64,000 bases of DNA, from assembly GCF_029889905.1 (NCBI RefSeq), contig NZ_JARANZ010000006.1, positions 186,001 through 250,000 of the forward strand, read 5' to 3'. Shown piece by piece: positions 1 through 64,000 of the stretch (its first letter is position 1; every line of letters starts with the position of its first letter). The DNA comes from Chromohalobacter sp. 11-W. Its GTDB lineage: Bacteria > Pseudomonadota > Gammaproteobacteria > Pseudomonadales > Halomonadaceae. The notes beneath the pieces were generated by a model that saw nothing but the letters and a program-made list of their open reading frames with translations, did not search any database and was not told where the DNA came from. The translations under genes were made by a program, and so were the position numbers.

Positions 1-962
1 AGGATCCGCTGGGCAAGGACAAGGATGGCAACCCGGTGTACCTGAAGGATGTCTGGCCCAGCCAGGCGGAGATCGCCGAGGCCGTCGAGCAGGTCAGGAC
101 CGAGATGTATCGCAAGGAGTACAGCGAGGTCTTCGAGGGTGACGAAATCTGGAAGTCGCTCGATGTACCGGAAAGCGATGTCTACGCGTGGAACAACAAG
201 TCCACCTACATCCAGCATCCGCCGTTCTTCGAAGGCATGGGCAAGGAGCCCGCGCCGCTGGAAGACGTCAAAGGTGCCAATGTGTTGGCCATGTTCGGCG
301 ACTCGGTGACCACCGACCATATCTCACCCGCCGGTGCGATCAAACCGGACAGCCCTGCCGGCCGTTATCTGCAGGAAAACGGCGTTCAGCCCAAGGATTT
401 CAACTCCTACGGCTCACGGCGCGGCAATCACGAAGTGATGATGCGCGGTACCTTCGCCAACGTACGCATCAAAAACGAGATGCTCGATGACGTCGTAGGC
501 GGCTATACCCGCCACGTGCCCAGTGGCGAGCAGATGGCGATCTACGACGCGGCGATGAAGTACGTCGAGAAAGACACACCGCTGGTAGTGGTCGCCGGCA
601 AGGAATACGGCACTGGTTCCAGCCGTGACTGGGCGGCCAAGGGCACGCGCCTGCTGGGCGTGCGCGCCGTCCTCGCCGAATCCTACGAGCGCATCCACCG
701 CTCCAACCTGATCGGTATGGGCGTATTGCCGCTGCAGTTCCCCGAGGGCGAGGACCGCAAGTCACTGGGCATGACCGGCGACGAAACGGTTTCCATCGAA
801 GGCATCGCCGATATCGAGCCTGGCGCCAAGGTCAAGGTGACCATCGCCTCCGATAAAGGCGAGAAGAAGATCGAGGCGCTATGCCGCATCGATACCGCCA
901 ACGAGATGGCCTACTACCGTCACGGCGGCATCCTGCACTACGTGCTGCGTAGCATGCTCTAA
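1..962 (+). CDS. acnA: Aconitate hydratase A, 3' part (5' end outside window)
   Basis: C-terminal third of the TCA-cycle aconitase that interconverts citrate and isocitrate. The frame is open from base 3, so the gene begins upstream of the window. Visible are the end of the core ([13 protein letters not shown]) and the swivel domain with the substrate-phosphate loop region [12 protein letters not shown] and [13 protein letters not shown], all typical of the monomeric AcnA/IRP family rather than AcnB. It ends with TAA just before a strong hairpin terminator and is convergent with the malic enzyme gene. The 4Fe-4S cysteines lie outside the window. Confidence 0.95.
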
Positions 963-1000
963 CCGCTCCGCGCAGAACTAGCGCTATCTAAGCAGCATAA

Positions 1001-1040
1001 AGAAACACCCCGTCGGCATGGCCGGCGGGGTGTTTTTTGT
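1001..1040. terminator. Bidirectional rho-independent terminator between acnA and maeA
   Basis: The inverted repeat AAACACCCCG / CGGGGTGTTT is extended inward by a TCGGC/GCCGG pairing around a short loop. It is followed by a T run on the plus strand and preceded by an A-rich stretch, so it can act on both convergent transcripts. Confidence 0.85.
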
Positions 1041-1062
1041 CGGTGGGTCGAGCGACGTGCGT

Positions 1063-2748
1063 TTAGAAGGCGCGGCGCCGATAGGCGCGATAACGCGGAT
1101 ACCAGAAGTGACGCTCAATGGCCTCCTTCAGCGCTTCGTCGCTAGAGGACAGCGCGACGTTTTCCTCCTGGGCCTGCTTGGCGACGGCGAAGGCGATGTC
1201 CTTGCTGATCTCGCGGATGTCGCCCAATGAGGGCAACAGTGCGCCCTTGCCGGTCTTGACGATGGGCGCGCCCTGGGCCAAGGCGTTGGAGGCCGCCATC
1301 AGCATCTTGTCGGTGACGCGAGAAGCGTTGGTCGCTACGACCCCCAGACCGATTCCGGGGAAGATATAAGCGTTGTTGCATTGGGCGATCGCCACGTCGC
1401 GCTCGCCGACGCGCACCGGCGGGAAAGGACTGCCCGTCGCCACCAGCGCTTCGCCCTGGGTCCAGTCGAGAAGATCTTGGGGAACGGCCTCGACCTTGGA
1501 CGTCGGGTTGGAAAGCGGCATCACCAGCGGCTGGGCACAGCCGGCGTGCAACGTCTTGATCACTTCCTCGGTGAACAGGCCGCTTTGCCCGGAAACCCCG
1601 ATCAATACGCTAGGCTTGGCATTGCGCACCACGTCGAGCAGGTCACGGTCCTGGGTATCCCAATCGCTCAAGGTGGCGGTCTCGTGCGCGAGACGCTGCT
1701 GGAAGTCGTAGAGCCCGTCCATGTCGCTGGTCAGCAACCCAAAACGGTCGACCATGTAGACGCGCTGACGCGCCTCGGCCTCGCTCAGACCTTCCATCGT
1801 CATCGCCACGACGATCTGCTCGGCGATACCGCAGCCCGCAGAGCCGGCCCCGAGAAACGCGATGGTCTGATCCTTGAGCGCCTCACCCTTGGTCTTGCAG
1901 GCCGCCAGCAGCGTGCCCACGCACACCGCCGCCGTCCCCTGGATGTCGTCGTTGAAACAGCACAGCTGATCGCGATAACGCTCGAGCAGCGGCATGGCGT
2001 TGGTCTGGGCGAAGTCCTCGAACTGCAAAAGCACGTTGGGCCAGCGCCGTTGCAGCGCCTCCATGAACATGCCGATGAACTCGTCGTACTCTTCCTGACT
2101 GACCCGCGGATGGCGCCAGCCCATATACATGGGGTCGTCGAGCAGCTTCTGATTGTTGGTGCCCACGTCGAGCACGATGGGCAGGGTGTAGGCCGGACTG
2201 ATGCCGCCGCAAGCGGTATACAGCGACAGCTTGCCGATGGGAATGCCCATGCCACCGATGCCCTGATCGCCCAGCCCCAGGATGCGCTCACCGTCGGTGG
2301 CCACGATCACGCGCACCTTGTCCTTGGTGGCGCTACGCAGGATATCGTCCATGCGGTGACGATCGGGATACGAGATGAAGAGGCCACGATGGTTACGGTA
2401 AATATTAGAGAACTCTTCGCATGCCTCCCCCACCGTAGGGGTATAGATGATCGGCAGCATTTCCTCGAGATGCTCTTCCAGCAGACGGAAGAACAGCGTC
2501 TCGTTATCGTCCTGAATCGCGCGCAGATAAATGTGCTTGTCGAGGTTGTTCTGACACAGAGTGTACTGGTGATAAGCGCGCTCGAGCTGCTCTTCAATGC
2601 TCTCGACATTCTGCGGCAGCAAGCCCACCAAGTTGAACTCGACACGTTCTTCGCTGGTAAAGGCGCTGCCCTTGTTGAGTAGCGGCATCTCCAGCAGTGA
2701 GGGGCCGGCATAAGGAATATAAAGGGGACGCTTGGATGTTTCGCTCAT
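1063..2748 (-). CDS. maeA: NAD-dependent malic enzyme
   Basis: Oxidative decarboxylation of malate to pyruvate. The protein has 561 residues, close to E. coli MaeA (565), and keeps its landmarks: N-terminal [28 protein letters not shown], the metal-site region QFEDFAQ (about residues 243-249), FNDDIQGTA, and the Rossmann motif GAGSAGCG (about 300-307). The frame is open further upstream, but the ATG at 2748 is chosen because the protein then starts MSETSKR as in the family, and a TGAGG ribosome site lies just upstream. It is convergent with acnA. A 38-base inverted repeat separates it from the upstream permease gene, so it is probably transcribed alone. Confidence 0.95.
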
Positions 2749-2844
2749 CGTTTGCCTCACGCAGGTGACGGAACTCGGAGCTCTAGGGCTCCGCACGGCT
2801 CGAGCTTCACTATATCACGCCGCCTTGCCACCCGCGCATGCCAC

Positions 2845-2882
2845 AACGATGCACGGCGCCTCAAGGGACGCCGTGCATCGTT
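2845..2882. terminator. Perfect 14-bp inverted repeat, probable terminator of the YeeE gene
   Basis: AACGATGCACGGCG and its exact complement CGCCGTGCATCGTT flank a 10-base loop. It lies just after the permease stop (2912) and before the malic enzyme start (2748). The T run after the stem is short, so it could instead be an operator or an mRNA-stabilising hairpin. Confidence 0.55.
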
Positions 2883-2911
2883 TACATGTGACGACTATAA
2901 GGTTATACGAC

Positions 2912-4135
2912 TCAGCCGCTGCGCGCCACGGGGCGTGCCGGGCCCGAGAAGAACCACGGGCGTAGCCGCACACCCAGCATGTTGCCGGCAAACGCCGCGA
3001 CCAGCCACAGCCAGCCGTGCAAGCTGCCCGATGCGATGCCGCCGAAATAGGCACCGATGTTGCACCCGAACGCCAGGCGCGCGCCGTAGCCCAACAAGAA
3101 CCCACCAATGGCCGCCGCCACCACGGAGCGTAGCGGAATGCGGAACTTCGGTGCGAAACGGCCCGCCAGCGCAGCAGCAGCCATCGCGCCCAGAATGATG
3201 CCCACATTCATGACCGTGGTGATATCGCTCCAGACGTTGGCGTTCAAGGCCGCCTCATTGCCAGCCGCCTGCCAATAGCCCCAACCGCTGACGTCACCGC
3301 CTAGCGCCTCGAAACCCTTGGCACCCCACAGCGCAAACGCTGAGGTAATGCCCCATGGGCGTCCGGCGAGCGCCAGCGTGATGAAATTGAGCACCGCCAG
3401 CCCCACCGCGCCGGCCAATAGCGGCCAAGGGCCTTGCAGCCAACGCGAGCGGCCGGCTTCGACCTGTGGCGCGCGTTCGAGCTGGCCGTGCCGGCGCTTT
3501 TCCATGGCCACCGTCACCGCCGCGATCACGGCGAACAACACCAGGCTCACGACGATACCGCCGCCCACGCCGAACAGGCCATGCAGTGATGTCGGCTGGA
3601 ACGCCGGCCATGTCTGCCACCAGGCAAAATGTGCCGTGCCGACCAGGGAGCCGACGATGAAGAAAACCAGGGTAATCACCATGCGCGCGTTACCACCGCC
3701 CACCGTGAACAAGGTTCCCGAGGCACAGCCGCCGCCCAGTTGCATGCCCAGGCCGAACAGGAATGCACCGACCAGGACCGATACCCCGATGGGTGCGATA
3801 TAGCCGGAAACCGGCGTGCCAAACAGAGTACCCGCGCCCAGAGCAGGGAAGAACAGCACCACCGCCAAGGCCAGCATGACCATCTGCGCACGCAGGCCTC
3901 GTCCGCGCCGCTCGGTGATGAACACGCGCCACGCGGAGGTAAAGCCGAAAGCGGCATGATAGAGCACCATGCCAAAGGCGCCCCCCACGATCATGAGCAA
4001 CCCCGTGGCGGCCCCAAAGGCCGTGCCCACGGCCAGGGTGCCCAGGAGCAAGACTATCGCCGCCGCCAATGCCAACGGCGGTACGCCGCGACGCGGTGTC
4101 GGCGAAGCGGATGAAACGCTGGATGCGTCAGGCAT
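2912..4135 (-). CDS. YeeE/YedE family (TsuA-like) sulfur-compound permease
   Basis: Polytopic inner-membrane protein of 407 residues with two internally related halves. Each half carries the signature cysteine loop of the DUF395/YeeE-YedE family: GGGCASGT with Cys137, and GARLAFGCNIGAYFGG with Cys358. In the family prototype TsuA such cysteines relay thiosulfate through the membrane, so import of thiosulfate or a related sulfur species is likely. The substrate is inferred, not shown. An AGGAGG ribosome site precedes the ATG. No TusA-like partner gene is adjacent. Confidence 0.88.
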   Translation of the reverse strand: MPDASSVSSASPTPRRGVPPLALAAAIVLLLGTLAVGTAFGAATGLLMIVGGAFGMVLYHAAFGFTSAWRVFITERRGRGLRAQMVMLALAVVLFFPALGAGTLFGTPVSGYIAPIGVSVLVGAFLFGLGMQLGGGCASGTLFTVGGGNARMVITLVFFIVGSLVGTAHFAWWQTWPAFQPTSLHGLFGVGGGIVVSLVLFAVIAAVTVAMEKRRHGQLERAPQVEAGRSRWLQGPWPLLAGAVGLAVLNFITLALAGRPWGITSAFALWGAKGFEALGGDVSGWGYWQAAGNEAALNANVWSDITTVMNVGIILGAMAAAALAGRFAPKFRIPLRSVVAAAIGGFLLGYGARLAFGCNIGAYFGGIASGSLHGWLWLVAAFAGNMLGVRLRPWFFSGPARPVARSG

Positions 4136-4220
4136 CGCGACCTCCTGTCATCGTTTGAATGGAAATTGTTGCCTATCTTAGCGGTCATCCAGACCTTTTA
4201 AAAATTCATAAAACGCATTC

Positions 4221-4232
4221 ACGCTATAGCGT
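4221..4232. promoter_or_regulatory. Short palindrome upstream of the YeeE gene (candidate operator)
   Basis: ACGCTATAGCGT is a perfect 12-bp palindrome about 85 bases upstream of the permease start, in an AT-rich stretch. It could be an operator overlapping the promoter. No specific regulator is recognised. Confidence 0.3.
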
Positions 4233-4239
4233 TTGGCAA

Positions 4240-4277
4240 TATAAAAACAAGACCCGTGTCTCACGACACGGGTCTTG
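4240..4277 (-). terminator. Rho-independent terminator of trpS
   Basis: On the minus strand a 13-bp perfect stem (CAAGACCCGTGTC and its complement) with a 4-base loop is followed by a TTTTTAT run. It is placed 42 bases after the trpS stop. Confidence 0.9.
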
Positions 4278-4318
4278 GCAGCGCGCAGGACGCGCCGATC
4301 AGAAGAGCAGGTGAAGCG

Positions 4319-5332
4319 TTACACGAAACGCCCCAGGCCAGCGACCTCACGCACGCGCTCCATGAGGGGTTGCGCCTCGGCGCGGGCCTTTTCGGCGCCC
4401 TGCTTGAGCACGTCCTCGATATACCCGGGATCCTCGAGCAGGGCGTTATACCGCTCGCGGGGTTCGCGCAGATGCACATTGAGGTATTCGAAGACCCGGT
4501 CCTTGGCCTCGCCCCAGCCGATACCGTTCTCGTAGTCGGCTCGCATGGCGGCGGTTTCTTCGACGGAGGCAAACGCCGAGAAGATCTGGAACAGCGTGCA
4601 GCTATCGGGATCCTTGGGCTCGCCGGGCTCCAGCGAGTTGGTCTTGATCTTGCGCACCAACTTCTGAAGTTTCTTCTCCGAGACGAACAGCGGGATAGTG
4701 TTGTTGTAACTCTTGGACATCTTGCGACCATCGAGCCCGTTCAATACTTCCACCTTGTCGTCGACCACCGCCTCGGGCAGCGTGAAATACTGTCCCTTGT
4801 AGAGATGGTTGAAGCGCCCGCCCATGTCGCGCGCCATCTCGATATGCTGGATCTGGTCGCGTCCCACCGGGACTTTATTGGCATTGAACATCAGGATATC
4901 CGCCGCCATCAGCACCGGGTAACCGAACAGCCCCATGCTCACGCCTTTATCCATATCCTGATGGCCGAGCTCTTCGTTCTCGGCCACCGCTGCCTTGTAG
5001 GCATGGGCACGGTTCATCAGCCCCTTGGAGCAGACGCAGGACAGCATCCAGGTCAGCTCGGGGATTTCGGGAATGTCCGATTGGCGGTAGAAAACGGCGT
5101 TGTCGGTATCCAGGCCCAACGCCAGCCAGGTAGCGGCGATTTCCAGGCGCGATTGCTGCACGCGCTTGGGGTCCTGACACTTGATCAACGCATGCAGATC
5201 AGCGAGGAAGTAGAAGGAGTCCACATCGGGACGCTGGCTGGCCTCGATGGCCGGTTTGATGGCCCCGACATAGTTGCCGAGATGCGGGGTACCGGTGGTG
5301 GTGATGCCGGTCAGAACGCGTGTCTTGGTCAT
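4319..5332 (-). CDS. trpS: Tryptophanyl-tRNA synthetase
   Basis: Class I aminoacyl-tRNA synthetase that charges tRNA-Trp. The product has 337 residues, the usual bacterial length. The HIGH-like motif is [11 protein letters not shown] near the N terminus and the KMSKS loop is [10 protein letters not shown]. The ATG at 5332 is preferred over an upstream in-frame codon because it gives MTKTRVLTG at the canonical distance from the HIGH motif. A strong terminator follows. It is co-oriented with ald, about 100 bases downstream of it. Confidence 0.97.
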
Positions 5333-5431
5333 GAAATTGGGCTGATCGCAACGAAATGTGAGAATCCGCCCAGTGTACAACGACGTCCCGGCCAAGGCGA
5401 CCGGGCCCAGCCGGAACGTCGTGGCCCGCCG

Positions 5432-6547
5432 CTATGCCATCAGGCTCTTGGGATCGACCGCATCCAGGCCGAATGCCTGGGCCACCGCCGGATGCGTGAT
5501 GTGTCCGGCATGCACGTTGAGCCCCTCGAGGAAGTGAGGATCCTCCGCCAGAGCGCCTTGCCACCCTTTATCGGCCAATGCCAGTACGAACGGTAAGGTG
5601 GCATTGGTCAACGCTTGGGTGGAAGTACGCGCCACGGCGCCGGGCATGTTGGCGACACAGTAATGCACCACGCCATCCACGACATAGGTGGGATCGGCGT
5701 GGGTCGTCGCGCGGCTCGTCTCGAAGCAGCCTCCCTGATCGATGGCCACATCCACCAGCACACTGCCCGGACGCATGTCGCCGAGCATCTGGCGAGTGAT
5801 GAGCTTGGGGGCCTGCGCGCCCGGCACCAGCACCGCGCCGACGACGATATCCGACTCGCGAGCCGCCGCTTCTAACGCATCCGCCGTCGAGTACACGGTA
5901 TTCAGACGGCCTTGATAGCGATGGTCGAGCACTTCCAGCCGTTCCAGCGACTTGTCGAGCACGGTGACATCCGCGCCCAGCCCCAGCGCCATGCGTGCAG
6001 CATTCTCCCCGACCACGCCACCGCCGATCACGGTGACCTTGGCCGGCGCCACGCCCGGCACCCCAGGAATCAGAATACCGGCACCGCCTTGTGCCTTTTC
6101 CAGGCTATGCGCACCGGCCTGGACGGCCATGCGGCCGGCGACACGACTCATCGGCGCCAGAAGCGGCAAACCGCCTTCTGCGTCGGTGATCGTCTCGTAG
6201 GCTATGCAGGTAGCTTCGCTGTCCATCAGCCCCCGTGTCAGCGACTCTTCGGCGGCCAAATGCAGATAGGTAAAAAGCGTATGACTCGGCTTGAGGCGCT
6301 TGACCTCCTCCGGCTGAGGCTCCTTCACCTTGACGATCAACTCGGCGTTATCCCATAGCGCGTCGAGATCTTCCTCGATACGCGCTCCCGCCGCTTCATA
6401 CTCGGCGTCAGGGAATCCGGCTCCCTCGCCCGCCGATGCCTGCACTGCCACGCGATGCCCGCGTGCCACAAGCTCGCGCACCACACTTGGCGTCAAGGCG
6501 ACACGATACTCATGATTCTTGATTTCCTTGGGTATGGCGATTTTCAT
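5432..6547 (-). CDS. ald: Alanine dehydrogenase
   Basis: NAD-dependent interconversion of L-alanine and pyruvate plus ammonia in the cytoplasm. The 371-residue length and the start [20 protein letters not shown] are diagnostic. The substrate loop KVKEPQPEE and the nucleotide-binding segment [12 protein letters not shown] are in place. In a halophile it may link amino nitrogen and pyruvate pools. The 180 bases upstream are AT-rich and presumably hold its promoter. Confidence 0.96.
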
Positions 6548-6744
6548 GGCGCCTCCACTTCCGGGGGTGTCTACAAAATAGGCTCAACGACTATTCATTA
6601 CAGCACACGCACAGGAATCGGAGGGAGGGAGAAGACAAAACGGGATGACGTGCTGTAAAGCAACGCTTTTATAGAAAACTTTACGTCGAGAGCGTCCATG
6701 GCCGGACGATTTACGCCGGCCATGCCATGCAACCCCTGCTCGCC

Positions 6745-7068
6745 TTACACGGGGCGTGCCTGGCCACACTGCCAGCAGGTATCGAAGACACCATCCAACC
6801 ATTCACCACAGGCAGGGCAGCGCCAGTTCGGGCAGTCCTCGGCGGGGCCGTTGAGGGCCTCATCGACCAACGCTTCAGCGCGTTGACGATGCCCCACCGG
6901 TACCCAGACCTCCGGCTCGCATTCACCGGGCGGCAGTTCACCGGCGCCACCGCCGAGGGTCATGTTGCGCAGCACGGGCACCAACCCGGCGCTAGCCAAC
7001 ACGTTGTGCACGTGATTGACCAGCAACGCGTTGGGATGGCGAAAGACGCGAACGCTATCCAACGTCAT
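6745..7068 (-). CDS. DUF2007 (putative signal transducing) protein with zinc ribbon
   Basis: A 107-residue protein. The N-terminal half (VRVFRHPNALLVNHVHNVL, then LRNMTLGGGAGELPP) is a DUF2007 domain. The C-terminal tail CPACGEWLDGVFDTCWQCG has two CxxC pairs that should bind zinc. The molecular function of the family is not established. The ATG at 7068 lies 2 bases after the rlmI stop, which suggests translational coupling. The longer upstream reading frame overlaps rlmI and was rejected. Confidence 0.8.
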   Translation of the reverse strand: MTLDSVRVFRHPNALLVNHVHNVLASAGLVPVLRNMTLGGGAGELPPGECEPEVWVPVGHRQRAEALVDEALNGPAEDCPNWRCPACGEWLDGVFDTCWQCGQARPV

Positions 7069-7070
7069 GC

Positions 7071-8261
7071 TCAGTTGCGGAAAACCCGCACACCCATGGC
7101 CTTGAGGTAAGCGGTTTCGGGAATCGCAGGATGCACGGGATGATCCGGTCCCTGGTGGCCCTGATAGATGACCTGCCCGTGACGGTCCTGATGGCGCACC
7201 GCGCCGCGCACGCACTCCATCAAACGCTCCGGCGCCAAGTGCATCGAGCATGACGCCGAGAGCAACATGCCGTCGCGCCCTAGCAGCCGAATCGCCTCAC
7301 GATTGAGCCGCGAGTAGGCGCGCTCGCCGTTGGGGATGTCCTTGCGTTTCTTGATGAACGCCGGCGGATCGAGCACGATCACATCAAACTGCTCGCCTTC
7401 CGCCTTGAGGGCTGCCAATGCCTCGAAAGCCTCGCCCTCACCGACGGCCACTTGCTCGGCCAGGCCGTTAAGCGCAGCGTTCTCGGCCACACGCTCCAGG
7501 GCCTGAGCGGAACTATCCACGCACAGCACCTCGCTAGCGCCATGTGCAGCCGCCTGAACGCCCCAGCCGCCTATATAGCTGAACACGTCCAGCACGCGCT
7601 TGCCGGCGACCAGGCCATTGAGCCATGCCCGGTTGGCGCGATGATCGAAGAACCACCCGGTTTTCTGGCCATCGAGCACCGGCACCACGAAGCGCACACC
7701 GTTTTCCTCGAGCAGCACTTGGTCAGGCAACTCACCATAGGCCACCTCGACCTCGTCGCCGAGCTGTTCCTGGCGACGCCCGGAGGAATCGTTCTTGAAC
7801 ACGATGGCGCGCGGCGCCAGCACTTTCTCGAGCGCGGCGACGATCTCGTCGCGCAGCCGATCCATGCCCACGGTATTGAGTTGCACGACCAGCACGTCAT
7901 CGAAACGATCAACGATGAGCCCCGGCAATAGATCGCCCTCGCCATACACCAGGCGATAGAAAGGCTTGGCGAACATCCGCGCACGTAGGCTCAACGCCTG
8001 TTTGAAGCGGTGGACCAACAGCGAACGGTCGAGACGCACATCGACATCCCGCGACACGATACGCGCGCAGATCAGCGAATGCGGATTGACGTAGGCGATG
8101 CCCATCGGCTTGCCATTGGCAGCCTCGATGACCGCCTGGGCGCCCGGTTCGAAATCCTTCAGCGGCGTGGTCGCGATATCGATCTCGTTGGAATAGAGCC
8201 ATAAATGGCCCGCCTTGAGACGACGGTCGGCGTTTTTCTTGAGGCGTAGACGTTCGGTCAC
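7071..8261 (-). CDS. rlmI: 23S rRNA (cytosine-C5) methyltransferase RlmI
   Basis: SAM-dependent methyltransferase, 396 residues, the same length as E. coli RlmI. It has an N-terminal PUA-like domain (LKAGHLWLYSNEID), an EEHEC-like central part and a C-terminal Rossmann domain with VLDVFSYIGGWG and the catalytic-loop region VLDPPAF. The frame extends upstream through mutM, but the GTG at 8261 has an AAGAGG site at good spacing and gives the family length. It lies 40 bases after mutM and is probably co-transcribed with mutM and the DUF2007 gene. Confidence 0.9.
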   Translation of the reverse strand: MTERLRLKKNADRRLKAGHLWLYSNEIDIATTPLKDFEPGAQAVIEAANGKPMGIAYVNPHSLICARIVSRDVDVRLDRSLLVHRFKQALSLRARMFAKPFYRLVYGEGDLLPGLIVDRFDDVLVVQLNTVGMDRLRDEIVAALEKVLAPRAIVFKNDSSGRRQEQLGDEVEVAYGELPDQVLLEENGVRFVVPVLDGQKTGWFFDHRANRAWLNGLVAGKRVLDVFSYIGGWGVQAAAHGASEVLCVDSSAQALERVAENAALNGLAEQVAVGEGEAFEALAALKAEGEQFDVIVLDPPAFIKKRKDIPNGERAYSRLNREAIRLLGRDGMLLSASCSMHLAPERLMECVRGAVRHQDRHGQVIYQGHQGPDHPVHPAIPETAYLKAMGVRVFRN

Positions 8262-8301
8262 GGAAAACCTCTTGGCAAAGACATCGCGCGGCGCAAAGCG
8301 C

Positions 8302-9117
8302 TCAGCGCTGACAGTGAGGACAAAAAACGCTGGCCCGCTGCCCCAGCGTAGCCAAGCGTAAAGGCTCGCCGCAACGCCGACAGGGCGCTTCTTGCCGCCC
8401 ATAGACGTTGAGGCGCTGAGCGAAATAACCGGGCTCGCCGGTGCCGCTGACGAAGTCGCGAAGCGTCGTACCGCCCTGCGTGATCGCCGCCGCCAGCACC
8501 TCGCGTGCCGCCTCGGCCAGGCGCTCATAGCGCTCGCGAGAGATACGTCCCGCCGCACGCCGAGGGTCGATCCCCGCCAGGAACAACGCTTCGCTGGCGT
8601 AGATATTGCCAACCCCCACCACCACGGCGTTATCCATCAGGAAGGGCTTGACGGCAATGCGCCGCTTGCGTGACAGCCGATAGAGACGCTCGCCGTCGAA
8701 ATCCGGCGACAACGGCTCGGGGCCCAGACGCACCAGGCGCGGATCGTCGACCGGCGAGCCCTGCAACCAATCGACGAAGCCGAAACGACGAGGGTCGTGA
8801 TAACGCAAAATCGCGCCATCCTCCACGACCAGGTCGACATGATCGTGCTTTCTGGGCATATCGCCGAGACGCGCCACGCGCAGGCTCCCGGACATTCCCA
8901 GATGCCATAACAAGGTATTCGCACCGACGGGCATGAGCAGATACTTGGCGCGCCGCCCTAGAGTACCGACTCGTTGGCCGACGAGCGAATCCGCCAGGTC
9001 ATCCGGCACCGGGGTGCGTAGGCGCGGTTGGCGCACAATGACCTCACGAATCTCGCGTCCCTCTATATGGGGCGCAATACCGCGACGCGTCGTCTCGACT
9101 TCGGGGAGTTCGGGCAT
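8302..9117 (-). CDS. mutM: Formamidopyrimidine-DNA glycosylase
   Basis: Base-excision repair glycosylase/AP lyase for 8-oxoguanine, 271 residues. The mature N terminus [12 protein letters not shown] supplies the catalytic proline and glutamate, RRAKYLLM carries the conserved lysine, and the C-terminal zinc finger is CRRCG...CPHCQR. It is preceded by a terminator that isolates it from the ribosomal protein genes. Confidence 0.97.
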
Positions 9118-9146
9118 GCTGGCCTCCCGCCACCTTTCTTGCTGGC

Positions 9147-9178
9147 ATAAAAAAACCCGGAGCGACCCGGGTTTTTCA
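9147..9178 (-). terminator. Terminator after rpmG
   Basis: AAAAACCCGG / CCGGGTTTTT hairpin with a small loop, A-rich on one side and T-rich on the other. On the minus strand it sits about 40 bases after the rpmG stop and ends in a T run. Confidence 0.85.
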
Positions 9179-9216
9179 GACAGGTGAACATCACCTGAGG
9201 CGAAGGAGGGCCAAGA

Positions 9217-9372
9217 TCACTTGATCTTGGCTTCCTTGTACATCACGTGCTTGCGGACGACCGGGTCGAATTTTTTCATTTCGAGCTTGTCCGGCGTGTT
9301 CCGCTTGTTCTTGTCGGTGGTGTAGAAATGGCCGGTTCCGGCGCTGGACACCATCTTGATCTTGTCACGCAT
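9217..9372 (-). CDS. rpmG: 50S ribosomal protein L33
   Basis: 51 residues beginning [19 protein letters not shown] and ending MYKEAKIK, nearly identical to known L33 proteins. It follows rpmB with a short gap, the usual rpmB-rpmG order. The protein has no cysteines, so this is the zinc-free type. Confidence 0.96.
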
Positions 9373-9402
9373 GACTCGTTACTCCCTGTTTGGACGCGCT
9401 GT

Positions 9403-9639
9403 TTAGACGCGATCACCACGCTTGCGGATATCGCTGAGCACTTCTTCGATGCCTTTCTTGTCGATGATGCGCATGCCCTTGGAGGAAACGCGCAGCTTGA
9501 CGAAGCGCTTTTCGGCTTCCACCCAGAAACGATGGGTGTGCAAGTTCGGCAAGAAGCGACGACGTGTTCTCCGCTGGGAGTGAGAAACATTGTTACCAGT
9601 CACCGGGCGCTTGCCGGTAACCTGACATACTTGGGACAT
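9403..9639 (-). CDS. rpmB: 50S ribosomal protein L28
   Basis: 78 residues starting [21 protein letters not shown], the L28 signature, with the [15 protein letters not shown] segment. The ATG at 9639 follows a TGGAGG ribosome site. It is co-transcribed with rpmG. Confidence 0.97.
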
Positions 9640-9809
9640 GGAAGCCTCCAACCACTGGCGAGTTGTTCAAAACCTGTCGGGCAAACCGGGAATGGCAGGC
9701 TACCGCCTTCTGCCCTGATTCAAAGGGCGTACTTTATACCAGACGTCAAGCCTTGCCGCAAGCTTGCGGAGGCTCGACGGACGGCCAGCCTGGCATCGCG
9801 GAAACGGCC

Positions 9810-10484
9810 TCAAAGCCATCCGCGTTCGGCAAACGATATTACCTCACCATCGCCGACGACGAAATGATCCAGCACACGGATCTCGAACAGCCCCAATGCG
9901 TCCTTGAGCCGCTGGGTGATCCGACGATCGGCGTCACTCGGCTCGGCCACCCCCGAAGGGTGGTTGTGGGCAAAGATCAGCGCCCCGGCGTTGAGCGCCA
10001 GCGCCCGGCGCGATACCTCACGCGGGTAGACGGATGCACTATCGAGCGTGCCTTCCGAGAGCGTCTCGAAACGGATTACGCGGTGCTGCGTATCCAGAAA
10101 CAATGCCGCGAACGCTTCGTGGGGCAAGTGACGCAACTGCGAGGTCAAGAACTGGCGCACCAAGGCCGGCGACGTCAGGGCGCCGCCACGTTCCAGCAAG
10201 CTCCCCAGGTGGCGCCGCGACAGCTCCAGGGAGGCCTGAAGCTGCACATACTTGGCCTCCCCCAGACCGTGCTCCGCGCAAAAGCGCGCCTGATCGGCCT
10301 CCAGCAACGGCCGCAGACCTCCGAAAGCGACCAGCAGGTCACGCGCAAGGTCCACCGCCGAGCGCCCCTTCACGCCCACACGTAGGAAAATCGCCAGCAA
10401 CTCAGCATCCGACAGCACCGGCGCCCCCAGAGTGAGCAACTTTTCACGCGGGCGTTCGCCTTCCGGCCAATCGCGTATCCCCAT
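9810..10484 (-). CDS. radC: RadC family (JAB/MPN) protein
   Basis: 224 residues with an N-terminal helix-hairpin-helix region and a C-terminal JAMM metalloprotease-like domain whose motif [14 protein letters not shown] is intact. Despite its name, a role in DNA repair is not established for the family. In Pseudomonas it lies next to coaBC. Here a 10.6-kb sugar-acid island lies between them. Confidence 0.93.
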
Positions 10485-10610
10485 CGCCAGTTTCCCCTCA
10501 GGTTGCGGATGTCACGGCATACCCAGACACAATATCAGAAATATCTCATTAAATAGCACTATCGCACGCCGATCCCCCCAACCAAAGTTGCATCGCATGA
10601 TTGTCTAACC

Positions 10611-10628
10611 TGACTACCATACTAGTCA
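10611..10628. promoter_or_regulatory. Candidate operator of the GntR-type regulator
   Basis: TGACTA and TAGTCA form a dyad with a 6-base spacer, 28 bases before the regulator start. Short dyads of this layout are typical FadR-subfamily operators, so autoregulation is likely. No second copy was noticed in the operon. Confidence 0.4.
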
Positions 10629-10655
10629 TACAACGCATCGATTCAGGATCTTCAC

Positions 10656-11402
10656 ATGACGCCATCGCTGCTCGCGCTCTGGGACGAACAGCCCGACGGT
10701 AATGTTCGTCACCGCCTCTATGCGGTCCTGCGCCAATCGATCATTCGCATGACGTTGGCGCCCGGCCAGGCACTGTCGGAAAAAGAGATCGCCGATACCT
10801 TCGCGGTCAGCCGGCAACCCGTACGCGAAGCTTTTATTCGACTCTCGGAGGCCGGCCTGATCGAGGTACGTCCCCAGCGCGGTACTTACGTCGTGCACAT
10901 TTCTCAAGCCGATGTCATGGAGGCACGTTTCGTCCGCGAAGCCATCGAGATCGCGGTCGCACGAGATGCCGCCGAACAGGGGCTCGCCCCAGTGGTACGC
11001 GATGAGCTTCACGAACTCATCGACCGCCAGCAACGCTGCATCGAGACGCAGGACCATGACCGTTTCTACCGTCTCGACGAAGCATTCCACCGTACCCTCG
11101 CGCTAGAGACTGGACACGACGCCGCCTGGCGCGTGACACAGGAGGTCAAGGCACAACTCGACCGCGTGCGCTACCTGAGCGTGCCGGACGCCACGCCGAT
11201 TAAGAAGCTGATCGATCAGCACACCCACATTCTCGAAAGCATCATTGCGCGCGACCCCGAGGCTGCCGAAAAGGCCGTGAGGGAACACCTGCGCGAAATA
11301 CTCAGCTCACTGCCAAACCTCGTCGAACGCTTCCCCGAACTCTTCGCGTCCACCCCGGCCGGTGGTCGTCGAACCTCGCTGCATTCTGGAGTCAGTGCAT
11401 GA
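10656..11402 (+). CDS. GntR/FadR-subfamily transcriptional regulator
   Basis: 248 residues. An N-terminal winged helix ([22 protein letters not shown]) is followed by an all-helical FCD ligand domain. The likely metal ligands of FCD are present as RLDEAFH, QHTH and VREH. Its TGA overlaps the ATG of the dehydratase gene (ATGA), which ties it to the catabolic operon. It probably represses the operon until a sugar acid or pathway intermediate binds. Confidence 0.9.
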
Positions 11403-12610
11403 AGATTCGCGACGCCTATACCATCGTCACCTGCCCCGGCCGCAACTTCGTGACGCTCAAGATCGTCACCGACGCGGGTATTCACGGGATCGGCGATGCC
11501 ACTCTCAATGGTCGTGAGATGGCTGTGGCAGCCTATCTCGACGAACACATCGTCCCCGCGCTGATAGGCCGCGACGCCAGCCGCATCGAAGATACCTGGC
11601 AGTATCTTTATCGCGGCGCCTACTGGCGGCGTGGCCCAGTGACCATGACCGCCATCGCCGCCGTCGACATGGCGCTATGGGACATCAAGGCCAAGGCCGC
11701 AGGCATGCCGCTTTATCAGTTACTCGGCGGCAAAAGCCGTGAGCGCGTAATGGCCTACGCTCACTGCACCGGCCAGGAAATCGATGACTGCCTCGAGGAA
11801 GTCGCCCGTCATGTCGAGCAGGGCTATCGCGCAGTGCGCGTCCAGGCCGGCGTGCCGGGGATCAAGACCACCTACGGCGTGGCCAAGAATCCCGGCGAGC
11901 GTTACGAGCCGGCCGACTCCTCACTGCCTGCCGAGCACGTCTGGAGCACCGAGAAGTACCTTAACCATGCCCCCAAGCTGTTCGCCGCAGTACGCGAGCG
12001 CTTCGGCGACGAGCTGCACGTCTTGCACGACGTCCATCATCGCCTGACGCCGATCGAAGCAGCGCGATTGGGCAAAGCCGTCGAACCCTATCACCTGTTC
12101 TGGCTGGAAGACTGCGTGCCGGCCGAGAACCAGGAAAGCCTGCGCCTGATCCGTGAACACACCACCACGCCGCTGGCAATCGGCGAGGTCTTCAACTCGA
12201 TCCACGACTGCCGCGAGATGATCCAGAACCAGTGGATCGACTATATCCGCATGCCGCTCACCCACGGCGGCGGTATCACCGCGATGCGCCGCGTCGCCGA
12301 TTTGGCTGCGCTTTATCATGTGCGTACCGGCTTCCATGGCCCCACCGACCTATCGCCGGTATGTCTGGGCGCGGCGATTCACTTCGACACCTGGGTACCC
12401 AATTTCGGCATTCAGGAACACATGCCCCACGACCCACTCACCGATGAGGTCTTCCCCCACGACTATCGCTTCGAGGACGGCCATTTCCTGGTGGGCGAGT
12501 CTCCGGGACACGGCGTCGATATCGACGAGGAACGCGCGGCCCAGTACCCCTACAAACGCGCCAGTCTGCCGGTCAACCGTCTGGAAGACGGCACGCTCTG
12601 GCACTGGTAA
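11399..12610 (+). CDS. manD: ManD-type D-mannonate dehydratase, enolase superfamily (RspA-like)
   Basis: 403 residues with the enolase-superfamily ManD active site. Metal ligands are Asp211 (VLHDVHH), Glu237 (WLEDC) and Glu263 (IGEVF). The Arg147/Tyr159 pair and His213 serve acid-base catalysis. The substrate-loop motif is HGPTD, with Pro315. From memory of published ManD work, HGPTD marks low-efficiency enzymes and HGATD the efficient mannonate dehydratases, and C. salexigens ManD was in the low-efficiency group. Because the operon also encodes UxuA, mannonate dehydration may not be its true job. Confidence 0.93.
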
Positions 12611-12657
12611 TCCCGTTTATCCGTCATCCCGTTCCCAGTTAAAGAGTGGAGTCCGTC

Positions 12658-13680
12658 ATGAAAGCCTTTGAGGTTCGCGCCCCTCACGATTTCAGTATCG
12701 TTGACATCGATGCCCCGCAAGCCGCCGCTGGCGAGGTGAGCGTCGGCGTCGCCTTCGCCGGCATCTGCGGCTCGGACATGCACATCATTCACGGCGACAA
12801 CGCCTTCGTGCGCTTCCCGCGGATCACCGGCCACGAGTTCGCCGGCGTCGTCGAAGCGGTGGGCGACGGCGTGGAGGGCTTCTCGGTGGGGGACCGGGTA
12901 TGCATCGATCCGGTCATCAACTGCGGCGAGTGCTACCCGTGCCGTATCGGTCGGCCCAACGTCTGCAGCGCCATGCAGGTGATCGGCGTGCACCGCAACG
13001 GCGGCTTCGCCAACCAGGTCAGCGTTCCCGCCGCCAATGCCCACCGGCTGCCCGAGAACATCGCTCTCGATCAAGCCGCGCTGGTCGAGCCCTACACCAT
13101 CGCCTGTAACGTCCTCGACCGGATGCAACCGTACGACGGCGATCCTCTGCTGATCCTCGGCGCCGGTGTGATCGGCCTGACGATCCTCCAGGTCGCCCGA
13201 GCCAAAGGGCTCACTGACATAACCGTTTGCGACGTCATCGACGACCGGCTGGATGTCGCCCGCTCACTGGGCGCCAGCCACACCGTCAACGGTCAGCGGG
13301 AAGATCTCGAGGCCGTGATGGCCGAGCGCACTCGCGGCGAGGGCGTGCCGTTGATCGCCGACGCCGCCTGCGTGCCGGCGCTGTTCCCTCAGCTCGCGCG
13401 GATCGCCTCGCCGGCCGGACGTATTGGCTTACTGGGTTTCAACACGACGCCCAGCGATCTGGTCCAGCTCGAGGTGATCAAGAAGGAGCTGAGCATCGTC
13501 GGCTCACGACTCAACAACCGCAAGTTCCCCGAAGTCATCGAGATGCTCGCCAGCGGGCGGCTCGATGCCACGGCGCTGGTCAGCCACCGGCTGCCCTTCG
13601 CTGAGATGGGTGAGGCGATCCACATGATCGACCATTACCCGGAACGCGTGTGCAAGGTACTCATCGAGCTCGATGCCTGA
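12658..13680 (+). CDS. Zinc-dependent dehydrogenase, RspB-like; candidate L-gulonate 5-dehydrogenase
   Basis: 340-residue medium-chain dehydrogenase. The catalytic zinc site is GICGSDMH...GHEFAG. The structural zinc loop has four cysteines (CGECYPC...NVC). The NAD-binding motif is LGAGVIGL. The ATG at 12658 follows a GTGGAG site; an in-frame GTG at 12646 is less likely. From memory, work on C. salexigens linked such an enzyme in this neighbourhood to oxidation of L-gulonate to D-fructuronate, which fits the fructuronate reductase downstream. The substrate is inferred from context. Confidence 0.85.
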   Translation: MKAFEVRAPHDFSIVDIDAPQAAAGEVSVGVAFAGICGSDMHIIHGDNAFVRFPRITGHEFAGVVEAVGDGVEGFSVGDRVCIDPVINCGECYPCRIGRPNVCSAMQVIGVHRNGGFANQVSVPAANAHRLPENIALDQAALVEPYTIACNVLDRMQPYDGDPLLILGAGVIGLTILQVARAKGLTDITVCDVIDDRLDVARSLGASHTVNGQREDLEAVMAERTRGEGVPLIADAACVPALFPQLARIASPAGRIGLLGFNTTPSDLVQLEVIKKELSIVGSRLNNRKFPEVIEMLASGRLDATALVSHRLPFAEMGEAIHMIDHYPERVCKVLIELDA

Positions 13681-13725
13681 AGCGTTAAACGATTCGACCC
13701 CTCGCACTCGCCCACGACCGACTGC

Positions 13726-13755
13726 AAACCACTACTCAACAAACCACTACTCAAC
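13726..13755 (+). repeat. Perfect tandem duplication of a 15-bp unit in the dctP leader
   Basis: The unit AAACCACTACTCAAC occurs twice back to back, 44 bases before the dctP start, in the gap between the dehydrogenase and the solute-binding protein genes. Confidence 0.95.
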
Positions 13756-13798
13756 GCTCAACAACAACAGCCATCAATCAGAGTCAGGAGTGAACGTC

Positions 13799-14767
13799 AT
13801 GCTCAAACAGCTACTCGCCAGCGCCGTTATCGGCTCAAGCATACTCGCCGCCCCGTTCGCCACCGCCGCGGATTACACCCTCAAGTTCGGCCACCTGGCC
13901 AACGAAGAAAACATCTGGAACAAAGCCGCCGAGCGCTTCAAACAAGTCGTCGAAGAGGAATCCGACGGCCGCATCGACGTACAGATATTTCCCAACGAGC
14001 AGTTGGGCACCGAGATGGAAGTCATCAACAGCATTCAACTCGGCACCGCTGATATGACCATCACCGGGGAAAGCTTGCAGAACTGGGCCCCCAAGGCGGC
14101 GATGATGGCCGTGCCCTACGCCTTCCGCGACTCCGAGCATCTGCGCAAGGCAGTCGAGGGCGATATCGGCAAGCAGATCGAACAACAGATAGAGGAGAAA
14201 GCCGGCCTGGTACCGATCGCCTGGTTCGAACGCGGCCCGCGTGAGCTGACGTCCAACCGGCCGATCAAGAAGCCCTCTGACCTTGACGGCTTGCGTTTGC
14301 GCGTACCCAACGTGCCGCTGTTCGTCGATACCTGGCAGGCGCTTGGCGCCAAGCCCACGCCGATGGCCTTCAGCGAGGTGTTCACATCGCTGCAACAGGG
14401 CACCATCGATGGTCAGGAGAACCCCCTGTCGCTGATCGAAAGCGCCAGCTTCAATGAGGTTCAGGACTACGTGAACGTGACCGATCACGTGCGTAGCTGG
14501 ATCTACGTGGTGATCGGCAAGAAAAAGCTCGAGTCAATGCCGGAGGACCTGCAAGAGGTGGTCCTCGATGCGGCTCAGCAGATGCAGTCCTATGAGGCGA
14601 AACTCTTCACCGAGGACCAGAAGCGTCTGCGCGATGCGCTCGAAGAGGCAGGCATGGAGTTCGTCGAGGTCGATCAAAAAGCCTTCGCCGAGGCAGCCGA
14701 ACCGGCCGTCAAAGCGTCGCTCGACGACGAACAGCAAAAGCTCTATGAGGCGATCCAGGACCTCTGA
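13799..14767 (+). CDS. dctP: TRAP transporter solute-binding protein (DctP family)
   Basis: 322 residues with a Sec signal peptide ending near FATA-ADYTL, followed by a DctP fold (KFGHLANEENIW, IFPNEQLGTE). The conserved arginine region RLRVPNVPLF should bind the substrate carboxylate. It captures a sugar acid in the periplasm for the DctQM permease. The ATG at 13799 follows AGGAG. The longer frame has an unlikely leader and overlaps the upstream stop. Substrate is inferred to be a hexuronate or aldonate such as L-gulonate, from the operon. Confidence 0.94.
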   Translation: MLKQLLASAVIGSSILAAPFATAADYTLKFGHLANEENIWNKAAERFKQVVEEESDGRIDVQIFPNEQLGTEMEVINSIQLGTADMTITGESLQNWAPKAAMMAVPYAFRDSEHLRKAVEGDIGKQIEQQIEEKAGLVPIAWFERGPRELTSNRPIKKPSDLDGLRLRVPNVPLFVDTWQALGAKPTPMAFSEVFTSLQQGTIDGQENPLSLIESASFNEVQDYVNVTDHVRSWIYVVIGKKKLESMPEDLQEVVLDAAQQMQSYEAKLFTEDQKRLRDALEEAGMEFVEVDQKAFAEAAEPAVKASLDDEQQKLYEAIQDL

Positions 14768-14841
14768 TCGGGCACATTCCCCACGCCGGGGCTGGGCATG
14801 ACAGCCCCGGCACTCTGCCGACTCGCCGAGGAATATTCCTG

Positions 14842-15414
14842 ATGAGCGATTCCGATTCCATATCGAGCGATCCGCTGCACGACATCGCCGAGATTCCCCC
14901 CCTCGGTGGTCTCTGGGGGCGATTGGTCAACGGGCTCGACCGCCTGTTCGCCCTACTCGCATCGCTGGCGCTGATAGCCATCGCCGCGGTGGTGATCCTG
15001 CAGATCGTCTCCCGAGTGGCGCTGCCTAGCTCCCCGGCCTGGACCGAGGAACTGTCGCGCTACCTGTTCATCTACATGGTGGCGCTGTCGGCCGGCCTCG
15101 TCCTGCGCCGCAACCGCCACGTCAACGTCGAACTTTTCCAGCATCTACTAGGCCGGCGCAGCCAGTTGGTCTACCGAGCGCTATGTTGTTTGATCGTGGG
15201 CGTCTTCTCAGCGTGGATGATTCCCTACGCCATGCAATTCGCCCAGGTAGGCGCCTTCCAGACCTCGCCGACTCTCGAGGTCCACATGCACTATATCTTC
15301 TTCTCGACCGTCGCCTTGTTCGGCCTGTCCGCCCTGTATGCGGCGATCGGCTTGATCGAGGCCGGAGTGGCCATTGCGCGCGGCGGATCGACCCATACCG
15401 GGGAGACGCCGTAA
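14842..15414 (+). CDS. dctQ: TRAP transporter small permease (DctQ family)
   Basis: 190 residues with four predicted membrane helices, the DctQ arrangement. The conserved region SPAWTEELSRYLFIYMV is clear. Its TAA overlaps the ATG of dctM (TAATG), so the two permease subunits are translationally coupled. Confidence 0.93.
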   Translation: MSDSDSISSDPLHDIAEIPPLGGLWGRLVNGLDRLFALLASLALIAIAAVVILQIVSRVALPSSPAWTEELSRYLFIYMVALSAGLVLRRNRHVNVELFQHLLGRRSQLVYRALCCLIVGVFSAWMIPYAMQFAQVGAFQTSPTLEVHMHYIFFSTVALFGLSALYAAIGLIEAGVAIARGGSTHTGETP

Positions 15415-16694
15415 TGGAAGTCGCCGTCCTGTTCTGCGTATTTCTTGTGCTGCTGCTGGTGGGTATCCCCATCGCCTTTTCGCTGGGCATCGCCTCACTT
15501 TCTTATCTGCTGCTATCGGACATCTCGCTGACCATCGTTCCGCAACGCATGTACGGTGGCATCGATACCTTCGTGCTGCTGTGCATTCCCGGTTTCGTGC
15601 TGGCCGGCAACCTGATGAACGTCGGCAACATTACCGATCATATCGTGCGTTTCGCGAACGCCTTGGTGGGCCATATCCGCGGTGGCCTGGGGCTCGCCAA
15701 CGTGGGCGGCTCGATGATCTTCGGCGGTATCTCCGGCACCGCGGTGGCCGATGCGGCAAGCATCGGTTCGGTGATGATCCCCGGTATGTCCCGAGCCGGC
15801 TACGACAAGCCCTTCGCCGCCGCAGTGACCGCCGCCTCGTCGACGGTGGGCCCCATCATTCCCCCCAGCGTACCGATGATCATCGCCGGCTCGCTATCCG
15901 GCGTCTCGGTCGGCCGGATGTTTCTGGCCGGCGCCATTCCAGGCTTATTGCTGGGCCTGGCGATGATGATCACCGTGTACATCCTGGCGGTGAAGCGCGG
16001 CTACCCGCGCGAGAAGCGTTCGACCTTCAAGGAACTGATCAAGGAAGGGCGCAGCGCGTTCTGGGCGCTGATGATGACCTTCATCATTCTCTACGGCATC
16101 ATCGGCGGCTTCTTTACGCCCACCGAGGCGTCTATCGTCGCCAGCCTATACGCCTTGATAATCGGCATGTTCGTCTACAAGGGGATTACCTGGCGCAACC
16201 TGCCACAGATCGTCGTCGATACGGTACTGACCTCTGGCTCGTTAATGCTGCTGGTGGGCTTAGCCAACCTGTTCGGCTGGATTCTCACCAGCCAGCAGAT
16301 CCCGCAGATGATCGCCGACCAGATCCTGAGCTTTAGCGCGAATCCCATCGTGGTCATCCTGATACTCAACCTGATCCTGCTGGTGGTCGGCACCTTCATG
16401 GAAACCATCGCCGCACTGATCATTCTGTTCCCCGCGCTACTGGGAGTGGCCACCGGCGTGGGCATGGACCCAGTGCATTTCGGCCTCATGGCAGTGCTTA
16501 ACCTGATGATCGGACTGACCACACCACCCCTCGGGGTCTGCCTGTTCGTCGTCTCGGGTATCGGCAAGCTGCCGATGCTGCGTGTGGCTCGCGCCATCGT
16601 GCCGTTTCTGATCTGCAACCTGGTGGTGCTGCTACTGGTGTCCTATGTGCCGGCCCTTTCGCTGTGGCTGCCCAACCTGCTGATGGGAGACTGA
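15414..16694 (+). CDS. dctM: TRAP transporter large permease (DctM family)
   Basis: 426-residue polytopic protein. The family motifs are present: IPGFVLAGNLM, GGSMIFGGISGTAVADAASIG, and IPPSVPMII. It drives sodium-coupled uptake with DctPQ, which suits a halophile. The start at 15414 overlaps the dctQ stop. A longer reading frame upstream runs inside dctQ and was rejected. Confidence 0.95.
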   Translation: MEVAVLFCVFLVLLLVGIPIAFSLGIASLSYLLLSDISLTIVPQRMYGGIDTFVLLCIPGFVLAGNLMNVGNITDHIVRFANALVGHIRGGLGLANVGGSMIFGGISGTAVADAASIGSVMIPGMSRAGYDKPFAAAVTAASSTVGPIIPPSVPMIIAGSLSGVSVGRMFLAGAIPGLLLGLAMMITVYILAVKRGYPREKRSTFKELIKEGRSAFWALMMTFIILYGIIGGFFTPTEASIVASLYALIIGMFVYKGITWRNLPQIVVDTVLTSGSLMLLVGLANLFGWILTSQQIPQMIADQILSFSANPIVVILILNLILLVVGTFMETIAALIILFPALLGVATGVGMDPVHFGLMAVLNLMIGLTTPPLGVCLFVVSGIGKLPMLRVARAIVPFLICNLVVLLLVSYVPALSLWLPNLLMGD

Positions 16695-16700
16695 TCGACC

Positions 16701-18158
16701 ATGACCCCAACATCGATACCCTGCACGCACGCGCCAGCCACGGTGGGCATCGTCCACCTCGGCCTGGGCGCCTTTCACCGCGCCCACCAAGCGGTCTACC
16801 TGGAGCGTAACCTGGCCCGCCATGATGGCGGCCCGTGGGGTATCGCCAGCGCCAACCTGCGTTCCAACCGCCAGCTCGTCGAACTGATGCGCGAACGCGA
16901 TCAGCGCTATCACGTCGCCGAATACACAGACAGCGAAACCCTGACCCTGCGCGAGGTCGCGGCGATCCGCGAGACGCTCTATGCGGGTCCCGGCGGCGAG
17001 GATCTCGAGGCCCTGCTGGGGCGCATGAGCGAACCCGCCGTGCGTATCGTCACGCTGACCGTGACCGAGAAGGGCTACCACCTCGACCCGGCGAACGGAC
17101 GGCTGCTGCTCGACGCTGAGCCGATTCGCCACGACATCGCCAACCCCACACAACCGCGGACCGCACCGGGCATGCTGGTCGAAGCGCTGGCTAGGCGATT
17201 CACGGCCAATACCCCCGCGTTCACGGTGCTGTGCTGCGACAACATGCCCGATAATGGCCAGCGCACGCGCCGCGCGGTGATCGAACTGGCCCATCAGCGC
17301 GATCCCTCACTCGCCGCATGGATCGCCGACGCCGTGGCCTTTCCCTCGAGCATGGTCGACCGCATCGTCCCGGCGATGAGCGATGTCGAGTTCGAGCGCT
17401 TGCGCACACTGGGTATCGACGACCCCGCCGCAGTGGCCTGCGAGTCTTTCAGCCAATGGGTGATCGAAGACGACTTTCCCCAAGGGCGTCCCGATTGGCA
17501 GCACGACGGCGTGCAGATGGTCGCCGACGTCGCGCCCTTCGAGGCCATGAAGCTACGCATGCTCAACGGCAGCCACTCGCTGCTCGCCTACCTGGGCGCG
17601 CTGGCAGGCATCGAGACAGTGGCAGAAGCCGTCGGTCGTCCGGAATTCGCCGCCCTGCTTCGCGGCTACATGCGCCGCGAAGCCGCACCGACGTTGGCCA
17701 TGCCAGCGGACACCGATCTCGAGGCCTACGCCGATAGCTTGCTGAGCCGGTTCACCAACGACAGCCTGCGGCACCGCCTGCAGCAAATCGCCATGGATGG
17801 GTCTCAGAAACTGCCCCAACGCTGGCTCGACGGCGCCCGGAAACAGCTCGACGCCGGGGGCGAAATCGCTTGCACGGCGCTCGGCGTGGCGGCCTGGATC
17901 CGCTATACCGCTGGCAACAATCTGGCAGGCGAGAGCCACTCGGTCGACGATCCGATGGCCGGCTCCTTCGCCGCGTTGCATGCCGAACACGACAAGCCCG
18001 AGTCACTGATCGCCGCATTCCTCGCCATCGACGCCATCTTTCCGCACGAACTGGCCGTCGACGCGCGCTTCTCCAGCGCGGTGCTCGACGCCTACCGCAC
18101 GCTGACCGAGCGCGGCGTCATAGCGGCCCTGGCCGACCTCGACGCCCCGACACGATAG
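16701..18158 (+). CDS. uxuB: Fructuronate reductase (mannitol dehydrogenase family)
   Basis: 485 residues of the polyol-specific long-chain dehydrogenase family. The N-terminal motif VHLGLGAFHRAHQAVYL is the NAD-binding start, DNMPDNGQ follows, and KLRMLNGSHSLLAYLG carries the catalytic Lys-Asn-His set. It reduces D-fructuronate to D-mannonate, the substrate of UxuA encoded next. It lies 6 bases after dctM. D-mannitol or another polyol is possible as substrate, but the context argues for fructuronate. Confidence 0.9.
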   Translation: MTPTSIPCTHAPATVGIVHLGLGAFHRAHQAVYLERNLARHDGGPWGIASANLRSNRQLVELMRERDQRYHVAEYTDSETLTLREVAAIRETLYAGPGGEDLEALLGRMSEPAVRIVTLTVTEKGYHLDPANGRLLLDAEPIRHDIANPTQPRTAPGMLVEALARRFTANTPAFTVLCCDNMPDNGQRTRRAVIELAHQRDPSLAAWIADAVAFPSSMVDRIVPAMSDVEFERLRTLGIDDPAAVACESFSQWVIEDDFPQGRPDWQHDGVQMVADVAPFEAMKLRMLNGSHSLLAYLGALAGIETVAEAVGRPEFAALLRGYMRREAAPTLAMPADTDLEAYADSLLSRFTNDSLRHRLQQIAMDGSQKLPQRWLDGARKQLDAGGEIACTALGVAAWIRYTAGNNLAGESHSVDDPMAGSFAALHAEHDKPESLIAAFLAIDAIFPHELAVDARFSSAVLDAYRTLTERGVIAALADLDAPTR

Positions 18159-18167
18159 GAGACGATC

Positions 18168-19343
18168 ATGGAACACACCTGGCGCTGGTTCGGGCCCGAC
18201 GACCCGATCACCCTCGACGACATCCGCCAGACCGGGGCTACCGGCATCGTCACCGCTCTGCACGAAATCCCCAACGGTGAAACCTGGCCTCGTGAGGCGA
18301 TTGCCGAGCGCAAGCGCTTGATCGAGGCCGCCGGGCTCACCTGGTCGGTGGTCGAAAGCGTGCCGGTCCACGAGGATATCAAGAAGGCCAGCGGCGACTG
18401 CGATGTCTACATCGCCAACTACCAGCAGACGCTGCGTAACCTGGCCGCCTGCGGTATCGACGTGGTCTGCTACAACTTCATGCCAGTACTCGACTGGACG
18501 CGTACCGACCTGGCCTGGCCGCTACCCACCGGCGGCACGGCGCTGCGCTTCGACCAGACAGCGTTCGCCGCCTTCGATCTTTACCTGCTCGAGCGTCCCG
18601 GCGCCGAGCGCGACTACGATGCCGCCGAACGCGAGGCCGCGCGTGGCTATCTCGAAACGCTCGACGCAACGGCGCGCCAGAGACTGATCGACACCATCAT
18701 CGCCGGGCTACCCGGCGCCGAAGAGCACTACACCCTGGCACGTTTTCGCCAGGTGATCGCCGAGTATGCCGAGATCGATGCCGCCCGCTTGCGCGCCAAT
18801 CTCGGCCACTTTCTGAGCGCCATCGTGCCGGTGGCCGAGGAGGTCGGCATTCGCCTGGCGATCCACCCCGATGACCCGCCCCGCTCACTGTTCGGCCTAC
18901 CACGCGTGGTCTCGACGCCCGACGACGTTGAGTGGATCCTCGATGCCGCCCCCAGCCCGGCCAACGGCCTGACCTTCTGCACGGGTTCCTATGGTGTCAG
19001 CGAAGCCATCGATCTGGTGGCAATAGGCGAGCGTTTCGCCTCGCGCATCTACTTCACCCACCTGCGCGCCACGAAGCGCGAGGCCGACCCGCGGACCTTC
19101 CACGAAGCCGCGCATCTCGACGGCGACGTCGACATGGTCGGCGTGATCAAGGTCCTGATCGATGAGGAGCGTCGCCGCGAGCGTGACGGCGGGCCGCGTC
19201 TGCCGCTGCGCCCGGACCACGGCCATCATCTGCTCGACGATCTCAATCGCGATACCCGCCCGGGTTACCCGCTGATCGGGCGTCTCAAGGGGTTGGCAGA
19301 ATTGCGAGGAATAGAAATCGCGGTTCGCCGCTTATCTCTGTAG
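18168..19343 (+). CDS. uxuA: Mannonate dehydratase UxuA
   Basis: 391-residue TIM-barrel enzyme that dehydrates D-mannonate to 2-keto-3-deoxy-D-gluconate. Signature segments include [37 protein letters not shown] and RPDHGHH; the histidines and cysteine are the metal ligands of the family. An AGGAG-like site precedes the ATG. It duplicates the nominal activity of ManD in the same operon. Its last 34 or so codons recur as a fragment 1.7 kb downstream, and the exchange zone is a 45-bp identical block. Confidence 0.94.
19266..19310 (+). repeat. 45-bp direct repeat, copy 1, inside the 3' end of uxuA
   Basis: Starts TACCCGCTGATCGGG and ends GCAGAATTGCGAGGA. It is identical over 45 bases to 20999-21043. 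The two copies bracket the lactonase gene. Confidence 0.95.
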
Positions 19344-19433
19344 GGCAGGGTTGGCCGCGGCTTAGTGAAACGGCTTTCCCTGTAAAGCGTGCGGCTAGTA
19401 TAGGGCTGGCCGCTATTCCATGGAGTCAGCGAA

Positions 19434-20765
19434 ATGAAAGTACAAAAAGATCGGGAACAACAAAGCTCAAGCACCCCTGAAAACAACTCCGGCCTCTCCA
19501 GACGCTCGTTCTTACAAGCTGTCGGTGTTGGTGCAGCCTGGGCAGCGACGGCACACGGCGCCTTCGCACAGAACACGGGCTCGACGGAGTCGCCTGCTAA
19601 TGGGCAGTATGTGTATGTCGGTACTTACTCATCACCAAACACGGCTCCCGGTGGCGTCAGCCCAAGTCAGGCCGAGGGCATCTACGTCTACAAGATGAAT
19701 CTTGAAACCGGCAACCTTAGCCACGTCCAGACGATAAAAGCCGACAATCCTTCTTTTTTGGCCATGGCGCCATCGGAACGCTATCTTTACTGTGTCAATG
19801 AGCTTGGCGGGGACGACGCAGGAGAACCGCTAGGACGTGTCAGCGCTTATAAAATCGATCAGCAAAGTGGCCGGCTTTCGCTGATCAATTCACGTTCAAC
19901 TCACGGTACTTGTCCCTGCTACTGTGCCGTCCACCTCTCTGAAAACTATCTATTTGCGGCCAATTACGGCACGGGCAACTTTTCCGTATTTCCGCTTGGT
20001 GCTGACGGTGACATTGAACCGATGAGCGATCAATTTCAGGCGTCAGGCAATGGAACCGGGCCCGACCCTGTCCGGCAGGAAGGCCCGCATGCGCACATGA
20101 TGCTATCCAACCCCGGTGCTCAGCATGTCTTCGGCGTGGATCTAGGAGGAGATTCCATTCTTGCTTGGGAGATCGAACAAGCTACTGGCAAGCTAATGCC
20201 GGGGCCCGTTCCCCATGCTAACGTGCCATCTGGCAGCGGCTGTCGCCACCTCGTATTTCACCCCGATGATAATCGTGCATACGTCATCAACGAGCTTTCT
20301 TCCACAATCGATGTCTTCGATTTCGAGCCACGGAGGGGAGCATTCATCTGGTTACAATCAATATCGACTTTACCGCAAGACACCACGTTCACCCGCCCCT
20401 CATTCAACCCCGATAATCCAGGCGAAGTACCGACAGGGACGAATACGACGGCGGAGATCAGGATTCATCCGAGCGGTCGTTGGATCTACGCTACCAATCG
20501 CGGGATGGATAGCATCGCCATGTTTGCGGTTGACCCCAAATCTGGAAAACTGACCTCAGTAGGATGGCGCCAGAGTCAGGGCCAGATACCGCGAGGAATG
20601 AACATCGAGCCTGCGGGTAATTTTCTTTACGTGGGTAATCAGAATTCAGACACCATCGTGGTGTTTCGTATCAAGACGGATAACGGCCAACTCGAAGGCC
20701 CCATCCATATCATCGATAGCCCAGTTCCGGTCGACTTCGCATTCGGCCCCTTTGCACGGATTTGA
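19434..20765 (+). CDS. Tat-exported lactonase-family beta-propeller protein (6-phosphogluconolactonase-like)
   Basis: 443 residues. The N terminus has a twin-arginine signal SRRSFLQ followed by a hydrophobic stretch ending AHGAFAQ, so it is probably exported folded. The rest is a seven-bladed lactonase repeat protein (YVYVGTYSS, HPSGRWIYATNRG, NFLYVGNQNSD). Related cytosolic proteins hydrolyse 6-phosphogluconolactone. An exported one next to an aldonate operon may open sugar lactones in the periplasm so that the acid can be taken up; this is inference. Base composition is visibly less GC-rich than its neighbours, and the segment is bracketed by uxuA 3' repeats, both signs of insertion. Confidence 0.82.
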   Translation: MKVQKDREQQSSSTPENNSGLSRRSFLQAVGVGAAWAATAHGAFAQNTGSTESPANGQYVYVGTYSSPNTAPGGVSPSQAEGIYVYKMNLETGNLSHVQTIKADNPSFLAMAPSERYLYCVNELGGDDAGEPLGRVSAYKIDQQSGRLSLINSRSTHGTCPCYCAVHLSENYLFAANYGTGNFSVFPLGADGDIEPMSDQFQASGNGTGPDPVRQEGPHAHMMLSNPGAQHVFGVDLGGDSILAWEIEQATGKLMPGPVPHANVPSGSGCRHLVFHPDDNRAYVINELSSTIDVFDFEPRRGAFIWLQSISTLPQDTTFTRPSFNPDNPGEVPTGTNTTAEIRIHPSGRWIYATNRGMDSIAMFAVDPKSGKLTSVGWRQSQGQIPRGMNIEPAGNFLYVGNQNSDTIVVFRIKTDNGQLEGPIHIIDSPVPVDFAFGPFARI

Positions 20766-20954
20766 GGGGAGTCGAGCGCAACGTTCCTAGTGACTGAATG
20801 CGGTGCTTTTTCTCTGTCGTGGCCTTAAAAATGTCAGCAGGTCCTGCGCCAGGGCCTTCAACGCAAGGCTCTGGCGTGGACGTCGTATCCTGTGTATCTG
20901 GCCGACTGCGCGCCTACTACCCACCAGAGTCGACCCCGTCAATATCTAGTAGGG
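20766..20954. other. Spacer between the lactonase gene and the uxuA fragment
   Basis: No convincing gene, ribosome site or terminator was seen here. Together with the fragment it makes up the 384 bases between the lactonase stop and coaBC. The promoter of the coaBC operon is presumably near its right end, after 21076. Confidence 0.5.
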
Positions 20955-21076
20955 GCAAACTGCTGCTGGATGACCTATCGCGCAAAACACGCCCGGGGTA
21001 CCCGCTGATCGGGCGTCTCAAGGGGTTGGCAGAATTGCGAGGAGTAGAGATCGCCATCAAACAGCTGTGCGCTTGA
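20955..21076 (+). pseudogene. Duplicated uxuA 3' fragment
   Basis: The translation [20 protein letters not shown]... ending [12 protein letters not shown] matches the last 37 or so residues of UxuA, and the DNA is identical over 45 bases. Nothing UxuA-like precedes it, so it is a remnant rather than a gene. Its 3' end differs from the intact gene, as expected if one end came with an inserted segment. Confidence 0.88.
20999..21043 (+). repeat. 45-bp direct repeat, copy 2
   Basis: Identical to 19266-19310 inside uxuA. Identity falls off sharply on both sides, leaving scattered matches consistent with homologous but diverged uxuA ends. Confidence 0.95.
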
Positions 21077-21149
21077 AGCGGCGCCCGCTACGCAAAGCCG
21101 GGGCACGATGGTAAGGTGGAGGGCCTGCAAAACGGTCAGGATTCCCGCC

Positions 21150-22451
21150 ATGCCAACACTCTTCGGCAAGCGCGTGTTACTCGGCATCAGCGCCGGTATC
21201 GCCGCTTACAAAAGCGCCCAGCTCGCTCGTCTATTGAAGAAGTCGGGCTGCGAGGTGCGCGTGGTCATGACCGAGGGCGCGCAGACGTTCATTACCCCGC
21301 TGACGCTTCAGGCACTCACCGGCGAAGCGGTGCGCACATCACTGCTCGACCCCGAGGCGGAAGCCGGCATGGGGCATATCGAGCTGGCGCGCTGGGCGGA
21401 AATGATCCTCGTCGCCCCGGCTACCGCCGATCTCATGGCACGCCTGGCGCATGGCCATGCCGACGATCTGCTCACCACGCTGTGCCTGGCCAGCGAGGCG
21501 GAATGCGTCATGGCACCGGCGATGAATCAAGCCATGTGGCGGCATCCGGCGACCCAAGCCAATGCCGCGACGTTGCGCACCCTGGGTTGGCGCCTGCTGG
21601 GCCCCGATGGTGGCGAGCAGGCATGTGGTGATGTCGGCCCCGGCCGCATGCGCGAACCGGACGCGCTGATCGCCGAGCTTTCGATGGCGCCCGAAGATGC
21701 GCCTAGCTCCATGGCGCCCGAGGGTGCGCCTAGCTCCACGGCGCCCGACGTCGCGCCGGCTGTACGCGATGCCGACACGTTGCGGGTCACGATCACCGCC
21801 GGGCCGACGCATGAGGCGCTCGATCCGGTGCGCTATCTCTCCAATCACAGCTCCGGCAAGATGGGCTACGCCCTGGCCGAAGCCTGGGCCCGACGTGGCG
21901 CCCGCGTGCGCTTGATCAGCGGCCCTGTCGCCCTGGCGACGCCCCCGGAGGTCGAGCGCGTCGATGTGACATCGGCCAGCGAGATGCTTACCGCCGCTGA
22001 GCATGTCGCCGCCGAGAGCGATATTTTCATCGGCTGCGCGGCGGTCGCCGACTACCGCGCCGAGCATGTCGCCGAACACAAGCTCAAGAAGACCGACGCC
22101 AGCGAGACGATGACGCTCACGCTGGTCAAGAACCCCGATATCGTGGCCGAGATCGCCGCGCGTTCACCGCGCCCGCTAGTGGTAGGCTTTGCCGCCGAGA
22201 CCCGTGACGTAGAACGCTATGCGCGCGACAAGCTGACCCGCAAGGGCATGGATATGATCGTCGCCAACGATGTCTCCCAGGCCGGGCTCGGCTTCGGCGC
22301 CGACGACAATGCCGCCCTGTTGCTGTGGCGTGACGGCGATGACACCGACAGCCAAGCGCTGCCGCCACAACCCAAGACTACCCTGGCCGACGCCATCGTC
22401 GACCGGGTATTGACGCTTTACGCCCACCGCGCCCCCACGGCGCACGACTGA
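21150..22451 (+). CDS. coaBC: Bifunctional phosphopantothenoylcysteine decarboxylase/phosphopantothenate-cysteine ligase
   Basis: 433 residues, coenzyme A biosynthesis. The N-terminal CoaC flavoprotein domain has [16 protein letters not shown], the catalytic histidine in GHIELARW, and PAMNQAMW. The C-terminal CoaB domain has [25 protein letters not shown] and KLKK. The linker carries three 9-residue repeats (see 21681). The ATG at 21150 gives the usual [12 protein letters not shown] start. It heads the conserved coaBC-dut-algC-argB cluster. Confidence 0.95.
21681..21761 (+). repeat. Three tandem 27-bp repeats in the coaBC linker
   Basis: Each unit encodes a version of SMAPEDAPS. Copies 1 and 2 are nearly identical and copy 3 is diverged. 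They extend the Ala/Pro-rich hinge between the CoaC and CoaB domains without breaking frame. Confidence 0.9.
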
Positions 22452-22464
22452 CGGACCCATTCCC

Positions 22465-22941
22465 ATGTCAGATGCCTCGTTGTCTTCCGACACCACCTTG
22501 TCGGTGAAGATTCTGGACGAACGCGTACACGACTTCCCGCTTCCCGGTTACGCCACCACCGGCAGCGCCGGCATGGACCTGCGCGCCTTGCTCGATGGCC
22601 CGCTGACGCTGGCGCCGGGCGACTGCGAACTGGTGCGCACCGGCCTCGCCGTGCACATCGGCGACCCGGGCCTTGCCGGCATGATCCTGCCGCGCTCCGG
22701 TCTGGGGCATAAGCATGGCATCGTGCTGGGCAATCTCGTCGGCCTGATCGACTCCGACTATCAAGGCGAACTGATGATCTCGGTCTGGAACCGCGGCAAC
22801 CAGACGTTCGTTCTGGAACCGGGCGAGCGCTTGGCACAATATGTGCTTGTGCCCGTGGTACAGGCCAAGCTCGACATCGTCGAAGACTTCGCCGCCAGCG
22901 AGCGCGCTGGAGGTGGCTTCGGTCACTCCGGCCGTCATTGA
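22465..22941 (+). CDS. dut: Deoxyuridine 5'-triphosphate nucleotidohydrolase
   Basis: 158-residue trimeric dUTPase that keeps dUTP low and supplies dUMP. All five motifs are visible: [30 protein letters not shown] and the C-terminal [11 protein letters not shown]. The gap from coaBC is 13 bases. Confidence 0.96.
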
Positions 22942-23013
22942 GTTCGGGCGGGCGACGCTGACGGTCGCCCCGATGTTCACGGCCACACGGCCATCGACTT
23001 GAAGGGATTCACC

Positions 23014-24426
23014 ATGAGCCAACAAGCTCCCAATACGTCCATCAGCGCGTCCATTTTCCGCGCCTATGACATTCGCGGCATCGTCGACGACAGCCTGACC
23101 GAGGAAGGCGTCGAGCTGATCGGCCGCGCCATCGGTGCCGAAGCCGCCAGCCGCGACGAAGCCACCGTGGTCGTCGCCCGTGACGGCCGCCACTCGGGTA
23201 AGCGCCTGCAGGCGGCCCTGATTCGCGGTCTGCGCGGTGCGGGACGCGATGTGATCGACATCGGCATGGTGCCCACGCCTGTGCTCTACTTCGCCACTCA
23301 CACGCTGGAAGGCACCAGCTCCGGCGTCATGGTCACGGGCAGCCACAATCCGCCCGACTACAACGGCTTCAAGATAGTGCTGGGCGGCGAAACACTCTCC
23401 GGCGATGCCATCACCGCGCTTTATCAGCGCATCCAGGACGATGCGCTCGGCGAGGGGGAAGGCAGCCTGCGTGAAATGGATGTGCGCGAGGCGTATCTCG
23501 AACGCATCCTCGGCGATGTCAGCCTGAGTGGGAAAATCAAGGCCGTGGTCGACTGCGGCAACGGCGTGGCGGGTGAGCTCGGCCCGCAACTGATCGAGCG
23601 CCTGGGAGCGGACATGGTGCCGCTGTTCGCCGATATCGACGGCGATTTCCCCAATCACCACCCCGATCCCGGCAAGCTGGAAAACCTCGAGGACTTGATC
23701 CGCACCGTCAAGGAAACCGGCGCGGATATCGGCTTGGCCTTCGATGGGGACGGCGACCGCCTCGGCGTGGTCACGCCCAAGGGCGAGGTGATCTATCCTG
23801 ACCGCCTGATGATGGCCTTCGCCGAGGACCTGCTCCAGCGTAGTCCCGGCGCGCGCATCATCTTCGACGTCAAGTGCACCGGCAACCTGGCCCAGGTGGT
23901 CGAGAACGCCGGCGGCACACCAGAGATGTGGCGCACCGGACACTCGCTGATCAAAGCGCGCATGAAAGAAACCGGCGCGGCGCTGGCCGGTGAGATGAGC
24001 GGTCATATCTTCTTCAAGGAACGCTGGTACGGCTTCGACGACGGCCTCTATGGCGCCGCCCGTTTGCTGGAGATCCTCTCGCGGCAACACTCTACACAAG
24101 GGCTCGACGCCGACGCCTTCTTTGAGCGCTTCCCGCAGGACCTCAGCACGCCAGAGCTCAATGCCCAGGTCAGCGACGAGAACAAGTTCGCCATCGTCGA
24201 CAAGCTCGCTCGAGAAGGTGACTTCGGCGAGGATGGCGTAAAAACCACTCTCGATGGCATCCGGGTCGACTATGCCGACGGCTGGGGCCTGTGCCGCGCG
24301 TCCAATACTACGCCGATGTTGGTACTGCGCTTCGAGGGCAAGAGCGAGGAAGCCCTGGCACGCATTCAGGGCCAATTCCGCGACGCCCTCAAGCAGGTCG
24401 CCCCCGAGGCCGATCTACCCTTCTGA
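23014..24426 (+). CDS. algC: Phosphomannomutase/phosphoglucomutase AlgC
   Basis: 470 residues of the alpha-D-phosphohexomutase family. The phosphoserine loop is TGSHNPPDYNG and the metal loop is DGDGDR. It supplies mannose-1-P and glucose-1-P for exopolysaccharide and lipopolysaccharide. The start FRAYDIRGIVDD is as in Pseudomonas AlgC. A TTG 15 bases upstream is possible, but the ATG after GAAGGG is preferred. Confidence 0.93.
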   Translation: MSQQAPNTSISASIFRAYDIRGIVDDSLTEEGVELIGRAIGAEAASRDEATVVVARDGRHSGKRLQAALIRGLRGAGRDVIDIGMVPTPVLYFATHTLEGTSSGVMVTGSHNPPDYNGFKIVLGGETLSGDAITALYQRIQDDALGEGEGSLREMDVREAYLERILGDVSLSGKIKAVVDCGNGVAGELGPQLIERLGADMVPLFADIDGDFPNHHPDPGKLENLEDLIRTVKETGADIGLAFDGDGDRLGVVTPKGEVIYPDRLMMAFAEDLLQRSPGARIIFDVKCTGNLAQVVENAGGTPEMWRTGHSLIKARMKETGAALAGEMSGHIFFKERWYGFDDGLYGAARLLEILSRQHSTQGLDADAFFERFPQDLSTPELNAQVSDENKFAIVDKLAREGDFGEDGVKTTLDGIRVDYADGWGLCRASNTTPMLVLRFEGKSEEALARIQGQFRDALKQVAPEADLPF

Positions 24427-24447
24427 CGCTCGGCGGCCGGTGCCTGA

Positions 24448-25395
<948 letters not shown>

Positions 25396-25500
25396 CACTT
25401 CTCCTCGCACCCGGGACGGTGCGCCGCGATGCGCGACGATTTGTCGGCATCCCGGCAGCCCATTAGGATGGGCTAACACGATTCCAATAGAAGAAAATCG

Positions 25501-26118
25501 ATGACGCAGGAAACACCTAAGCAAACTCGCCGGGAGCAGATCCTCCAGGCGCTGGCGCTGATGTTGCAGGAGGACAGCGGCAAGCGGATCACGACCGCCG
25601 CGCTGGCCCGCCAGGTCGGCGTCAGCGAAGCCGCCCTCTACCGGCATTTCCCCAGCAAGGCGCGGATGTTCGAAGGGCTGATCGAATTCATAGAGGAGAC
25701 GCTGTTCGAGCGCATCCGCCGCATTCTCGATGAGGAGCCGCAGGCACAGGCGCGCTGTCATCATATTCTGACACTGTTGTTGGGCTTCGCAGAAAAGAAT
25801 CCCGGCTTGTGCCGGCTGCTCGGTGGCGACGCCTTGACCGGCGAAACCGCACGCTTGCGCGTGCGCATGACGCAGCTCTTCGACCGCCTGGAAACCCAGC
25901 TCAAGCAGATACTGCGCGAAGCCGAGATTCACGAAGGATTGCGCACCACGCTAAAAGTCTCGGCCGCTGCCAACCTGCTGCTGGCCACCGCCGATGGGCG
26001 CATCACGCAATATGTGCGCAGCGACTTTCGGCGTCTTCCCACCGAGCACTGGGAAGATCAGTGGCAGATGCTTTCCGCCCGCCTGCTGGTCGCCGCGCCG
26101 CACCCTGCCCACGTGTAG
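25501..26118 (+). CDS. slmA: Nucleoid occlusion factor SlmA (TetR family)
   Basis: 205 residues. The TetR helix-turn-helix (ITTAALARQVGVSEAALYRHFPSK) and the C-terminal region match SlmA, which binds chromosomal sites and blocks FtsZ ring assembly over the nucleoid. It sits after argB, as in related genomes, and is followed by a strong hairpin terminator. Confidence 0.93.
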   Translation: MTQETPKQTRREQILQALALMLQEDSGKRITTAALARQVGVSEAALYRHFPSKARMFEGLIEFIEETLFERIRRILDEEPQAQARCHHILTLLLGFAEKNPGLCRLLGGDALTGETARLRVRMTQLFDRLETQLKQILREAEIHEGLRTTLKVSAAANLLLATADGRITQYVRSDFRRLPTEHWEDQWQMLSARLLVAAPHPAHV

Positions 26119-26130
26119 GCGCTGCATACG

Positions 26131-26165
26131 ACAATGCCCGGCGCATGGCCGGGCATTGTTGCTTT
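26131..26165 (+). terminator. Terminator after slmA
   Basis: A 12-bp perfect stem ACAATGCCCGGC / GCCGGGCATTGT with a 5-base loop, then TGCTTTC. It lies between convergent slmA and rpoH and may serve both. Confidence 0.75.
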
Positions 26166-26221
26166 CGCGCACTGATCTTCTCGCGTCTATCGCGTCTATC
26201 TTTTCGCGCCAGCGCTGGAAC

Positions 26222-27088
26222 TCAGGCGGCGAAGGTGTCGCCGAGCTGCTGCTTGATCTTCTTCATGGCGTTCTTCTCGAGCTGACGAATACGCTCGGCG
26301 GAAACGCCGTACACATCGGCCAGCTCATGCAGCGTGGACTTGGATTCGGAAAGCCAGCGACGCTTCAGGATATCCTGCGAACGCTCATCGAGCTCACCCA
26401 ACGCCGACTGCAAGCGATGTGAGGAATCCTCTTCCCAGTCCGCGGCTTCGAGCTGCGCGGCAGGATCGTAACGCTCATCGTCGAGGTAATGGACCGGCGC
26501 CTGATAGCCCTGATCTTCGTCTTCAGAGGGCGAGGCGTCGTAGCCAGCATCGAACGACGAGAGACGGCCTTCCATCTCGCGCACGACCTGCGGCTTGACG
26601 TCGAGATCCTTGGCAATGGCATCGACTTCATCGTTGTTGAGCCACGCCAAGCGCTTCTTGGCACCCCGCAGATTGAAGAACAATTTACGTTGGGCCTTGG
26701 TGGTAGCAATCTTCACGATGCGCCAGTTGCGCAGCACGTATTCGTGAATTTCGGCCTTGATCCAGTGCACGGCGAACGATACCAGGCGTACTCCCTGATT
26801 CGGATCGAAACGCTTCACGGCCTTCATCAAGCCGACGTTGCCTTCCTGAATCAAATCGGCCTGAGGCAGACCGTAGCCGGAATAGCTGCGTGCGATGTGC
26901 ACCACGAAACGCAGGTGCGACATGACCAGGCGCCGCGCCGCTTCGAGATCCCCCTGTTCGTACAGGCGGAAGCCCAACTCTCTCTCCTCGTCGGAAGAAA
27001 GCACAGCAATGCGATTGACGGCCTGAATGTAACCATTCAGGTCATGACCGGGAGAAAGATGACCCACGGGCTGAAGACTGTTGCTCAT
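26222..27088 (-). CDS. rpoH: RNA polymerase sigma-32 (heat shock) factor
   Basis: 288 residues. Sigma region 2 ([30 protein letters not shown]), the RpoH box QRKLFFNLR, which is specific to sigma-32, and a region 4 helix-turn-helix near the C terminus are all present. It lies downstream of ftsYEX as in E. coli but with a 153-base gap and a candidate promoter of its own. Confidence 0.97.
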
Positions 27089-27187
27089 GCAGATGTCTCC
27101 ATCGGTTGTTCACCCTGCGTGCGTGGCGTATCCAGCATCCACGGCTGCACGGCGAAGGAATCATGTGCCTGATAGCACGCATGACCC

Positions 27188-27217
27188 ATTAGAAGGCTAA
27201 CTTGAACGAAAGTTCAA
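27188..27217 (-). promoter_or_regulatory. Candidate rpoH promoter with overlapping dyad
   Basis: On the minus strand TTGAAC and TCTAAT are separated by 18 bases. The -35 element is one arm of a TTGAAC/GTTCAA dyad at 27202-27217. The fit to the sigma-70 consensus is moderate. Confidence 0.35.
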
Positions 27218-27241
27218 TACATGCCATCAGGCTTGTCAAGC

Positions 27242-28234
27242 CTAGCGGGGTTTAATGTCGGCAAGATGACGGCCGACGGCTAACCAAGCACCCAGCCAGC
27301 CAAGCAGTGTACTACAAAAACATAGCAAAACCGATCCCCCGAAGCCTAATCGCGGCAACGTGAAGTGCGCCCCGTAACTCTCGGCCAAGGCGGTGACCGG
27401 CGCCGACAACCAGTGCCCACCCAGGACCAGCAATACGATCGCCAGCACGCCGCCACCCAGGCCGTACCAGGCGCCGCTATACAGGAACGGGCGGCGCACG
27501 AACGCATGGGTGGCTCCGATCAACGTCACCACCTCGATCTCCTGACGACGGCTCTCTACCGCCAGGCGAATGGTATTGCCAACCACCAGCAGCACGCCCA
27601 ACCCGAACAACCCCGCCAGCGCCAGCGCCAAACGCTGCCCCAATTCAGCCAGCCGCCGCAGGCGCTCCAGCCAAGCGAGGTCGACACGCGCCTCGTCGAC
27701 GCCATCGACCGCTTCGAGATTGCTCGCCAGCACACGCACCGAATCGGGATCGGTATCGGCCGGGGTCACCACCACCGCTGCGGGCAGCGGATTGTCTTCC
27801 AGCGAGGCCAGTGCATCCTCGAGTCCTACGCCTTGCTGGAATTCGGCAAGACCTTCGGCGGCCGTCACCAGCCGCGCCCCCGCCACGGGCGTCTGATCGC
27901 GCAGTCGTGCAGCGACATCCATCGCCGCGCGCTCATCGAGGCGCGTATCGAGATAGACGGTCACGGTCGCGCTTTCATCGAGCTCGGCATCCAGCAATCG
28001 CGCGCTATCCAGCGCCAGCCACAGCCCGCTGGGCAACACTAGAGCGATGGCGATCGCCAACATGGTCAACAGGCTGCTCAGCGGGCGTTTGGCGAGCCGC
28101 TGGGCACTATCGAGCCACATCGCGCGATGATGACGCAGCCAGGCCCGCGTGCGACTTTCCAGACCTACCTGCGAGGCTCGGGCGCCACGCCGCGCGGGGC
28201 GTTGGCTTTCAGAAGACGTCGTGCGTCGGGTCAT
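27242..28234 (-). CDS. ftsX: Cell division protein FtsX
   Basis: 330 residues: a cytoplasmic basic N terminus, a first membrane helix, a large periplasmic domain and three more helices, the FtsX plan. It couples FtsE ATP hydrolysis to peptidoglycan hydrolase activation at the septum. Its ATG overlaps the ftsE stop (ATGA), so the two are translationally coupled. Confidence 0.94.
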   Translation of the reverse strand: MTRRTTSSESQRPARRGARASQVGLESRTRAWLRHHRAMWLDSAQRLAKRPLSSLLTMLAIAIALVLPSGLWLALDSARLLDAELDESATVTVYLDTRLDERAAMDVAARLRDQTPVAGARLVTAAEGLAEFQQGVGLEDALASLEDNPLPAAVVVTPADTDPDSVRVLASNLEAVDGVDEARVDLAWLERLRRLAELGQRLALALAGLFGLGVLLVVGNTIRLAVESRRQEIEVVTLIGATHAFVRRPFLYSGAWYGLGGGVLAIVLLVLGGHWLSAPVTALAESYGAHFTLPRLGFGGSVLLCFCSTLLGWLGAWLAVGRHLADIKPR

Positions 28235-28899
28235 GCCGCCTCCTCGTCGCCGACCAGCCGCCCCTCACGCAGGCGCAAAACCCGGTGCCGCAGGCGCGTG
28301 ATCAGGGCCAGATCGTGACTGGCGACCATCACCGTGGTGCCGATGCGGTTGAAGTCCTCGAACAATCGCATGATATCGGTGGAGAGCTGCGGATCGAGGT
28401 TGCCAGTGGGCTCGTCGGCGAGTAGCAACGATGGCTTGTTGACCACCGCCCGCGCGATGCCGATGCGTTGGCGCTCACCGCTCGAGAGTTCGATGGGCAG
28501 CGCCGTTTCACGGTACAGCAGACCGACCTTGTCCAGTGCAGCCCGCACACGACGCGCTGCCTCGCGGGGTTCCACGCCCTGAATCTCCAACGGCAACGCC
28601 ACATTGGCGAAGACGCTGCGATCGAACAGCAACTGGTGATCCTGGAAGACCACCCCGATCTGGCGGCGATAGTAAGGAATCTGGCTGAGATGAAAGCGAT
28701 CGAGGTCGTGGCCGGCCACTAGTACGCGACCACGCGAGGGCTTTTCCAGTCGCATGATCAAGCGCAGCAACGAACTCTTGCCGGCCCCCGAGTGCCCGGT
28801 GAGGAACAACATTTCGCCCCGCCCCACCCGGAAGTTGATATCGGCGAGGGCTTCGGAGCGCCCGCCGTAACGTTTACCGACATGCTCGAAGACGATCAT
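28231..28899 (-). CDS. ftsE: Cell division ATP-binding protein FtsE
   Basis: 222-residue ABC ATPase. Walker A is GHSGAGKSS, Walker B is LLLADEPTGNLD and the H-loop lies in ASHDL. The signature reads LSSGERQRIG, with serine in place of the first glycine of the usual LSGGE. It starts 5 bases after ftsY. The upstream extension of the frame lies inside ftsY and was rejected. Confidence 0.95.
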   Translation of the reverse strand: MIVFEHVGKRYGGRSEALADINFRVGRGEMLFLTGHSGAGKSSLLRLIMRLEKPSRGRVLVAGHDLDRFHLSQIPYYRRQIGVVFQDHQLLFDRSVFANVALPLEIQGVEPREAARRVRAALDKVGLLYRETALPIELSSGERQRIGIARAVVNKPSLLLADEPTGNLDPQLSTDIMRLFEDFNRIGTTVMVASHDLALITRLRHRVLRLREGRLVGDEEAA

Positions 28900-28903
28900 A
28901 CCG

Positions 28904-30367
<1,464 letters not shown>

Positions 30368-30503
30368 GAGCGTGATCTACGTCTACGCGGACGACGTGCG
30401 CCACGCTTCCCGCAACACGGCGAGAATGACGCCCGGCGTCCTGAAGTGTCTGAATCGCCACATCCTATCACTGTGCGGCGGGTGGCGGTACAATCCGCCC
30501 ATC

Positions 30504-31127
30504 ATGAATCGACGTCGTTCTCCCTCCGCCAAGCGCCCCGCCCGTGGCACGCGCCGCGACTCGCCGTCACGTGCGAGCGGGCGCTTGCGCCTCATCGGCG
30601 GCGACTACCGTCGTCGCCAGCTGCCCGTGCTCGAGCGGCCCGGCCTACGCCCCACGCCGGACCGCATCCGCGAAACGCTGTTCAACTGGCTGGCCTTCGA
30701 GCTCGCTGGCGCACACGTTCTGGACTTGTACGCCGGCACCGGCGCGCTAGGGCTGGAGGCCCTCTCTCGCGGTGCCGCTCAGGCCCTTTTCGTGGAGACC
30801 GACCCCGATGTCGCCGCCAGCCTGAGCGCCAATATCGCCACGCTGGACGCCAACGGCCATGTGCGGCGCCAAGCCGCCCTGGCATTTCTCGCCGGCCCCG
30901 TCACACCCTTCGATATCGTGTTCCTCGACCCCCCCTTTCGTCAGGGCCATGCCGTCGACGCCTGCCAAGCGCTGGAGGCACACGGTTGGCTAAGCGAGGA
31001 GGCGTCGATCTATCTGGAAATAGAGCACGAATGCGAGCCTCGGGTACCCGCCAACTGGCAACTGCATCGCGAGGTGCGCGCCGGCGATGGCATCGGGCGT
31101 CTTTATCGCCGCCACCGCGCTGCCTGA
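30504..31127 (+). CDS. rsmD: 16S rRNA (guanine966-N2) methyltransferase RsmD
   Basis: 207 residues. It has a basic N terminus, LRLIGGDYRRRQLPV, PTPDRIRETLFNWL, the SAM motif VLDLYAGTGALGLEALSRGA and the catalytic FLDPPF. The start at 30504 removes an unlikely leader that would overlap ftsY. It is divergent from ftsY, sharing a 136-base promoter region. Confidence 0.94.
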   Translation: MNRRRSPSAKRPARGTRRDSPSRASGRLRLIGGDYRRRQLPVLERPGLRPTPDRIRETLFNWLAFELAGAHVLDLYAGTGALGLEALSRGAAQALFVETDPDVAASLSANIATLDANGHVRRQAALAFLAGPVTPFDIVFLDPPFRQGHAVDACQALEAHGWLSEEASIYLEIEHECEPRVPANWQLHREVRAGDGIGRLYRRHRAA

Positions 31128-31154
31128 CGCCCTGTCGGGGCCTGGAGACGCTTG

Positions 31155-31178
31155 TCGCGCGCGCGCCGCGCGCGTACG
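31155..31178. other. Alternating CG tract with Z-DNA/hairpin potential
   Basis: Two runs of alternating purine-pyrimidine (mostly CG) separated by a single phase break, followed by TACGCTAGC. It can also fold as a GC-only hairpin. It lies between rsmD and the ZapB-like gene. Confidence 0.6.
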
Positions 31179-31250
31179 CTAGCCGCCAACGGCTCGGCAA
31201 GATTTACCCGTGCCACTCGCATCGCCCCATCCAATGTGTAGGAGAAGTCC

Positions 31251-31460
31251 ATGAGCCTCGAACTCTTCAACCAGCTCGAGCAGAAGGTGCAGAACGCTGT
31301 CGAGACCATCGAGATGCTGAAAATGGAGGCGGAAGAGCTGCGCGAGGAGAACACGCGCCTCAAGCAGGAGCGTGACGAATGGGAGCGCCGTCTCAACGGA
31401 CTGCTAGGCAAGTTCCAGGATATCGAAGACGACACCAGCGATAACTCGCAAAACCAGTAA
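31251..31460 (+). CDS. ZapB-like cell division coiled-coil protein
   Basis: 69 residues, almost entirely heptad coiled coil (LFNQLEQKVQNAVETIEMLK, then EELREENTRLKQE) with an acidic, serine-rich tail. It matches the DUF904/ZapB type that stabilises the Z ring, slightly shorter than E. coli ZapB (81). An AGGAGAAG site precedes the ATG. It is convergent with rimI. Confidence 0.82.
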   Translation: MSLELFNQLEQKVQNAVETIEMLKMEAEELREENTRLKQERDEWERRLNGLLGKFQDIEDDTSDNSQNQ

Positions 31461-31493
31461 CCCCGAATCGATACGTCAAGGCAAGCGGCGCCG

Positions 31494-31964
31494 TCAGTCG
31501 CCCGCTCGCGCCTTGAGTGACATCGACATCAGGACCGCCGCTTCGCGTTTGCCTCCCCTCGTCTCGACGGGGGGATAGTAATCGCGCCGGCGCCCATCCT
31601 CGTCGAAACCGTATTGACGGTACAGCGCCAGGGCGGGTGCGTTGCTTTCGCGCACTTCCAGCAGTAAGCGCTCGGCACCGCCTTGCCGGGCGCTTGTCAC
31701 GAGATGCGCGAGCAGCATGCCTGCTACGCCCTGACGGCGCGCGTGCGGTGCGACGGTGATCGCTTGCAGCTCGGCCTCGAAGGGCAGCCAAGCAAGCACC
31801 GCATGCCCCAGTAGTGTCGCGTCCCGCCACGCACCCCAGACTTCCAGGGTGTCGTCGGCGAGTGCCCGCGCGAGGGTCGCTCGCCTCCAGGGATGTGCCT
31901 GCCCCGCTTCCTCGAGCCCCGCCACGGCATCCAGATGTGCCACGGCGAGACGCTCAAGATGCAT
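31494..31964 (-). CDS. rimI: Ribosomal-protein-alanine N-acetyltransferase RimI
   Basis: 156-residue GNAT acetyltransferase. The acetyl-CoA loop is ITVAPHARRQGVAGMLL and the C-terminal strand ALALYRQYGFDEDGRRRDYY is RimI-like; E. coli RimI modifies S18. The ATG at 31964 overlaps the end of the psi-like gene by 11 bases, the same order as holD-rimI in E. coli. Confidence 0.88.
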   Translation of the reverse strand: MHLERLAVAHLDAVAGLEEAGQAHPWRRATLARALADDTLEVWGAWRDATLLGHAVLAWLPFEAELQAITVAPHARRQGVAGMLLAHLVTSARQGGAERLLLEVRESNAPALALYRQYGFDEDGRRRDYYPPVETRGGKREAAVLMSMSLKARAGD

Positions 31965-32808
31965 CGTCGTGTCCGGCCCAGGCCTCGCGCCACGCCGCAA
32001 GCTGCGGCCATAGCGCGCGCTTGGCGGCGGCGGATGACTTAAGCGCCGCCAGCGACGGCAGCGTCCAGCAAGGTAGGTCCAGGGTCTCGCTGCGGGCTTC
32101 TTCGAGAGCCAGCACTTCATTCAGAGAGGCATCCTCACCGAACACCACCAGACGTTCAGGCCGCCAGCCACGTCGTGCCTGGCCGGCGAGATAAGCACGC
32201 AGTCCGTCGCGCGCATCGTCCAGAGGCGCCGTCGTCATCGGCGCGTTATCGACGAGCGGCCATTGGAAGCTGCGGAACTCGAGCGCCACATCCACGCTGA
32301 TACCGGCTGCGCGCAGCAGGTTGCCAAGCAGTTCATGCGACGCCCGGTCAGGCGCCTTCGCCTCGGGCACCAGCAGCAACCAGCGCCCTTCCAAGGCCGC
32401 GACTTGCAGGTCATAGCGCAGTGCCGCGTGCGCCTCGGTCTCCCCGACATCCGCGGTCGGCGCCGCTGGTTCAGCTTCGGCGGCAGGTGCCGGCACCGAG
32501 GGCGACGATGCGGGCGGCGCGTCGCCCAGCAACAAGGCCCGGGCATACGCACCGGTGGCCAACGTGTCGGTATCTCGCGATGGCGTCGCCCCCGGAGACG
32601 CCTCGTCCGAAGGGGGCGTCGACGGCACCTTCGCCGCATCGTCGAGCAATGCTTGCAAGCGCGCACCGTGACTGGTCGGTGCTTCAATCGGCGGCGCTTC
32701 CCATTCGCACGCAGGCGTAGGCAGCGCATTGGGCAGCCGATAACGGCTGGTCCAGGCACCAAGCCCCATCGCCTCGAGATATTGCAACCGCTGGACGTCG
32801 CCTACCAT
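31954..32808 (-). CDS. Enlarged DNA polymerase III psi-like subunit (cryptic HolD)
   Basis: 284 residues. The N terminus (RLQYLEAMGLGAWTSRYRLP) resembles the chi-binding start of E. coli HolD (QLQQLGITQWSLRRPG). The C terminus (AAKRALWPQLAAWREAW) resembles its end (TARAALWQQICTYE). Between them lie an Ala/Pro-rich insert (about 45-130) and an LLLVPEAKAP region like the HolD core. A long, hard-to-recognise psi upstream of rimI has been described in pseudomonads. The ATG at 32808 is one base after the bolA stop, suggesting coupling. It would link the clamp loader to SSB through chi. Homology is by eye only. Confidence 0.65.
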   Translation of the reverse strand: MVGDVQRLQYLEAMGLGAWTSRYRLPNALPTPACEWEAPPIEAPTSHGARLQALLDDAAKVPSTPPSDEASPGATPSRDTDTLATGAYARALLLGDAPPASSPSVPAPAAEAEPAAPTADVGETEAHAALRYDLQVAALEGRWLLLVPEAKAPDRASHELLGNLLRAAGISVDVALEFRSFQWPLVDNAPMTTAPLDDARDGLRAYLAGQARRGWRPERLVVFGEDASLNEVLALEEARSETLDLPCWTLPSLAALKSSAAAKRALWPQLAAWREAWAGHDDAS

Positions 32809-32809
32809 A

Positions 32810-33121
32810 TTAGCCTGCGCCGCCGCCTCGACAATTGGGGGAGTCCGGACGCGCCGCAGCACGCTGGTGCCATTCCTCAGGCGTATAGAGGTGCAAGGCC
32901 AAGGCGTGCACCGGGCCGGAAAGCTCGTCGGCGAGCAACGCGTAGACCTGCTGATGGCGTTTGACCGGCATCAGGCCTGCGAAGCGCTCGGCGACCAACG
33001 TCACCTTGAAATGCGTTTCGGCGTCCGACGGTACATTATGCATGTGGCTTTCGTTCTCGACCGCCGCATGCTCGGGGTCGAGTGACTGCAGCTTCTCTTC
33101 GATACGTGCCTGAACACTCAT
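32810..33121 (-). CDS. bolA: BolA family protein
   Basis: 103 residues with the BolA fold: NESHMHNVPSDAETHFKVTLV, FAGLMPVKRHQQVYALL and a C-terminal histidine region HALALHLYTPEEW. BolA proteins work with monothiol glutaredoxins in iron-sulfur handling and influence morphology under stress. The ATG at 33121 follows a very strong GAGGAGG site. Confidence 0.92.
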   Translation of the reverse strand: MSVQARIEEKLQSLDPEHAAVENESHMHNVPSDAETHFKVTLVAERFAGLMPVKRHQQVYALLADELSGPVHALALHLYTPEEWHQRAAARPDSPNCRGGGAG

Positions 33122-33187
33122 GACACCTTCCTCCTCTGTCGGATACGCGTCATTGTAACGTTTCCCGCGGTGGGGAATAAGCATCGC

Positions 33188-34573
33188 TCACGCCTTGGCG
33201 CGCGCCAGCGGAATCCGCCACACGCTAAGTGTCAACGCCACCACCACACTGGCGCAGCCCAACCACAGCGCATACGACAGCGACCCCCAGGAAAGCGCCA
33301 GCATCAATCCCACGGAAGCGGTACCCAAGGCCTGGCCGAAGGTCCGTACCGACGCCAGCACGCCTGAGGCATTGGCGCTGTAGGTCAACGCCACGCTGCC
33401 GATCATCTCGCGATTGTTAGGCGCCTGGAAAAGCCCATAGCCGACCCCGCATAGCACCGCCCGCCAAGCAATCGATACGGCGCCGGACTCGGCCGTCAGC
33501 GTCACCAGACTCAGCATCCCAAGCAGGAATATCGCCAGGCCGAGCGACGAGATCAGCGTCGGATTGAAGCGGTCGGCGAGCCGCCCCGAGAGCGGCCCCA
33601 CCAGCATCAGTGCCAGCGGCCAGGGAGTGAACAGCAAGGCCGCCTCGAGCGGCGTCGCGCCCATCACCGTCTGAAACATGAACGGTAGCCCCACGAAGGT
33701 GATTCCCTGAGCGACGAAGGCCATCAACGAGATCATCGCGGCGATGCTAAAGCGCGTGGCACGAAACATGGGCAACGGTACCAAGGGCGCATTCGCACGC
33801 CGCTGGCGCCATACGAATAGCACCAGGCACAGCACGCTGAGCAGCAACGGCAACCAGGCACTCGTACCGCGCGCACCGTGGCCGATATGATCGAGCGAAA
33901 AGACGAAACCACTGAGCATCGAGGCCGACAGTAGAGCCCCCAGCCAATCGAACCCCTGGGCCTCGATGGTCTCGCTGGGCAGCGCGCGAACCCCCAGGAT
34001 CAAGGCCAAAAGCCCCAGCGGCAGATTGATGGCGAACAGCCACGGCCAGCTCGCGAAATGCAGAATAATACCGCCCAGCGATGGGCCGAAGGCGATGCCA
34101 AAGGCCACCACCAGGGCCCCCATGCCGATAGCCGAGCCCAGCAGGCGCGCCGGGAAGATCAAGCGGTACATTGACGGGCCGATGCTCAACATCGCCGCAG
34201 CACCGATGCCTTGCAACATGCGCGATGCCACCAGCCACTCGAAACTACGCGACAACGCACAGCACAACGAGGCCAGCACGAACAACGCCAGCCCGCCCAA
34301 GTACAGGCGTCGCCGCCCAATGAGCCGGCTCAAGGCGGCAAACCCCAGCAACAGGGCCGCGCATACCAGTTGATAGACGTTGGTAATCCACACCGCACGC
34401 GACTCGCTCACCGCCAGCTCTTGCGCCAGAGTGGGCAACGCGATATTGACGATGCCGTTATCGAGCACCGACATCAACGTCCCCAGCACCATCACCAGCA
34501 TCGCCAGACGGCGCTGGGGGCCAGGCAAGCCTTCATCGCCGGGACGTGTCACGAAAAGACGTCGCATCAGCAT
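33188..34573 (-). CDS. MFS drug exporter, DHA2-like
   Basis: 461 residues with about 14 hydrophobic segments. The helix-1 motif is LMSVLDNGIVNIALPTLA, close to the DHA2 signature; motif A (RLIGRRRLYL) and motif C (GIAFGPSLGGII) follow. It is a proton-driven exporter of unknown substrate. A GTG 45 bases upstream (34618) keeps the frame, and an ATG at 34567 is a third option. The ATG at 34573 follows an AAAGG. Confidence 0.82.
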   Translation of the reverse strand: MLMRRLFVTRPGDEGLPGPQRRLAMLVMVLGTLMSVLDNGIVNIALPTLAQELAVSESRAVWITNVYQLVCAALLLGFAALSRLIGRRRLYLGGLALFVLASLCCALSRSFEWLVASRMLQGIGAAAMLSIGPSMYRLIFPARLLGSAIGMGALVVAFGIAFGPSLGGIILHFASWPWLFAINLPLGLLALILGVRALPSETIEAQGFDWLGALLSASMLSGFVFSLDHIGHGARGTSAWLPLLLSVLCLVLFVWRQRRANAPLVPLPMFRATRFSIAAMISLMAFVAQGITFVGLPFMFQTVMGATPLEAALLFTPWPLALMLVGPLSGRLADRFNPTLISSLGLAIFLLGMLSLVTLTAESGAVSIAWRAVLCGVGYGLFQAPNNREMIGSVALTYSANASGVLASVRTFGQALGTASVGLMLALSWGSLSYALWLGCASVVVALTLSVWRIPLARAKA

Positions 34574-34673
34574 GCCGCCACGCCTTTGCCCCTCACCGAC
34601 GCTCTTGTTCCGCGACACACCGGCGGCTCAATCGCCACCGCGTACCGATTCTCTACACCGCTCACCGAACGCG

Positions 34674-35060
34674 TCAGTCTTCGTCGGTTTCAAGCAGCAA
34701 TCCATCGTCGATCTCGGAAATCTCGAGCGGCACTTCATCATCGAGATCCAAGGCCAGATAGCTGTGTTCGACGACGAGGAACTGTTCGAACAGCGCCCAG
34801 TCGAGCGGTTCCGGCCACTGGCGCGCGTCTTCTTCCCACGCACTCAGCTCGTTCTCGAGCAGATCGAGGTGGCGCTCGCGCACGTAGGCGGCCAGCACCT
34901 CGGGCGAGTCCATTTCCGGGATCAGATAGACGGTGCTTTCACGCTCGACATCGTCGAGGGTCAAATCGTCCTCACCGACGGTGGGCTCCAGCGAGTTGAT
35001 CCAGTCAACGAACGCTTGGGTCGGCTTGACGCTCAGTGCGGAGCGATTGAGCAGCTTCAT
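34674..35060 (-). CDS. Conserved acidic protein of unknown function
   Basis: 128 residues, strongly acidic, beginning MKLLNRSALSVKPTQAFVDW and ending with a Glu/Asp-rich tail. No signal peptide, membrane segment or catalytic motif is visible. The impression is of a small conserved gammaproteobacterial family, but no function is known to me. The ATG is chosen for its AAGAGGTGA site; the longer frame has no such signal. Confidence 0.75.
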   Translation of the reverse strand: MKLLNRSALSVKPTQAFVDWINSLEPTVGEDDLTLDDVERESTVYLIPEMDSPEVLAAYVRERHLDLLENELSAWEEDARQWPEPLDWALFEQFLVVEHSYLALDLDDEVPLEISEIDDGLLLETDED

Positions 35061-35214
35061 CGGTGTCACCTCTTTTGGGAACCGCTCGGGATCGGCGGAA
35101 TTCGAACCGCAGCCATTATGGGCGCTCACCGCGCCCCTGACCAATAACGTCTAGCGAAAACAATTCACAGGATGGCAGACGCTCAACGTAGGTGAATGAG
35201 ATCGAGACAATCTG

Positions 35215-35300
35215 CGAGCCTGTTCAAGCGCAAGGCGCACGGCACTCAGGCGCCCGAGCCTATGGGGTATAGGTGAGGCGCGCCGAGTACCGCGCAACGC
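35215..35300. repeat. Long imperfect GC-rich palindrome downstream of lysS
   Basis: Left-arm segments GGCACTC, GGCGC and AGCCTAT pair imperfectly with ATAGGT, GGCGCGCC and GAGTACC around a GGGGT loop. It lies within the 272 bases between lysS and the acidic-protein gene, which otherwise show no gene. It could be a transcript end for lysS (no T run) or a member of a dispersed repeat family. Confidence 0.4.
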
Positions 35301-35332
35301 CGCGATTGGAGGCGCAGCTATTGTATTCGGCG

Positions 35333-36835
35333 TTATTCCGGGCGCATCGCCGGGAACAACAACACATCACGAATCGACGGGCTATCGGTCAGCAGCATGA
35401 CCAAGCGGTCGATACCGATGCCCTCGCCCGCCGTCGGCGGCAGGCCGTATTCCAATGCACGGACGTAATCGGCATCGTAATACATCGCCTCTAGATCGCC
35501 GGCGTCCTTCTCGGCCGCCTGCTCGGCGAAGCGCTCGGCCTGGTCTTCGGCATCGTTAAGCTCGGAGAAGCCGTTGGCGATCTCACGGCCGCCGACGAAG
35601 AACTCGAAGCGGTCGGTGACGTGAGGGTTGGTATCGTTGCGACGCGCCAACGGGCTGACCTCAGCCGGATACTCGGTGATGAACGTCGGCCGATCGAGCT
35701 TGTCTTCCGCAACAGCCTCGAAGATCTCGGTCTGCAGCTTGCCCAAGCCCCAGTTCGGCTTGACGGGGATCCTCAAACGCTCACAGGTCGCCTGAGCACC
35801 GTCGAAGGTATCGATGTCGCCTTCGCCGATGCCCTCGCCGTATTCCAGAATCGACTGGCGCAGGGTCAGCCGCTGGAACGGCTCGCCGAGTTCGTAGTTC
35901 GTGCCCTGATACTCGACCGTCGTCGTGCCCAGCACGTCGTGGGCGACGTCGCGAATCATCGCCTCGGTGAGATCGAGCAGGTCACGGTAATCGGCATAGG
36001 CCCAGTAGAACTCGAGCATGGTGAACTCGGGGTTATGACGCGTCGACAATCCTTCGTTACGGAAGTTGCGGTTGATCTCGAACACCCGCTCGAAGCCGCC
36101 CACCACCAGCCGCTTGAGATACAACTCCGGCGCAACGCGCAGGTACATGTCGATATCCAGCGCATTATGATGCGTGACGAACGGCCGTGCCGTGGCGCCA
36201 CCGGGGATCTGCTGCAGCATCGGCGTTTCGACTTCCATGAAGCCGCGTTCGACCAAAAAGCGCCGAATGCCGCTGATCACTCGAGAACGCACCTCGAAGA
36301 CGCGCCGCGACTCGGGGTTCATGATCAGGTCGACGTAGCGCTGGCGATAGCGCGCCTCGGTGTCGGTCAGGCCGTGGAACTTGTCGGGCAGGGGCCGCAG
36401 GCTCTTGGTCAGCAAGCGCGCCTCGCCCATCATCACGTACAGATCGCCCTTGCCGGATTTATGCACCGGCCCGCGCGCCGCGACGATATCGCCGATGTCC
36501 CAGCTCTTGACGTCCTCCAGCACCTCGGCGGGCAGGCCTTTCTTGTCGACATACAGTTGAATCTGGTCGGAAACGTCCTGGATGACGATGAACGGCCCGC
36601 GCTGGCGCATGATACGCCCGGCAACCGACGCCTGACGGTCAAGCGCTTCCAGCTCGGCCTTATCCTTATCGCCCAGTTCGGCCTGCAGTTCGGCCGCGAG
36701 ACTGTCGCGACGAAAGTCGCTAGGAAAGGCGCTACCGCCCTCTTCTGCGGCTTGGGCGCGACGTGCCGCCAACTTGGCACGGCGTTCCGCAATCAGATGA
36801 TTCTCGTCGTGTTGAGAGGAGTCTTGGTTGGCCAT
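35333..36835 (-). CDS. lysS: Lysyl-tRNA synthetase, class II
   Basis: 500 residues. An OB-fold anticodon-binding domain comes first ([17 protein letters not shown]). The class II catalytic core follows: motif 2 in [20 protein letters not shown] and motif 3 in [13 protein letters not shown] near the C terminus. It lies downstream of prfB on the same strand, the usual prfB-lysS pair, here separated by a hairpin-repeat locus. Confidence 0.97.
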
Positions 36836-36864
36836 GTCGTTACCTGTAAAGAATAAAAGAAAGC

Positions 36865-36890
36865 TGGAAGCTAGAAGCTAGAAGCCAAGA
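36865..36890 (-). repeat. Short CTAGAAG repeats upstream of lysS
   Basis: GCTGGAAGCTAGAAGCTAG and following bases: two to three diverged copies of the same heptamer that is expanded at 50046-50150 (there written GCTTCTA on the plus strand). Confidence 0.8.
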
Positions 36891-36960
36891 TCAAACTACC
36901 ACTCCACAACCACTCCACGGCTTTTGAAGTGTGACTTTTGATCTTTCTTCCCTCTTACAG

Positions 36961-36986
36961 CTTCCAGGCACGAAGTGCCGCTCTTC
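36961..36986 (-). repeat. 26-bp hairpin module, copy A
   Basis: On the minus strand: GAAGAGC, stem GGCAC, loop TTC, stem GTGCC, then TGGAAG. It begins 8 bases after the prfB stop codon. Confidence 0.9.
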
Positions 36987-36994
36987 AGGCTTTC

Positions 36995-38093
36995 TTAAAG
37001 CCCTTGTTTCAGGCTCGCCTCGATGAACTGATCCAGATCGCCATCGAGCACTTTCTCGCAGTTGCTGGACTGCACGCCGGTGCGCAAGTCCTTGATGCGC
37101 TGGTCATCGAGCACATAGGAGCGGATCTGACTGCCCCAGCCGATATCCGATTTGTTGTCCTCGGCTTCCTGTTTGGCGGCGTTGCGCTTATCCATTTCCA
37201 GCTCCCACAACTTCGCCCTGAGCTGCTTCATGGCGAAGTCGCGGTTGGCGTGCTGGCTGCGCTGGCCTTGGCATGCCACCACGATCCCCGTGGGCTCGTG
37301 GGTGATACGCACCGCCGAGTCGGTGGTGTTGACGTGCTGGCCGCCCGCACCGCTGGAACGATAGGTATCGACGCGCAGATCGGACGGATTGACCTCGATC
37401 TCGAAGTTGTCGTCGATTTCCGGCGATAGAAACACCGAGGCGAACGAGGTATGCCGACGCCCCCCCGAGTCGAACGGGCTCTTGCGCACCAGGCGATGCA
37501 CACCGGTCTCGGTGCGCAGCCAGCCGAAAGCGTAATCGCCTTGAATGTGCAAGGTCGCCGACTTGATGCCCGCCACATCGCCGCTGGACAACTCGATGAT
37601 ATCGGTCTTGAAGCCGTGATGTTCGCACCAGCGCAAGTACATGCGCAGCAAGATGTTGGCCCAATCCTGCGCCTCGGTGCCGCCAGACCCGGCCTGGATA
37701 TCGAGATAGGCGTTGTTGGCGTCCATCTCACCGGAAAACATACGCCGGAACTCGAGCTTGGTGAGCTGTGACTCGAGTTTTTCGAGTTCACTCCGCACTT
37801 CATCGACGGTGGCGTCGTCTTCCTCCATCACCGCCAGCTCGAGCAGTTCCTGATGATCCATCAGGCCTCGGTCCAGCGCGTCGAAGGTTTCGACGACCGC
37901 CTCCAGAGTGGCACGCTCCTTACCCAGCTTCTGCGCGTAGTCCGGATCGCTCCACACATCCGGGTTTTCCAGCTCGCGGGTGACTTCCTCTAGCCGTTCT
38001 TTCTTTGCGGCATAGTCAAAGATACCCCCTCAGGACGTCTGTCCGTTCGGACAGGTCCTTGATGAGGTGGTTGATCGGGTTGATCTCTTGCAT
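36995..38093 (-). CDS. prfB: Peptide chain release factor 2, with programmed +1 frameshift
   Basis: RF2 recognises UGA and UAA. The first 25 codons (38093-38019, [10 protein letters not shown]...LRGYL) end at an in-frame TGA (38018-38016). A +1 shift skips base 38018 and continues from GAC at 38017 to 36995, giving 365 residues, the same as E. coli. The tripeptide anticodon SPF (RKSPFDSG) and the catalytic GGQ ([13 protein letters not shown]) are present. The ATG at 38093 gives the family N terminus. It is therefore an intact autoregulated gene, not a pseudogene. Confidence 0.97.
38015..38032 (-). promoter_or_regulatory. RF2 programmed frameshift signal
   Basis: On the minus strand AGGGGG TAT CTT TGA C: an internal Shine-Dalgarno-like AGGGGG, the slippery CTT and the TGA stop followed by C, identical in layout to the classical bacterial prfB site. 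Confidence 0.97.
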
Positions 38094-38357
38094 GGGAATC
38101 CTTTTCAGGCGCGCTGATTCGCACCGCAGCGGCGTGTTTGCCGGTACACAGTGAAGAAAAGAGACACATTGTAGCCAATGCACCCGCGAGCGGCTATCCC
38201 ATGCCGCGCTTCGCGGCATTCGTAAGCGCTCTATCGAATATATGAAAAAGCATATACGAAATTTGCAATAGACACGTTTCATCAGACGGGGAGATGGTAA
38301 TCCCACGATGTGGCGCCTTTTACGGCATCCGGTACAACAACAAACGGAACAGACAAT
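38094..38357. promoter_or_regulatory. Divergent prfB/oppA promoter region
   Basis: 264 bases without a gene. The middle (about 38230-38285) is AT-rich, with TATATGAAAAAGCATATA, and probably contains the oppA promoter. No specific operator is recognised. Confidence 0.4.
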
Positions 38358-39944
38358 ATGCTTCGACACTCGCATACTCTACTCGGCGCCATGGCGCTGT
38401 CTTCTCTGGCTCTGGCAACACCGGCCCAGGCCGAGACCCTCAACATCGGCGTCATGGGCGAACTAGCGTCCTTCGATACCTCACAGGTCTCCGGTGGCGT
38501 CTGGGAATCCCAAGTTCTGATGGACGTCTACGAAGGCTTGCTAAAGGAAAACCCCAAAGGCGAGGTCATCCCCGGCATGGCCACTGACTGGGAGATTTCC
38601 GAGGACGGCAAGACTTACACTTTCCACCTGCGTAAAGATGCCAAGTGGTCCGACGGTGAGCCGGTCACCGCAGAGGATTTCGTGTTCGGCTGGCAACACC
38701 TTCTCGATCCGGCCAGCGCCTCGAAATATGCTTACCTGCTCTACCCGATCAAGAACGCCGAAGCCGTCAATACCGGCGATAAATCGCTCGATGCCTTGGG
38801 TGTGGCATCACTCGACGATGGCAAGACCCTCAAGGTGACTCTCAATTCACCGACCCCCTTCTTTCTCCAGCTACTGACCCACTACACCGCCTACCCCGTG
38901 CCCAAGCATGCCGTCGACGAATACGGCAAAAAATGGGTCAAGATGGGCAACATCGTCACCAACGGCGCTTTCACGCCAGCGGACTGGGTCTCGCAATCGC
39001 GTATCAGCGTCGATAAAAATCCTGAGTATTACGATGCCGATGAGGTCAGCCTCGACGGTATCAACTATTTCAATACCGAGGATCGCAACGCTGCCATCTC
39101 GCGCTTTCGTGCGGGTGAGCTGGATATCATCCGCGATTACCCTTCGAGTCGCTACCATTGGCTCGAAGAGAACCTGCCAAAAGCCACGCATCTGAGCCCG
39201 ATGCTGGGGTCCTACTACTACGTGCTCAACACTCGCGAAGGCCGACCGACCGCCGACAAGCGTGTCCGTGAGGCGTTGAACCTGGTCGCACGTCGTAAGG
39301 TACTCTCCGAGCAAATCATGGCCGGCAGCTTCAAGGACGCCTATTCGTTAGTCCCCCCGGGCACCAGCCACTACGACGTACAGCACATGGACGGCGTCGA
39401 GGGTGACTACGCCAAACGCTTGGCCAAGGCCAAGCAACTAATCAAGGAAGCCGGCTACGGCCCTGACCATCCGCTGCAACTGAAGCTGCGCTACAACACA
39501 TCCGACGAGCACAAGAAGATTGCCATCGCCATGGCGGCGATGTGGAAGCCGCTGGGTGTCGAGGTCGAAATGACCAACGCCGAAGCCACCGTGCACTACC
39601 AGACCATTCAAGAAGGTGACTTCGATGTCGCCCGCGCCGGCTGGATAGCCGACTACAACGATGCCGAAAACTTCCTGACGCTACTGCGCGGCGGTGTCGG
39701 CAACAACTACGGCGACTACGACAACGCCGAGTACGACAAGCTGCTCGACCAGGCCGCCAGCACTCAAGACCTCGACAAGCGCGAGGCGCTTCTCGAAAAG
39801 GCCGAGAATGTCGCTCTCGATGACTATGCCTTGGTCCCGTTGCTCTACTACGTGACACGCAACCTGGTAAATCCCGAGATCACTGGTTGGCAGGACAATG
39901 CCGAGGATGACCACCCCTCACGCTGGGTGAAGTTCTCTGAGTAA
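38358..39944 (+). CDS. oppA: Oligopeptide ABC transporter substrate-binding protein
   Basis: 528 residues with a signal peptide ending ATPAQA-ETL. It is a family 5 solute-binding protein (VYEGLLKENPKGEVIPGMA, YTFHLRKDAKWSDG, FRAGELDIIRDYPSSRY). It should bind peptides in the periplasm. The ATG at 38358 is preferred because it starts the signal peptide. It heads a four-gene operon with both permeases and a fused ATPase. Confidence 0.92.
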   Translation: MLRHSHTLLGAMALSSLALATPAQAETLNIGVMGELASFDTSQVSGGVWESQVLMDVYEGLLKENPKGEVIPGMATDWEISEDGKTYTFHLRKDAKWSDGEPVTAEDFVFGWQHLLDPASASKYAYLLYPIKNAEAVNTGDKSLDALGVASLDDGKTLKVTLNSPTPFFLQLLTHYTAYPVPKHAVDEYGKKWVKMGNIVTNGAFTPADWVSQSRISVDKNPEYYDADEVSLDGINYFNTEDRNAAISRFRAGELDIIRDYPSSRYHWLEENLPKATHLSPMLGSYYYVLNTREGRPTADKRVREALNLVARRKVLSEQIMAGSFKDAYSLVPPGTSHYDVQHMDGVEGDYAKRLAKAKQLIKEAGYGPDHPLQLKLRYNTSDEHKKIAIAMAAMWKPLGVEVEMTNAEATVHYQTIQEGDFDVARAGWIADYNDAENFLTLLRGGVGNNYGDYDNAEYDKLLDQAASTQDLDKREALLEKAENVALDDYALVPLLYYVTRNLVNPEITGWQDNAEDDHPSRWVKFSE

Positions 39945-40002
39945 CTGCCCTTCCCTATGACGAATTCGCCGTCCCATCTCGGGGCGGCATGCGGAATGCC
40001 TC

Positions 40003-40929
40003 ATGCTGACCTACACCCTGAAGCGCCTGCTCATGGCGGTTCCTACCCTGCTGATCGTGATCACGATCTCGTTTTTCCTGATGCGCGTGGCACCGGGAGG
40101 GCCGTTCGATGGCGAGCGCCAATTGCCCCCGGAAATCGAAGCCAACCTTAAGGCGGCGTACCACCTTGACGAGCCATTGCCCCAGCAATACCTGCGCTAC
40201 ATGGGCAATTTGTTGCAGGGCGATTTCGGGCCATCGTTCAAATACAAGGATTTCTCGGTCACCGAGCTGATCGCCCAGGGCTTTCCGGTGAGCCTCGAGA
40301 TCGGCGGCCTGGCAATTCTTCTCGCACTTTTGATCGGACTCCCGCTGGGCACTATCGCTGCCCTACGACGCAACACGATGATCGATTATACGGTCATGGG
40401 GACGGCACTGGCGGGTATCGCAGTGCCCAACTTCGTGATCGCGCCGATCCTGGCGCTGGTATTCGGCGTCCTGCTCGCCTGGCTCCCGGCCGGTGGCTGG
40501 AACGGCGGCGCCCTGCCCAACCTGGTATTGCCGGTGATCGCGCTGTCGATTCAGCAGATCGCCTACATCGCACGCATGATGCGCGCCAGCATGATCGAGG
40601 TCCTCGGCAGCCATTACATTCGCACGGCGCGTGCCAAAGGACTTTCCGAGCGTCAGGTGATCTGGCGCCACGCCATCCGCCCCGCGCTGCTCCCCGTGAC
40701 TTCCTACCTGGGTCCGGCGATCGCCGGGATCATCACCGGCTCGGTGGTGATCGAGCAGATTTTCGGTATCCCGGGCATCGGACGTTACTTCGTTCAGGCC
40801 GCGCTCAACCGCGACTACACCCTGGTGATGGGCACGGTGGTGTTCTATGGCGCACTGATCGTACTGATGAATCTGCTCGTCGATCTGCTCTATTCCGTTC
40901 TCGATCCGCAAATCCGCTATGACGACTGA
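40003..40929 (+). CDS. oppB: Oligopeptide ABC transporter permease OppB
   Basis: 308 residues with six membrane helices. The N terminus MLTYTLKRLLMAVPTLLIV and the EAA loop (IRTARAKGLSERQVIWRHAI) are typical of OppB/DppB permeases. It lies 58 bases after oppA. Confidence 0.94.
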   Translation: MLTYTLKRLLMAVPTLLIVITISFFLMRVAPGGPFDGERQLPPEIEANLKAAYHLDEPLPQQYLRYMGNLLQGDFGPSFKYKDFSVTELIAQGFPVSLEIGGLAILLALLIGLPLGTIAALRRNTMIDYTVMGTALAGIAVPNFVIAPILALVFGVLLAWLPAGGWNGGALPNLVLPVIALSIQQIAYIARMMRASMIEVLGSHYIRTARAKGLSERQVIWRHAIRPALLPVTSYLGPAIAGIITGSVVIEQIFGIPGIGRYFVQAALNRDYTLVMGTVVFYGALIVLMNLLVDLLYSVLDPQIRYDD

Positions 40930-40945
40930 CCGGCGAGGAATGACC

Positions 40946-41851
40946 ATGACTACCGAATCCACGTCCTACAGCGGCCACAATGTGTCGGGCGACGCTCCGG
41001 TCGCGGGCGAGAGCCTCGGCCGAGACGCCTGGCGACGTCTCAAACAGAACAAGGCAGCGATGGTCAGCCTGATCTTGCTGATCCTCATCAGCGCGGTGTG
41101 TGTGGTCGGCCCCTACCTGCTTCCATGGGGGTTGGCCGAAGTCGACTGGAACGCCTTCAGCGCCGCGCCGAGCCTCGAGAGCAACCACTTCCTGGGTACC
41201 GATGCCAACGGTCGCGACCTCCTGACCCGTACGCTCTATGGCGGTCGCGTGTCGCTTTCGGTGGCTTTGGTGGCCACCTTCGTCAGCCTGGTCATCGGGG
41301 TACTTTACGGGGCCATCTCCGGCTATGTCGGCGGGCGACTGGACAGCCTCATGATGCGCTTCGTCGACATCATGTACTCACTGCCATTCATGTTCCTGGT
41401 CATCCTTTTGATGGTGGTCTTCGGGCGCAATATCTTCCTGATCTACGCCGCCATCGGCGCGGTCGAATGGCTCGATATGGCGCGCATCGTGCGCGGCCAG
41501 ACGCTGGCCCTCAAGCAGCGCGAGTTCATCGAAGCCGCCCACGCCTTGGGGGTCCGCGATCGCAAGATCGTCACCCGCCACCTGATCCCCAACGCCATTG
41601 GTCCGGTGATCATCTACGTCACGTTGACCGTGCCCAAGGTCATCCTGCTCGAGAGCTTCCTGTCTTTTCTCGGCCTCGGCGTGCAGGAGCCGCTGACCAG
41701 TTGGGGCGTATTGATTTCCGAAGGCACCGACATGATGCAGAGCGCGCCGTGGCTGCTGCTGGTGCCGTCGCTGTTCCTCGCCGTGACTCTGTTCTGTCTC
41801 AACTTCCTGGGCGACGGACTGCGCGACGCCCTCGACCCGAAAACACGCTGA
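40946..41851 (+). CDS. oppC: Oligopeptide ABC transporter permease OppC
   Basis: 301 residues with an N-terminal OppC segment (DAWRRLKQNKAAMVSLILL), LGTDANGRDLLTRTLYGGR and the EAA loop EAAHALGVRDRKIVTRHLI. The ATG at 40946 has GAGGA six bases upstream. An in-frame ATG at 40919 overlapping oppB is the alternative. Confidence 0.92.
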   Translation: MTTESTSYSGHNVSGDAPVAGESLGRDAWRRLKQNKAAMVSLILLILISAVCVVGPYLLPWGLAEVDWNAFSAAPSLESNHFLGTDANGRDLLTRTLYGGRVSLSVALVATFVSLVIGVLYGAISGYVGGRLDSLMMRFVDIMYSLPFMFLVILLMVVFGRNIFLIYAAIGAVEWLDMARIVRGQTLALKQREFIEAAHALGVRDRKIVTRHLIPNAIGPVIIYVTLTVPKVILLESFLSFLGLGVQEPLTSWGVLISEGTDMMQSAPWLLLVPSLFLAVTLFCLNFLGDGLRDALDPKTR

Positions 41852-41858
41852 GGTGACC

Positions 41859-43457
41859 GTGGCTGACAATCTGCTTGAAATCGACAACTTGAGTGTCGAC
41901 TTCCAACTGCCCACTGGGACCGTCTCGGCGGTCAAGGGAGTGAGCTTTTCCATCCAACCCGGCGAGACGCTGGCGCTGGTCGGCGAATCGGGCTCCGGCA
42001 AGTCGGTGTCATCGACCGCCGCGATGCGTCTCTTGCCTGAGTTGGCCCAAACGTCTGGCGCCATCCGCTTCAAGGGCGAGGATCTTTTGAGCGTCACACC
42101 CAAGCGCATGCGCCGCATCCGAGGCAACGCCATTTCGATGATCTTTCAGGAACCGATGACCTCGCTCAATCCCTTGCAGCGCATCGAAACACAGATCGCC
42201 GAGGTGCTGGAAAAGCACCTCGGCCTCAATAGACGTCAGGCGCGCCCCAAGGTCATCGAATTGCTCGAGCAAGTGGGTATCCCCGAGCCGTCTAGACGCA
42301 TCGGCAGTTATCCCTACGAGCTCTCCGGCGGCCAGCGCCAGCGGGTAATGATCGCCATGGCACTGGCCTGCGAGCCCAAGCTTTTGATCGCCGACGAACC
42401 CACCACCGCACTCGACGTCACCGTCCAGGCGCAGATTCTGGCGCTGCTCAAGGATCTTCAGTCGCGCTACGGCATGGCGATTCTGTTCATCACCCACGAC
42501 TTGGGCATCGTGCGCCACTTCGCCGACCGGGTATGCGTGATGCGCCACGGTGAGCTCGTCGAATCTGGCACCACCGGTGAGGTATTCGACAGTCCACAGC
42601 ATGACTACACACGCATGCTGATCGATGCCGACCCACGCGGTCGCAAAGCCCCCGTCGATACGACAATGCCAATGCTCCTGGAGGCAAAAGACGTGCGCGT
42701 ACGCTTCGCGCTCAAGAAGCGCCTGCTCCGTGCCAGCGAGTACTTCGAGGCGGTCCGTGGCATCGACCTGAGCATCCGTCGCGGCCAGACCGTGGGCATC
42801 GTCGGTGAATCCGGCTCGGGCAAGTCGACACTTGGCCGGGCGCTGTTGCGACTGCTCAAGAGCCGCGGCGAGATTCGCTTCGACGGCAGCGATATCGCCA
42901 CGCTCGATACTGGCAGCATGCGCCCCCTGCGCTCGCGTATGCAGGTAGTCTTTCAAGACCCCTTCGGCTCGCTGTCGCCGCGTATGACCGTCGGCGAGGT
43001 GATCAGCGAAGGCCTGCGCGTTCACCACCCCGAGCTCAATCGCCGCCAACGCGAGGCGCGAGTGATCGCCGCGCTCGAAGAAGTCGCACTGGACCCGGCG
43101 ATGCGCAATCGCTACCCGCATGAATTCTCCGGTGGTCAGCGCCAGCGCATTGCCATCGCCCGGGCGCTGGTACTCAAGCCGGAATTTCTGCTGCTCGACG
43201 AACCCACCTCGGCGCTCGACCGCTCGGTGCAGGTCACGGTAATCGACCTATTGCGCGACCTGCAGCAAAAGCATGACCTGACCTACCTGTTCATCAGTCA
43301 CGATCTCGCGGTTGTGCGTGCGCTGGCCGATACCGTACTGGTGATGAAAGAGGGTGAAGTCGTCGAACAGGGCACTACCGAGGAGATCTTCGCCAATCCG
43401 CGCGAACGCTATACCCAGGAACTGATGAGAGCCGCCTTCGTCGAAGACGCCGCTTGA
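41859..43457 (+). CDS. oppDF: Oligopeptide ABC transporter ATP-binding protein, fused OppD-OppF
   Basis: About 532 residues carrying two complete ABC ATPase domains in one chain. Both Walker A motifs read GESGSGKS. The signatures are LSGGQRQRV and FSGGQRQRI, and the Walker B motifs [12 protein letters not shown] and [11 protein letters not shown]. It replaces separate OppD and OppF. The start is GTG; the one at 41859 is preferred because the earlier GTG (41853) overlaps the AGGTGA ribosome site. The oppC stop is 7 bases before. Confidence 0.92.
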
Positions 43458-43485
43458 CCCTGACCTCCCCCGCCCTCGTAAAGTC

Positions 43486-43512
43486 CGCTGCAAACGTCAT
43501 GCGTTTGCAGCG
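43486..43512. terminator. Inverted repeat after oppDF
   Basis: An 11-bp perfect stem CGCTGCAAACG / CGTTTGCAGCG with a 5-base loop, 28 bases after the oppDF stop. No T run follows, so it may be an operator instead. The rest of the 254-base gap up to the next gene shows no gene and probably holds the hydroxylase promoter. Confidence 0.5.
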
Positions 43513-43711
43513 ACGGCAATAAATGCGACCGCCTTAACACATGCTAAATACACGCTCTTAACTGTGGCGTAGCCTCAGCGCGTTCGCCTAGCCAACCTGG
43601 CGAGCTACAAAGACATACACGGCTGTGTTTGTCGGTGCCAGGCTCTCCGACTACGTTTACACGGGGGATGGCAGCAATACCGTTCTCAGCAGACTAATGG
43701 AGGAGTTTGCA

Positions 43712-44617
43712 ATGAAAGAGACTCAAGACCTGTTCCCGACGCGCCTGGAACGCAAGCTGGGGATGTTCGAACGCATCGACCCGGTGGTGCATAGCGAAGG
43801 CGAGCAACGCAAGGGACCGCTCAGCGAAGCCGAGCTCGACGAATTCGAACGCAAAGGCTTTCTCTCCTTCGAAGGATTCTTCGATGAAGACGAAATGGCC
43901 GCGTTCCTCGAGGAGTTGGGCGACTACGAGAATGACGATGACCTCAAGCTCTCGGAAGGTACTATCCTCGAGCCCAGCAAGCAGGAAATTCGTTCGATCT
44001 TCGGCATCCATGAGGTATCCGAGCGGTTCAGCCGCCTGACGCGCGATCCGCGCCTACTGGCAATGGTCCAGCAGATCCTGGGTGGCGATGCCTATATTCA
44101 TCAGTCGCGGATCAACTACAAGCCCGGCTTCAAGGGTAAGGGCTTCGACTGGCATTCCGATTTCGAGACTTGGCACAGCGAAGATGGCATGCCACGCATG
44201 CGCTCAGTGAGCTGTTCGATCATTCTCACCGAAAACGGTGAATTCAATGGCCCACTGATGCTGGTGCCTGGCTCACATAATTACTTCGTTCCCTGCGTGG
44301 GCCGCACGCCGGAGAACAACTATAAAGAGTCGCTGAAGAGTCAGGAAATCGGCGTACCGGACGATGCCAGCCTGCGCGACCTGATGGTCAAAGGCGATAT
44401 CGAGGCGCCCAAGGGGCCTGTCGGCTCGCTGGTGATGTTCGAGTGCAACACCCTGCATGGTTCGAACATCAACATGTCGTGCTGGCCACGCAGCAACCTG
44501 TTCTTCGTCTACAACAGTGTCGAGAACACGCTGCATGACCCGTACTGCGGCAACCGCCCTCGGCCCGAGTTCCTGGCCAATCGCAAGGACTGGAGCCCCC
44601 TGAAACCTGCCAAATAA
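43712..44617 (+). CDS. Ectoine hydroxylase (EctD/EctE type)
   Basis: 301-residue Fe(II)/2-oxoglutarate dioxygenase that turns ectoine into 5-hydroxyectoine. The EctD signature FDWHSDFETWHSEDGMPRMR supplies the first two iron ligands (His, Asp), and the third His is in NTLHGSN. The ATG follows GGAGGAG; a longer frame to 43625 lacks such a site. No ectABC genes are near. From memory, C. salexigens has a second, solitary hydroxylase paralogue called EctE, and this is probably it. Confidence 0.92.
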   Translation: MKETQDLFPTRLERKLGMFERIDPVVHSEGEQRKGPLSEAELDEFERKGFLSFEGFFDEDEMAAFLEELGDYENDDDLKLSEGTILEPSKQEIRSIFGIHEVSERFSRLTRDPRLLAMVQQILGGDAYIHQSRINYKPGFKGKGFDWHSDFETWHSEDGMPRMRSVSCSIILTENGEFNGPLMLVPGSHNYFVPCVGRTPENNYKESLKSQEIGVPDDASLRDLMVKGDIEAPKGPVGSLVMFECNTLHGSNINMSCWPRSNLFFVYNSVENTLHDPYCGNRPRPEFLANRKDWSPLKPAK

Positions 44618-44641
44618 GGCATCGTCAGGGAAAGTGGTAAA

Positions 44642-44676
44642 ACGACGAACCCCGGCATATTGCCGGGGTTCGTCGT
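44642..44676. terminator. Bidirectional terminator between ectoine hydroxylase and FadL-type genes
   Basis: A perfect 16-bp stem ACGACGAACCCCGGCA and its complement with a 3-base TAT loop, midway between two convergent genes. T runs are weak on both sides. Confidence 0.7.
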
Positions 44677-44704
44677 CATGCATCCCAATCGCGCGGAACG
44701 CGGC

Positions 44705-46057
44705 TCAGAAGCGATAATCCATCGACAGCGCGAACACATCGGCCTCGACTTCATAGGTCCCGGACAGGTTGCCGCGGCTGGCATTCTCGTTGGTCGGCGT
44801 GGCGTTCTGATCAATATCGCCATCGTCGCCGAAGACGTGCATGTAGCCCGCCGTCACGCCCAGGCTCGAGGTCGGCATCCAGGTCGCCCCGAGCGTCGCC
44901 CAGCGGCGGTCGGCATCGGGCACACGCGGCGTGCGGTGCTCGCTGTCCGGCACCGGCGATTCGTCGACACCCAGGCCGGCGCGCAGCAGCCACTGCCGAT
45001 TGAGCTGATAGTTAGCCCCCACCGAGAAAGCCCAGGTATCGTCCCAGTTCTCGGTCGTGGTGCTCTGGCCGCCATTATCGAAATCGACGGTCAGTTCCTT
45101 GAAACTGCTCCACTCCGTCCACTCGGCATTGGCCATCAAGGCGAGCCGATCGGTCAACTGATGATAGATCCCCAGGTTGAGGTTAGCCGGCGTGGTGATA
45201 TCCGCCTTGCCGCCGCCGTCCTGCAACTGACCGGTGGCCTGTGCCCCGGCCAATACCGCCTGCCCCGCGGGGCTGTCGGAACTGTAATCGACATCACCGT
45301 CCAGCGTCAGCTCGACCTCCGAGCGGTAGCTGATGCCCAGACGGGTGCGCTCGGTGGCCTGGAACAGCGCCCCAAGAGTGTAGCCGTATCCCCAGTCGTC
45401 ACCGGTCACCTCGGCCATGCCATCGGCATTGCCGATCGCCGAGGGAGGCAACTGACCCGCACCGGCCCCCACCGCGCCCAGATCGATGGCGTTGGAGAGC
45501 GTGGCATCGGCATACTGAGCACGCAGCCCCACCGCCAAGTTAAGGCGATCAGTGGCGCGATAATTCAGTGTCGGCTGGATATCGATGGTCTCGAGCTCGG
45601 TTTCGACGGCGTGATAGCGGCCGATCCACTCCTTGTCATACTTCGTCGAGAGGCCATAGGGTGCGGAGATCGCAAGCCCCAAATCGAAACGTTCATTCAG
45701 GCGCGTCTTGAAGGCGAAACTGGGCACCCAGGCCTCCTCGCCACCCTCGTTATCGCCGCTCCCCATATAACCAGCTCCGCTGACGGAACTCGCCGACGCG
45801 TCGGTCAACTCGAAGCCGGCATCGATGTAGGAAATACCGCCGGACACCTGAGTGCCCTCGACATTACCGATGGCTGCCGGGTTAAAGGTCATGTAGCTGA
45901 CATCCTCGGCGCCGGCCGCCGCACCTGCCATGGCGTTACCCAATGCCTTGGCGCTCTGTTCACGAACCTGAAAGCCCGACGCGGCGGCTTGACCGGTCGC
46001 CATCACGGCGGATGCCAGAGTCACAGCGAGTGTGAGCTTGTTGATCTTGTTATGCAT
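44705..46057 (-). CDS. FadL/OmpP1/TodX family outer-membrane protein
   Basis: 450 residues. A signal peptide (LAVTLASAVMATGQAAA) is followed by SGFQVREQSAKALGNAMAG, the FadL hatch region, and amphipathic strands ending in an aromatic residue (LSMDYRF), typical of an outer-membrane barrel. It should admit long-chain fatty acids or other hydrophobic molecules. An AGAAGAGG site precedes the ATG. No catabolic partner gene is adjacent. Confidence 0.9.
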   Translation of the reverse strand: MHNKINKLTLAVTLASAVMATGQAAASGFQVREQSAKALGNAMAGAAAGAEDVSYMTFNPAAIGNVEGTQVSGGISYIDAGFELTDASASSVSGAGYMGSGDNEGGEEAWVPSFAFKTRLNERFDLGLAISAPYGLSTKYDKEWIGRYHAVETELETIDIQPTLNYRATDRLNLAVGLRAQYADATLSNAIDLGAVGAGAGQLPPSAIGNADGMAEVTGDDWGYGYTLGALFQATERTRLGISYRSEVELTLDGDVDYSSDSPAGQAVLAGAQATGQLQDGGGKADITTPANLNLGIYHQLTDRLALMANAEWTEWSSFKELTVDFDNGGQSTTTENWDDTWAFSVGANYQLNRQWLLRAGLGVDESPVPDSEHRTPRVPDADRRWATLGATWMPTSSLGVTAGYMHVFGDDGDIDQNATPTNENASRGNLSGTYEVEADVFALSMDYRF

Positions 46058-46369
46058 GAAAACGTCCTCTTCTGCGGAGACGTGGAGGCGAAAATTGTCT
46101 TAGGTTTTTACCCTTGCCCGAATAGTGGCGTGCCTCTTCGTTTTGGCCGATGGGCGTTTTCAAGTCAAGAGCAAACGTTTGTTTTAATCTCAGAAACGCT
46201 CATTCTTTAGTCTTATCAAGACTCCCGCATCTAATGTCTTTCAGGGCTGGGGGGATATTTATGTATTTATTTCAATATTTTAAATGAAGGTGTTGGAAAT
46301 AGGCGATGACCGCCTTGACCTTTGTGTTACACAAAGGTTCTAGACTTCTCATATCACTCAGGAGGCTCC
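46058..46369. promoter_or_regulatory. AT-rich divergent promoter region of the FadL and MerR genes
   Basis: 312 bases without a gene, clearly more AT-rich than the surroundings between about 46180 and 46300. The right end contains the MerR-type promoter described at 46315. No other conserved site is recognised. Confidence 0.5.
46315..46346 (+). promoter_or_regulatory. MerR-type promoter/operator
   Basis: The -35 TTGACC and -10 TAGACT are separated by 20 bases, longer than the optimal 17. The spacer is dominated by a dyad with arms ACCTTTGTGT / ACACAAAGGT around one base. This over-long spacer with a central dyad is the hallmark of promoters untwisted by MerR-family regulators. Confidence 0.82.
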
Positions 46370-46795
46370 ATGAAAGTCAGCGACTTGGCGCGTGCCGCTG
46401 GCGTTACCGGCGAAACGGTACGCCATTACACACGCGAGGGATTACTGCATCCGCAACGCGATCCCGACAACGGCTATCAACTCTATGATGCCGATGACCT
46501 CAATCGCCTGCGTTTCATACAGCGCGCACGCACGCTGGGGTTCAGTCTTCGCGAGGTGCGCGAGATTCTCGAACACGCCGACCATGGCGACTCTCCATGC
46601 CCCATGGTGCGCGACCTGCTGGCCGAACGCTTGCCGGAAATTCAGTCACGCATCCGTGAGTTGCAGGCCCTGGCAACGCGCATGGAAAACGCTCTGACCA
46701 CCTGGAGAGACATGCCGGATGGCACGCCCGATGGCCATAGCTTGTGCCGGCTGATCGAGAGCCTGCCCATGGAAGAGCCTGTCCATGGAAAGTGA
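46370..46795 (+). CDS. MerR-family metal-responsive regulator of the copper unit
   Basis: 141 residues. A MerR winged helix (MKVSDLARAAGVTGETVRHYTREGLL) is followed by a dimerisation helix and a C-terminal metal loop. Cysteines occur at 77 (DSPCPMV) and 126 (GHSLCRLIE). CueR-type Cu(I) sensors use two cysteines near 112 and 120 and have Ser at 77, so this is a different arrangement, although the next gene is a copper ATPase. AGGAGG precedes the ATG. It likely activates itself and copA from the promoter at 46315. Confidence 0.88.
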   Translation: MKVSDLARAAGVTGETVRHYTREGLLHPQRDPDNGYQLYDADDLNRLRFIQRARTLGFSLREVREILEHADHGDSPCPMVRDLLAERLPEIQSRIRELQALATRMENALTTWRDMPDGTPDGHSLCRLIESLPMEEPVHGK

Positions 46796-46846
46796 CGACG
46801 GTTTCTCACGCCAGGCGCCATGAGCTCCCTCGAAGGAGAACGCAAG

Positions 46847-49402
46847 ATGAGCACAACGGCTCCCCATTCTTTCACCGTGCCCGGCATGAACTGCCAGGGC
46901 TGCGTCAAACGCATGCGCGAGGCGATTCAGGCCGAGGACACGCAGGCCGAAGTCACCGGCGAGCCCGGTGAAAAGCATCTCAGTGTCGAATCGTCCCTGG
47001 ACACGGCGCGCCTGAGCGCACTGCTCGAGCAAGCCGGTTATCCTCCGGCAACGCACCCACCGGAGACGACGACCAGTACCACTGACGACAGCGCATCAGC
47101 GACGAGCTCGAGCGGCGACCGGCATGACACCGAAGCAACGCGCGACGGGGGGCCAGTTCGCCTATCGTTGTCCGGCATGACTTGCGCCGGCTGCGTCAAC
47201 ACCATCACCCAGGCCTTGAATGCCACGCCCGGCGTGCGCTCGGCCAGCGTCAACTTCGGCTCGCATACCGCCGAGATCTTCGGCGACGCGCGCCCCCAGC
47301 AACTCGTCGATGCCGTGGAAGCGGTCGGCTACGGCGCCGAGCCCATCGAGGATCTCGGCCAGGCCGCACGCACCCGTGAGCAAAACGAGGCGCACGAGTA
47401 CCGCCAGCGGCTCCGCGACACCGCCTTAGGGCTCATCCCCGGGGTGCTGCTGATGGGCAGCATGCTGTTCCATCCTCCACAACTGAGCGGGCCGGAACGC
47501 TGGGTCTGGCTACTGATCGGCGTGGTTACGCTGGGCATCATGGCCACGGCGGGCAGGCGCTTCTTCATCAATGCCTGGAAAACCTTCCGTCATCACCAGG
47601 CCAACATGGATACCCTGATCGCCGTCGGCACCGGCACCGCCTGGCTCTATTCGATGACGGTAGTGCTGATCCCCGAGGCGATTCCAGTCGCCGCGCGCGG
47701 GCTCTATTTCGAAGCCTCAGTCATGATCATCGGCCTGATCAGCCTCGGCAATGCCATGGAGTTGCGTGCCCGGGGGCGCACGTCCCGGGCGCTCAATCGC
47801 CTACTCGACCTGCAGGCGCCCACCGCCCGCGTGATTCGCGACGGTAACGAACACGACGTACCACTTGAGGAGGTTGCCGTCGATGACTGGATTCGCGTGC
47901 GTCCCGGCGAGCGCCTGGCCGTGGACGGCCGCGTCGAGGAAGGTGACAGCCATGTCGATGAATCAATGCTGACCGGCGAGCCTCAACCCGTCGCCAAGCA
48001 TCCCGGCGACGAGGTCAGCGCGGGAACGGTCAACGGCCGTGGCACGCTGGTCTATATCGCTACCCGTATCGGCGCCGACAGTCGCCTGGGGCGTATCGTC
48101 GAGCAAGTGGCCAGCGCCCAGAACTCGCGTCCTCCCATCGGTACGCTAGCCGACCGGATTTCCGCTATCTTCGTGCCTAGCGTGCTGATCATCGCCGTAC
48201 TCACGGCGCTGGTCTGGTTCAATTTCGGCCCCGCGCCGCAGTTGGTCCACATGCTGGTCACCGCCACCACCGTACTGATCATCGCCTGCCCATGCGCCCT
48301 GGGGCTGGCAACACCGATGTCGACCATGATCGGCGTCGGCAAGGCCGCCGAGCACGGCATCCTGGTGCGCGACGGCGATGCGCTGCAGACCGCCAGCAAG
48401 CTGACCACGCTGGTCGTCGACAAGACCGGCACCCTGACCGAAGGTCGTCCGCGCGTGACCTCTGCCCAGTGGGCCACCGAGGATACCCACACCGCCTTGA
48501 GCTGGGTGGCGGCCCTCGAACGCGGCTCCGAGCATCCCCTCGCCGAGGCGCTCGGCGACTATGCCGACCAGCAGGGCGTCACGCAGACCGCGCTTCCCGA
48601 GCTGCGCGAGTTTCAAGCGCTCAGCGGGCGTGGCGTCATCGCCGTCACCGACACGGGGCAGTCGCTGCGACTCGGCAATGCCGCGCTGATGCGCGAAGGC
48701 GATGTCGAACTGGGTCAGGCCCAGAGGTGGGGCGCCGAGCTTGAAGACAAGGCGCAGACACCGCTCTACCTGGCCGCCGACGGGCAGGTGATGGGCGTCT
48801 TCGGTATCAGCGATCCGTTGCGCGAGGATAGCCGCGACGCCGTGGCGCGCTTACAGGCGGACGGCATCGAGGTGGTCATGCTGACCGGCGATAACGCCCA
48901 TACCGCCCGTGCCGTGGCTCAGGCGCTGGGAATCGCGCGAGTCGAGGCCGAGCTATTGCCCGAGGACAAACGCGAAATCGTCGCGCAGTTGCAACGCGAC
49001 GGCCATCTCGTCGGCATGACCGGCGACGGCATCAACGACGCCCCGGCCCTGGCGCAAGCCAACGTGGGCTTCGCCATCGGCCAGGGCACCGACGTGGCAA
49101 TCGAATCGGCGGGTATCACGCTGATGCGCAACTCGCTCCACGGCGTGGCCGATGCCATCGAGATCAGCCGCGCCACTCTGCGTAACATCAAGCAGAACCT
49201 GTGGGGCGCCTTCGGCTACAACGGCTTGGGGATTCCCATCGCCGCCGGGGTCTTCTATCCGCTGACGGGGATGCTGCTCTCGCCCATCGTCGCTGCCGTC
49301 GCCATGTCGCTGTCCTCGGTCACCGTAGTCAGCAACGCCAACCGGTTGAGGCTGTTCAAATCCACGGCACGCCGTGCCAAAACGTCCGAGGAGGCTGCAT
49401 GA
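46847..49402 (+). CDS. copA: Copper-exporting P-type ATPase
   Basis: 851 residues. Two heavy-metal-associated domains have GMNCQGC (near residue 15) and GMTCAGC (near 110), joined by a Ser/Thr-rich linker. The P-type core has the membrane CPC motif (IACPCALG), DKTGTLT, the SEHPLAEA histidine-proline motif and [18 protein letters not shown] in helix 7 and MSLSS in helix 8 are the Cu(I)/Ag(I) class 1B-1 determinants. AAGGAG precedes the ATG at 46847. Its TGA overlaps the ATG of a 25-codon ORF. Confidence 0.95.
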
Positions 49403-49476
49403 CGCTTCTCATCAATCTGATCGGGCTGGCATTGATCGTCGGCATCGCCTGGTGGTTCTGGCTATCGCCACGTTGA
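49399..49476 (+). CDS. 25-residue single-helix membrane peptide coupled to copA
   Basis: The ATG overlaps the copA stop (ATGA) and follows a strong GAGGAGG site. The peptide starts [15 protein letters not shown] and ends WWFWLSPR: one hydrophobic helix with a Trp-rich interface and a positive C terminus. It resembles the membrane anchor seen at the start of some cupredoxin-like proteins in copper operons, without the cupredoxin part, and in size it recalls KdpF-type P-ATPase partners. Function unknown; reality is supported by coupling and ribosome site. Confidence 0.65.
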
Positions 49477-49536
49477 GATCATGGCAGCATGATGGCTATG
49501 CTGAGAGACATCGCGTCGCGGTAAATGGGGAGTGAT

Positions 49537-49956
49537 ATGCCACGCATTCAAGGCGTTCTCGAAACCGCCCTCTACGTCACCGACATGGCCCGCACCCGGG
49601 CCTTCTTCGAGAACGTGATGACACTGTCGGCCTTTACCGCCGACCATCGCTTCACCGCGTACGAGGCCGGGCCAGGCAGCGTGTTGCTGCTGTTTCAACA
49701 AGGCAGCACCGAAGAAACCGTGAACCTGCCGCACGGCATGGGCACCATACCGCCCCATGACGGTGCCGGACGCGTGCATCTGGCGCTGGCCATCGATCGC
49801 GATGAATTGGAAGACTGGGAAACCCAACTCGTCGCCCACGACATTCCCATCGAAGGCCGTACGCACTGGCCGAAAGGCGGTGAAAGCCTCTACTTCCGCG
49901 ACCCCGACGGCCACCTGCTGGAATTGGCCACGCCCGGCGTCTGGCCGAATTACTAA
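49537..49956 (+). CDS. VOC (glyoxalase/bleomycin-resistance/dioxygenase) fold protein
   Basis: 139 residues with the paired beta-alpha-beta-beta-beta modules of the VOC superfamily (VLETALYVTDMARTRAFFE; YFRDPDGHLLELATPG). The His/Glu metal ligands are plausible at the ends of these strands. The substrate cannot be told. GGGGAGTGAT precedes the ATG at 49537. A 26-bp hairpin module begins 8 bases after its stop. Confidence 0.85.
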   Translation: MPRIQGVLETALYVTDMARTRAFFENVMTLSAFTADHRFTAYEAGPGSVLLLFQQGSTEETVNLPHGMGTIPPHDGAGRVHLALAIDRDELEDWETQLVAHDIPIEGRTHWPKGGESLYFRDPDGHLLELATPGVWPNY

Positions 49957-49964
49957 TCAAGCTG

Positions 49965-49990
49965 GAAGAGCGCCGCTGCGCGGCTGGAAG
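49965..49990 (+). repeat. 26-bp hairpin module, copy B1
   Basis: GAAGAGC, stem GCCGC, loop TGC, stem GCGGC, then TGGAAG. Confidence 0.9.
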
Positions 49991-49993
49991 CGG

Positions 49994-50019
49994 GAAGATC
50001 GGCGCTTTGCGCCTGGAAG
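49994..50019 (+). repeat. 26-bp hairpin module, copy B2
   Basis: GAAGATC, stem GGCGC, loop TTT, stem GCGCC, then TGGAAG; three bases after copy B1 in the same orientation. Confidence 0.9.
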
Positions 50020-50045
50020 AACCCCAGGAAGGAGAATCATTCTCG

Positions 50046-50155
50046 GCTTCTAGCTTCTAGCTTCTAGCTTCTAGCTTCTAGCTTCTAGCTTCTAGCTTCT
50101 AGCTTCTAGCTTCTAGCTTCTAGCTTCTAGCTTCTAGCTTCTAGCTTCTAGCTTC
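50046..50155. repeat. Heptamer array, 15 perfect GCTTCTA units
   Basis: 105 bases of an unbroken 7-bp repeat plus a 5-base partial unit. Adjacent units create a CTAG at every junction. It sits between the convergent VOC and recJ genes. Confidence 0.97.
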
Positions 50156-50185
50156 TTCCCTCTTCCCTCTTCCCTCTTCCCTCTT
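50156..50185. repeat. Heptamer array, four TTCCCTC units abutting the recJ stop
   Basis: Four perfect units and a partial one follow the GCTTCTA array directly and run into the recJ stop codon (50184-50186). The same period of seven suggests a common slippage history. Confidence 0.93.
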
Positions 50186-51980
50186 AAACAGGCTCGGCAT
50201 GCTCGATCATCAACTGCAACGACTCACGCCCCCGCCAGCGATTGCGCGATAGCTTATAGGCACAGCGCAGACGATCGCCCAGGCCGAACGGCGGCAGCTC
50301 GCCAGGCGTCAGGGCACGAAACCAGATCGCCTTGAGGCTCACCGCGCCACACGAGAGTTCGAGCATCAGATGATTGCCATCCGCACCCACGGGGCGTAGT
50401 TGCTCGATGCGAAACTCACCGTCGAAAAGCGGGGCGTCGAACTCGCGACCGTAGGGCGCCAAGCGTGCCAGTTCATCCACCGCCGCCAGCGACAGCTGCT
50501 CGGGCGTCAAGGCACCGTCGGTCAGCACATACGGAAAAAGCTCGCGGCCACCGAGTTGCTCCTCGACCGCCGTGAGTAAGGCATCGCGAAATTCCGCCAG
50601 ACGCTCGCGGGGTACGCCAATGCCCGCCGCCCCCCGGTGGCCACCGAAACGTGGCAATGCCTCGGGGGCCAGTTCATGCGCACGCTGCAATGCATCGCGC
50701 AGGTGCAGCCCTTCGATGGAACGTCCCGAGCCGGTCAGCATGCCCGGCGCAGCGGCCGGTGTAAGCACCAACGTGGGACGCCCGAAGGACTGCACCAGGC
50801 GCGAGGCGACGATGCCCTGCACGCCAGCGTGGCCGTCCTCGAGGAAGACCACGATAGCCGATGCTCCCTCGGCCAGCGCGTCGAGCGCCAATGTTCGAGC
50901 GCTCTCGACCATGTCCGCCTCGATCGCCTTGCGCGACTGATTGTCGGTATCCAGCACCTCTAGATGACGCCGCGCCGAGGCGTCGTCGGCGGCGAGCATG
51001 AAATGCAGCGCCGCATAGGGATCATCAAGGCGCGAGCGCGCATTGATGCGCGGCCCCATCTGAAAGGCCAGGGTCTCGGCATCGAAGGGCACGCTGTCGT
51101 CCCCCAGTCGCTCGGCCATGACCCGCCAGCAGGCGGCGCCCATGCGGTTGATCAATGTCAGCCCGTGGCTGACCACGGCGCGGTTGGCGGGGCTCGCCCC
51201 CAGCGAGACGCAATCCGCCACGGTGCCCAAGGCGACGTAGGACAGCCACGGCGACAATTTCGGGGTCGAGGGCGAGGCCACGCCCTGCTCGATGAGCACC
51301 GAGCGCGTCAGTGACATGGTCAGCCACGCCACCATGCATCCGGCGATGGTGGGGTCCGGGTAATCGCAATCGCTGCGTGTGGGATTGACGGTGGCATACG
51401 CTGACGCCGGCGGCCCCGCTGTCGGCAAGGCGTGATGGTCGGTGACCACGACATCGAGCCCGGCCTCACGCAGACGCGCGATACGCGGCTCGTCGGAACT
51501 ACCGCAGTCGGCCGTGATCACCAGGCTAGGGCGTGGCGACAACGCCAGTGTGCGCTCCACCAGCGGCAAACTGATCCCATAGCCATCGAAGATACGATGG
51601 CCGATCAAACTGTGCAGCTTATGCATCGGCACACCGAACAGCTCATTCAGGGTCCGCAGAATGACGACGTGTGAGGTGATGCCGTCGACGTCGTAATCGG
51701 TCAAGATGCCGATATGCTCGCCCTCGGCCACCGCCAGGGCGATTCGCTCGGCGGCACGACGCGCGTCCTGCAGACGTTCGGGGTGCGCCAGATAACGCAG
51801 GCTGGGGTCGATCAGCGACGCGATATCGTCTGTGTAGTCGTGCAGACGCCCGGCCAGTATCCGCGCCTGCAGCTCGCTGAGCCCGGCCGACTGCGCGCGG
51901 CGGTAGACGCTCTCATCACGCGGACGTGACAAGATGCGACGGTTCAGCAGGCGTTGCGGATCATGCTCGGCTACTGACAC
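50184..51980 (-). CDS. recJ: Single-stranded-DNA-specific exonuclease RecJ
   Basis: 598-residue DHH-family 5'-3' exonuclease for recombination and mismatch repair. The metal motifs are TDYDVDGITS, ADCGSS, TDHHALP, and in DHHA1 SGRSIEGLHLRDAL and GGHRGAAG. The C-terminal OB part ends RWRGRESLQLMIE, as in RecJ. Motif I has Val where Ala is usual (DYDADG), and the N terminus differs from the Pseudomonas enzyme as I remember it. It is followed by heptamer arrays. Confidence 0.88.
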   Translation of the reverse strand: MSVAEHDPQRLLNRRILSRPRDESVYRRAQSAGLSELQARILAGRLHDYTDDIASLIDPSLRYLAHPERLQDARRAAERIALAVAEGEHIGILTDYDVDGITSHVVILRTLNELFGVPMHKLHSLIGHRIFDGYGISLPLVERTLALSPRPSLVITADCGSSDEPRIARLREAGLDVVVTDHHALPTAGPPASAYATVNPTRSDCDYPDPTIAGCMVAWLTMSLTRSVLIEQGVASPSTPKLSPWLSYVALGTVADCVSLGASPANRAVVSHGLTLINRMGAACWRVMAERLGDDSVPFDAETLAFQMGPRINARSRLDDPYAALHFMLAADDASARRHLEVLDTDNQSRKAIEADMVESARTLALDALAEGASAIVVFLEDGHAGVQGIVASRLVQSFGRPTLVLTPAAAPGMLTGSGRSIEGLHLRDALQRAHELAPEALPRFGGHRGAAGIGVPRERLAEFRDALLTAVEEQLGGRELFPYVLTDGALTPEQLSLAAVDELARLAPYGREFDAPLFDGEFRIEQLRPVGADGNHLMLELSCGAVSLKAIWFRALTPGELPPFGLGDRLRCAYKLSRNRWRGRESLQLMIEHAEPV

Positions 51981-52049
51981 GAATGACTCCTCGGGAGACG
52001 GCGGGATGGCAAACCGGGGCGTCGCATATCACCACGACGCCTTGGAAGG

Positions 52050-53438
52050 TCAGCGGCGCTGTTCGGCGACGAAGGCCTGCACGGCTTCGAGCTCGGCCGG
52101 CAGCACGGTGTAGCGCTCTTCACGCTCGAGTAAATCGGCCATGTGCGCGGGCAGCGGTGCACCCTCGAAACCCGCCTGGAGCACCGCATCGGCGAACTTG
52201 GCCGGATGCGCGGTCGCCAGGGTGATCATCGGTGTCGAGGCATCCGCACGAACACGTTCAGCGGCACGATAGCCCGTCGCGGTATGCGGATCGAGCAATT
52301 CCTTGGTACGCCCATGCGCGTCGCGAATCACCTCGAGGATGGTGTCGTCATCCACGCTGTGGCTGACGAACTTCTCGCGCAGCCGTGCCAACGGCGCCTC
52401 GGCGAGCACCGCTGGCTCATGCTGGAAACGCTCGAGCAGATCGCGCACGGCGTCGCCATCGCGGTCGTAAGCCTCGAACAGCAGGCGTTCGAAGTTCGAC
52501 GACACCACGATATCCATCGACGGTGCCAGGGTCGCCTTGAGCGCCTGCTTGGAGAAGTCGTTGTCGGCCAGGGTACGATGCAGGATATCGTTGGCATTGG
52601 TCGCGACGATGAACTGCTTGACCGGCAACCCCATGCGATAGGCCACGTAGCCGGCGAAGACATTGCCGAAGTTGGCCGACGGCACGCAGAAGCTCACCTC
52701 GCGATGCGGTGCGCCCAAGGCCACCGCTGAGGCCACGTAATAGACCACCTGCGCCATGATGCGCGCCCAGTTGATGGAGTTGACCGCCACCAGGCGCGTG
52801 CCATTCAGGAACGCTTGATCGGCGAAGCTTGCCTTGACCATCGCCTGGGCATCGTCGAAATCGCCCTCGATGGCGATGTTGAAGACATTGTCAGCCAGCA
52901 CCGAGGTCATCTGCCGACGCTGTACCTCGGATACACGGTTATGCGGATGCAGGATGAAGATGTCGAGGTTGTCGCAATGCCGACAGCCTTCGATCGCCGC
53001 CGACCCGGTATCGCCGGAGGTCGCCCCCATGATCACCGCACGCTCGCCACGCTTGGCCAGGAAGTGATCGAGGATGCGCCCGAGCAACTGCAGGGCGACA
53101 TCCTTGAACGCTAGCGTCGGGCCGTGGAACAACTCGAGCAGGAAGTGGTTGCTGGCGAGCTGGTTGAGCGGCACCACCGCCTCGTGGCTAAAGGAGGCAT
53201 AGGCATCGGTGACGAGCCCCCGGAAGGTCTCGTCGTCGATCTCGCCGCCGACGAAGGGCTTCATCACGCGAAACGCGATCTCGGCATAGGAAAGCCCCGC
53301 CATCGCCTCGAGATCCGCCGTCGAGAGCGTGGGAATCGTCTCCGGCACGTAGAGACCGCCATCGCTGGCCATCCCGGTCAGCACCACTTCTTCGAAACTC
53401 AGCGCCGGCGCCTGGCCGCGCGTACTGATATAACGCAT
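52050..53438 (-). CDS. thrC: Threonine synthase
   Basis: 462 residues, PLP-dependent conversion of O-phosphohomoserine to threonine. It starts MRYISTRGQAPALSFEEVVL. The PLP lysine is in GPTLAFKDVALQLLG, and MGATSGDTGSAA binds the cofactor phosphate region. It is downstream of hom in the same direction, separated by a 141-base repeat-bearing gap. Confidence 0.96.
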   Translation of the reverse strand: MRYISTRGQAPALSFEEVVLTGMASDGGLYVPETIPTLSTADLEAMAGLSYAEIAFRVMKPFVGGEIDDETFRGLVTDAYASFSHEAVVPLNQLASNHFLLELFHGPTLAFKDVALQLLGRILDHFLAKRGERAVIMGATSGDTGSAAIEGCRHCDNLDIFILHPHNRVSEVQRRQMTSVLADNVFNIAIEGDFDDAQAMVKASFADQAFLNGTRLVAVNSINWARIMAQVVYYVASAVALGAPHREVSFCVPSANFGNVFAGYVAYRMGLPVKQFIVATNANDILHRTLADNDFSKQALKATLAPSMDIVVSSNFERLLFEAYDRDGDAVRDLLERFQHEPAVLAEAPLARLREKFVSHSVDDDTILEVIRDAHGRTKELLDPHTATGYRAAERVRADASTPMITLATAHPAKFADAVLQAGFEGAPLPAHMADLLEREERYTVLPAELEAVQAFVAEQRR

Positions 53439-53460
53439 TGCTCGGTTTCCTCGCTAGAAG

Positions 53461-53486
53461 GAAGAGCGCGGCTTCGCCGCTGGAAG
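53461..53486 (+). repeat. 26-bp hairpin module, copy C
   Basis: GAAGAGC, stem GCGGC, loop TTC, stem GCCGC, then TGGAAG, followed directly by CTAGAAG. It is in the hom-thrC gap, which also contains TTCCCTCTTCC near 53560. Confidence 0.9.
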
Positions 53487-53579
53487 CTAGAAGAACGAAG
53501 AGAGACTCAATGGCTAGAACCTGAAAGGCCGCTTCTCTCTTACGTCTTACTTCTTGTCCCTTCCCTCTTCCGTCCTGGT

Positions 53580-54902
53580 TTATTCCTGCTCGTCGAGGGC
53601 TTCGACACGAATCCGGGTCACCGGACCGGCGATATCGGCCAGCGATTCGAGCTGACGGATGACTTCGTTCATGTGCTGCTCGCGGGTGCGATGCGTCATC
53701 AGGATGATGGGCACCAGCTCGCCTTCGGTGGCTTCCTTCTGGATGATCGCCTCGATGGAAATCCCCTGCTCGGAGAGGATCGTCGCCACGCGCGCCAACA
53801 CGCCCGGGCGGTCCACCGCCAACAGACGCAGATAGTAGGCCGTGACGATATCCTCCATGGGCAGGATCGGCAGCGAGCCGTCGGCTTCGTCAATGCCGCT
53901 AAAGGCGAGATACGGCACACGATAATGATGCTCGGTGGTGATGTCGCGCGCCACGTCGAGCAGGTCGGCGACCACTGCCGAGGCTGTGGGCTCGGCCCCT
54001 GCGCCGGCGCCATAATAGAGCGTCGGGCCCACGGCATCGCCCATCACGGCGATGGCGTTCTTCACGCCATGCACGCTGGCCAGCAGACGTTCCTTGGGAA
54101 TCAAGGTCGGATGCACGCGAAGCTCGAGGCCCTTTTCGGTGCGCTTGGAAATCCCCAAGTGCTTGATGATGTAGCCCAGTTGATCGGCCTGTTCGACATC
54201 ATCGGCCGTGACCCGCGAGATACCCTCCGTGTAGGCCTTATCGAACTGCAGCGGCACACCGAAGGCGATCGACGCCAGGATGGTCAGCTTATGAGCGGCG
54301 TCGATCCCTTCGACATCGAAGGTCGGGTCGGCTTCGGCATAACCCAGTGCCTGCGCCTCGGCGAGCACGTCGTCGAAGGCACGGCCTTCGTCGCGCATGT
54401 GAGTCAGAATGTAGTTGCCGGTGCCGTTGATGATGCCGGCAAGCCATTGAATGCGGTTGGCCCCCAGGCCTTCACGCAGCGATTTGATCACCGGGATGCC
54501 GCCGGCCACGGCCGCCTCGAAGGCCACGATCACGCCCTTTTCGTGCGCGGCCTGGAAGATCTCGTTGCCGTGCACGGCGATCAACGCCTTGTTGGCAGTG
54601 ACTACGTGCTTGCCATTCTCGATGGCGGTCATCACCAGCTCACGGGCCACGTCGTAGCCCCCGATCAACTCGACCAACACATCGACATCGGGATTGCGTG
54701 CCACCTCGAAGACATCGCGGGTGACCTTGACCCCGGCGGTTTCGCATTGCGGGTTATCGCGACGCGTACCGACTTGCTCGACGATAATCGGTCGACTGGC
54801 GCGACGGGCGATATCGTCCGCGTTGCGCGTCAACACATTGAAGGTACCGCCACCCACGGTCCCTAGCCCACAGATACCTACTCTCACCGGTTTCAACGTC
54901 AC
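53580..54902 (-). CDS. hom: Homoserine dehydrogenase
   Basis: 440 residues. The NAD(P) motif is GICGLGTVGGGTF, the catalytic domain has GIINGTGNYIL and AQALGYAEADPTFDVEG, and a C-terminal ACT domain (DRPGVLARVATILSEQGISI) suggests feedback by threonine. It reduces aspartate semialdehyde to homoserine, feeding thrC. It is the monofunctional Pseudomonas-type enzyme, with no aspartokinase domain. Confidence 0.96.
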   Translation of the reverse strand: MTLKPVRVGICGLGTVGGGTFNVLTRNADDIARRASRPIIVEQVGTRRDNPQCETAGVKVTRDVFEVARNPDVDVLVELIGGYDVARELVMTAIENGKHVVTANKALIAVHGNEIFQAAHEKGVIVAFEAAVAGGIPVIKSLREGLGANRIQWLAGIINGTGNYILTHMRDEGRAFDDVLAEAQALGYAEADPTFDVEGIDAAHKLTILASIAFGVPLQFDKAYTEGISRVTADDVEQADQLGYIIKHLGISKRTEKGLELRVHPTLIPKERLLASVHGVKNAIAVMGDAVGPTLYYGAGAGAEPTASAVVADLLDVARDITTEHHYRVPYLAFSGIDEADGSLPILPMEDIVTAYYLRLLAVDRPGVLARVATILSEQGISIEAIIQKEATEGELVPIILMTHRTREQHMNEVIRQLESLADIAGPVTRIRVEALDEQE

Positions 54903-54980
54903 GCTCCCCTTGCTCAGTGTATGTGTCCAGCGGACCTCCTGCGCCTAGCGTCGGAGGTCATCATATTTATCGTCGCTCGG

Positions 54981-55715
54981 TCATTCCTTGATGCCGAGCA
55001 TTGACGCCAGCCGCTCGGCCGGCACGTACCCCGGCACCATGCGGCCATTCGGCAACACGATGGCGGGCGTTCCCTGAATTCCCAGTTCACGTCCAAGCTC
55101 ATACTGCTCGGCCACCGGCGCCTCACACTCCGCCGTGGCCTCCAGGGTTTCCCCGCGCATCGCGGCGCTGAGCGCCTCGGTGGCATTGTCGGCGCACCAG
55201 GCCCGGCTCAGCACGCGTGCCGCCTCGGAGTCGACGCCGGCACGCGGGAAGGCCAGATAGTCTACCTCGATTCCCATCCGATTGAGACGGGGGACTTCTT
55301 TATGCAGCTTTTGGCAATAAGGGCACGAGGTATCGGTAAAGACGGTAATGCGCGCCTTGACCTCGCTGGCAGGCTTGTAGATGACGCGCGCCTTCTCGGG
55401 GACGTCATCGAGACGCGCCTGACGGCGTTCGTTGGCGGCACGCTCGGTCAGGTTGACCATTTGCCCGTCGCGGTTTCGATACAGGTCACCGACCACCATG
55501 TATTCCCCGTCGGCGTCTGTATACAGGGTTTCACCGCTCTCGAGTCGCACCTCATAGAGCCCCGGTAACGGCGACTCCTCGACCGACGCCACCGGCATCG
55601 GCTGCCCGTTGTGGGTCAACTTGTCAGCCAGCCCCTCGGGGGGCGCGGCAAAGCTTAATGGAGCGGCCATAAGGGCCAAGACGCCCCCGATGATGGGCAG
55701 TACGGCTCTAGACAT
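54981..55715 (-). CDS. dsbC: Thiol:disulfide interchange protein DsbC
   Basis: 244 residues with a signal peptide (VLALMAAPLSFAA), an N-terminal dimerisation domain and a thioredoxin domain with the CPYC active site (TDTSCPYCQKLH) and the cis-proline loop GTPAIVLPNG. It isomerises wrong disulfides in the periplasm. The ATG at 55715 follows AGAGG and lies 2 bases beyond the xerD stop; an in-frame TTG two codons earlier is less likely. Confidence 0.94.
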   Translation of the reverse strand: MSRAVLPIIGGVLALMAAPLSFAAPPEGLADKLTHNGQPMPVASVEESPLPGLYEVRLESGETLYTDADGEYMVVGDLYRNRDGQMVNLTERAANERRQARLDDVPEKARVIYKPASEVKARITVFTDTSCPYCQKLHKEVPRLNRMGIEVDYLAFPRAGVDSEAARVLSRAWCADNATEALSAAMRGETLEATAECEAPVAEQYELGRELGIQGTPAIVLPNGRMVPGYVPAERLASMLGIKE

Positions 55716-55717
55716 GA

Positions 55718-56605
55718 TCAACCTCTAGGATGATGTTGGGCGTGCAGCGCTTCCAAGCGCGCTTGGGCCACTTGGGTATAGATTTGCGTGGTCGACAGGT
55801 CACTGTGTCCCAGCAACAACTGTACGACACGTAAATTGGCCCCATGATTCAACAGGTGCGTCGCGAATGCATGGCGCAGCGTGTGTGGCGAGAGCGGTTT
55901 GTCGATGCCAGCCGCCACGGCATGCCGTTTGATACGATGCCAGAATGTCTGGCGGGTCATGAACCCATCATGGCGTCCGGGAAACAGGGGCGGTCGGGTC
56001 GGATCGTTCATCAGGCCCCCACGCCCTTGACGCAGGTAGCGCTCGAGCCATGCGGTCGCCTCCTCGCCCAGCGGGACCAAGCGCTCCTTATCGCCTTTGC
56101 CGAGTATGCGCAGTACGCCCTGGCGCAAGTTGACCGCGTCCACCGTCAAACCGACCAGCTCGGAGACACGCAGGCCACAGCCATACAACACCTCAAGCAT
56201 GGTACGGTCGCGCAGTCCCAGCGGCGCATCTGGATCCGGCGCCTCGAGCAGACGCTCGACCTCGGCTTCATCCAGGGTATTGGGCAATTTGGCGACGGCC
56301 TTGGGAGCACGCGCCTCAGCCAGGGGGTCATGGGCGATATGCCCTTCGGCCAGCGCCCAGCGATAGAAGCGCCGCAGACAGGACAACAAGCGTGCCACCG
56401 AGCGAGGATGATAGTGCTCGCGACGCGCCGCCAGAAATGCCTCCAGCGCGTTGTCCCCGGGGGCAAGAAGACGCTCGCTGCGCGACGCGAGGTGCGCGAG
56501 CCAGGCATCCAGATCGCGCCGATAGGCATCCAGCGTATGTCGACTCAGCCCGCGCTCCAACCAGAGCCCATCGATAAAAGCATCGCGCCACTCGAGATCA
56601 TCCAC
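55718..56605 (-). CDS. xerD: Tyrosine recombinase XerD
   Basis: 295 residues; with XerC it resolves chromosome dimers at dif. An N-terminal SAM-like core-binding domain is followed by the catalytic domain with CGLRVSEL (Arg), GKGDKERLVPL (Lys), SPHTLRHAFATHLL (His, Arg), LLGHSDLSTTQIYT (His and the nucleophilic Tyr). The GTG at 56605 gives VDDLEWRDAF, matches the E. coli length (298) and has GGGGAGG upstream. The longer frame overlaps the terminator region. Confidence 0.95.
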   Translation of the reverse strand: MDDLEWRDAFIDGLWLERGLSRHTLDAYRRDLDAWLAHLASRSERLLAPGDNALEAFLAARREHYHPRSVARLLSCLRRFYRWALAEGHIAHDPLAEARAPKAVAKLPNTLDEAEVERLLEAPDPDAPLGLRDRTMLEVLYGCGLRVSELVGLTVDAVNLRQGVLRILGKGDKERLVPLGEEATAWLERYLRQGRGGLMNDPTRPPLFPGRHDGFMTRQTFWHRIKRHAVAAGIDKPLSPHTLRHAFATHLLNHGANLRVVQLLLGHSDLSTTQIYTQVAQARLEALHAQHHPRG

Positions 56606-56646
56606 CGATTCTGCCCTCCCCGCGCCGCCTTCGCCTACCCCATATG

Positions 56647-56680
56647 CAAAAACCCCGCGAGCCAAGGGCCCACGGGGTTC
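56647..56680 (-). terminator. Terminator of the rpsP-rimM-trmD-rplS operon
   Basis: On the minus strand AACCCCG / CGGGGTT stem with a GC-rich inner loop, ending in TTTTTGC. It lies 58 bases after the rplS stop and overlaps nothing coding once xerD is started at 56605. Confidence 0.85.
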
Positions 56681-56737
56681 TCGTCGAGCGCTCCCCAAAG
56701 GGAGCGCTCATGACGTCTAGACGACGCCGCAAGCCGC

Positions 56738-57097
56738 TTAACGAGTCAGCTTTTCCTTGATGCGAGCGGACTTGCCACTGCGCTCGCGGAGGTAGTACAG
56801 CTTGGCCTGGCGCACGTCACCGCGACGCTTGACCTCGATGGAAGCGACCAGCGGGCTGTACGTCTGGAAAGTACGCTCGACGCCGACACCGTGAGAAATT
56901 TTACGCACGGTGAAAGCGGAGTTGAGCCCGCGGTTGCGCTTGCCGATCACAACGCCTTCGAAAGCCTGCAGACGCTCGCGGCTACCTTCCACAACCTTGA
57001 CCTGAACGGTCACGGTGTCGCCCGGCGAGAATTCCGGAATCTGCTTGCTCATCTGCTCGGTTTCGAGCGCCTGGATCACCTTGTTCTTGCTACTCAT
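56738..57097 (-). CDS. rplS: 50S ribosomal protein L19
   Basis: 119 residues with [19 protein letters not shown] and [21 protein letters not shown], the L19 signature. Last gene of the conserved rpsP-rimM-trmD-rplS operon. Confidence 0.97.
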
Positions 57098-57205
57098 GAC
57101 TAAACTCCTTGATATTTGGATGACCGGCTCTTCATGTGTCGAGAGTCGGTCGTGATCCCGGCGTCGCGAAACGCGGGAATCGACGTTGTGGGTGACGCGC
57201 GGCGC

Positions 57206-58009
57206 TCATTCATCGAGCATCCGTCGCTCCTCCGTCCTACCGACGTGCTGACTCGTGGCATTTTCCGCGATGAACTCGTCAAGCAGGCGTTGCTGCTCGC
57301 GATCCAGAGCGCGACCTTCGAGAAGGTCGGGTCGCCTGAGCCAGGTGCGCCCGAGGGACTGCTTCAGCCGCCAGCGGCGAATCGCCGCGTGGTTGCCGCT
57401 AAGCAGGATGTCCGGCACGCCACGCCCGTCGATCGTCTCGGGGCGCGTGTAGTGCGGGCAATCCAGAAGCCCCTCGCTAAAGGAATCCTCAAGTGCCGAA
57501 TCGCCATGGCCGAGCACGCCCGGCACCAGCCGAGAGACGGCATCGACCATCACCATGGCCGGCAATTCACCGCCGCTAAGCACATAATCGCCGATCGACC
57601 ATTCCTCGTCGATGTCGGACTCGACCACTCGCTCGTCGATGCCCTCGTAACGACCGGCGACGACGATCAGTGCCTCCAGGTCAGCCAGCTCCCGCACGCC
57701 GCGTTGATCGAGCCGCCGCCCCTGGGGCGACAGATAAACCACGCGTGTACGCTCTGGCGCACAACCACGGCGTTCGGCGTCACGGCGTGCCTCGGCGATA
57801 GCGGGTCGCAGCGTGTCGACCTTCATCAGCATGCCGGGGCCACCGCCATAAGGCCGGTCGTCCACCGTGCGGTGCTTATCCGTGGCGTAATCCCGGGGAT
57901 TCCAGAAATCCACCACTAGCAATCCCTGGTCGACGGCGCGCCCCGTTACGCCGTAACGAGTGATCGCCTCGAACATCTCCGGGAACAGGGAGACAACACC
58001 AATCCACAC
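57206..58009 (-). CDS. trmD: tRNA (guanine37-N1) methyltransferase TrmD
   Basis: 267 residues of the SPOUT trefoil-knot class. The start [25 protein letters not shown], and the knot [18 protein letters not shown] are characteristic. It methylates G37 to prevent frameshifting. The 108-base gap before rplS contains a GC-rich hairpin. Confidence 0.96.
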
Positions 58010-58047
58010 GGCTTCATCACTCGGCCAGTGACACCGAAGATACGGCG

Positions 58048-58602
58048 TCAGAATTCAGGATCCCAATCCACTGTCATACGCCCGGTACCAAGATCCACCT
58101 CGCGGATCACGCCATCGGGCAGAAACGGTATTAACCGCTCCCGATCATCGAGACTCGCCTCGCTGGGCTGGATCACCAACACGTCGTTGGCACCCGTCTC
58201 GAAGAGATAATTCACTTGCCCCAGACATTCACCGGACAGCGTCTCGACCCGCAGGCCTTCGAGCTGATACCAGTAATAGTCGCCCGGCGCGAGCGCCGGC
58301 AACGCCTGCTTGGGCAGGAGAATATCCGCGCCAGCCCAACGTTCGGCCAGTTCGCGGCTCGAGATGCCTTCCAGGCTGGCGACCAGCCCTTTGCCATGAG
58401 TGCGCCCTTGGCCCAGCTTGCACTCAAAGTGCTCGCCGCGCAGTGACAGCACCCATTCGGCATGCTCGAAGATGCCCTCGATGGGGCTGGTGTACGAATA
58501 CACCTTCAGCCACCCTTTCACGCCGTAGGGACTGGTCAGGCGGCCAAGCACCACGTGCTCGTCGTCTTGCGCCGCATCGGCGCGACCGGTCTCATGCGAC
58601 AT
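58048..58602 (-). CDS. rimM: Ribosome maturation factor RimM
   Basis: 184 residues. [22 protein letters not shown] marks the N-terminal RimM domain and a PRC-barrel follows ([31 protein letters not shown]). It assists 16S processing of the 30S head through S19. The ATG at 58602 is used; the longer frame would overlap rpsP. Confidence 0.94.
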
Positions 58603-58616
58603 AGCGGGCAGTGCAC

Positions 58617-58868
58617 TCACGCTTGCTGCTTGCGTGCTTCTTTCAGCAACTCGGCGACACGATCGGAGAGCTGGGCACCCAGACCCTGCCAATGCTCGGC
58701 ACGCTCGAGATCGACGCGCAGACGCTCTTCCTGACCACGGGCTACCGGGTTGAAGAAGCCGATACGCTCGATGAAGCGGCCGTCGCGAGACTTACGCGAG
58801 TCGCTGACGGTGAGGTGATAAAAGGGACGCTTCTTGGCGCCACCACGGGCCAAACGGATGGTAACCAT
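58617..58868 (-). CDS. rpsP: 30S ribosomal protein S16
   Basis: 83 residues starting [21 protein letters not shown], with FNPVARG in the middle. First gene of the operon, separated by 137 bases from ffh. That gap has an AT-rich stretch that probably holds the operon promoter. Confidence 0.97.
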
Positions 58869-59005
58869 GCGCTATAATCCTACGGTTGAAGTTTTACGTT
58901 ACGCCACGGACTGTCGCGGCGGGCAAGACCCACCTGCGAAGACGCAGCATTCTACGGAAAAAGGCTCGTATTGGAAACCTTTTTCCTTGACAAGGAAAGG
59001 CGTTA

Positions 59006-60412
59006 TCAACGGCGCGGAAAGCCGCCGCCAGGGCCACCGCCCATGCCAGGGCCACCCATGCCACCAGGGCCGCCCATGCCACCGCCCATGTCCCGCATCA
59101 TTTTCTGCATGCCGCCTTTCTTGCCGGCCTTTTTCATCATCTTCTGCATCTGCTTGTGCTGCTTGAGCAGACGGTTGAGATCGGGCACTTGCAAGCCAGC
59201 ACCCGCCGCGATACGACGCTTGCGCGAGCCACTGATGATTTCCGGCTTGCGGCGCTCCTTCGGGGTCATCGAGTTGATCAACGACTCGAGCTTGCCCAGT
59301 TCCTTCTCGGCGCCCGGCCCCTGCGCAGCTTCGGCCATCTGCCCCATACCGGGCAGCTTGCCCATCAAACCGCCCATGCCGCCCATCTTCTTGAGCTGCT
59401 GGAGCTGTTCGCGGAAGTCCTCGAGATCGAAACCGTTGCCTTTCTTGACCTTCTTGGCCAGTTTCTCTGCCTTGCCCTGGTCGACGTTACGCTCGGCTTC
59501 CTCGATGAGCGACAGCATGTCGCCCATGCCTAGAATCCGCGATGCAACGCGATCCGGGTGAAACGGCTCGAGGGCATCGACTTTCTCGCCCATGCCCATG
59601 AACTTGATCGGCTTGCCGGTAACGTGGCGCACCGAGAGCGCCGCGCCACCACGGGCGTCACCGTCCGCCTTGGTGAGGATCACCCCGGTAAGCGGCAACG
59701 CCTCGTGGAAAGCCTGCGCGGTATTGGCGGCATCCTGGCCGGTCATGGCATCGACCACGAACAGCGTCTCGTCAGGCGAGACCGCTCCATGCAAGGCCTG
59801 GATTTCTTCCATCATCGCCTGATCGACTGACAGTCGCCCGGCGGTATCCACGAGCACCACATCGTGGAACTGGATCTTGGCATGCTTGATCGCCGCCTGG
59901 GCGATGTCGACCGGCTGTTGGGCGCTAGTCGAGGGAAAGAAGTCGACTTCTACTTCTTTGGCCAGCGTCTCGAGCTGATCAATGGCAGCCGGTCGATAGA
60001 CGTCGGCGGAGACCACCAGCACTTTTTTCTTTTCCCGCTCGCGCAGGAAGCGCGCCAACTTGGCGACCGAGGTCGTTTTACCCGCACCCTGCAGGCCGGC
60101 CATCAAGACCACCGAGGGCGCGCTCTTGAGCGACAGCGCCTCGTTGGCCTCGCCCATGATCGCTTCCAGTTCCTGCTGGACGATCTTGACGAATTGCTGG
60201 CCCGGGGACAGGCTGCGCGAAACCTCTTGGCCCACGGCGCGCTCGCGCACCCGCTCGACGAACGCCTTGACCACCGGCAGGGCCACGTCGGCCTCCAGCA
60301 GCGCACGACGCACCTCGCGCAGCGTGTCTTTGATGTTGTCCTCGGTCAGCTTGGCCTGACCGGTGATCGACTTCAGCGTGCCCGACAGGCGATCGGTCAA
60401 ACTTTCAAACAT
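59006..60412 (-). CDS. ffh: Signal recognition particle protein Ffh
   Basis: 468 residues. The N and G domains have LQGAGKTTSVAKLA, VDTAGRLSVD and LTKADGDARGG. The M domain has methionine-rich helices and the 4.5S RNA-binding SGSRKRRIAAGAG. The C terminus is an unusual Met/Gly/Pro tail. It works with FtsY encoded at 28904. The ATG at 60412 gives MFESLTDRLSG, the family start. Confidence 0.96.
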   Translation of the reverse strand: MFESLTDRLSGTLKSITGQAKLTEDNIKDTLREVRRALLEADVALPVVKAFVERVRERAVGQEVSRSLSPGQQFVKIVQQELEAIMGEANEALSLKSAPSVVLMAGLQGAGKTTSVAKLARFLREREKKKVLVVSADVYRPAAIDQLETLAKEVEVDFFPSTSAQQPVDIAQAAIKHAKIQFHDVVLVDTAGRLSVDQAMMEEIQALHGAVSPDETLFVVDAMTGQDAANTAQAFHEALPLTGVILTKADGDARGGAALSVRHVTGKPIKFMGMGEKVDALEPFHPDRVASRILGMGDMLSLIEEAERNVDQGKAEKLAKKVKKGNGFDLEDFREQLQQLKKMGGMGGLMGKLPGMGQMAEAAQGPGAEKELGKLESLINSMTPKERRKPEIISGSRKRRIAAGAGLQVPDLNRLLKQHKQMQKMMKKAGKKGGMQKMMRDMGGGMGGPGGMGGPGMGGGPGGGFPRR

Positions 60413-60627
60413 GGCGCTCTCCGGCAGGAATTGCCTAGGCATGAAAAGGCGATTATACGCGTTCGTGGCGACTCTCTCCATGCACCCGTCGCAATGCGCA
60501 AGCAGCAGGGGGATTCGCTACGGCGCAGGGATTCGCTATAGTAACGCTCCCGAGTCCGCGTGACAGGCTCACGTGATATTAACGCTTCATTTTCTTCGAC
60601 GCCGACCGGCGCAGGGATTGGCCACCG
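60413..60627. promoter_or_regulatory. Divergent ffh/ypjD promoter region
   Basis: 215 bases without a gene. It contains a short direct repeat, GGGATTCGCTA, twice around 60508-60540. No clear promoter consensus was picked out by eye. Confidence 0.4.
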
Positions 60628-61428
60628 ATGCAGGCGCTGCCTTTTGCGATTCTCGCCATTGTCTGTTACCTCGCCGCGGGCGCCTGGCAAGCGCTCGCGC
60701 TTGCCAGGCGTGTCCCGCCCAGGACGATCTTGGTGCGCTCCCTGGGCTTGCTCGCGGTCAGCGCCCACACCGTGGTCGTGGCGCACAGCGTGTTTCTCGG
60801 TCGTGGCCTGCATCTGGGGCTTTTCGAAAGCGCCTCACTCTTCACCTGGTTGATCGCCGCCCTGCTGATCGCGGTCAGTCTGTTCAAGCCATTGTTGAAT
60901 GCCGGCGTCGGCCTCTTCCCGCTGGCCGCACTGACGCTGGTTGCATTGATGCTTTACCCCAGCCACATGGTCGAATCCAACGTCTCGCCCGGCATCGTCT
61001 TTCATATCGTGACCTCCAGCGTGGCCTCGGCACTGCTCAGCATTGCGGCGGTGCAAGCCGTGCTGGTGGCGTTTCAGAACCACGCCCTCAAACGCCGTCA
61101 TACACGTGGGATCATCCAGGTGTTGCCCGCGCTGACGAGTATGGAGCGCTTGCTGTTCGAGCTCATCGGCGCCGGCTTGCTATTACTGACGGCGGCCATC
61201 GTCAGCGGCTTCATCTTCATCGACAACCTTTTCGCCCAGCATCTCGTCCACAAGACGGTATTCTCTCTCGCCGCCTGGTTGGTCTTCACGGGGCTGCTCA
61301 TCGGCCGACATTGGTTGGGCTGGCGCGGCGCACGTGCGATGCGCTGGACCCTGGGCGGCTGCCTGTTACTGGTACTCGGCTACTTCGGTACCAAGGTCGC
61401 GCTGCAATTGATCTTTCACGATATCTAG
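60628..61428 (+). CDS. CcsA/YpjD-like cytochrome c assembly-type membrane protein
   Basis: 266 residues with about eight membrane helices. The family histidines are visible in LFESASLF-adjacent loops and in LVHKTVFSLAAWLVF and GLLIGRHWLGWRGA. Proteins of this kind, divergent from ffh, are conserved in gammaproteobacteria. Heme handling is suggested by the family name but is not shown for YpjD. Confidence 0.87.
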   Translation: MQALPFAILAIVCYLAAGAWQALALARRVPPRTILVRSLGLLAVSAHTVVVAHSVFLGRGLHLGLFESASLFTWLIAALLIAVSLFKPLLNAGVGLFPLAALTLVALMLYPSHMVESNVSPGIVFHIVTSSVASALLSIAAVQAVLVAFQNHALKRRHTRGIIQVLPALTSMERLLFELIGAGLLLLTAAIVSGFIFIDNLFAQHLVHKTVFSLAAWLVFTGLLIGRHWLGWRGARAMRWTLGGCLLLVLGYFGTKVALQLIFHDI

Positions 61429-61506
61429 GCGAAAACGCAGCAACTTGACACTTCCAAAGGGAAACCCTACAAACGATGTTGGCTTTTCAGCGAGGACCTC
61501 TCCACC

Positions 61507-62790
61507 TTGAGCGATGACCTACCCTTAGGGCTGCTGTTAACGCTGCTGCTCGTGCTCATTTGCCTATCCGCCTTCTTCTCCAGCTCGGAAACCGGGATGA
61601 TGTCGATCAACCGCTATCGCCTGTCGCACCAGGCCAATAGCGGCGAGCGCACCGCCAAGCGGGTCTTACGGCTGCTGAGCCGACCCGACCGGCTGATCGG
61701 CGTCATCCTCATCGGCAACAACTTCGTCAACAACCTCGCCGCCTCCATCGCCACGATCATCGCCATCCATTTCTTCGGCGACGTCTCTGGACCGGCCATC
61801 TCGACCGCTGTGCTGACCATCGTGATTCTGATCTTCGCCGAGGTCACGCCCAAGACGTTCGCCGCGGTCAAGCCCGAACGCATCGCCTATCCCGCGTCTT
61901 TGGCACTAGAGCCGCTACTCAAGCTCTTCTATCCGCTGGTGTGGCTCGTCAATGCGATTTCCAATGGCCTGCTACGGCTCTTGGGTGTCAAGGATATCGA
62001 CGGCAGTGCCGACAACCTGACGCGTGATGAGTTGCGCACGGTCGTTCACGAGGCCGGCACCATGATTCCCCGGCGTCACCAGTCCATGTTGCTGTCGATC
62101 CTCGATCTGGAAAACGTGACCGTCAACGACATCATGGTGCCGCGTCAGGAGATCGCCGGCATCGATCTCGACGACGACATCGAGGCCATCCTCACCCAGA
62201 TCCGCTCCAGTCAGCACACGCGAGTACCGGTCTACAAGGGCGACATCAACAACATCATCGGCATCCTGCACCTACGCAACGCCGCACGCTTCCTTTCGAA
62301 GCCCGAGGTGACCAAGGCCGCCATCGTCCAGGAAGCCCGTGAGCCCTATTTCATTCCTGAGTCGACGCCGCTTCACACTCAGTTGCTCAATTTCCAGCAA
62401 CAAAAGCGTCGTATCGGCATCGTGGTCGACGAATATGGCGACGTGGAGGGGTTGGCGACACTGGAAGACATCCTCGAGGAGATCGTCGGCGAGTTCACCA
62501 CCGACGAAGCGGCCACGCACCGCGAGATTCATCCTCAGGAAGACGGCAGCTACATCATCGAGGGCACTACCAATATTCGCGACATCAACAAAGTACTCGC
62601 CTGGCAATTGCCTACCGACGGCCCCAAGACGCTCAACGGGTTGATTCTCGAGCATCTGGAAGCCTTTCCCGACGCGCCCGCCTGCCTGCAGTTGGGAGCG
62701 ATCCGCATGGAAATCCTGCAGATCAAGGACAACCTGATCACCTCGGCGCGCTGCTGGCAATCGGCACGCCGCGCCCGGGTGTTGGGTTAA
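61507..62790 (+). CDS. CNNM/CorC-type transporter (DUF21, CBS pair, CorC_HlyC)
   Basis: 427 residues. The N-terminal DUF21 membrane domain (LSAFFSSSETGMMSINRYRL) is followed by two CBS domains (VPVYKGDINNIIGILH) and a CorC_HlyC domain (DEYGDVEGLATLEDILEEIVGEF). Homologues are linked to magnesium or cobalt export. It starts with TTG after a GAGGA site. Its stop overlaps the stop of the convergent gene in a shared TTAA. Confidence 0.9.
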   Translation: MSDDLPLGLLLTLLLVLICLSAFFSSSETGMMSINRYRLSHQANSGERTAKRVLRLLSRPDRLIGVILIGNNFVNNLAASIATIIAIHFFGDVSGPAISTAVLTIVILIFAEVTPKTFAAVKPERIAYPASLALEPLLKLFYPLVWLVNAISNGLLRLLGVKDIDGSADNLTRDELRTVVHEAGTMIPRRHQSMLLSILDLENVTVNDIMVPRQEIAGIDLDDDIEAILTQIRSSQHTRVPVYKGDINNIIGILHLRNAARFLSKPEVTKAAIVQEAREPYFIPESTPLHTQLLNFQQQKRRIGIVVDEYGDVEGLATLEDILEEIVGEFTTDEAATHREIHPQEDGSYIIEGTTNIRDINKVLAWQLPTDGPKTLNGLILEHLEAFPDAPACLQLGAIRMEILQIKDNLITSARCWQSARRARVLG

Positions 62791-64000
62791 CGCGAAGAAA
62801 CGCCGATTTCGGCTTCGGCCTTACGTTTGAGTTCGATCACGCGGCGCTCCATATCGCCGCGTTTGGCCTCGCCCACCGGAATAGGGTCACCGAAGTGGAG
62901 CGCCACCCGGGCCCGGAAACGCCGTGGCCATTTGGTCAACGCCTTGCCGCCGCAATTCGATGTCCAAGATCCCCACAGCCCGGCTAATCCGGCAGGCACC
63001 ACCGGCACCGGGTCTCGCGCCAGAATGATCTCCACGCCCCGCCGAAAACGCTGCATTTCGCCGTCGGACGTCAAGCGCCCCTCGGGGAACAACATCACCA
63101 CCTCGCCCTGACGCAGGGCGTGACTCACTTCATCCAAGGCACGCCGCACGCCGCCAGGATCGCAGCGCTCGGAATCCACCGGAATAGCGCCGGCAATGCG
63201 AAAGAACCAATTGAGCCACGGAGATTCGTAGATCGGGCGATCCATCAAGAAGCGCAGCGGACGCGGGCATCCACCGCCCAGGATCAAGGCGTCCATGAAG
63301 CTGACGTGGTTGCACACCACCAGCGCCGCGCCACGTGCGGGCACCGATTGGCGACCGCGAAAACGCAGCCGATACAACACGCGAATCAGCACGAAAATCG
63401 ACAGACGCAGTGCCGGACGCGGCACCATGCACAGGATGACTGCCGCCAGCGTCAGGGACACCGCCGACAAGGCCAGCATGAAGGTATTGAGCGAGGCGCC
63501 GATCACACTCAGCACGACCACACCGAAGCCCGCCGCCAGCACCATGAACAGTGCATTGAGAATATTGTTAGCGGCGATCATGCGGGCCCGATTGTCATCG
63601 CCGCTTTCGAGCTGAATCAGCGTATATAACGGCACGATGTACAAACCGCCGCCCAAACCGATTACCGCAAAATCGAGCATCTGGCGCCAGAAACCCGGTG
63701 ACAGGCTCAATGCCGCCAACCCGGTATCGCTGCCCGCCAGCGGCTGACTCAGCCCCAGGTCGAGACCGGCCAGACCGAAGAGCATGGCGCCGGCCGGTAT
63801 CAGCCCGACTTCCAGACGTCCCGCCGACAGCCGCGCGCACAATAGCGCGCCCGCGCCAACGCCCAGCGCGAACGCGCCCAGCAAGGCACTGACCACAGCT
63901 TCGTTGCCATGCACGACATCGCGTGTCCAGGCAGGCAGTTGGGTCAGGTAGCAGGCACCTAGAAACCAGAACAAACTGATGCCCAGCAAGGCACGAAATA
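62787..64000 (-). CDS. MFS transporter fused to 1-acylglycerol-3-phosphate acyltransferase-like domain (5' end outside window)
   Basis: The visible 404 codons are open to the right edge, so the start is missing. The first half is a major-facilitator membrane domain (ALLGISLFWFLGACYLTQLP, VIGLGGGLYIVPLYTLIQ). The second is a PlsC-type acyltransferase with NHVSFMD (HX4D), MLFPEGRLTSDG and VPVVPAGLAG. The layout recalls LplT plus the acyltransferase part of Aas, which flip and re-acylate lysophospholipids at the inner membrane. The acyl-ACP synthetase domain of Aas is absent downstream. Confidence 0.88.
   Translation of the reverse strand, partial: FRALLGISLFWFLGACYLTQLPAWTRDVVHGNEAVVSALLGAFALGVGAGALLCARLSAGRLEVGLIPAGAMLFGLAGLDLGLSQPLAGSDTGLAALSLSPGFWRQMLDFAVIGLGGGLYIVPLYTLIQLESGDDNRARMIAANNILNALFMVLAAGFGVVVLSVIGASLNTFMLALSAVSLTLAAVILCMVPRPALRLSIFVLIRVLYRLRFRGRQSVPARGAALVVCNHVSFMDALILGGGCPRPLRFLMDRPIYESPWLNWFFRIAGAIPVDSERCDPGGVRRALDEVSHALRQGEVVMLFPEGRLTSDGEMQRFRRGVEIILARDPVPVVPAGLAGLWGSWTSNCGGKALTKWPRRFRARVALHFGDPIPVGEAKRGDMERRVIELKRKAEAEIGVSSR

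Follow-up and report, generated by a model that had tools for sequence, protein, structure and literature searches.

The window, a 64,000-nucleotide stretch of the Chromohalobacter sp. 11-W genome, carries four copies of a 26-mer hairpin module in three intergenic regions (Table 1). The four 26-mers lie at the coordinates and on the strands previously reported for them, each with no mismatch in its flanks and with five Watson-Crick pairs out of five. The gene context of all window copies was established with our own ORF scorer and NCBIfam profiles. The prfB-lysS and hom-thrC sites are located between same-direction genes of likely operons, and copies 2 and 3 lie between recJ and a small VOC/Fos-like gene, the two being convergent (every Fos match of the latter is far under the cut-off). 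The earlier note had placed all copies next to stop codons. This is the case for copies 1 to 3, and not for copy 4, which lies near a start codon, 22 nt from the predicted start of thrC (53438) and 93 nt from the stop of hom (53580).

Table 1. Hairpin modules, heptad arrays and cassettes in the window.
Feature	Coordinates	Strand	Description
Hairpin module copy 1	36961..36986	-	Stem GGCAC/GTGCC; 8 nt past the prfB stop; co-oriented with prfB and lysS
prfB-lysS gap cassette	36836..36994	-	Module, AAGCTGTAAGAGGGAAG arm, centre, TTCTAGC/TTCCAGC heptads
Hairpin module copy 2	49965..49990	+	Stem GCCGC/GCGGC; 8 nt past the stop of the gene ending at 49956
Hairpin module copy 3	49994..50019	+	Stem GGCGC/GCGCC; second module, 29 bp beyond copy 2
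Heptad arrays (GCTTCTA)15.9 and (TCTTCCC)4.6	50046..50185	+	Reach the recJ stop, 3' of copies 2 and 3
Complete convergent-gap cassette	49957..50183	+	From the gene ending at 49956 to recJ
Hairpin module copy 4	53461..53486	+	Stem GCGGC/GCCGC; hom-thrC gap, antisense to hom and thrC
hom-thrC gap cassette	53439..53579	-	

The 26-mer hairpin is one brick of a bigger heptad cassette, a feature that the earlier note had missed. The heptads of the prfB-lysS cassette are at 36861-36885, and a comparison of orthologues shows that the copy number of the recJ-gap arrays differs among species. The prfB-lysS and recJ cassettes fold at -59.6 kcal/mol (z -4.22 relative to shuffles) and -92.7 kcal/mol (z -3.10), respectively. 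The fold of the hom-thrC cassette is not significant (-50.5 kcal/mol, z -1.13), as 27 of 200 shuffles fold equally well or better.

A repeat family of the Halomonadaceae

The layout GAAGANC-N13-TGGAAG has 12 fixed bases, for which simple arithmetic gives approximately 0.008 expected matches in 64 kb. It has 10 exact matches in the 3.66-Mb genome (6 forward, 4 reverse) and the reversed-pattern control has none. A covariance model built from 51 distinct 26-mers retrieved 15 copies with a threshold of E<1e-3 and 18 with E<1, including, by construction, those copies of this genome that contributed to the model. Searching the pattern with two mismatches was too noisy to be of use (415 matches, 226 in the control). 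Across the family, the exact layout was found in 180 of 250 genomes and is represented in 18 of 24 genera; individual genomes have 0 to 31 matches, and some of the single matches are due to chance, judging from their sequences. A pattern with stricter stems was run against 293 genomes of the order and matched 6 of them. These are all among the 12 family members in the draw, and none of the 281 order genomes outside Halomonadaceae matched. At least 116 stretches match across named genomes, and the matches listed include Halomonas, Chromohalobacter, Salinicola, Litchfieldella, Billgrantia, Modicisalibacter, and Onishia, all of which we take to be Halomonadaceae. The hairpin module is a repeat family spread across the Halomonadaceae, and the dispersed, extragenic, REP-like family suspected from four copies is borne out at the level of the genome and of the family.

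Pairing was studied in 129 distinct instances, collected with a pattern that places no constraint on stem pairs 2 and 3. A Watson-Crick match is present at pair 2 in 109 of them and at pair 3 in 111, where independence would give 58.6 and 94.8. The 51 distinct 26-mers reach a covariation score of 0.269, compared with 0.088 in shuffles (none of 500 reaches the observed value) and at most 0.051 in slid controls. Covariation between copies is thus real. The stronger claim, that each substitution in one arm has its counterpart in the other, applies to the four copies of the window and not to the family: in 24 of the 129 instances pair 2 or pair 3 departs from Watson-Crick (the GTCGC/GCTCC variant makes up 13 of these), and one of the genome's 10 exact-flank copies, GCCGC/GCGCC at C34:135835, is uncompensated. 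Among the 51 distinct forms, 30 are fully paired, 16 have 4/5 pairs and 5 have 3/5.

We also assembled 103 distinct flank-defined 26-mers, from 78 entries hand-copied among the family-scan matches listed and from all layout matches in the fetched loci. They include nine fully paired stem types. In the 74 with at least three pairs, among these listed matches and fetched loci, we counted 10 G-U and 15 A-C mismatches, small numbers that include copies antisense to their flanking genes; they give no sign that an RNA strand is kept paired. In the same set, 29 of the 103 pair at only 0-2 of 5 positions, and chance matches of the flanks therefore exist. Yet, the idea that the whole family is a chance resemblance within GC-rich gaps is already refuted by the contrast with the control in this genome, by the frequency of the layout across the family, and by the far lower scores of the slid and shuffled covariation controls.

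Anatomy of the cassette

Gaps with cassettes measure roughly 80-400 bp and commonly abut a stop codon. Read on the module strand, they present one or more hairpin bricks in a GAAG-rich arm, then a centre, which in some gaps contains an ordinary terminator, and then, in about half of the gaps, an array of mostly CTTC heptads. For the comparison of arms we retained 107 module gaps of 70-420 bp. Their autocorrelation at 7 nt is 0.435 (0.365 at lag 14 and 0.349 at lag 21), against 0.273-0.309 at lag 7 in controls. Heptad arrays of at least three units occur in 48 of the 107 cassette gaps and in 12 of 234 convergent or tandem controls (2/46 convergent and 10/188 tandem; 2/87 in divergent ones), which leaves 59 cassette gaps devoid of such an array. 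The architecture is polar: in gaps with a placed module, 49 of 50 arrays are 3' of it, and on the module strand these 3' arrays have a CTTC motif in 39 cases, GAAG in 4, and neither in 6. The commonest canonical heptads are AAGCTGG, AAGAGGG, AAGCTCG, AAGAAGG, and AAGCTAG.

The heptad phase extends to the stop codon of the neighbouring gene. For the 85 modules at most 40 nt past a stop, the distances between stop and module are not uniform modulo 7 (4, 6, 6, 10, 28, 20, and 11 modules; p=1e-6), two phases accounting for 48 of them, and in 41 of the 85 the stop codon merges into a TAAGC/TGAAGC-like repeat start. The arms are more complementary within a cassette locus (12.65) than in control gaps (9.39). 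The idea that the two arms of the long inverted repeat coevolve within loci found no support, since the same-locus value of 12.65 compares with 12.10 between loci and only 8 of 107 exceed the 95th percentile. The 26-mer forms the hairpin brick in a compound intergenic repeat found throughout the Halomonadaceae, for which we use the term heptad-hairpin cassette.

Placement and replication strand

The 129 modules are found in convergent (56), tandem (58), and divergent gaps (2), overlapping called genes (4), or beyond the outermost called gene (9). Divergent gaps thus hold 2 of the 116 modules placed in gaps. The other gaps of at least 60 bp comprise 47 convergent, 216 tandem, and 103 divergent ones; against these, modules are depleted in divergent gaps (Fisher p=6e-12) and in excess in convergent ones (p=3e-14). 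Of the 56 modules in convergent gaps, 50 sit no more than 34 nt from the stop codon of the gene to which they are sense, and read inward.

To call leading strands we took the G-C skew of third codon positions, with a correction for the strand of the gene, and regarded the G-rich strand as leading. By this measure, 92 of the 129 modules read along the leading strand, with a share that depends on context: 46/56 in convergent gaps, 22/33 for tandem-sense, 12/25 for tandem-antisense, and 12/15 for the rest. In genomes made of a single contig the same holds for 23 of 26 modules in G216, 7 of 9 in G093, 4 of 5 in G226, and 1 of 5 in G091, giving 35 of 45 (p=0.0002); here the strands were read off sparse skew samples by eye, and modules that share a cassette are not independent. 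In the window, the leading strand appears to be the minus strand, on which lies one of the four copies (copy 1). In convergent gaps, then, the orientation of the hairpin follows the leading strand; the preference is weak in tandem-sense modules, absent in tandem-antisense ones, and reversed in G091. Because one of the two genes facing a convergent gap is always on the leading strand, the effect of replication is inseparable there from the transcription of that gene.

Turnover at orthologous gaps

The contents of these gaps are swapped, lost, and rebuilt while the neighbouring genes stay the same. Flanking coding sequence aligns at 83-100% at the sites compared, the exception being site F in G064 (75%). 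Changes of stems in place were read by eye in relatives within the genus. At site A (prfB-lysS), the stem is identical in 6 of the 7 congeners fetched, and G093 has an unrelated cassette. At site B (the recJ gap), the first brick is half deleted in L173 and its hairpin is swapped for a GACGC/GCGTC one in L176 and L177. The second hairpin of L177 shows the sole two-sided, paired change in place; its loop has also changed, and the event looks like a replacement. At site C (hom-thrC), different cassettes, rich in CGAGC, occupy the gap in the five orthologues whose two flanks both match.

Hairpin 1 of site D has only one-sided changes (L218, L220, L221, and L226). Hairpin 2 has a one-sided change in L220 and is disrupted in L226, as are the two hairpins of L219, and in G075 the complete cassette is replaced by (GCCCGAA)n. 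At site E the module stems again change on one side (L228/L229, L231, and L232), unlike the stem of the ordinary terminator of the same site, which changes on both (TCGC/GCGA versus TAGC/GCTA). The heptads of site E are near-uniform within a locus, (GCTCGAA)n or (GCTCGTA)n depending on the species, with little array in G064. Site F has one brick here and two, by duplication, in G093. The brick is missing from G041, whose gap measures about 30 nt, and from G064, which has a different downstream gene. The one pair of empty and filled sites available at site F revealed no clear target-site duplication by eye. At the orthologous sites compared, no event of slippage or template switching was directly observed. 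Since stems are paired between copies and yet in place change mostly on one side, apparent compensatory change among repeats need not mean selection on an RNA.

Possible origins of the cassettes

One explanation is that the element acts in RNA, its hairpins and long stem protecting mRNA 3' ends or terminating or attenuating transcription, in which case selection would keep the pairing. The modules nearly always follow genes, and the scarcity in divergent gaps would equally fit such a function; the stems covary, two of the three window sites fold stably, and terminator-like sites are found in 24 of 54 tandem cassette gaps, compared with 57 of 188 tandem controls (shuffled cassettes have them in 22 of 107 cases). 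The sense module continues into TGGAAG; read antisense, the hairpin of copy 4 runs into GCTCTTCCTT and was picked up by the terminator scan. However, convergent gaps have terminator-like sites about as often with a module (31/52) as without it (29/46), G-U mismatches are not in excess, changes at orthologous sites are by eye mostly one-sided, and two of the window sites separate same-direction genes of likely operons. Rfam gave no match above the gathering score in window positions 36700-53700. We regard a primary role in RNA as unlikely.

Mobility offers other explanations. The earlier note suggested mobilisation by a RAYT-type transposase, and the genome could carry the fossils of a REP family left after the loss of this enzyme. 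A tagged, dispersed, extragenic hairpin of 26 nt, with stem types common to copies, resembles such a family, and a transposase acting on single strands would suit the strand preference. But the tag is GAAG and not GTAG, and the heptad phase is left unexplained. The Y1 profile PF01797 has no match in this genome, whereas 5 of 14 control genomes match. Matches in the family (97 of 250 genomes) are about as frequent among genomes with at least 8 layout hits (13/30) as among the others (84/220; hand-counted, Fisher p=0.69), and the layout is absent from 28 Y1 loci, namely 20 hand-picked mid-range RAYT-like ones and the 8 best from the 97 matching genomes. The RAYT label of the 20 loci is our reading of weak Y1 scores and flanks, and next to the gene several of them have palindromes of the GTGGGAGCGAATTTATTCGCGAT, GTAGGAGCGACTTCAGTCGC or GGGGTCTGACCCC type. 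On these grounds, we rejected RAYT as the current mobiliser, and an ancient RAYT origin seems very improbable. A MITE-like, non-autonomous transposon with GAAG and CTTC arms as ends, moved by an unrecognised transposase, would account for the long imperfect inverted repeat, for the empty and filled orthologous sites (site F), and for whole-cassette differences between conserved flanks. We saw neither fixed ends nor, by eye in the one empty/filled comparison, a clear target duplication, length and heptad unit vary freely, and the phase of the module is set from the stop codon, all of which make this origin improbable as well.

Our preferred reading takes the observed anatomy, phase, placement, family spread, turnover, and strand preference in convergent gaps as the marks of a DNA-level mosaic repeat linked to replication and rebuilt by presumed enzymes or errors, and we give it an even chance of being right. 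Cassettes would grow, shrink, and be rebuilt in DNA during replication: slippage would alter the heptad arrays, and new stems would arrive as matched pairs either through template switching between the inverted arms or through preformed hairpin bricks being copied in from other loci. They would persist downstream of genes because insertions in promoter gaps would be selected against. Any RNA function, such as protection of 3' ends or weak attenuation, would be secondary and specific to the locus. Points that weigh against this reading are the uneven strand preference, the lack of locus-specific arm complementarity, the 59 cassette gaps devoid of an array, and the fact that no slippage or switching was directly seen. 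We suggest tentatively, and with less confidence, that this could be an undescribed type of bacterial intergenic cassette, polar, with heptads phased from the stop codon, aligned with replication in convergent gaps, swapped in its entirety as alternative alleles between the orthologous gaps of related species, and rebuilt by template switching linked to replication in the absence of a transposase.

Comparison with known systems

Halomonas and Chromohalobacter are used industrially, and differences in cassette length could serve as strain markers in these genera. More generally, a family-wide system in which stems differ yet are paired between copies, and at a given site change for the most part on one side only, makes a tractable case for how extragenic hairpins could grow without a transposase. 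A search of the literature, mainly of openly accessible papers and including literal repeat strings, revealed no recognised description in Halomonas or relatives.

The closest likeness in form is with REPs, described in the text of PMC3733652 as tagged extragenic hairpins of 20-40 bp that occur mostly in convergent and unidirectional gaps. The module differs from them in its flanks (GAAGANC...TGGAAG, with no GTAG or CGTC tag), in that no RAYT partner was found for it, and in being embedded in heptad arrays. It is also less abundant, with 10 exact or 15 model copies here and at most 31 exact copies per family genome, whereas REPs usually exceed 100 according to PMC2817692. Neither "Halomonas" nor "Chromohalobacter" appears in the main text of PMC3733652, PMC6006769, or PMC2817692.

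In their build, the cassettes recall the heptameric repeats. The GGGAATC heptamers of Xanthomonas are described in PMC4692102 as extragenic, within 50 bp after a stop (sense) or before a start (antisense), under-represented between divergent genes, and in many cases arranged as inverted pairs. Tandem 7-bp units in gaps after stop codons are common to both systems. However, the G-quadruplex unit GGGAATC is theirs, the cassette units are not GGGAATC-like, the passages of that paper on the heptamers describe no hairpin brick, and no leading/lagging preference is reported there. TAACTGA heptads are intergenic 7-bp direct repeats of Beggiatoaceae, Cyanobacteria, and Bacteroidetes, and in two Cyanothece strains their indels come mostly in 7-nt increments, as related in parts of PMC4679880. 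Unlike the cassettes, the TAACTGA repeats of the Guaymas Maribeggiatoa lie, in the same account, for the most part directly before start codons and include a single indirect repeat. Purine/pyrimidine stretches that fold on one strand, at sites varying between strains, are also a trait of the intrastrand triplex motif treated in PMC4666352, but that motif is, in the sections describing it, specific and G/C-rich. Overall, the element is REP-like in its form and akin to the heptameric repeats in its build, and in its behaviour it recalls a DNA-level mosaic.

Module variants and other repeats

The stem variant GTCGC/GCTCC accounts for 13 of the 129 distinct instances of the 26-bp hairpin module (loci L049-L164, from Halomonadaceae genomes), and two pairs of the module layout are broken in it. 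Judged by eye, pairing as GAGCG...CGCTC is possible in this variant if the register is shifted.

Whereas the hom-thrC gap of the window holds a GAAG cassette, in L173, L175, and L178 it is filled by a second cassette type, GAGTGGCGAGCTTCGAGCCGCGG ... CGGCTCGTCACTC. A further cassette variant occupies this gap in L176 and L179.

Other repeats in the window and at Y1/RAYT-like loci
Feature	Description	Window position
Hexanucleotide array	(TCGGGC)7.7, perfect	29946-29991
Tandem repeat with a 27-bp unit	2.4 copies, 92% matches	21684-21748
GTGG/GTAG-tagged palindromes (examples)	GTGGGAGCGAATTTATTCGCGAT, GTAGGAGCGACTTCAGTCGC	

Palindromes at Y1-like genes

The Y1-like genes of L187, L188, L190, and L198 are flanked on both sides by GGGGTCTGACCCC / GGGGTCAGACCCC palindromes, and GGGGTCTGTCCCC is present at further Y1-like loci. 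The tag of the former palindromes differs from the GTGG/GTAG tag of those adjoining Y1/RAYT-like genes at the Halomonadaceae loci L180-L182, L184-L186, and L199, which are apparently REPtrons of the usual type.
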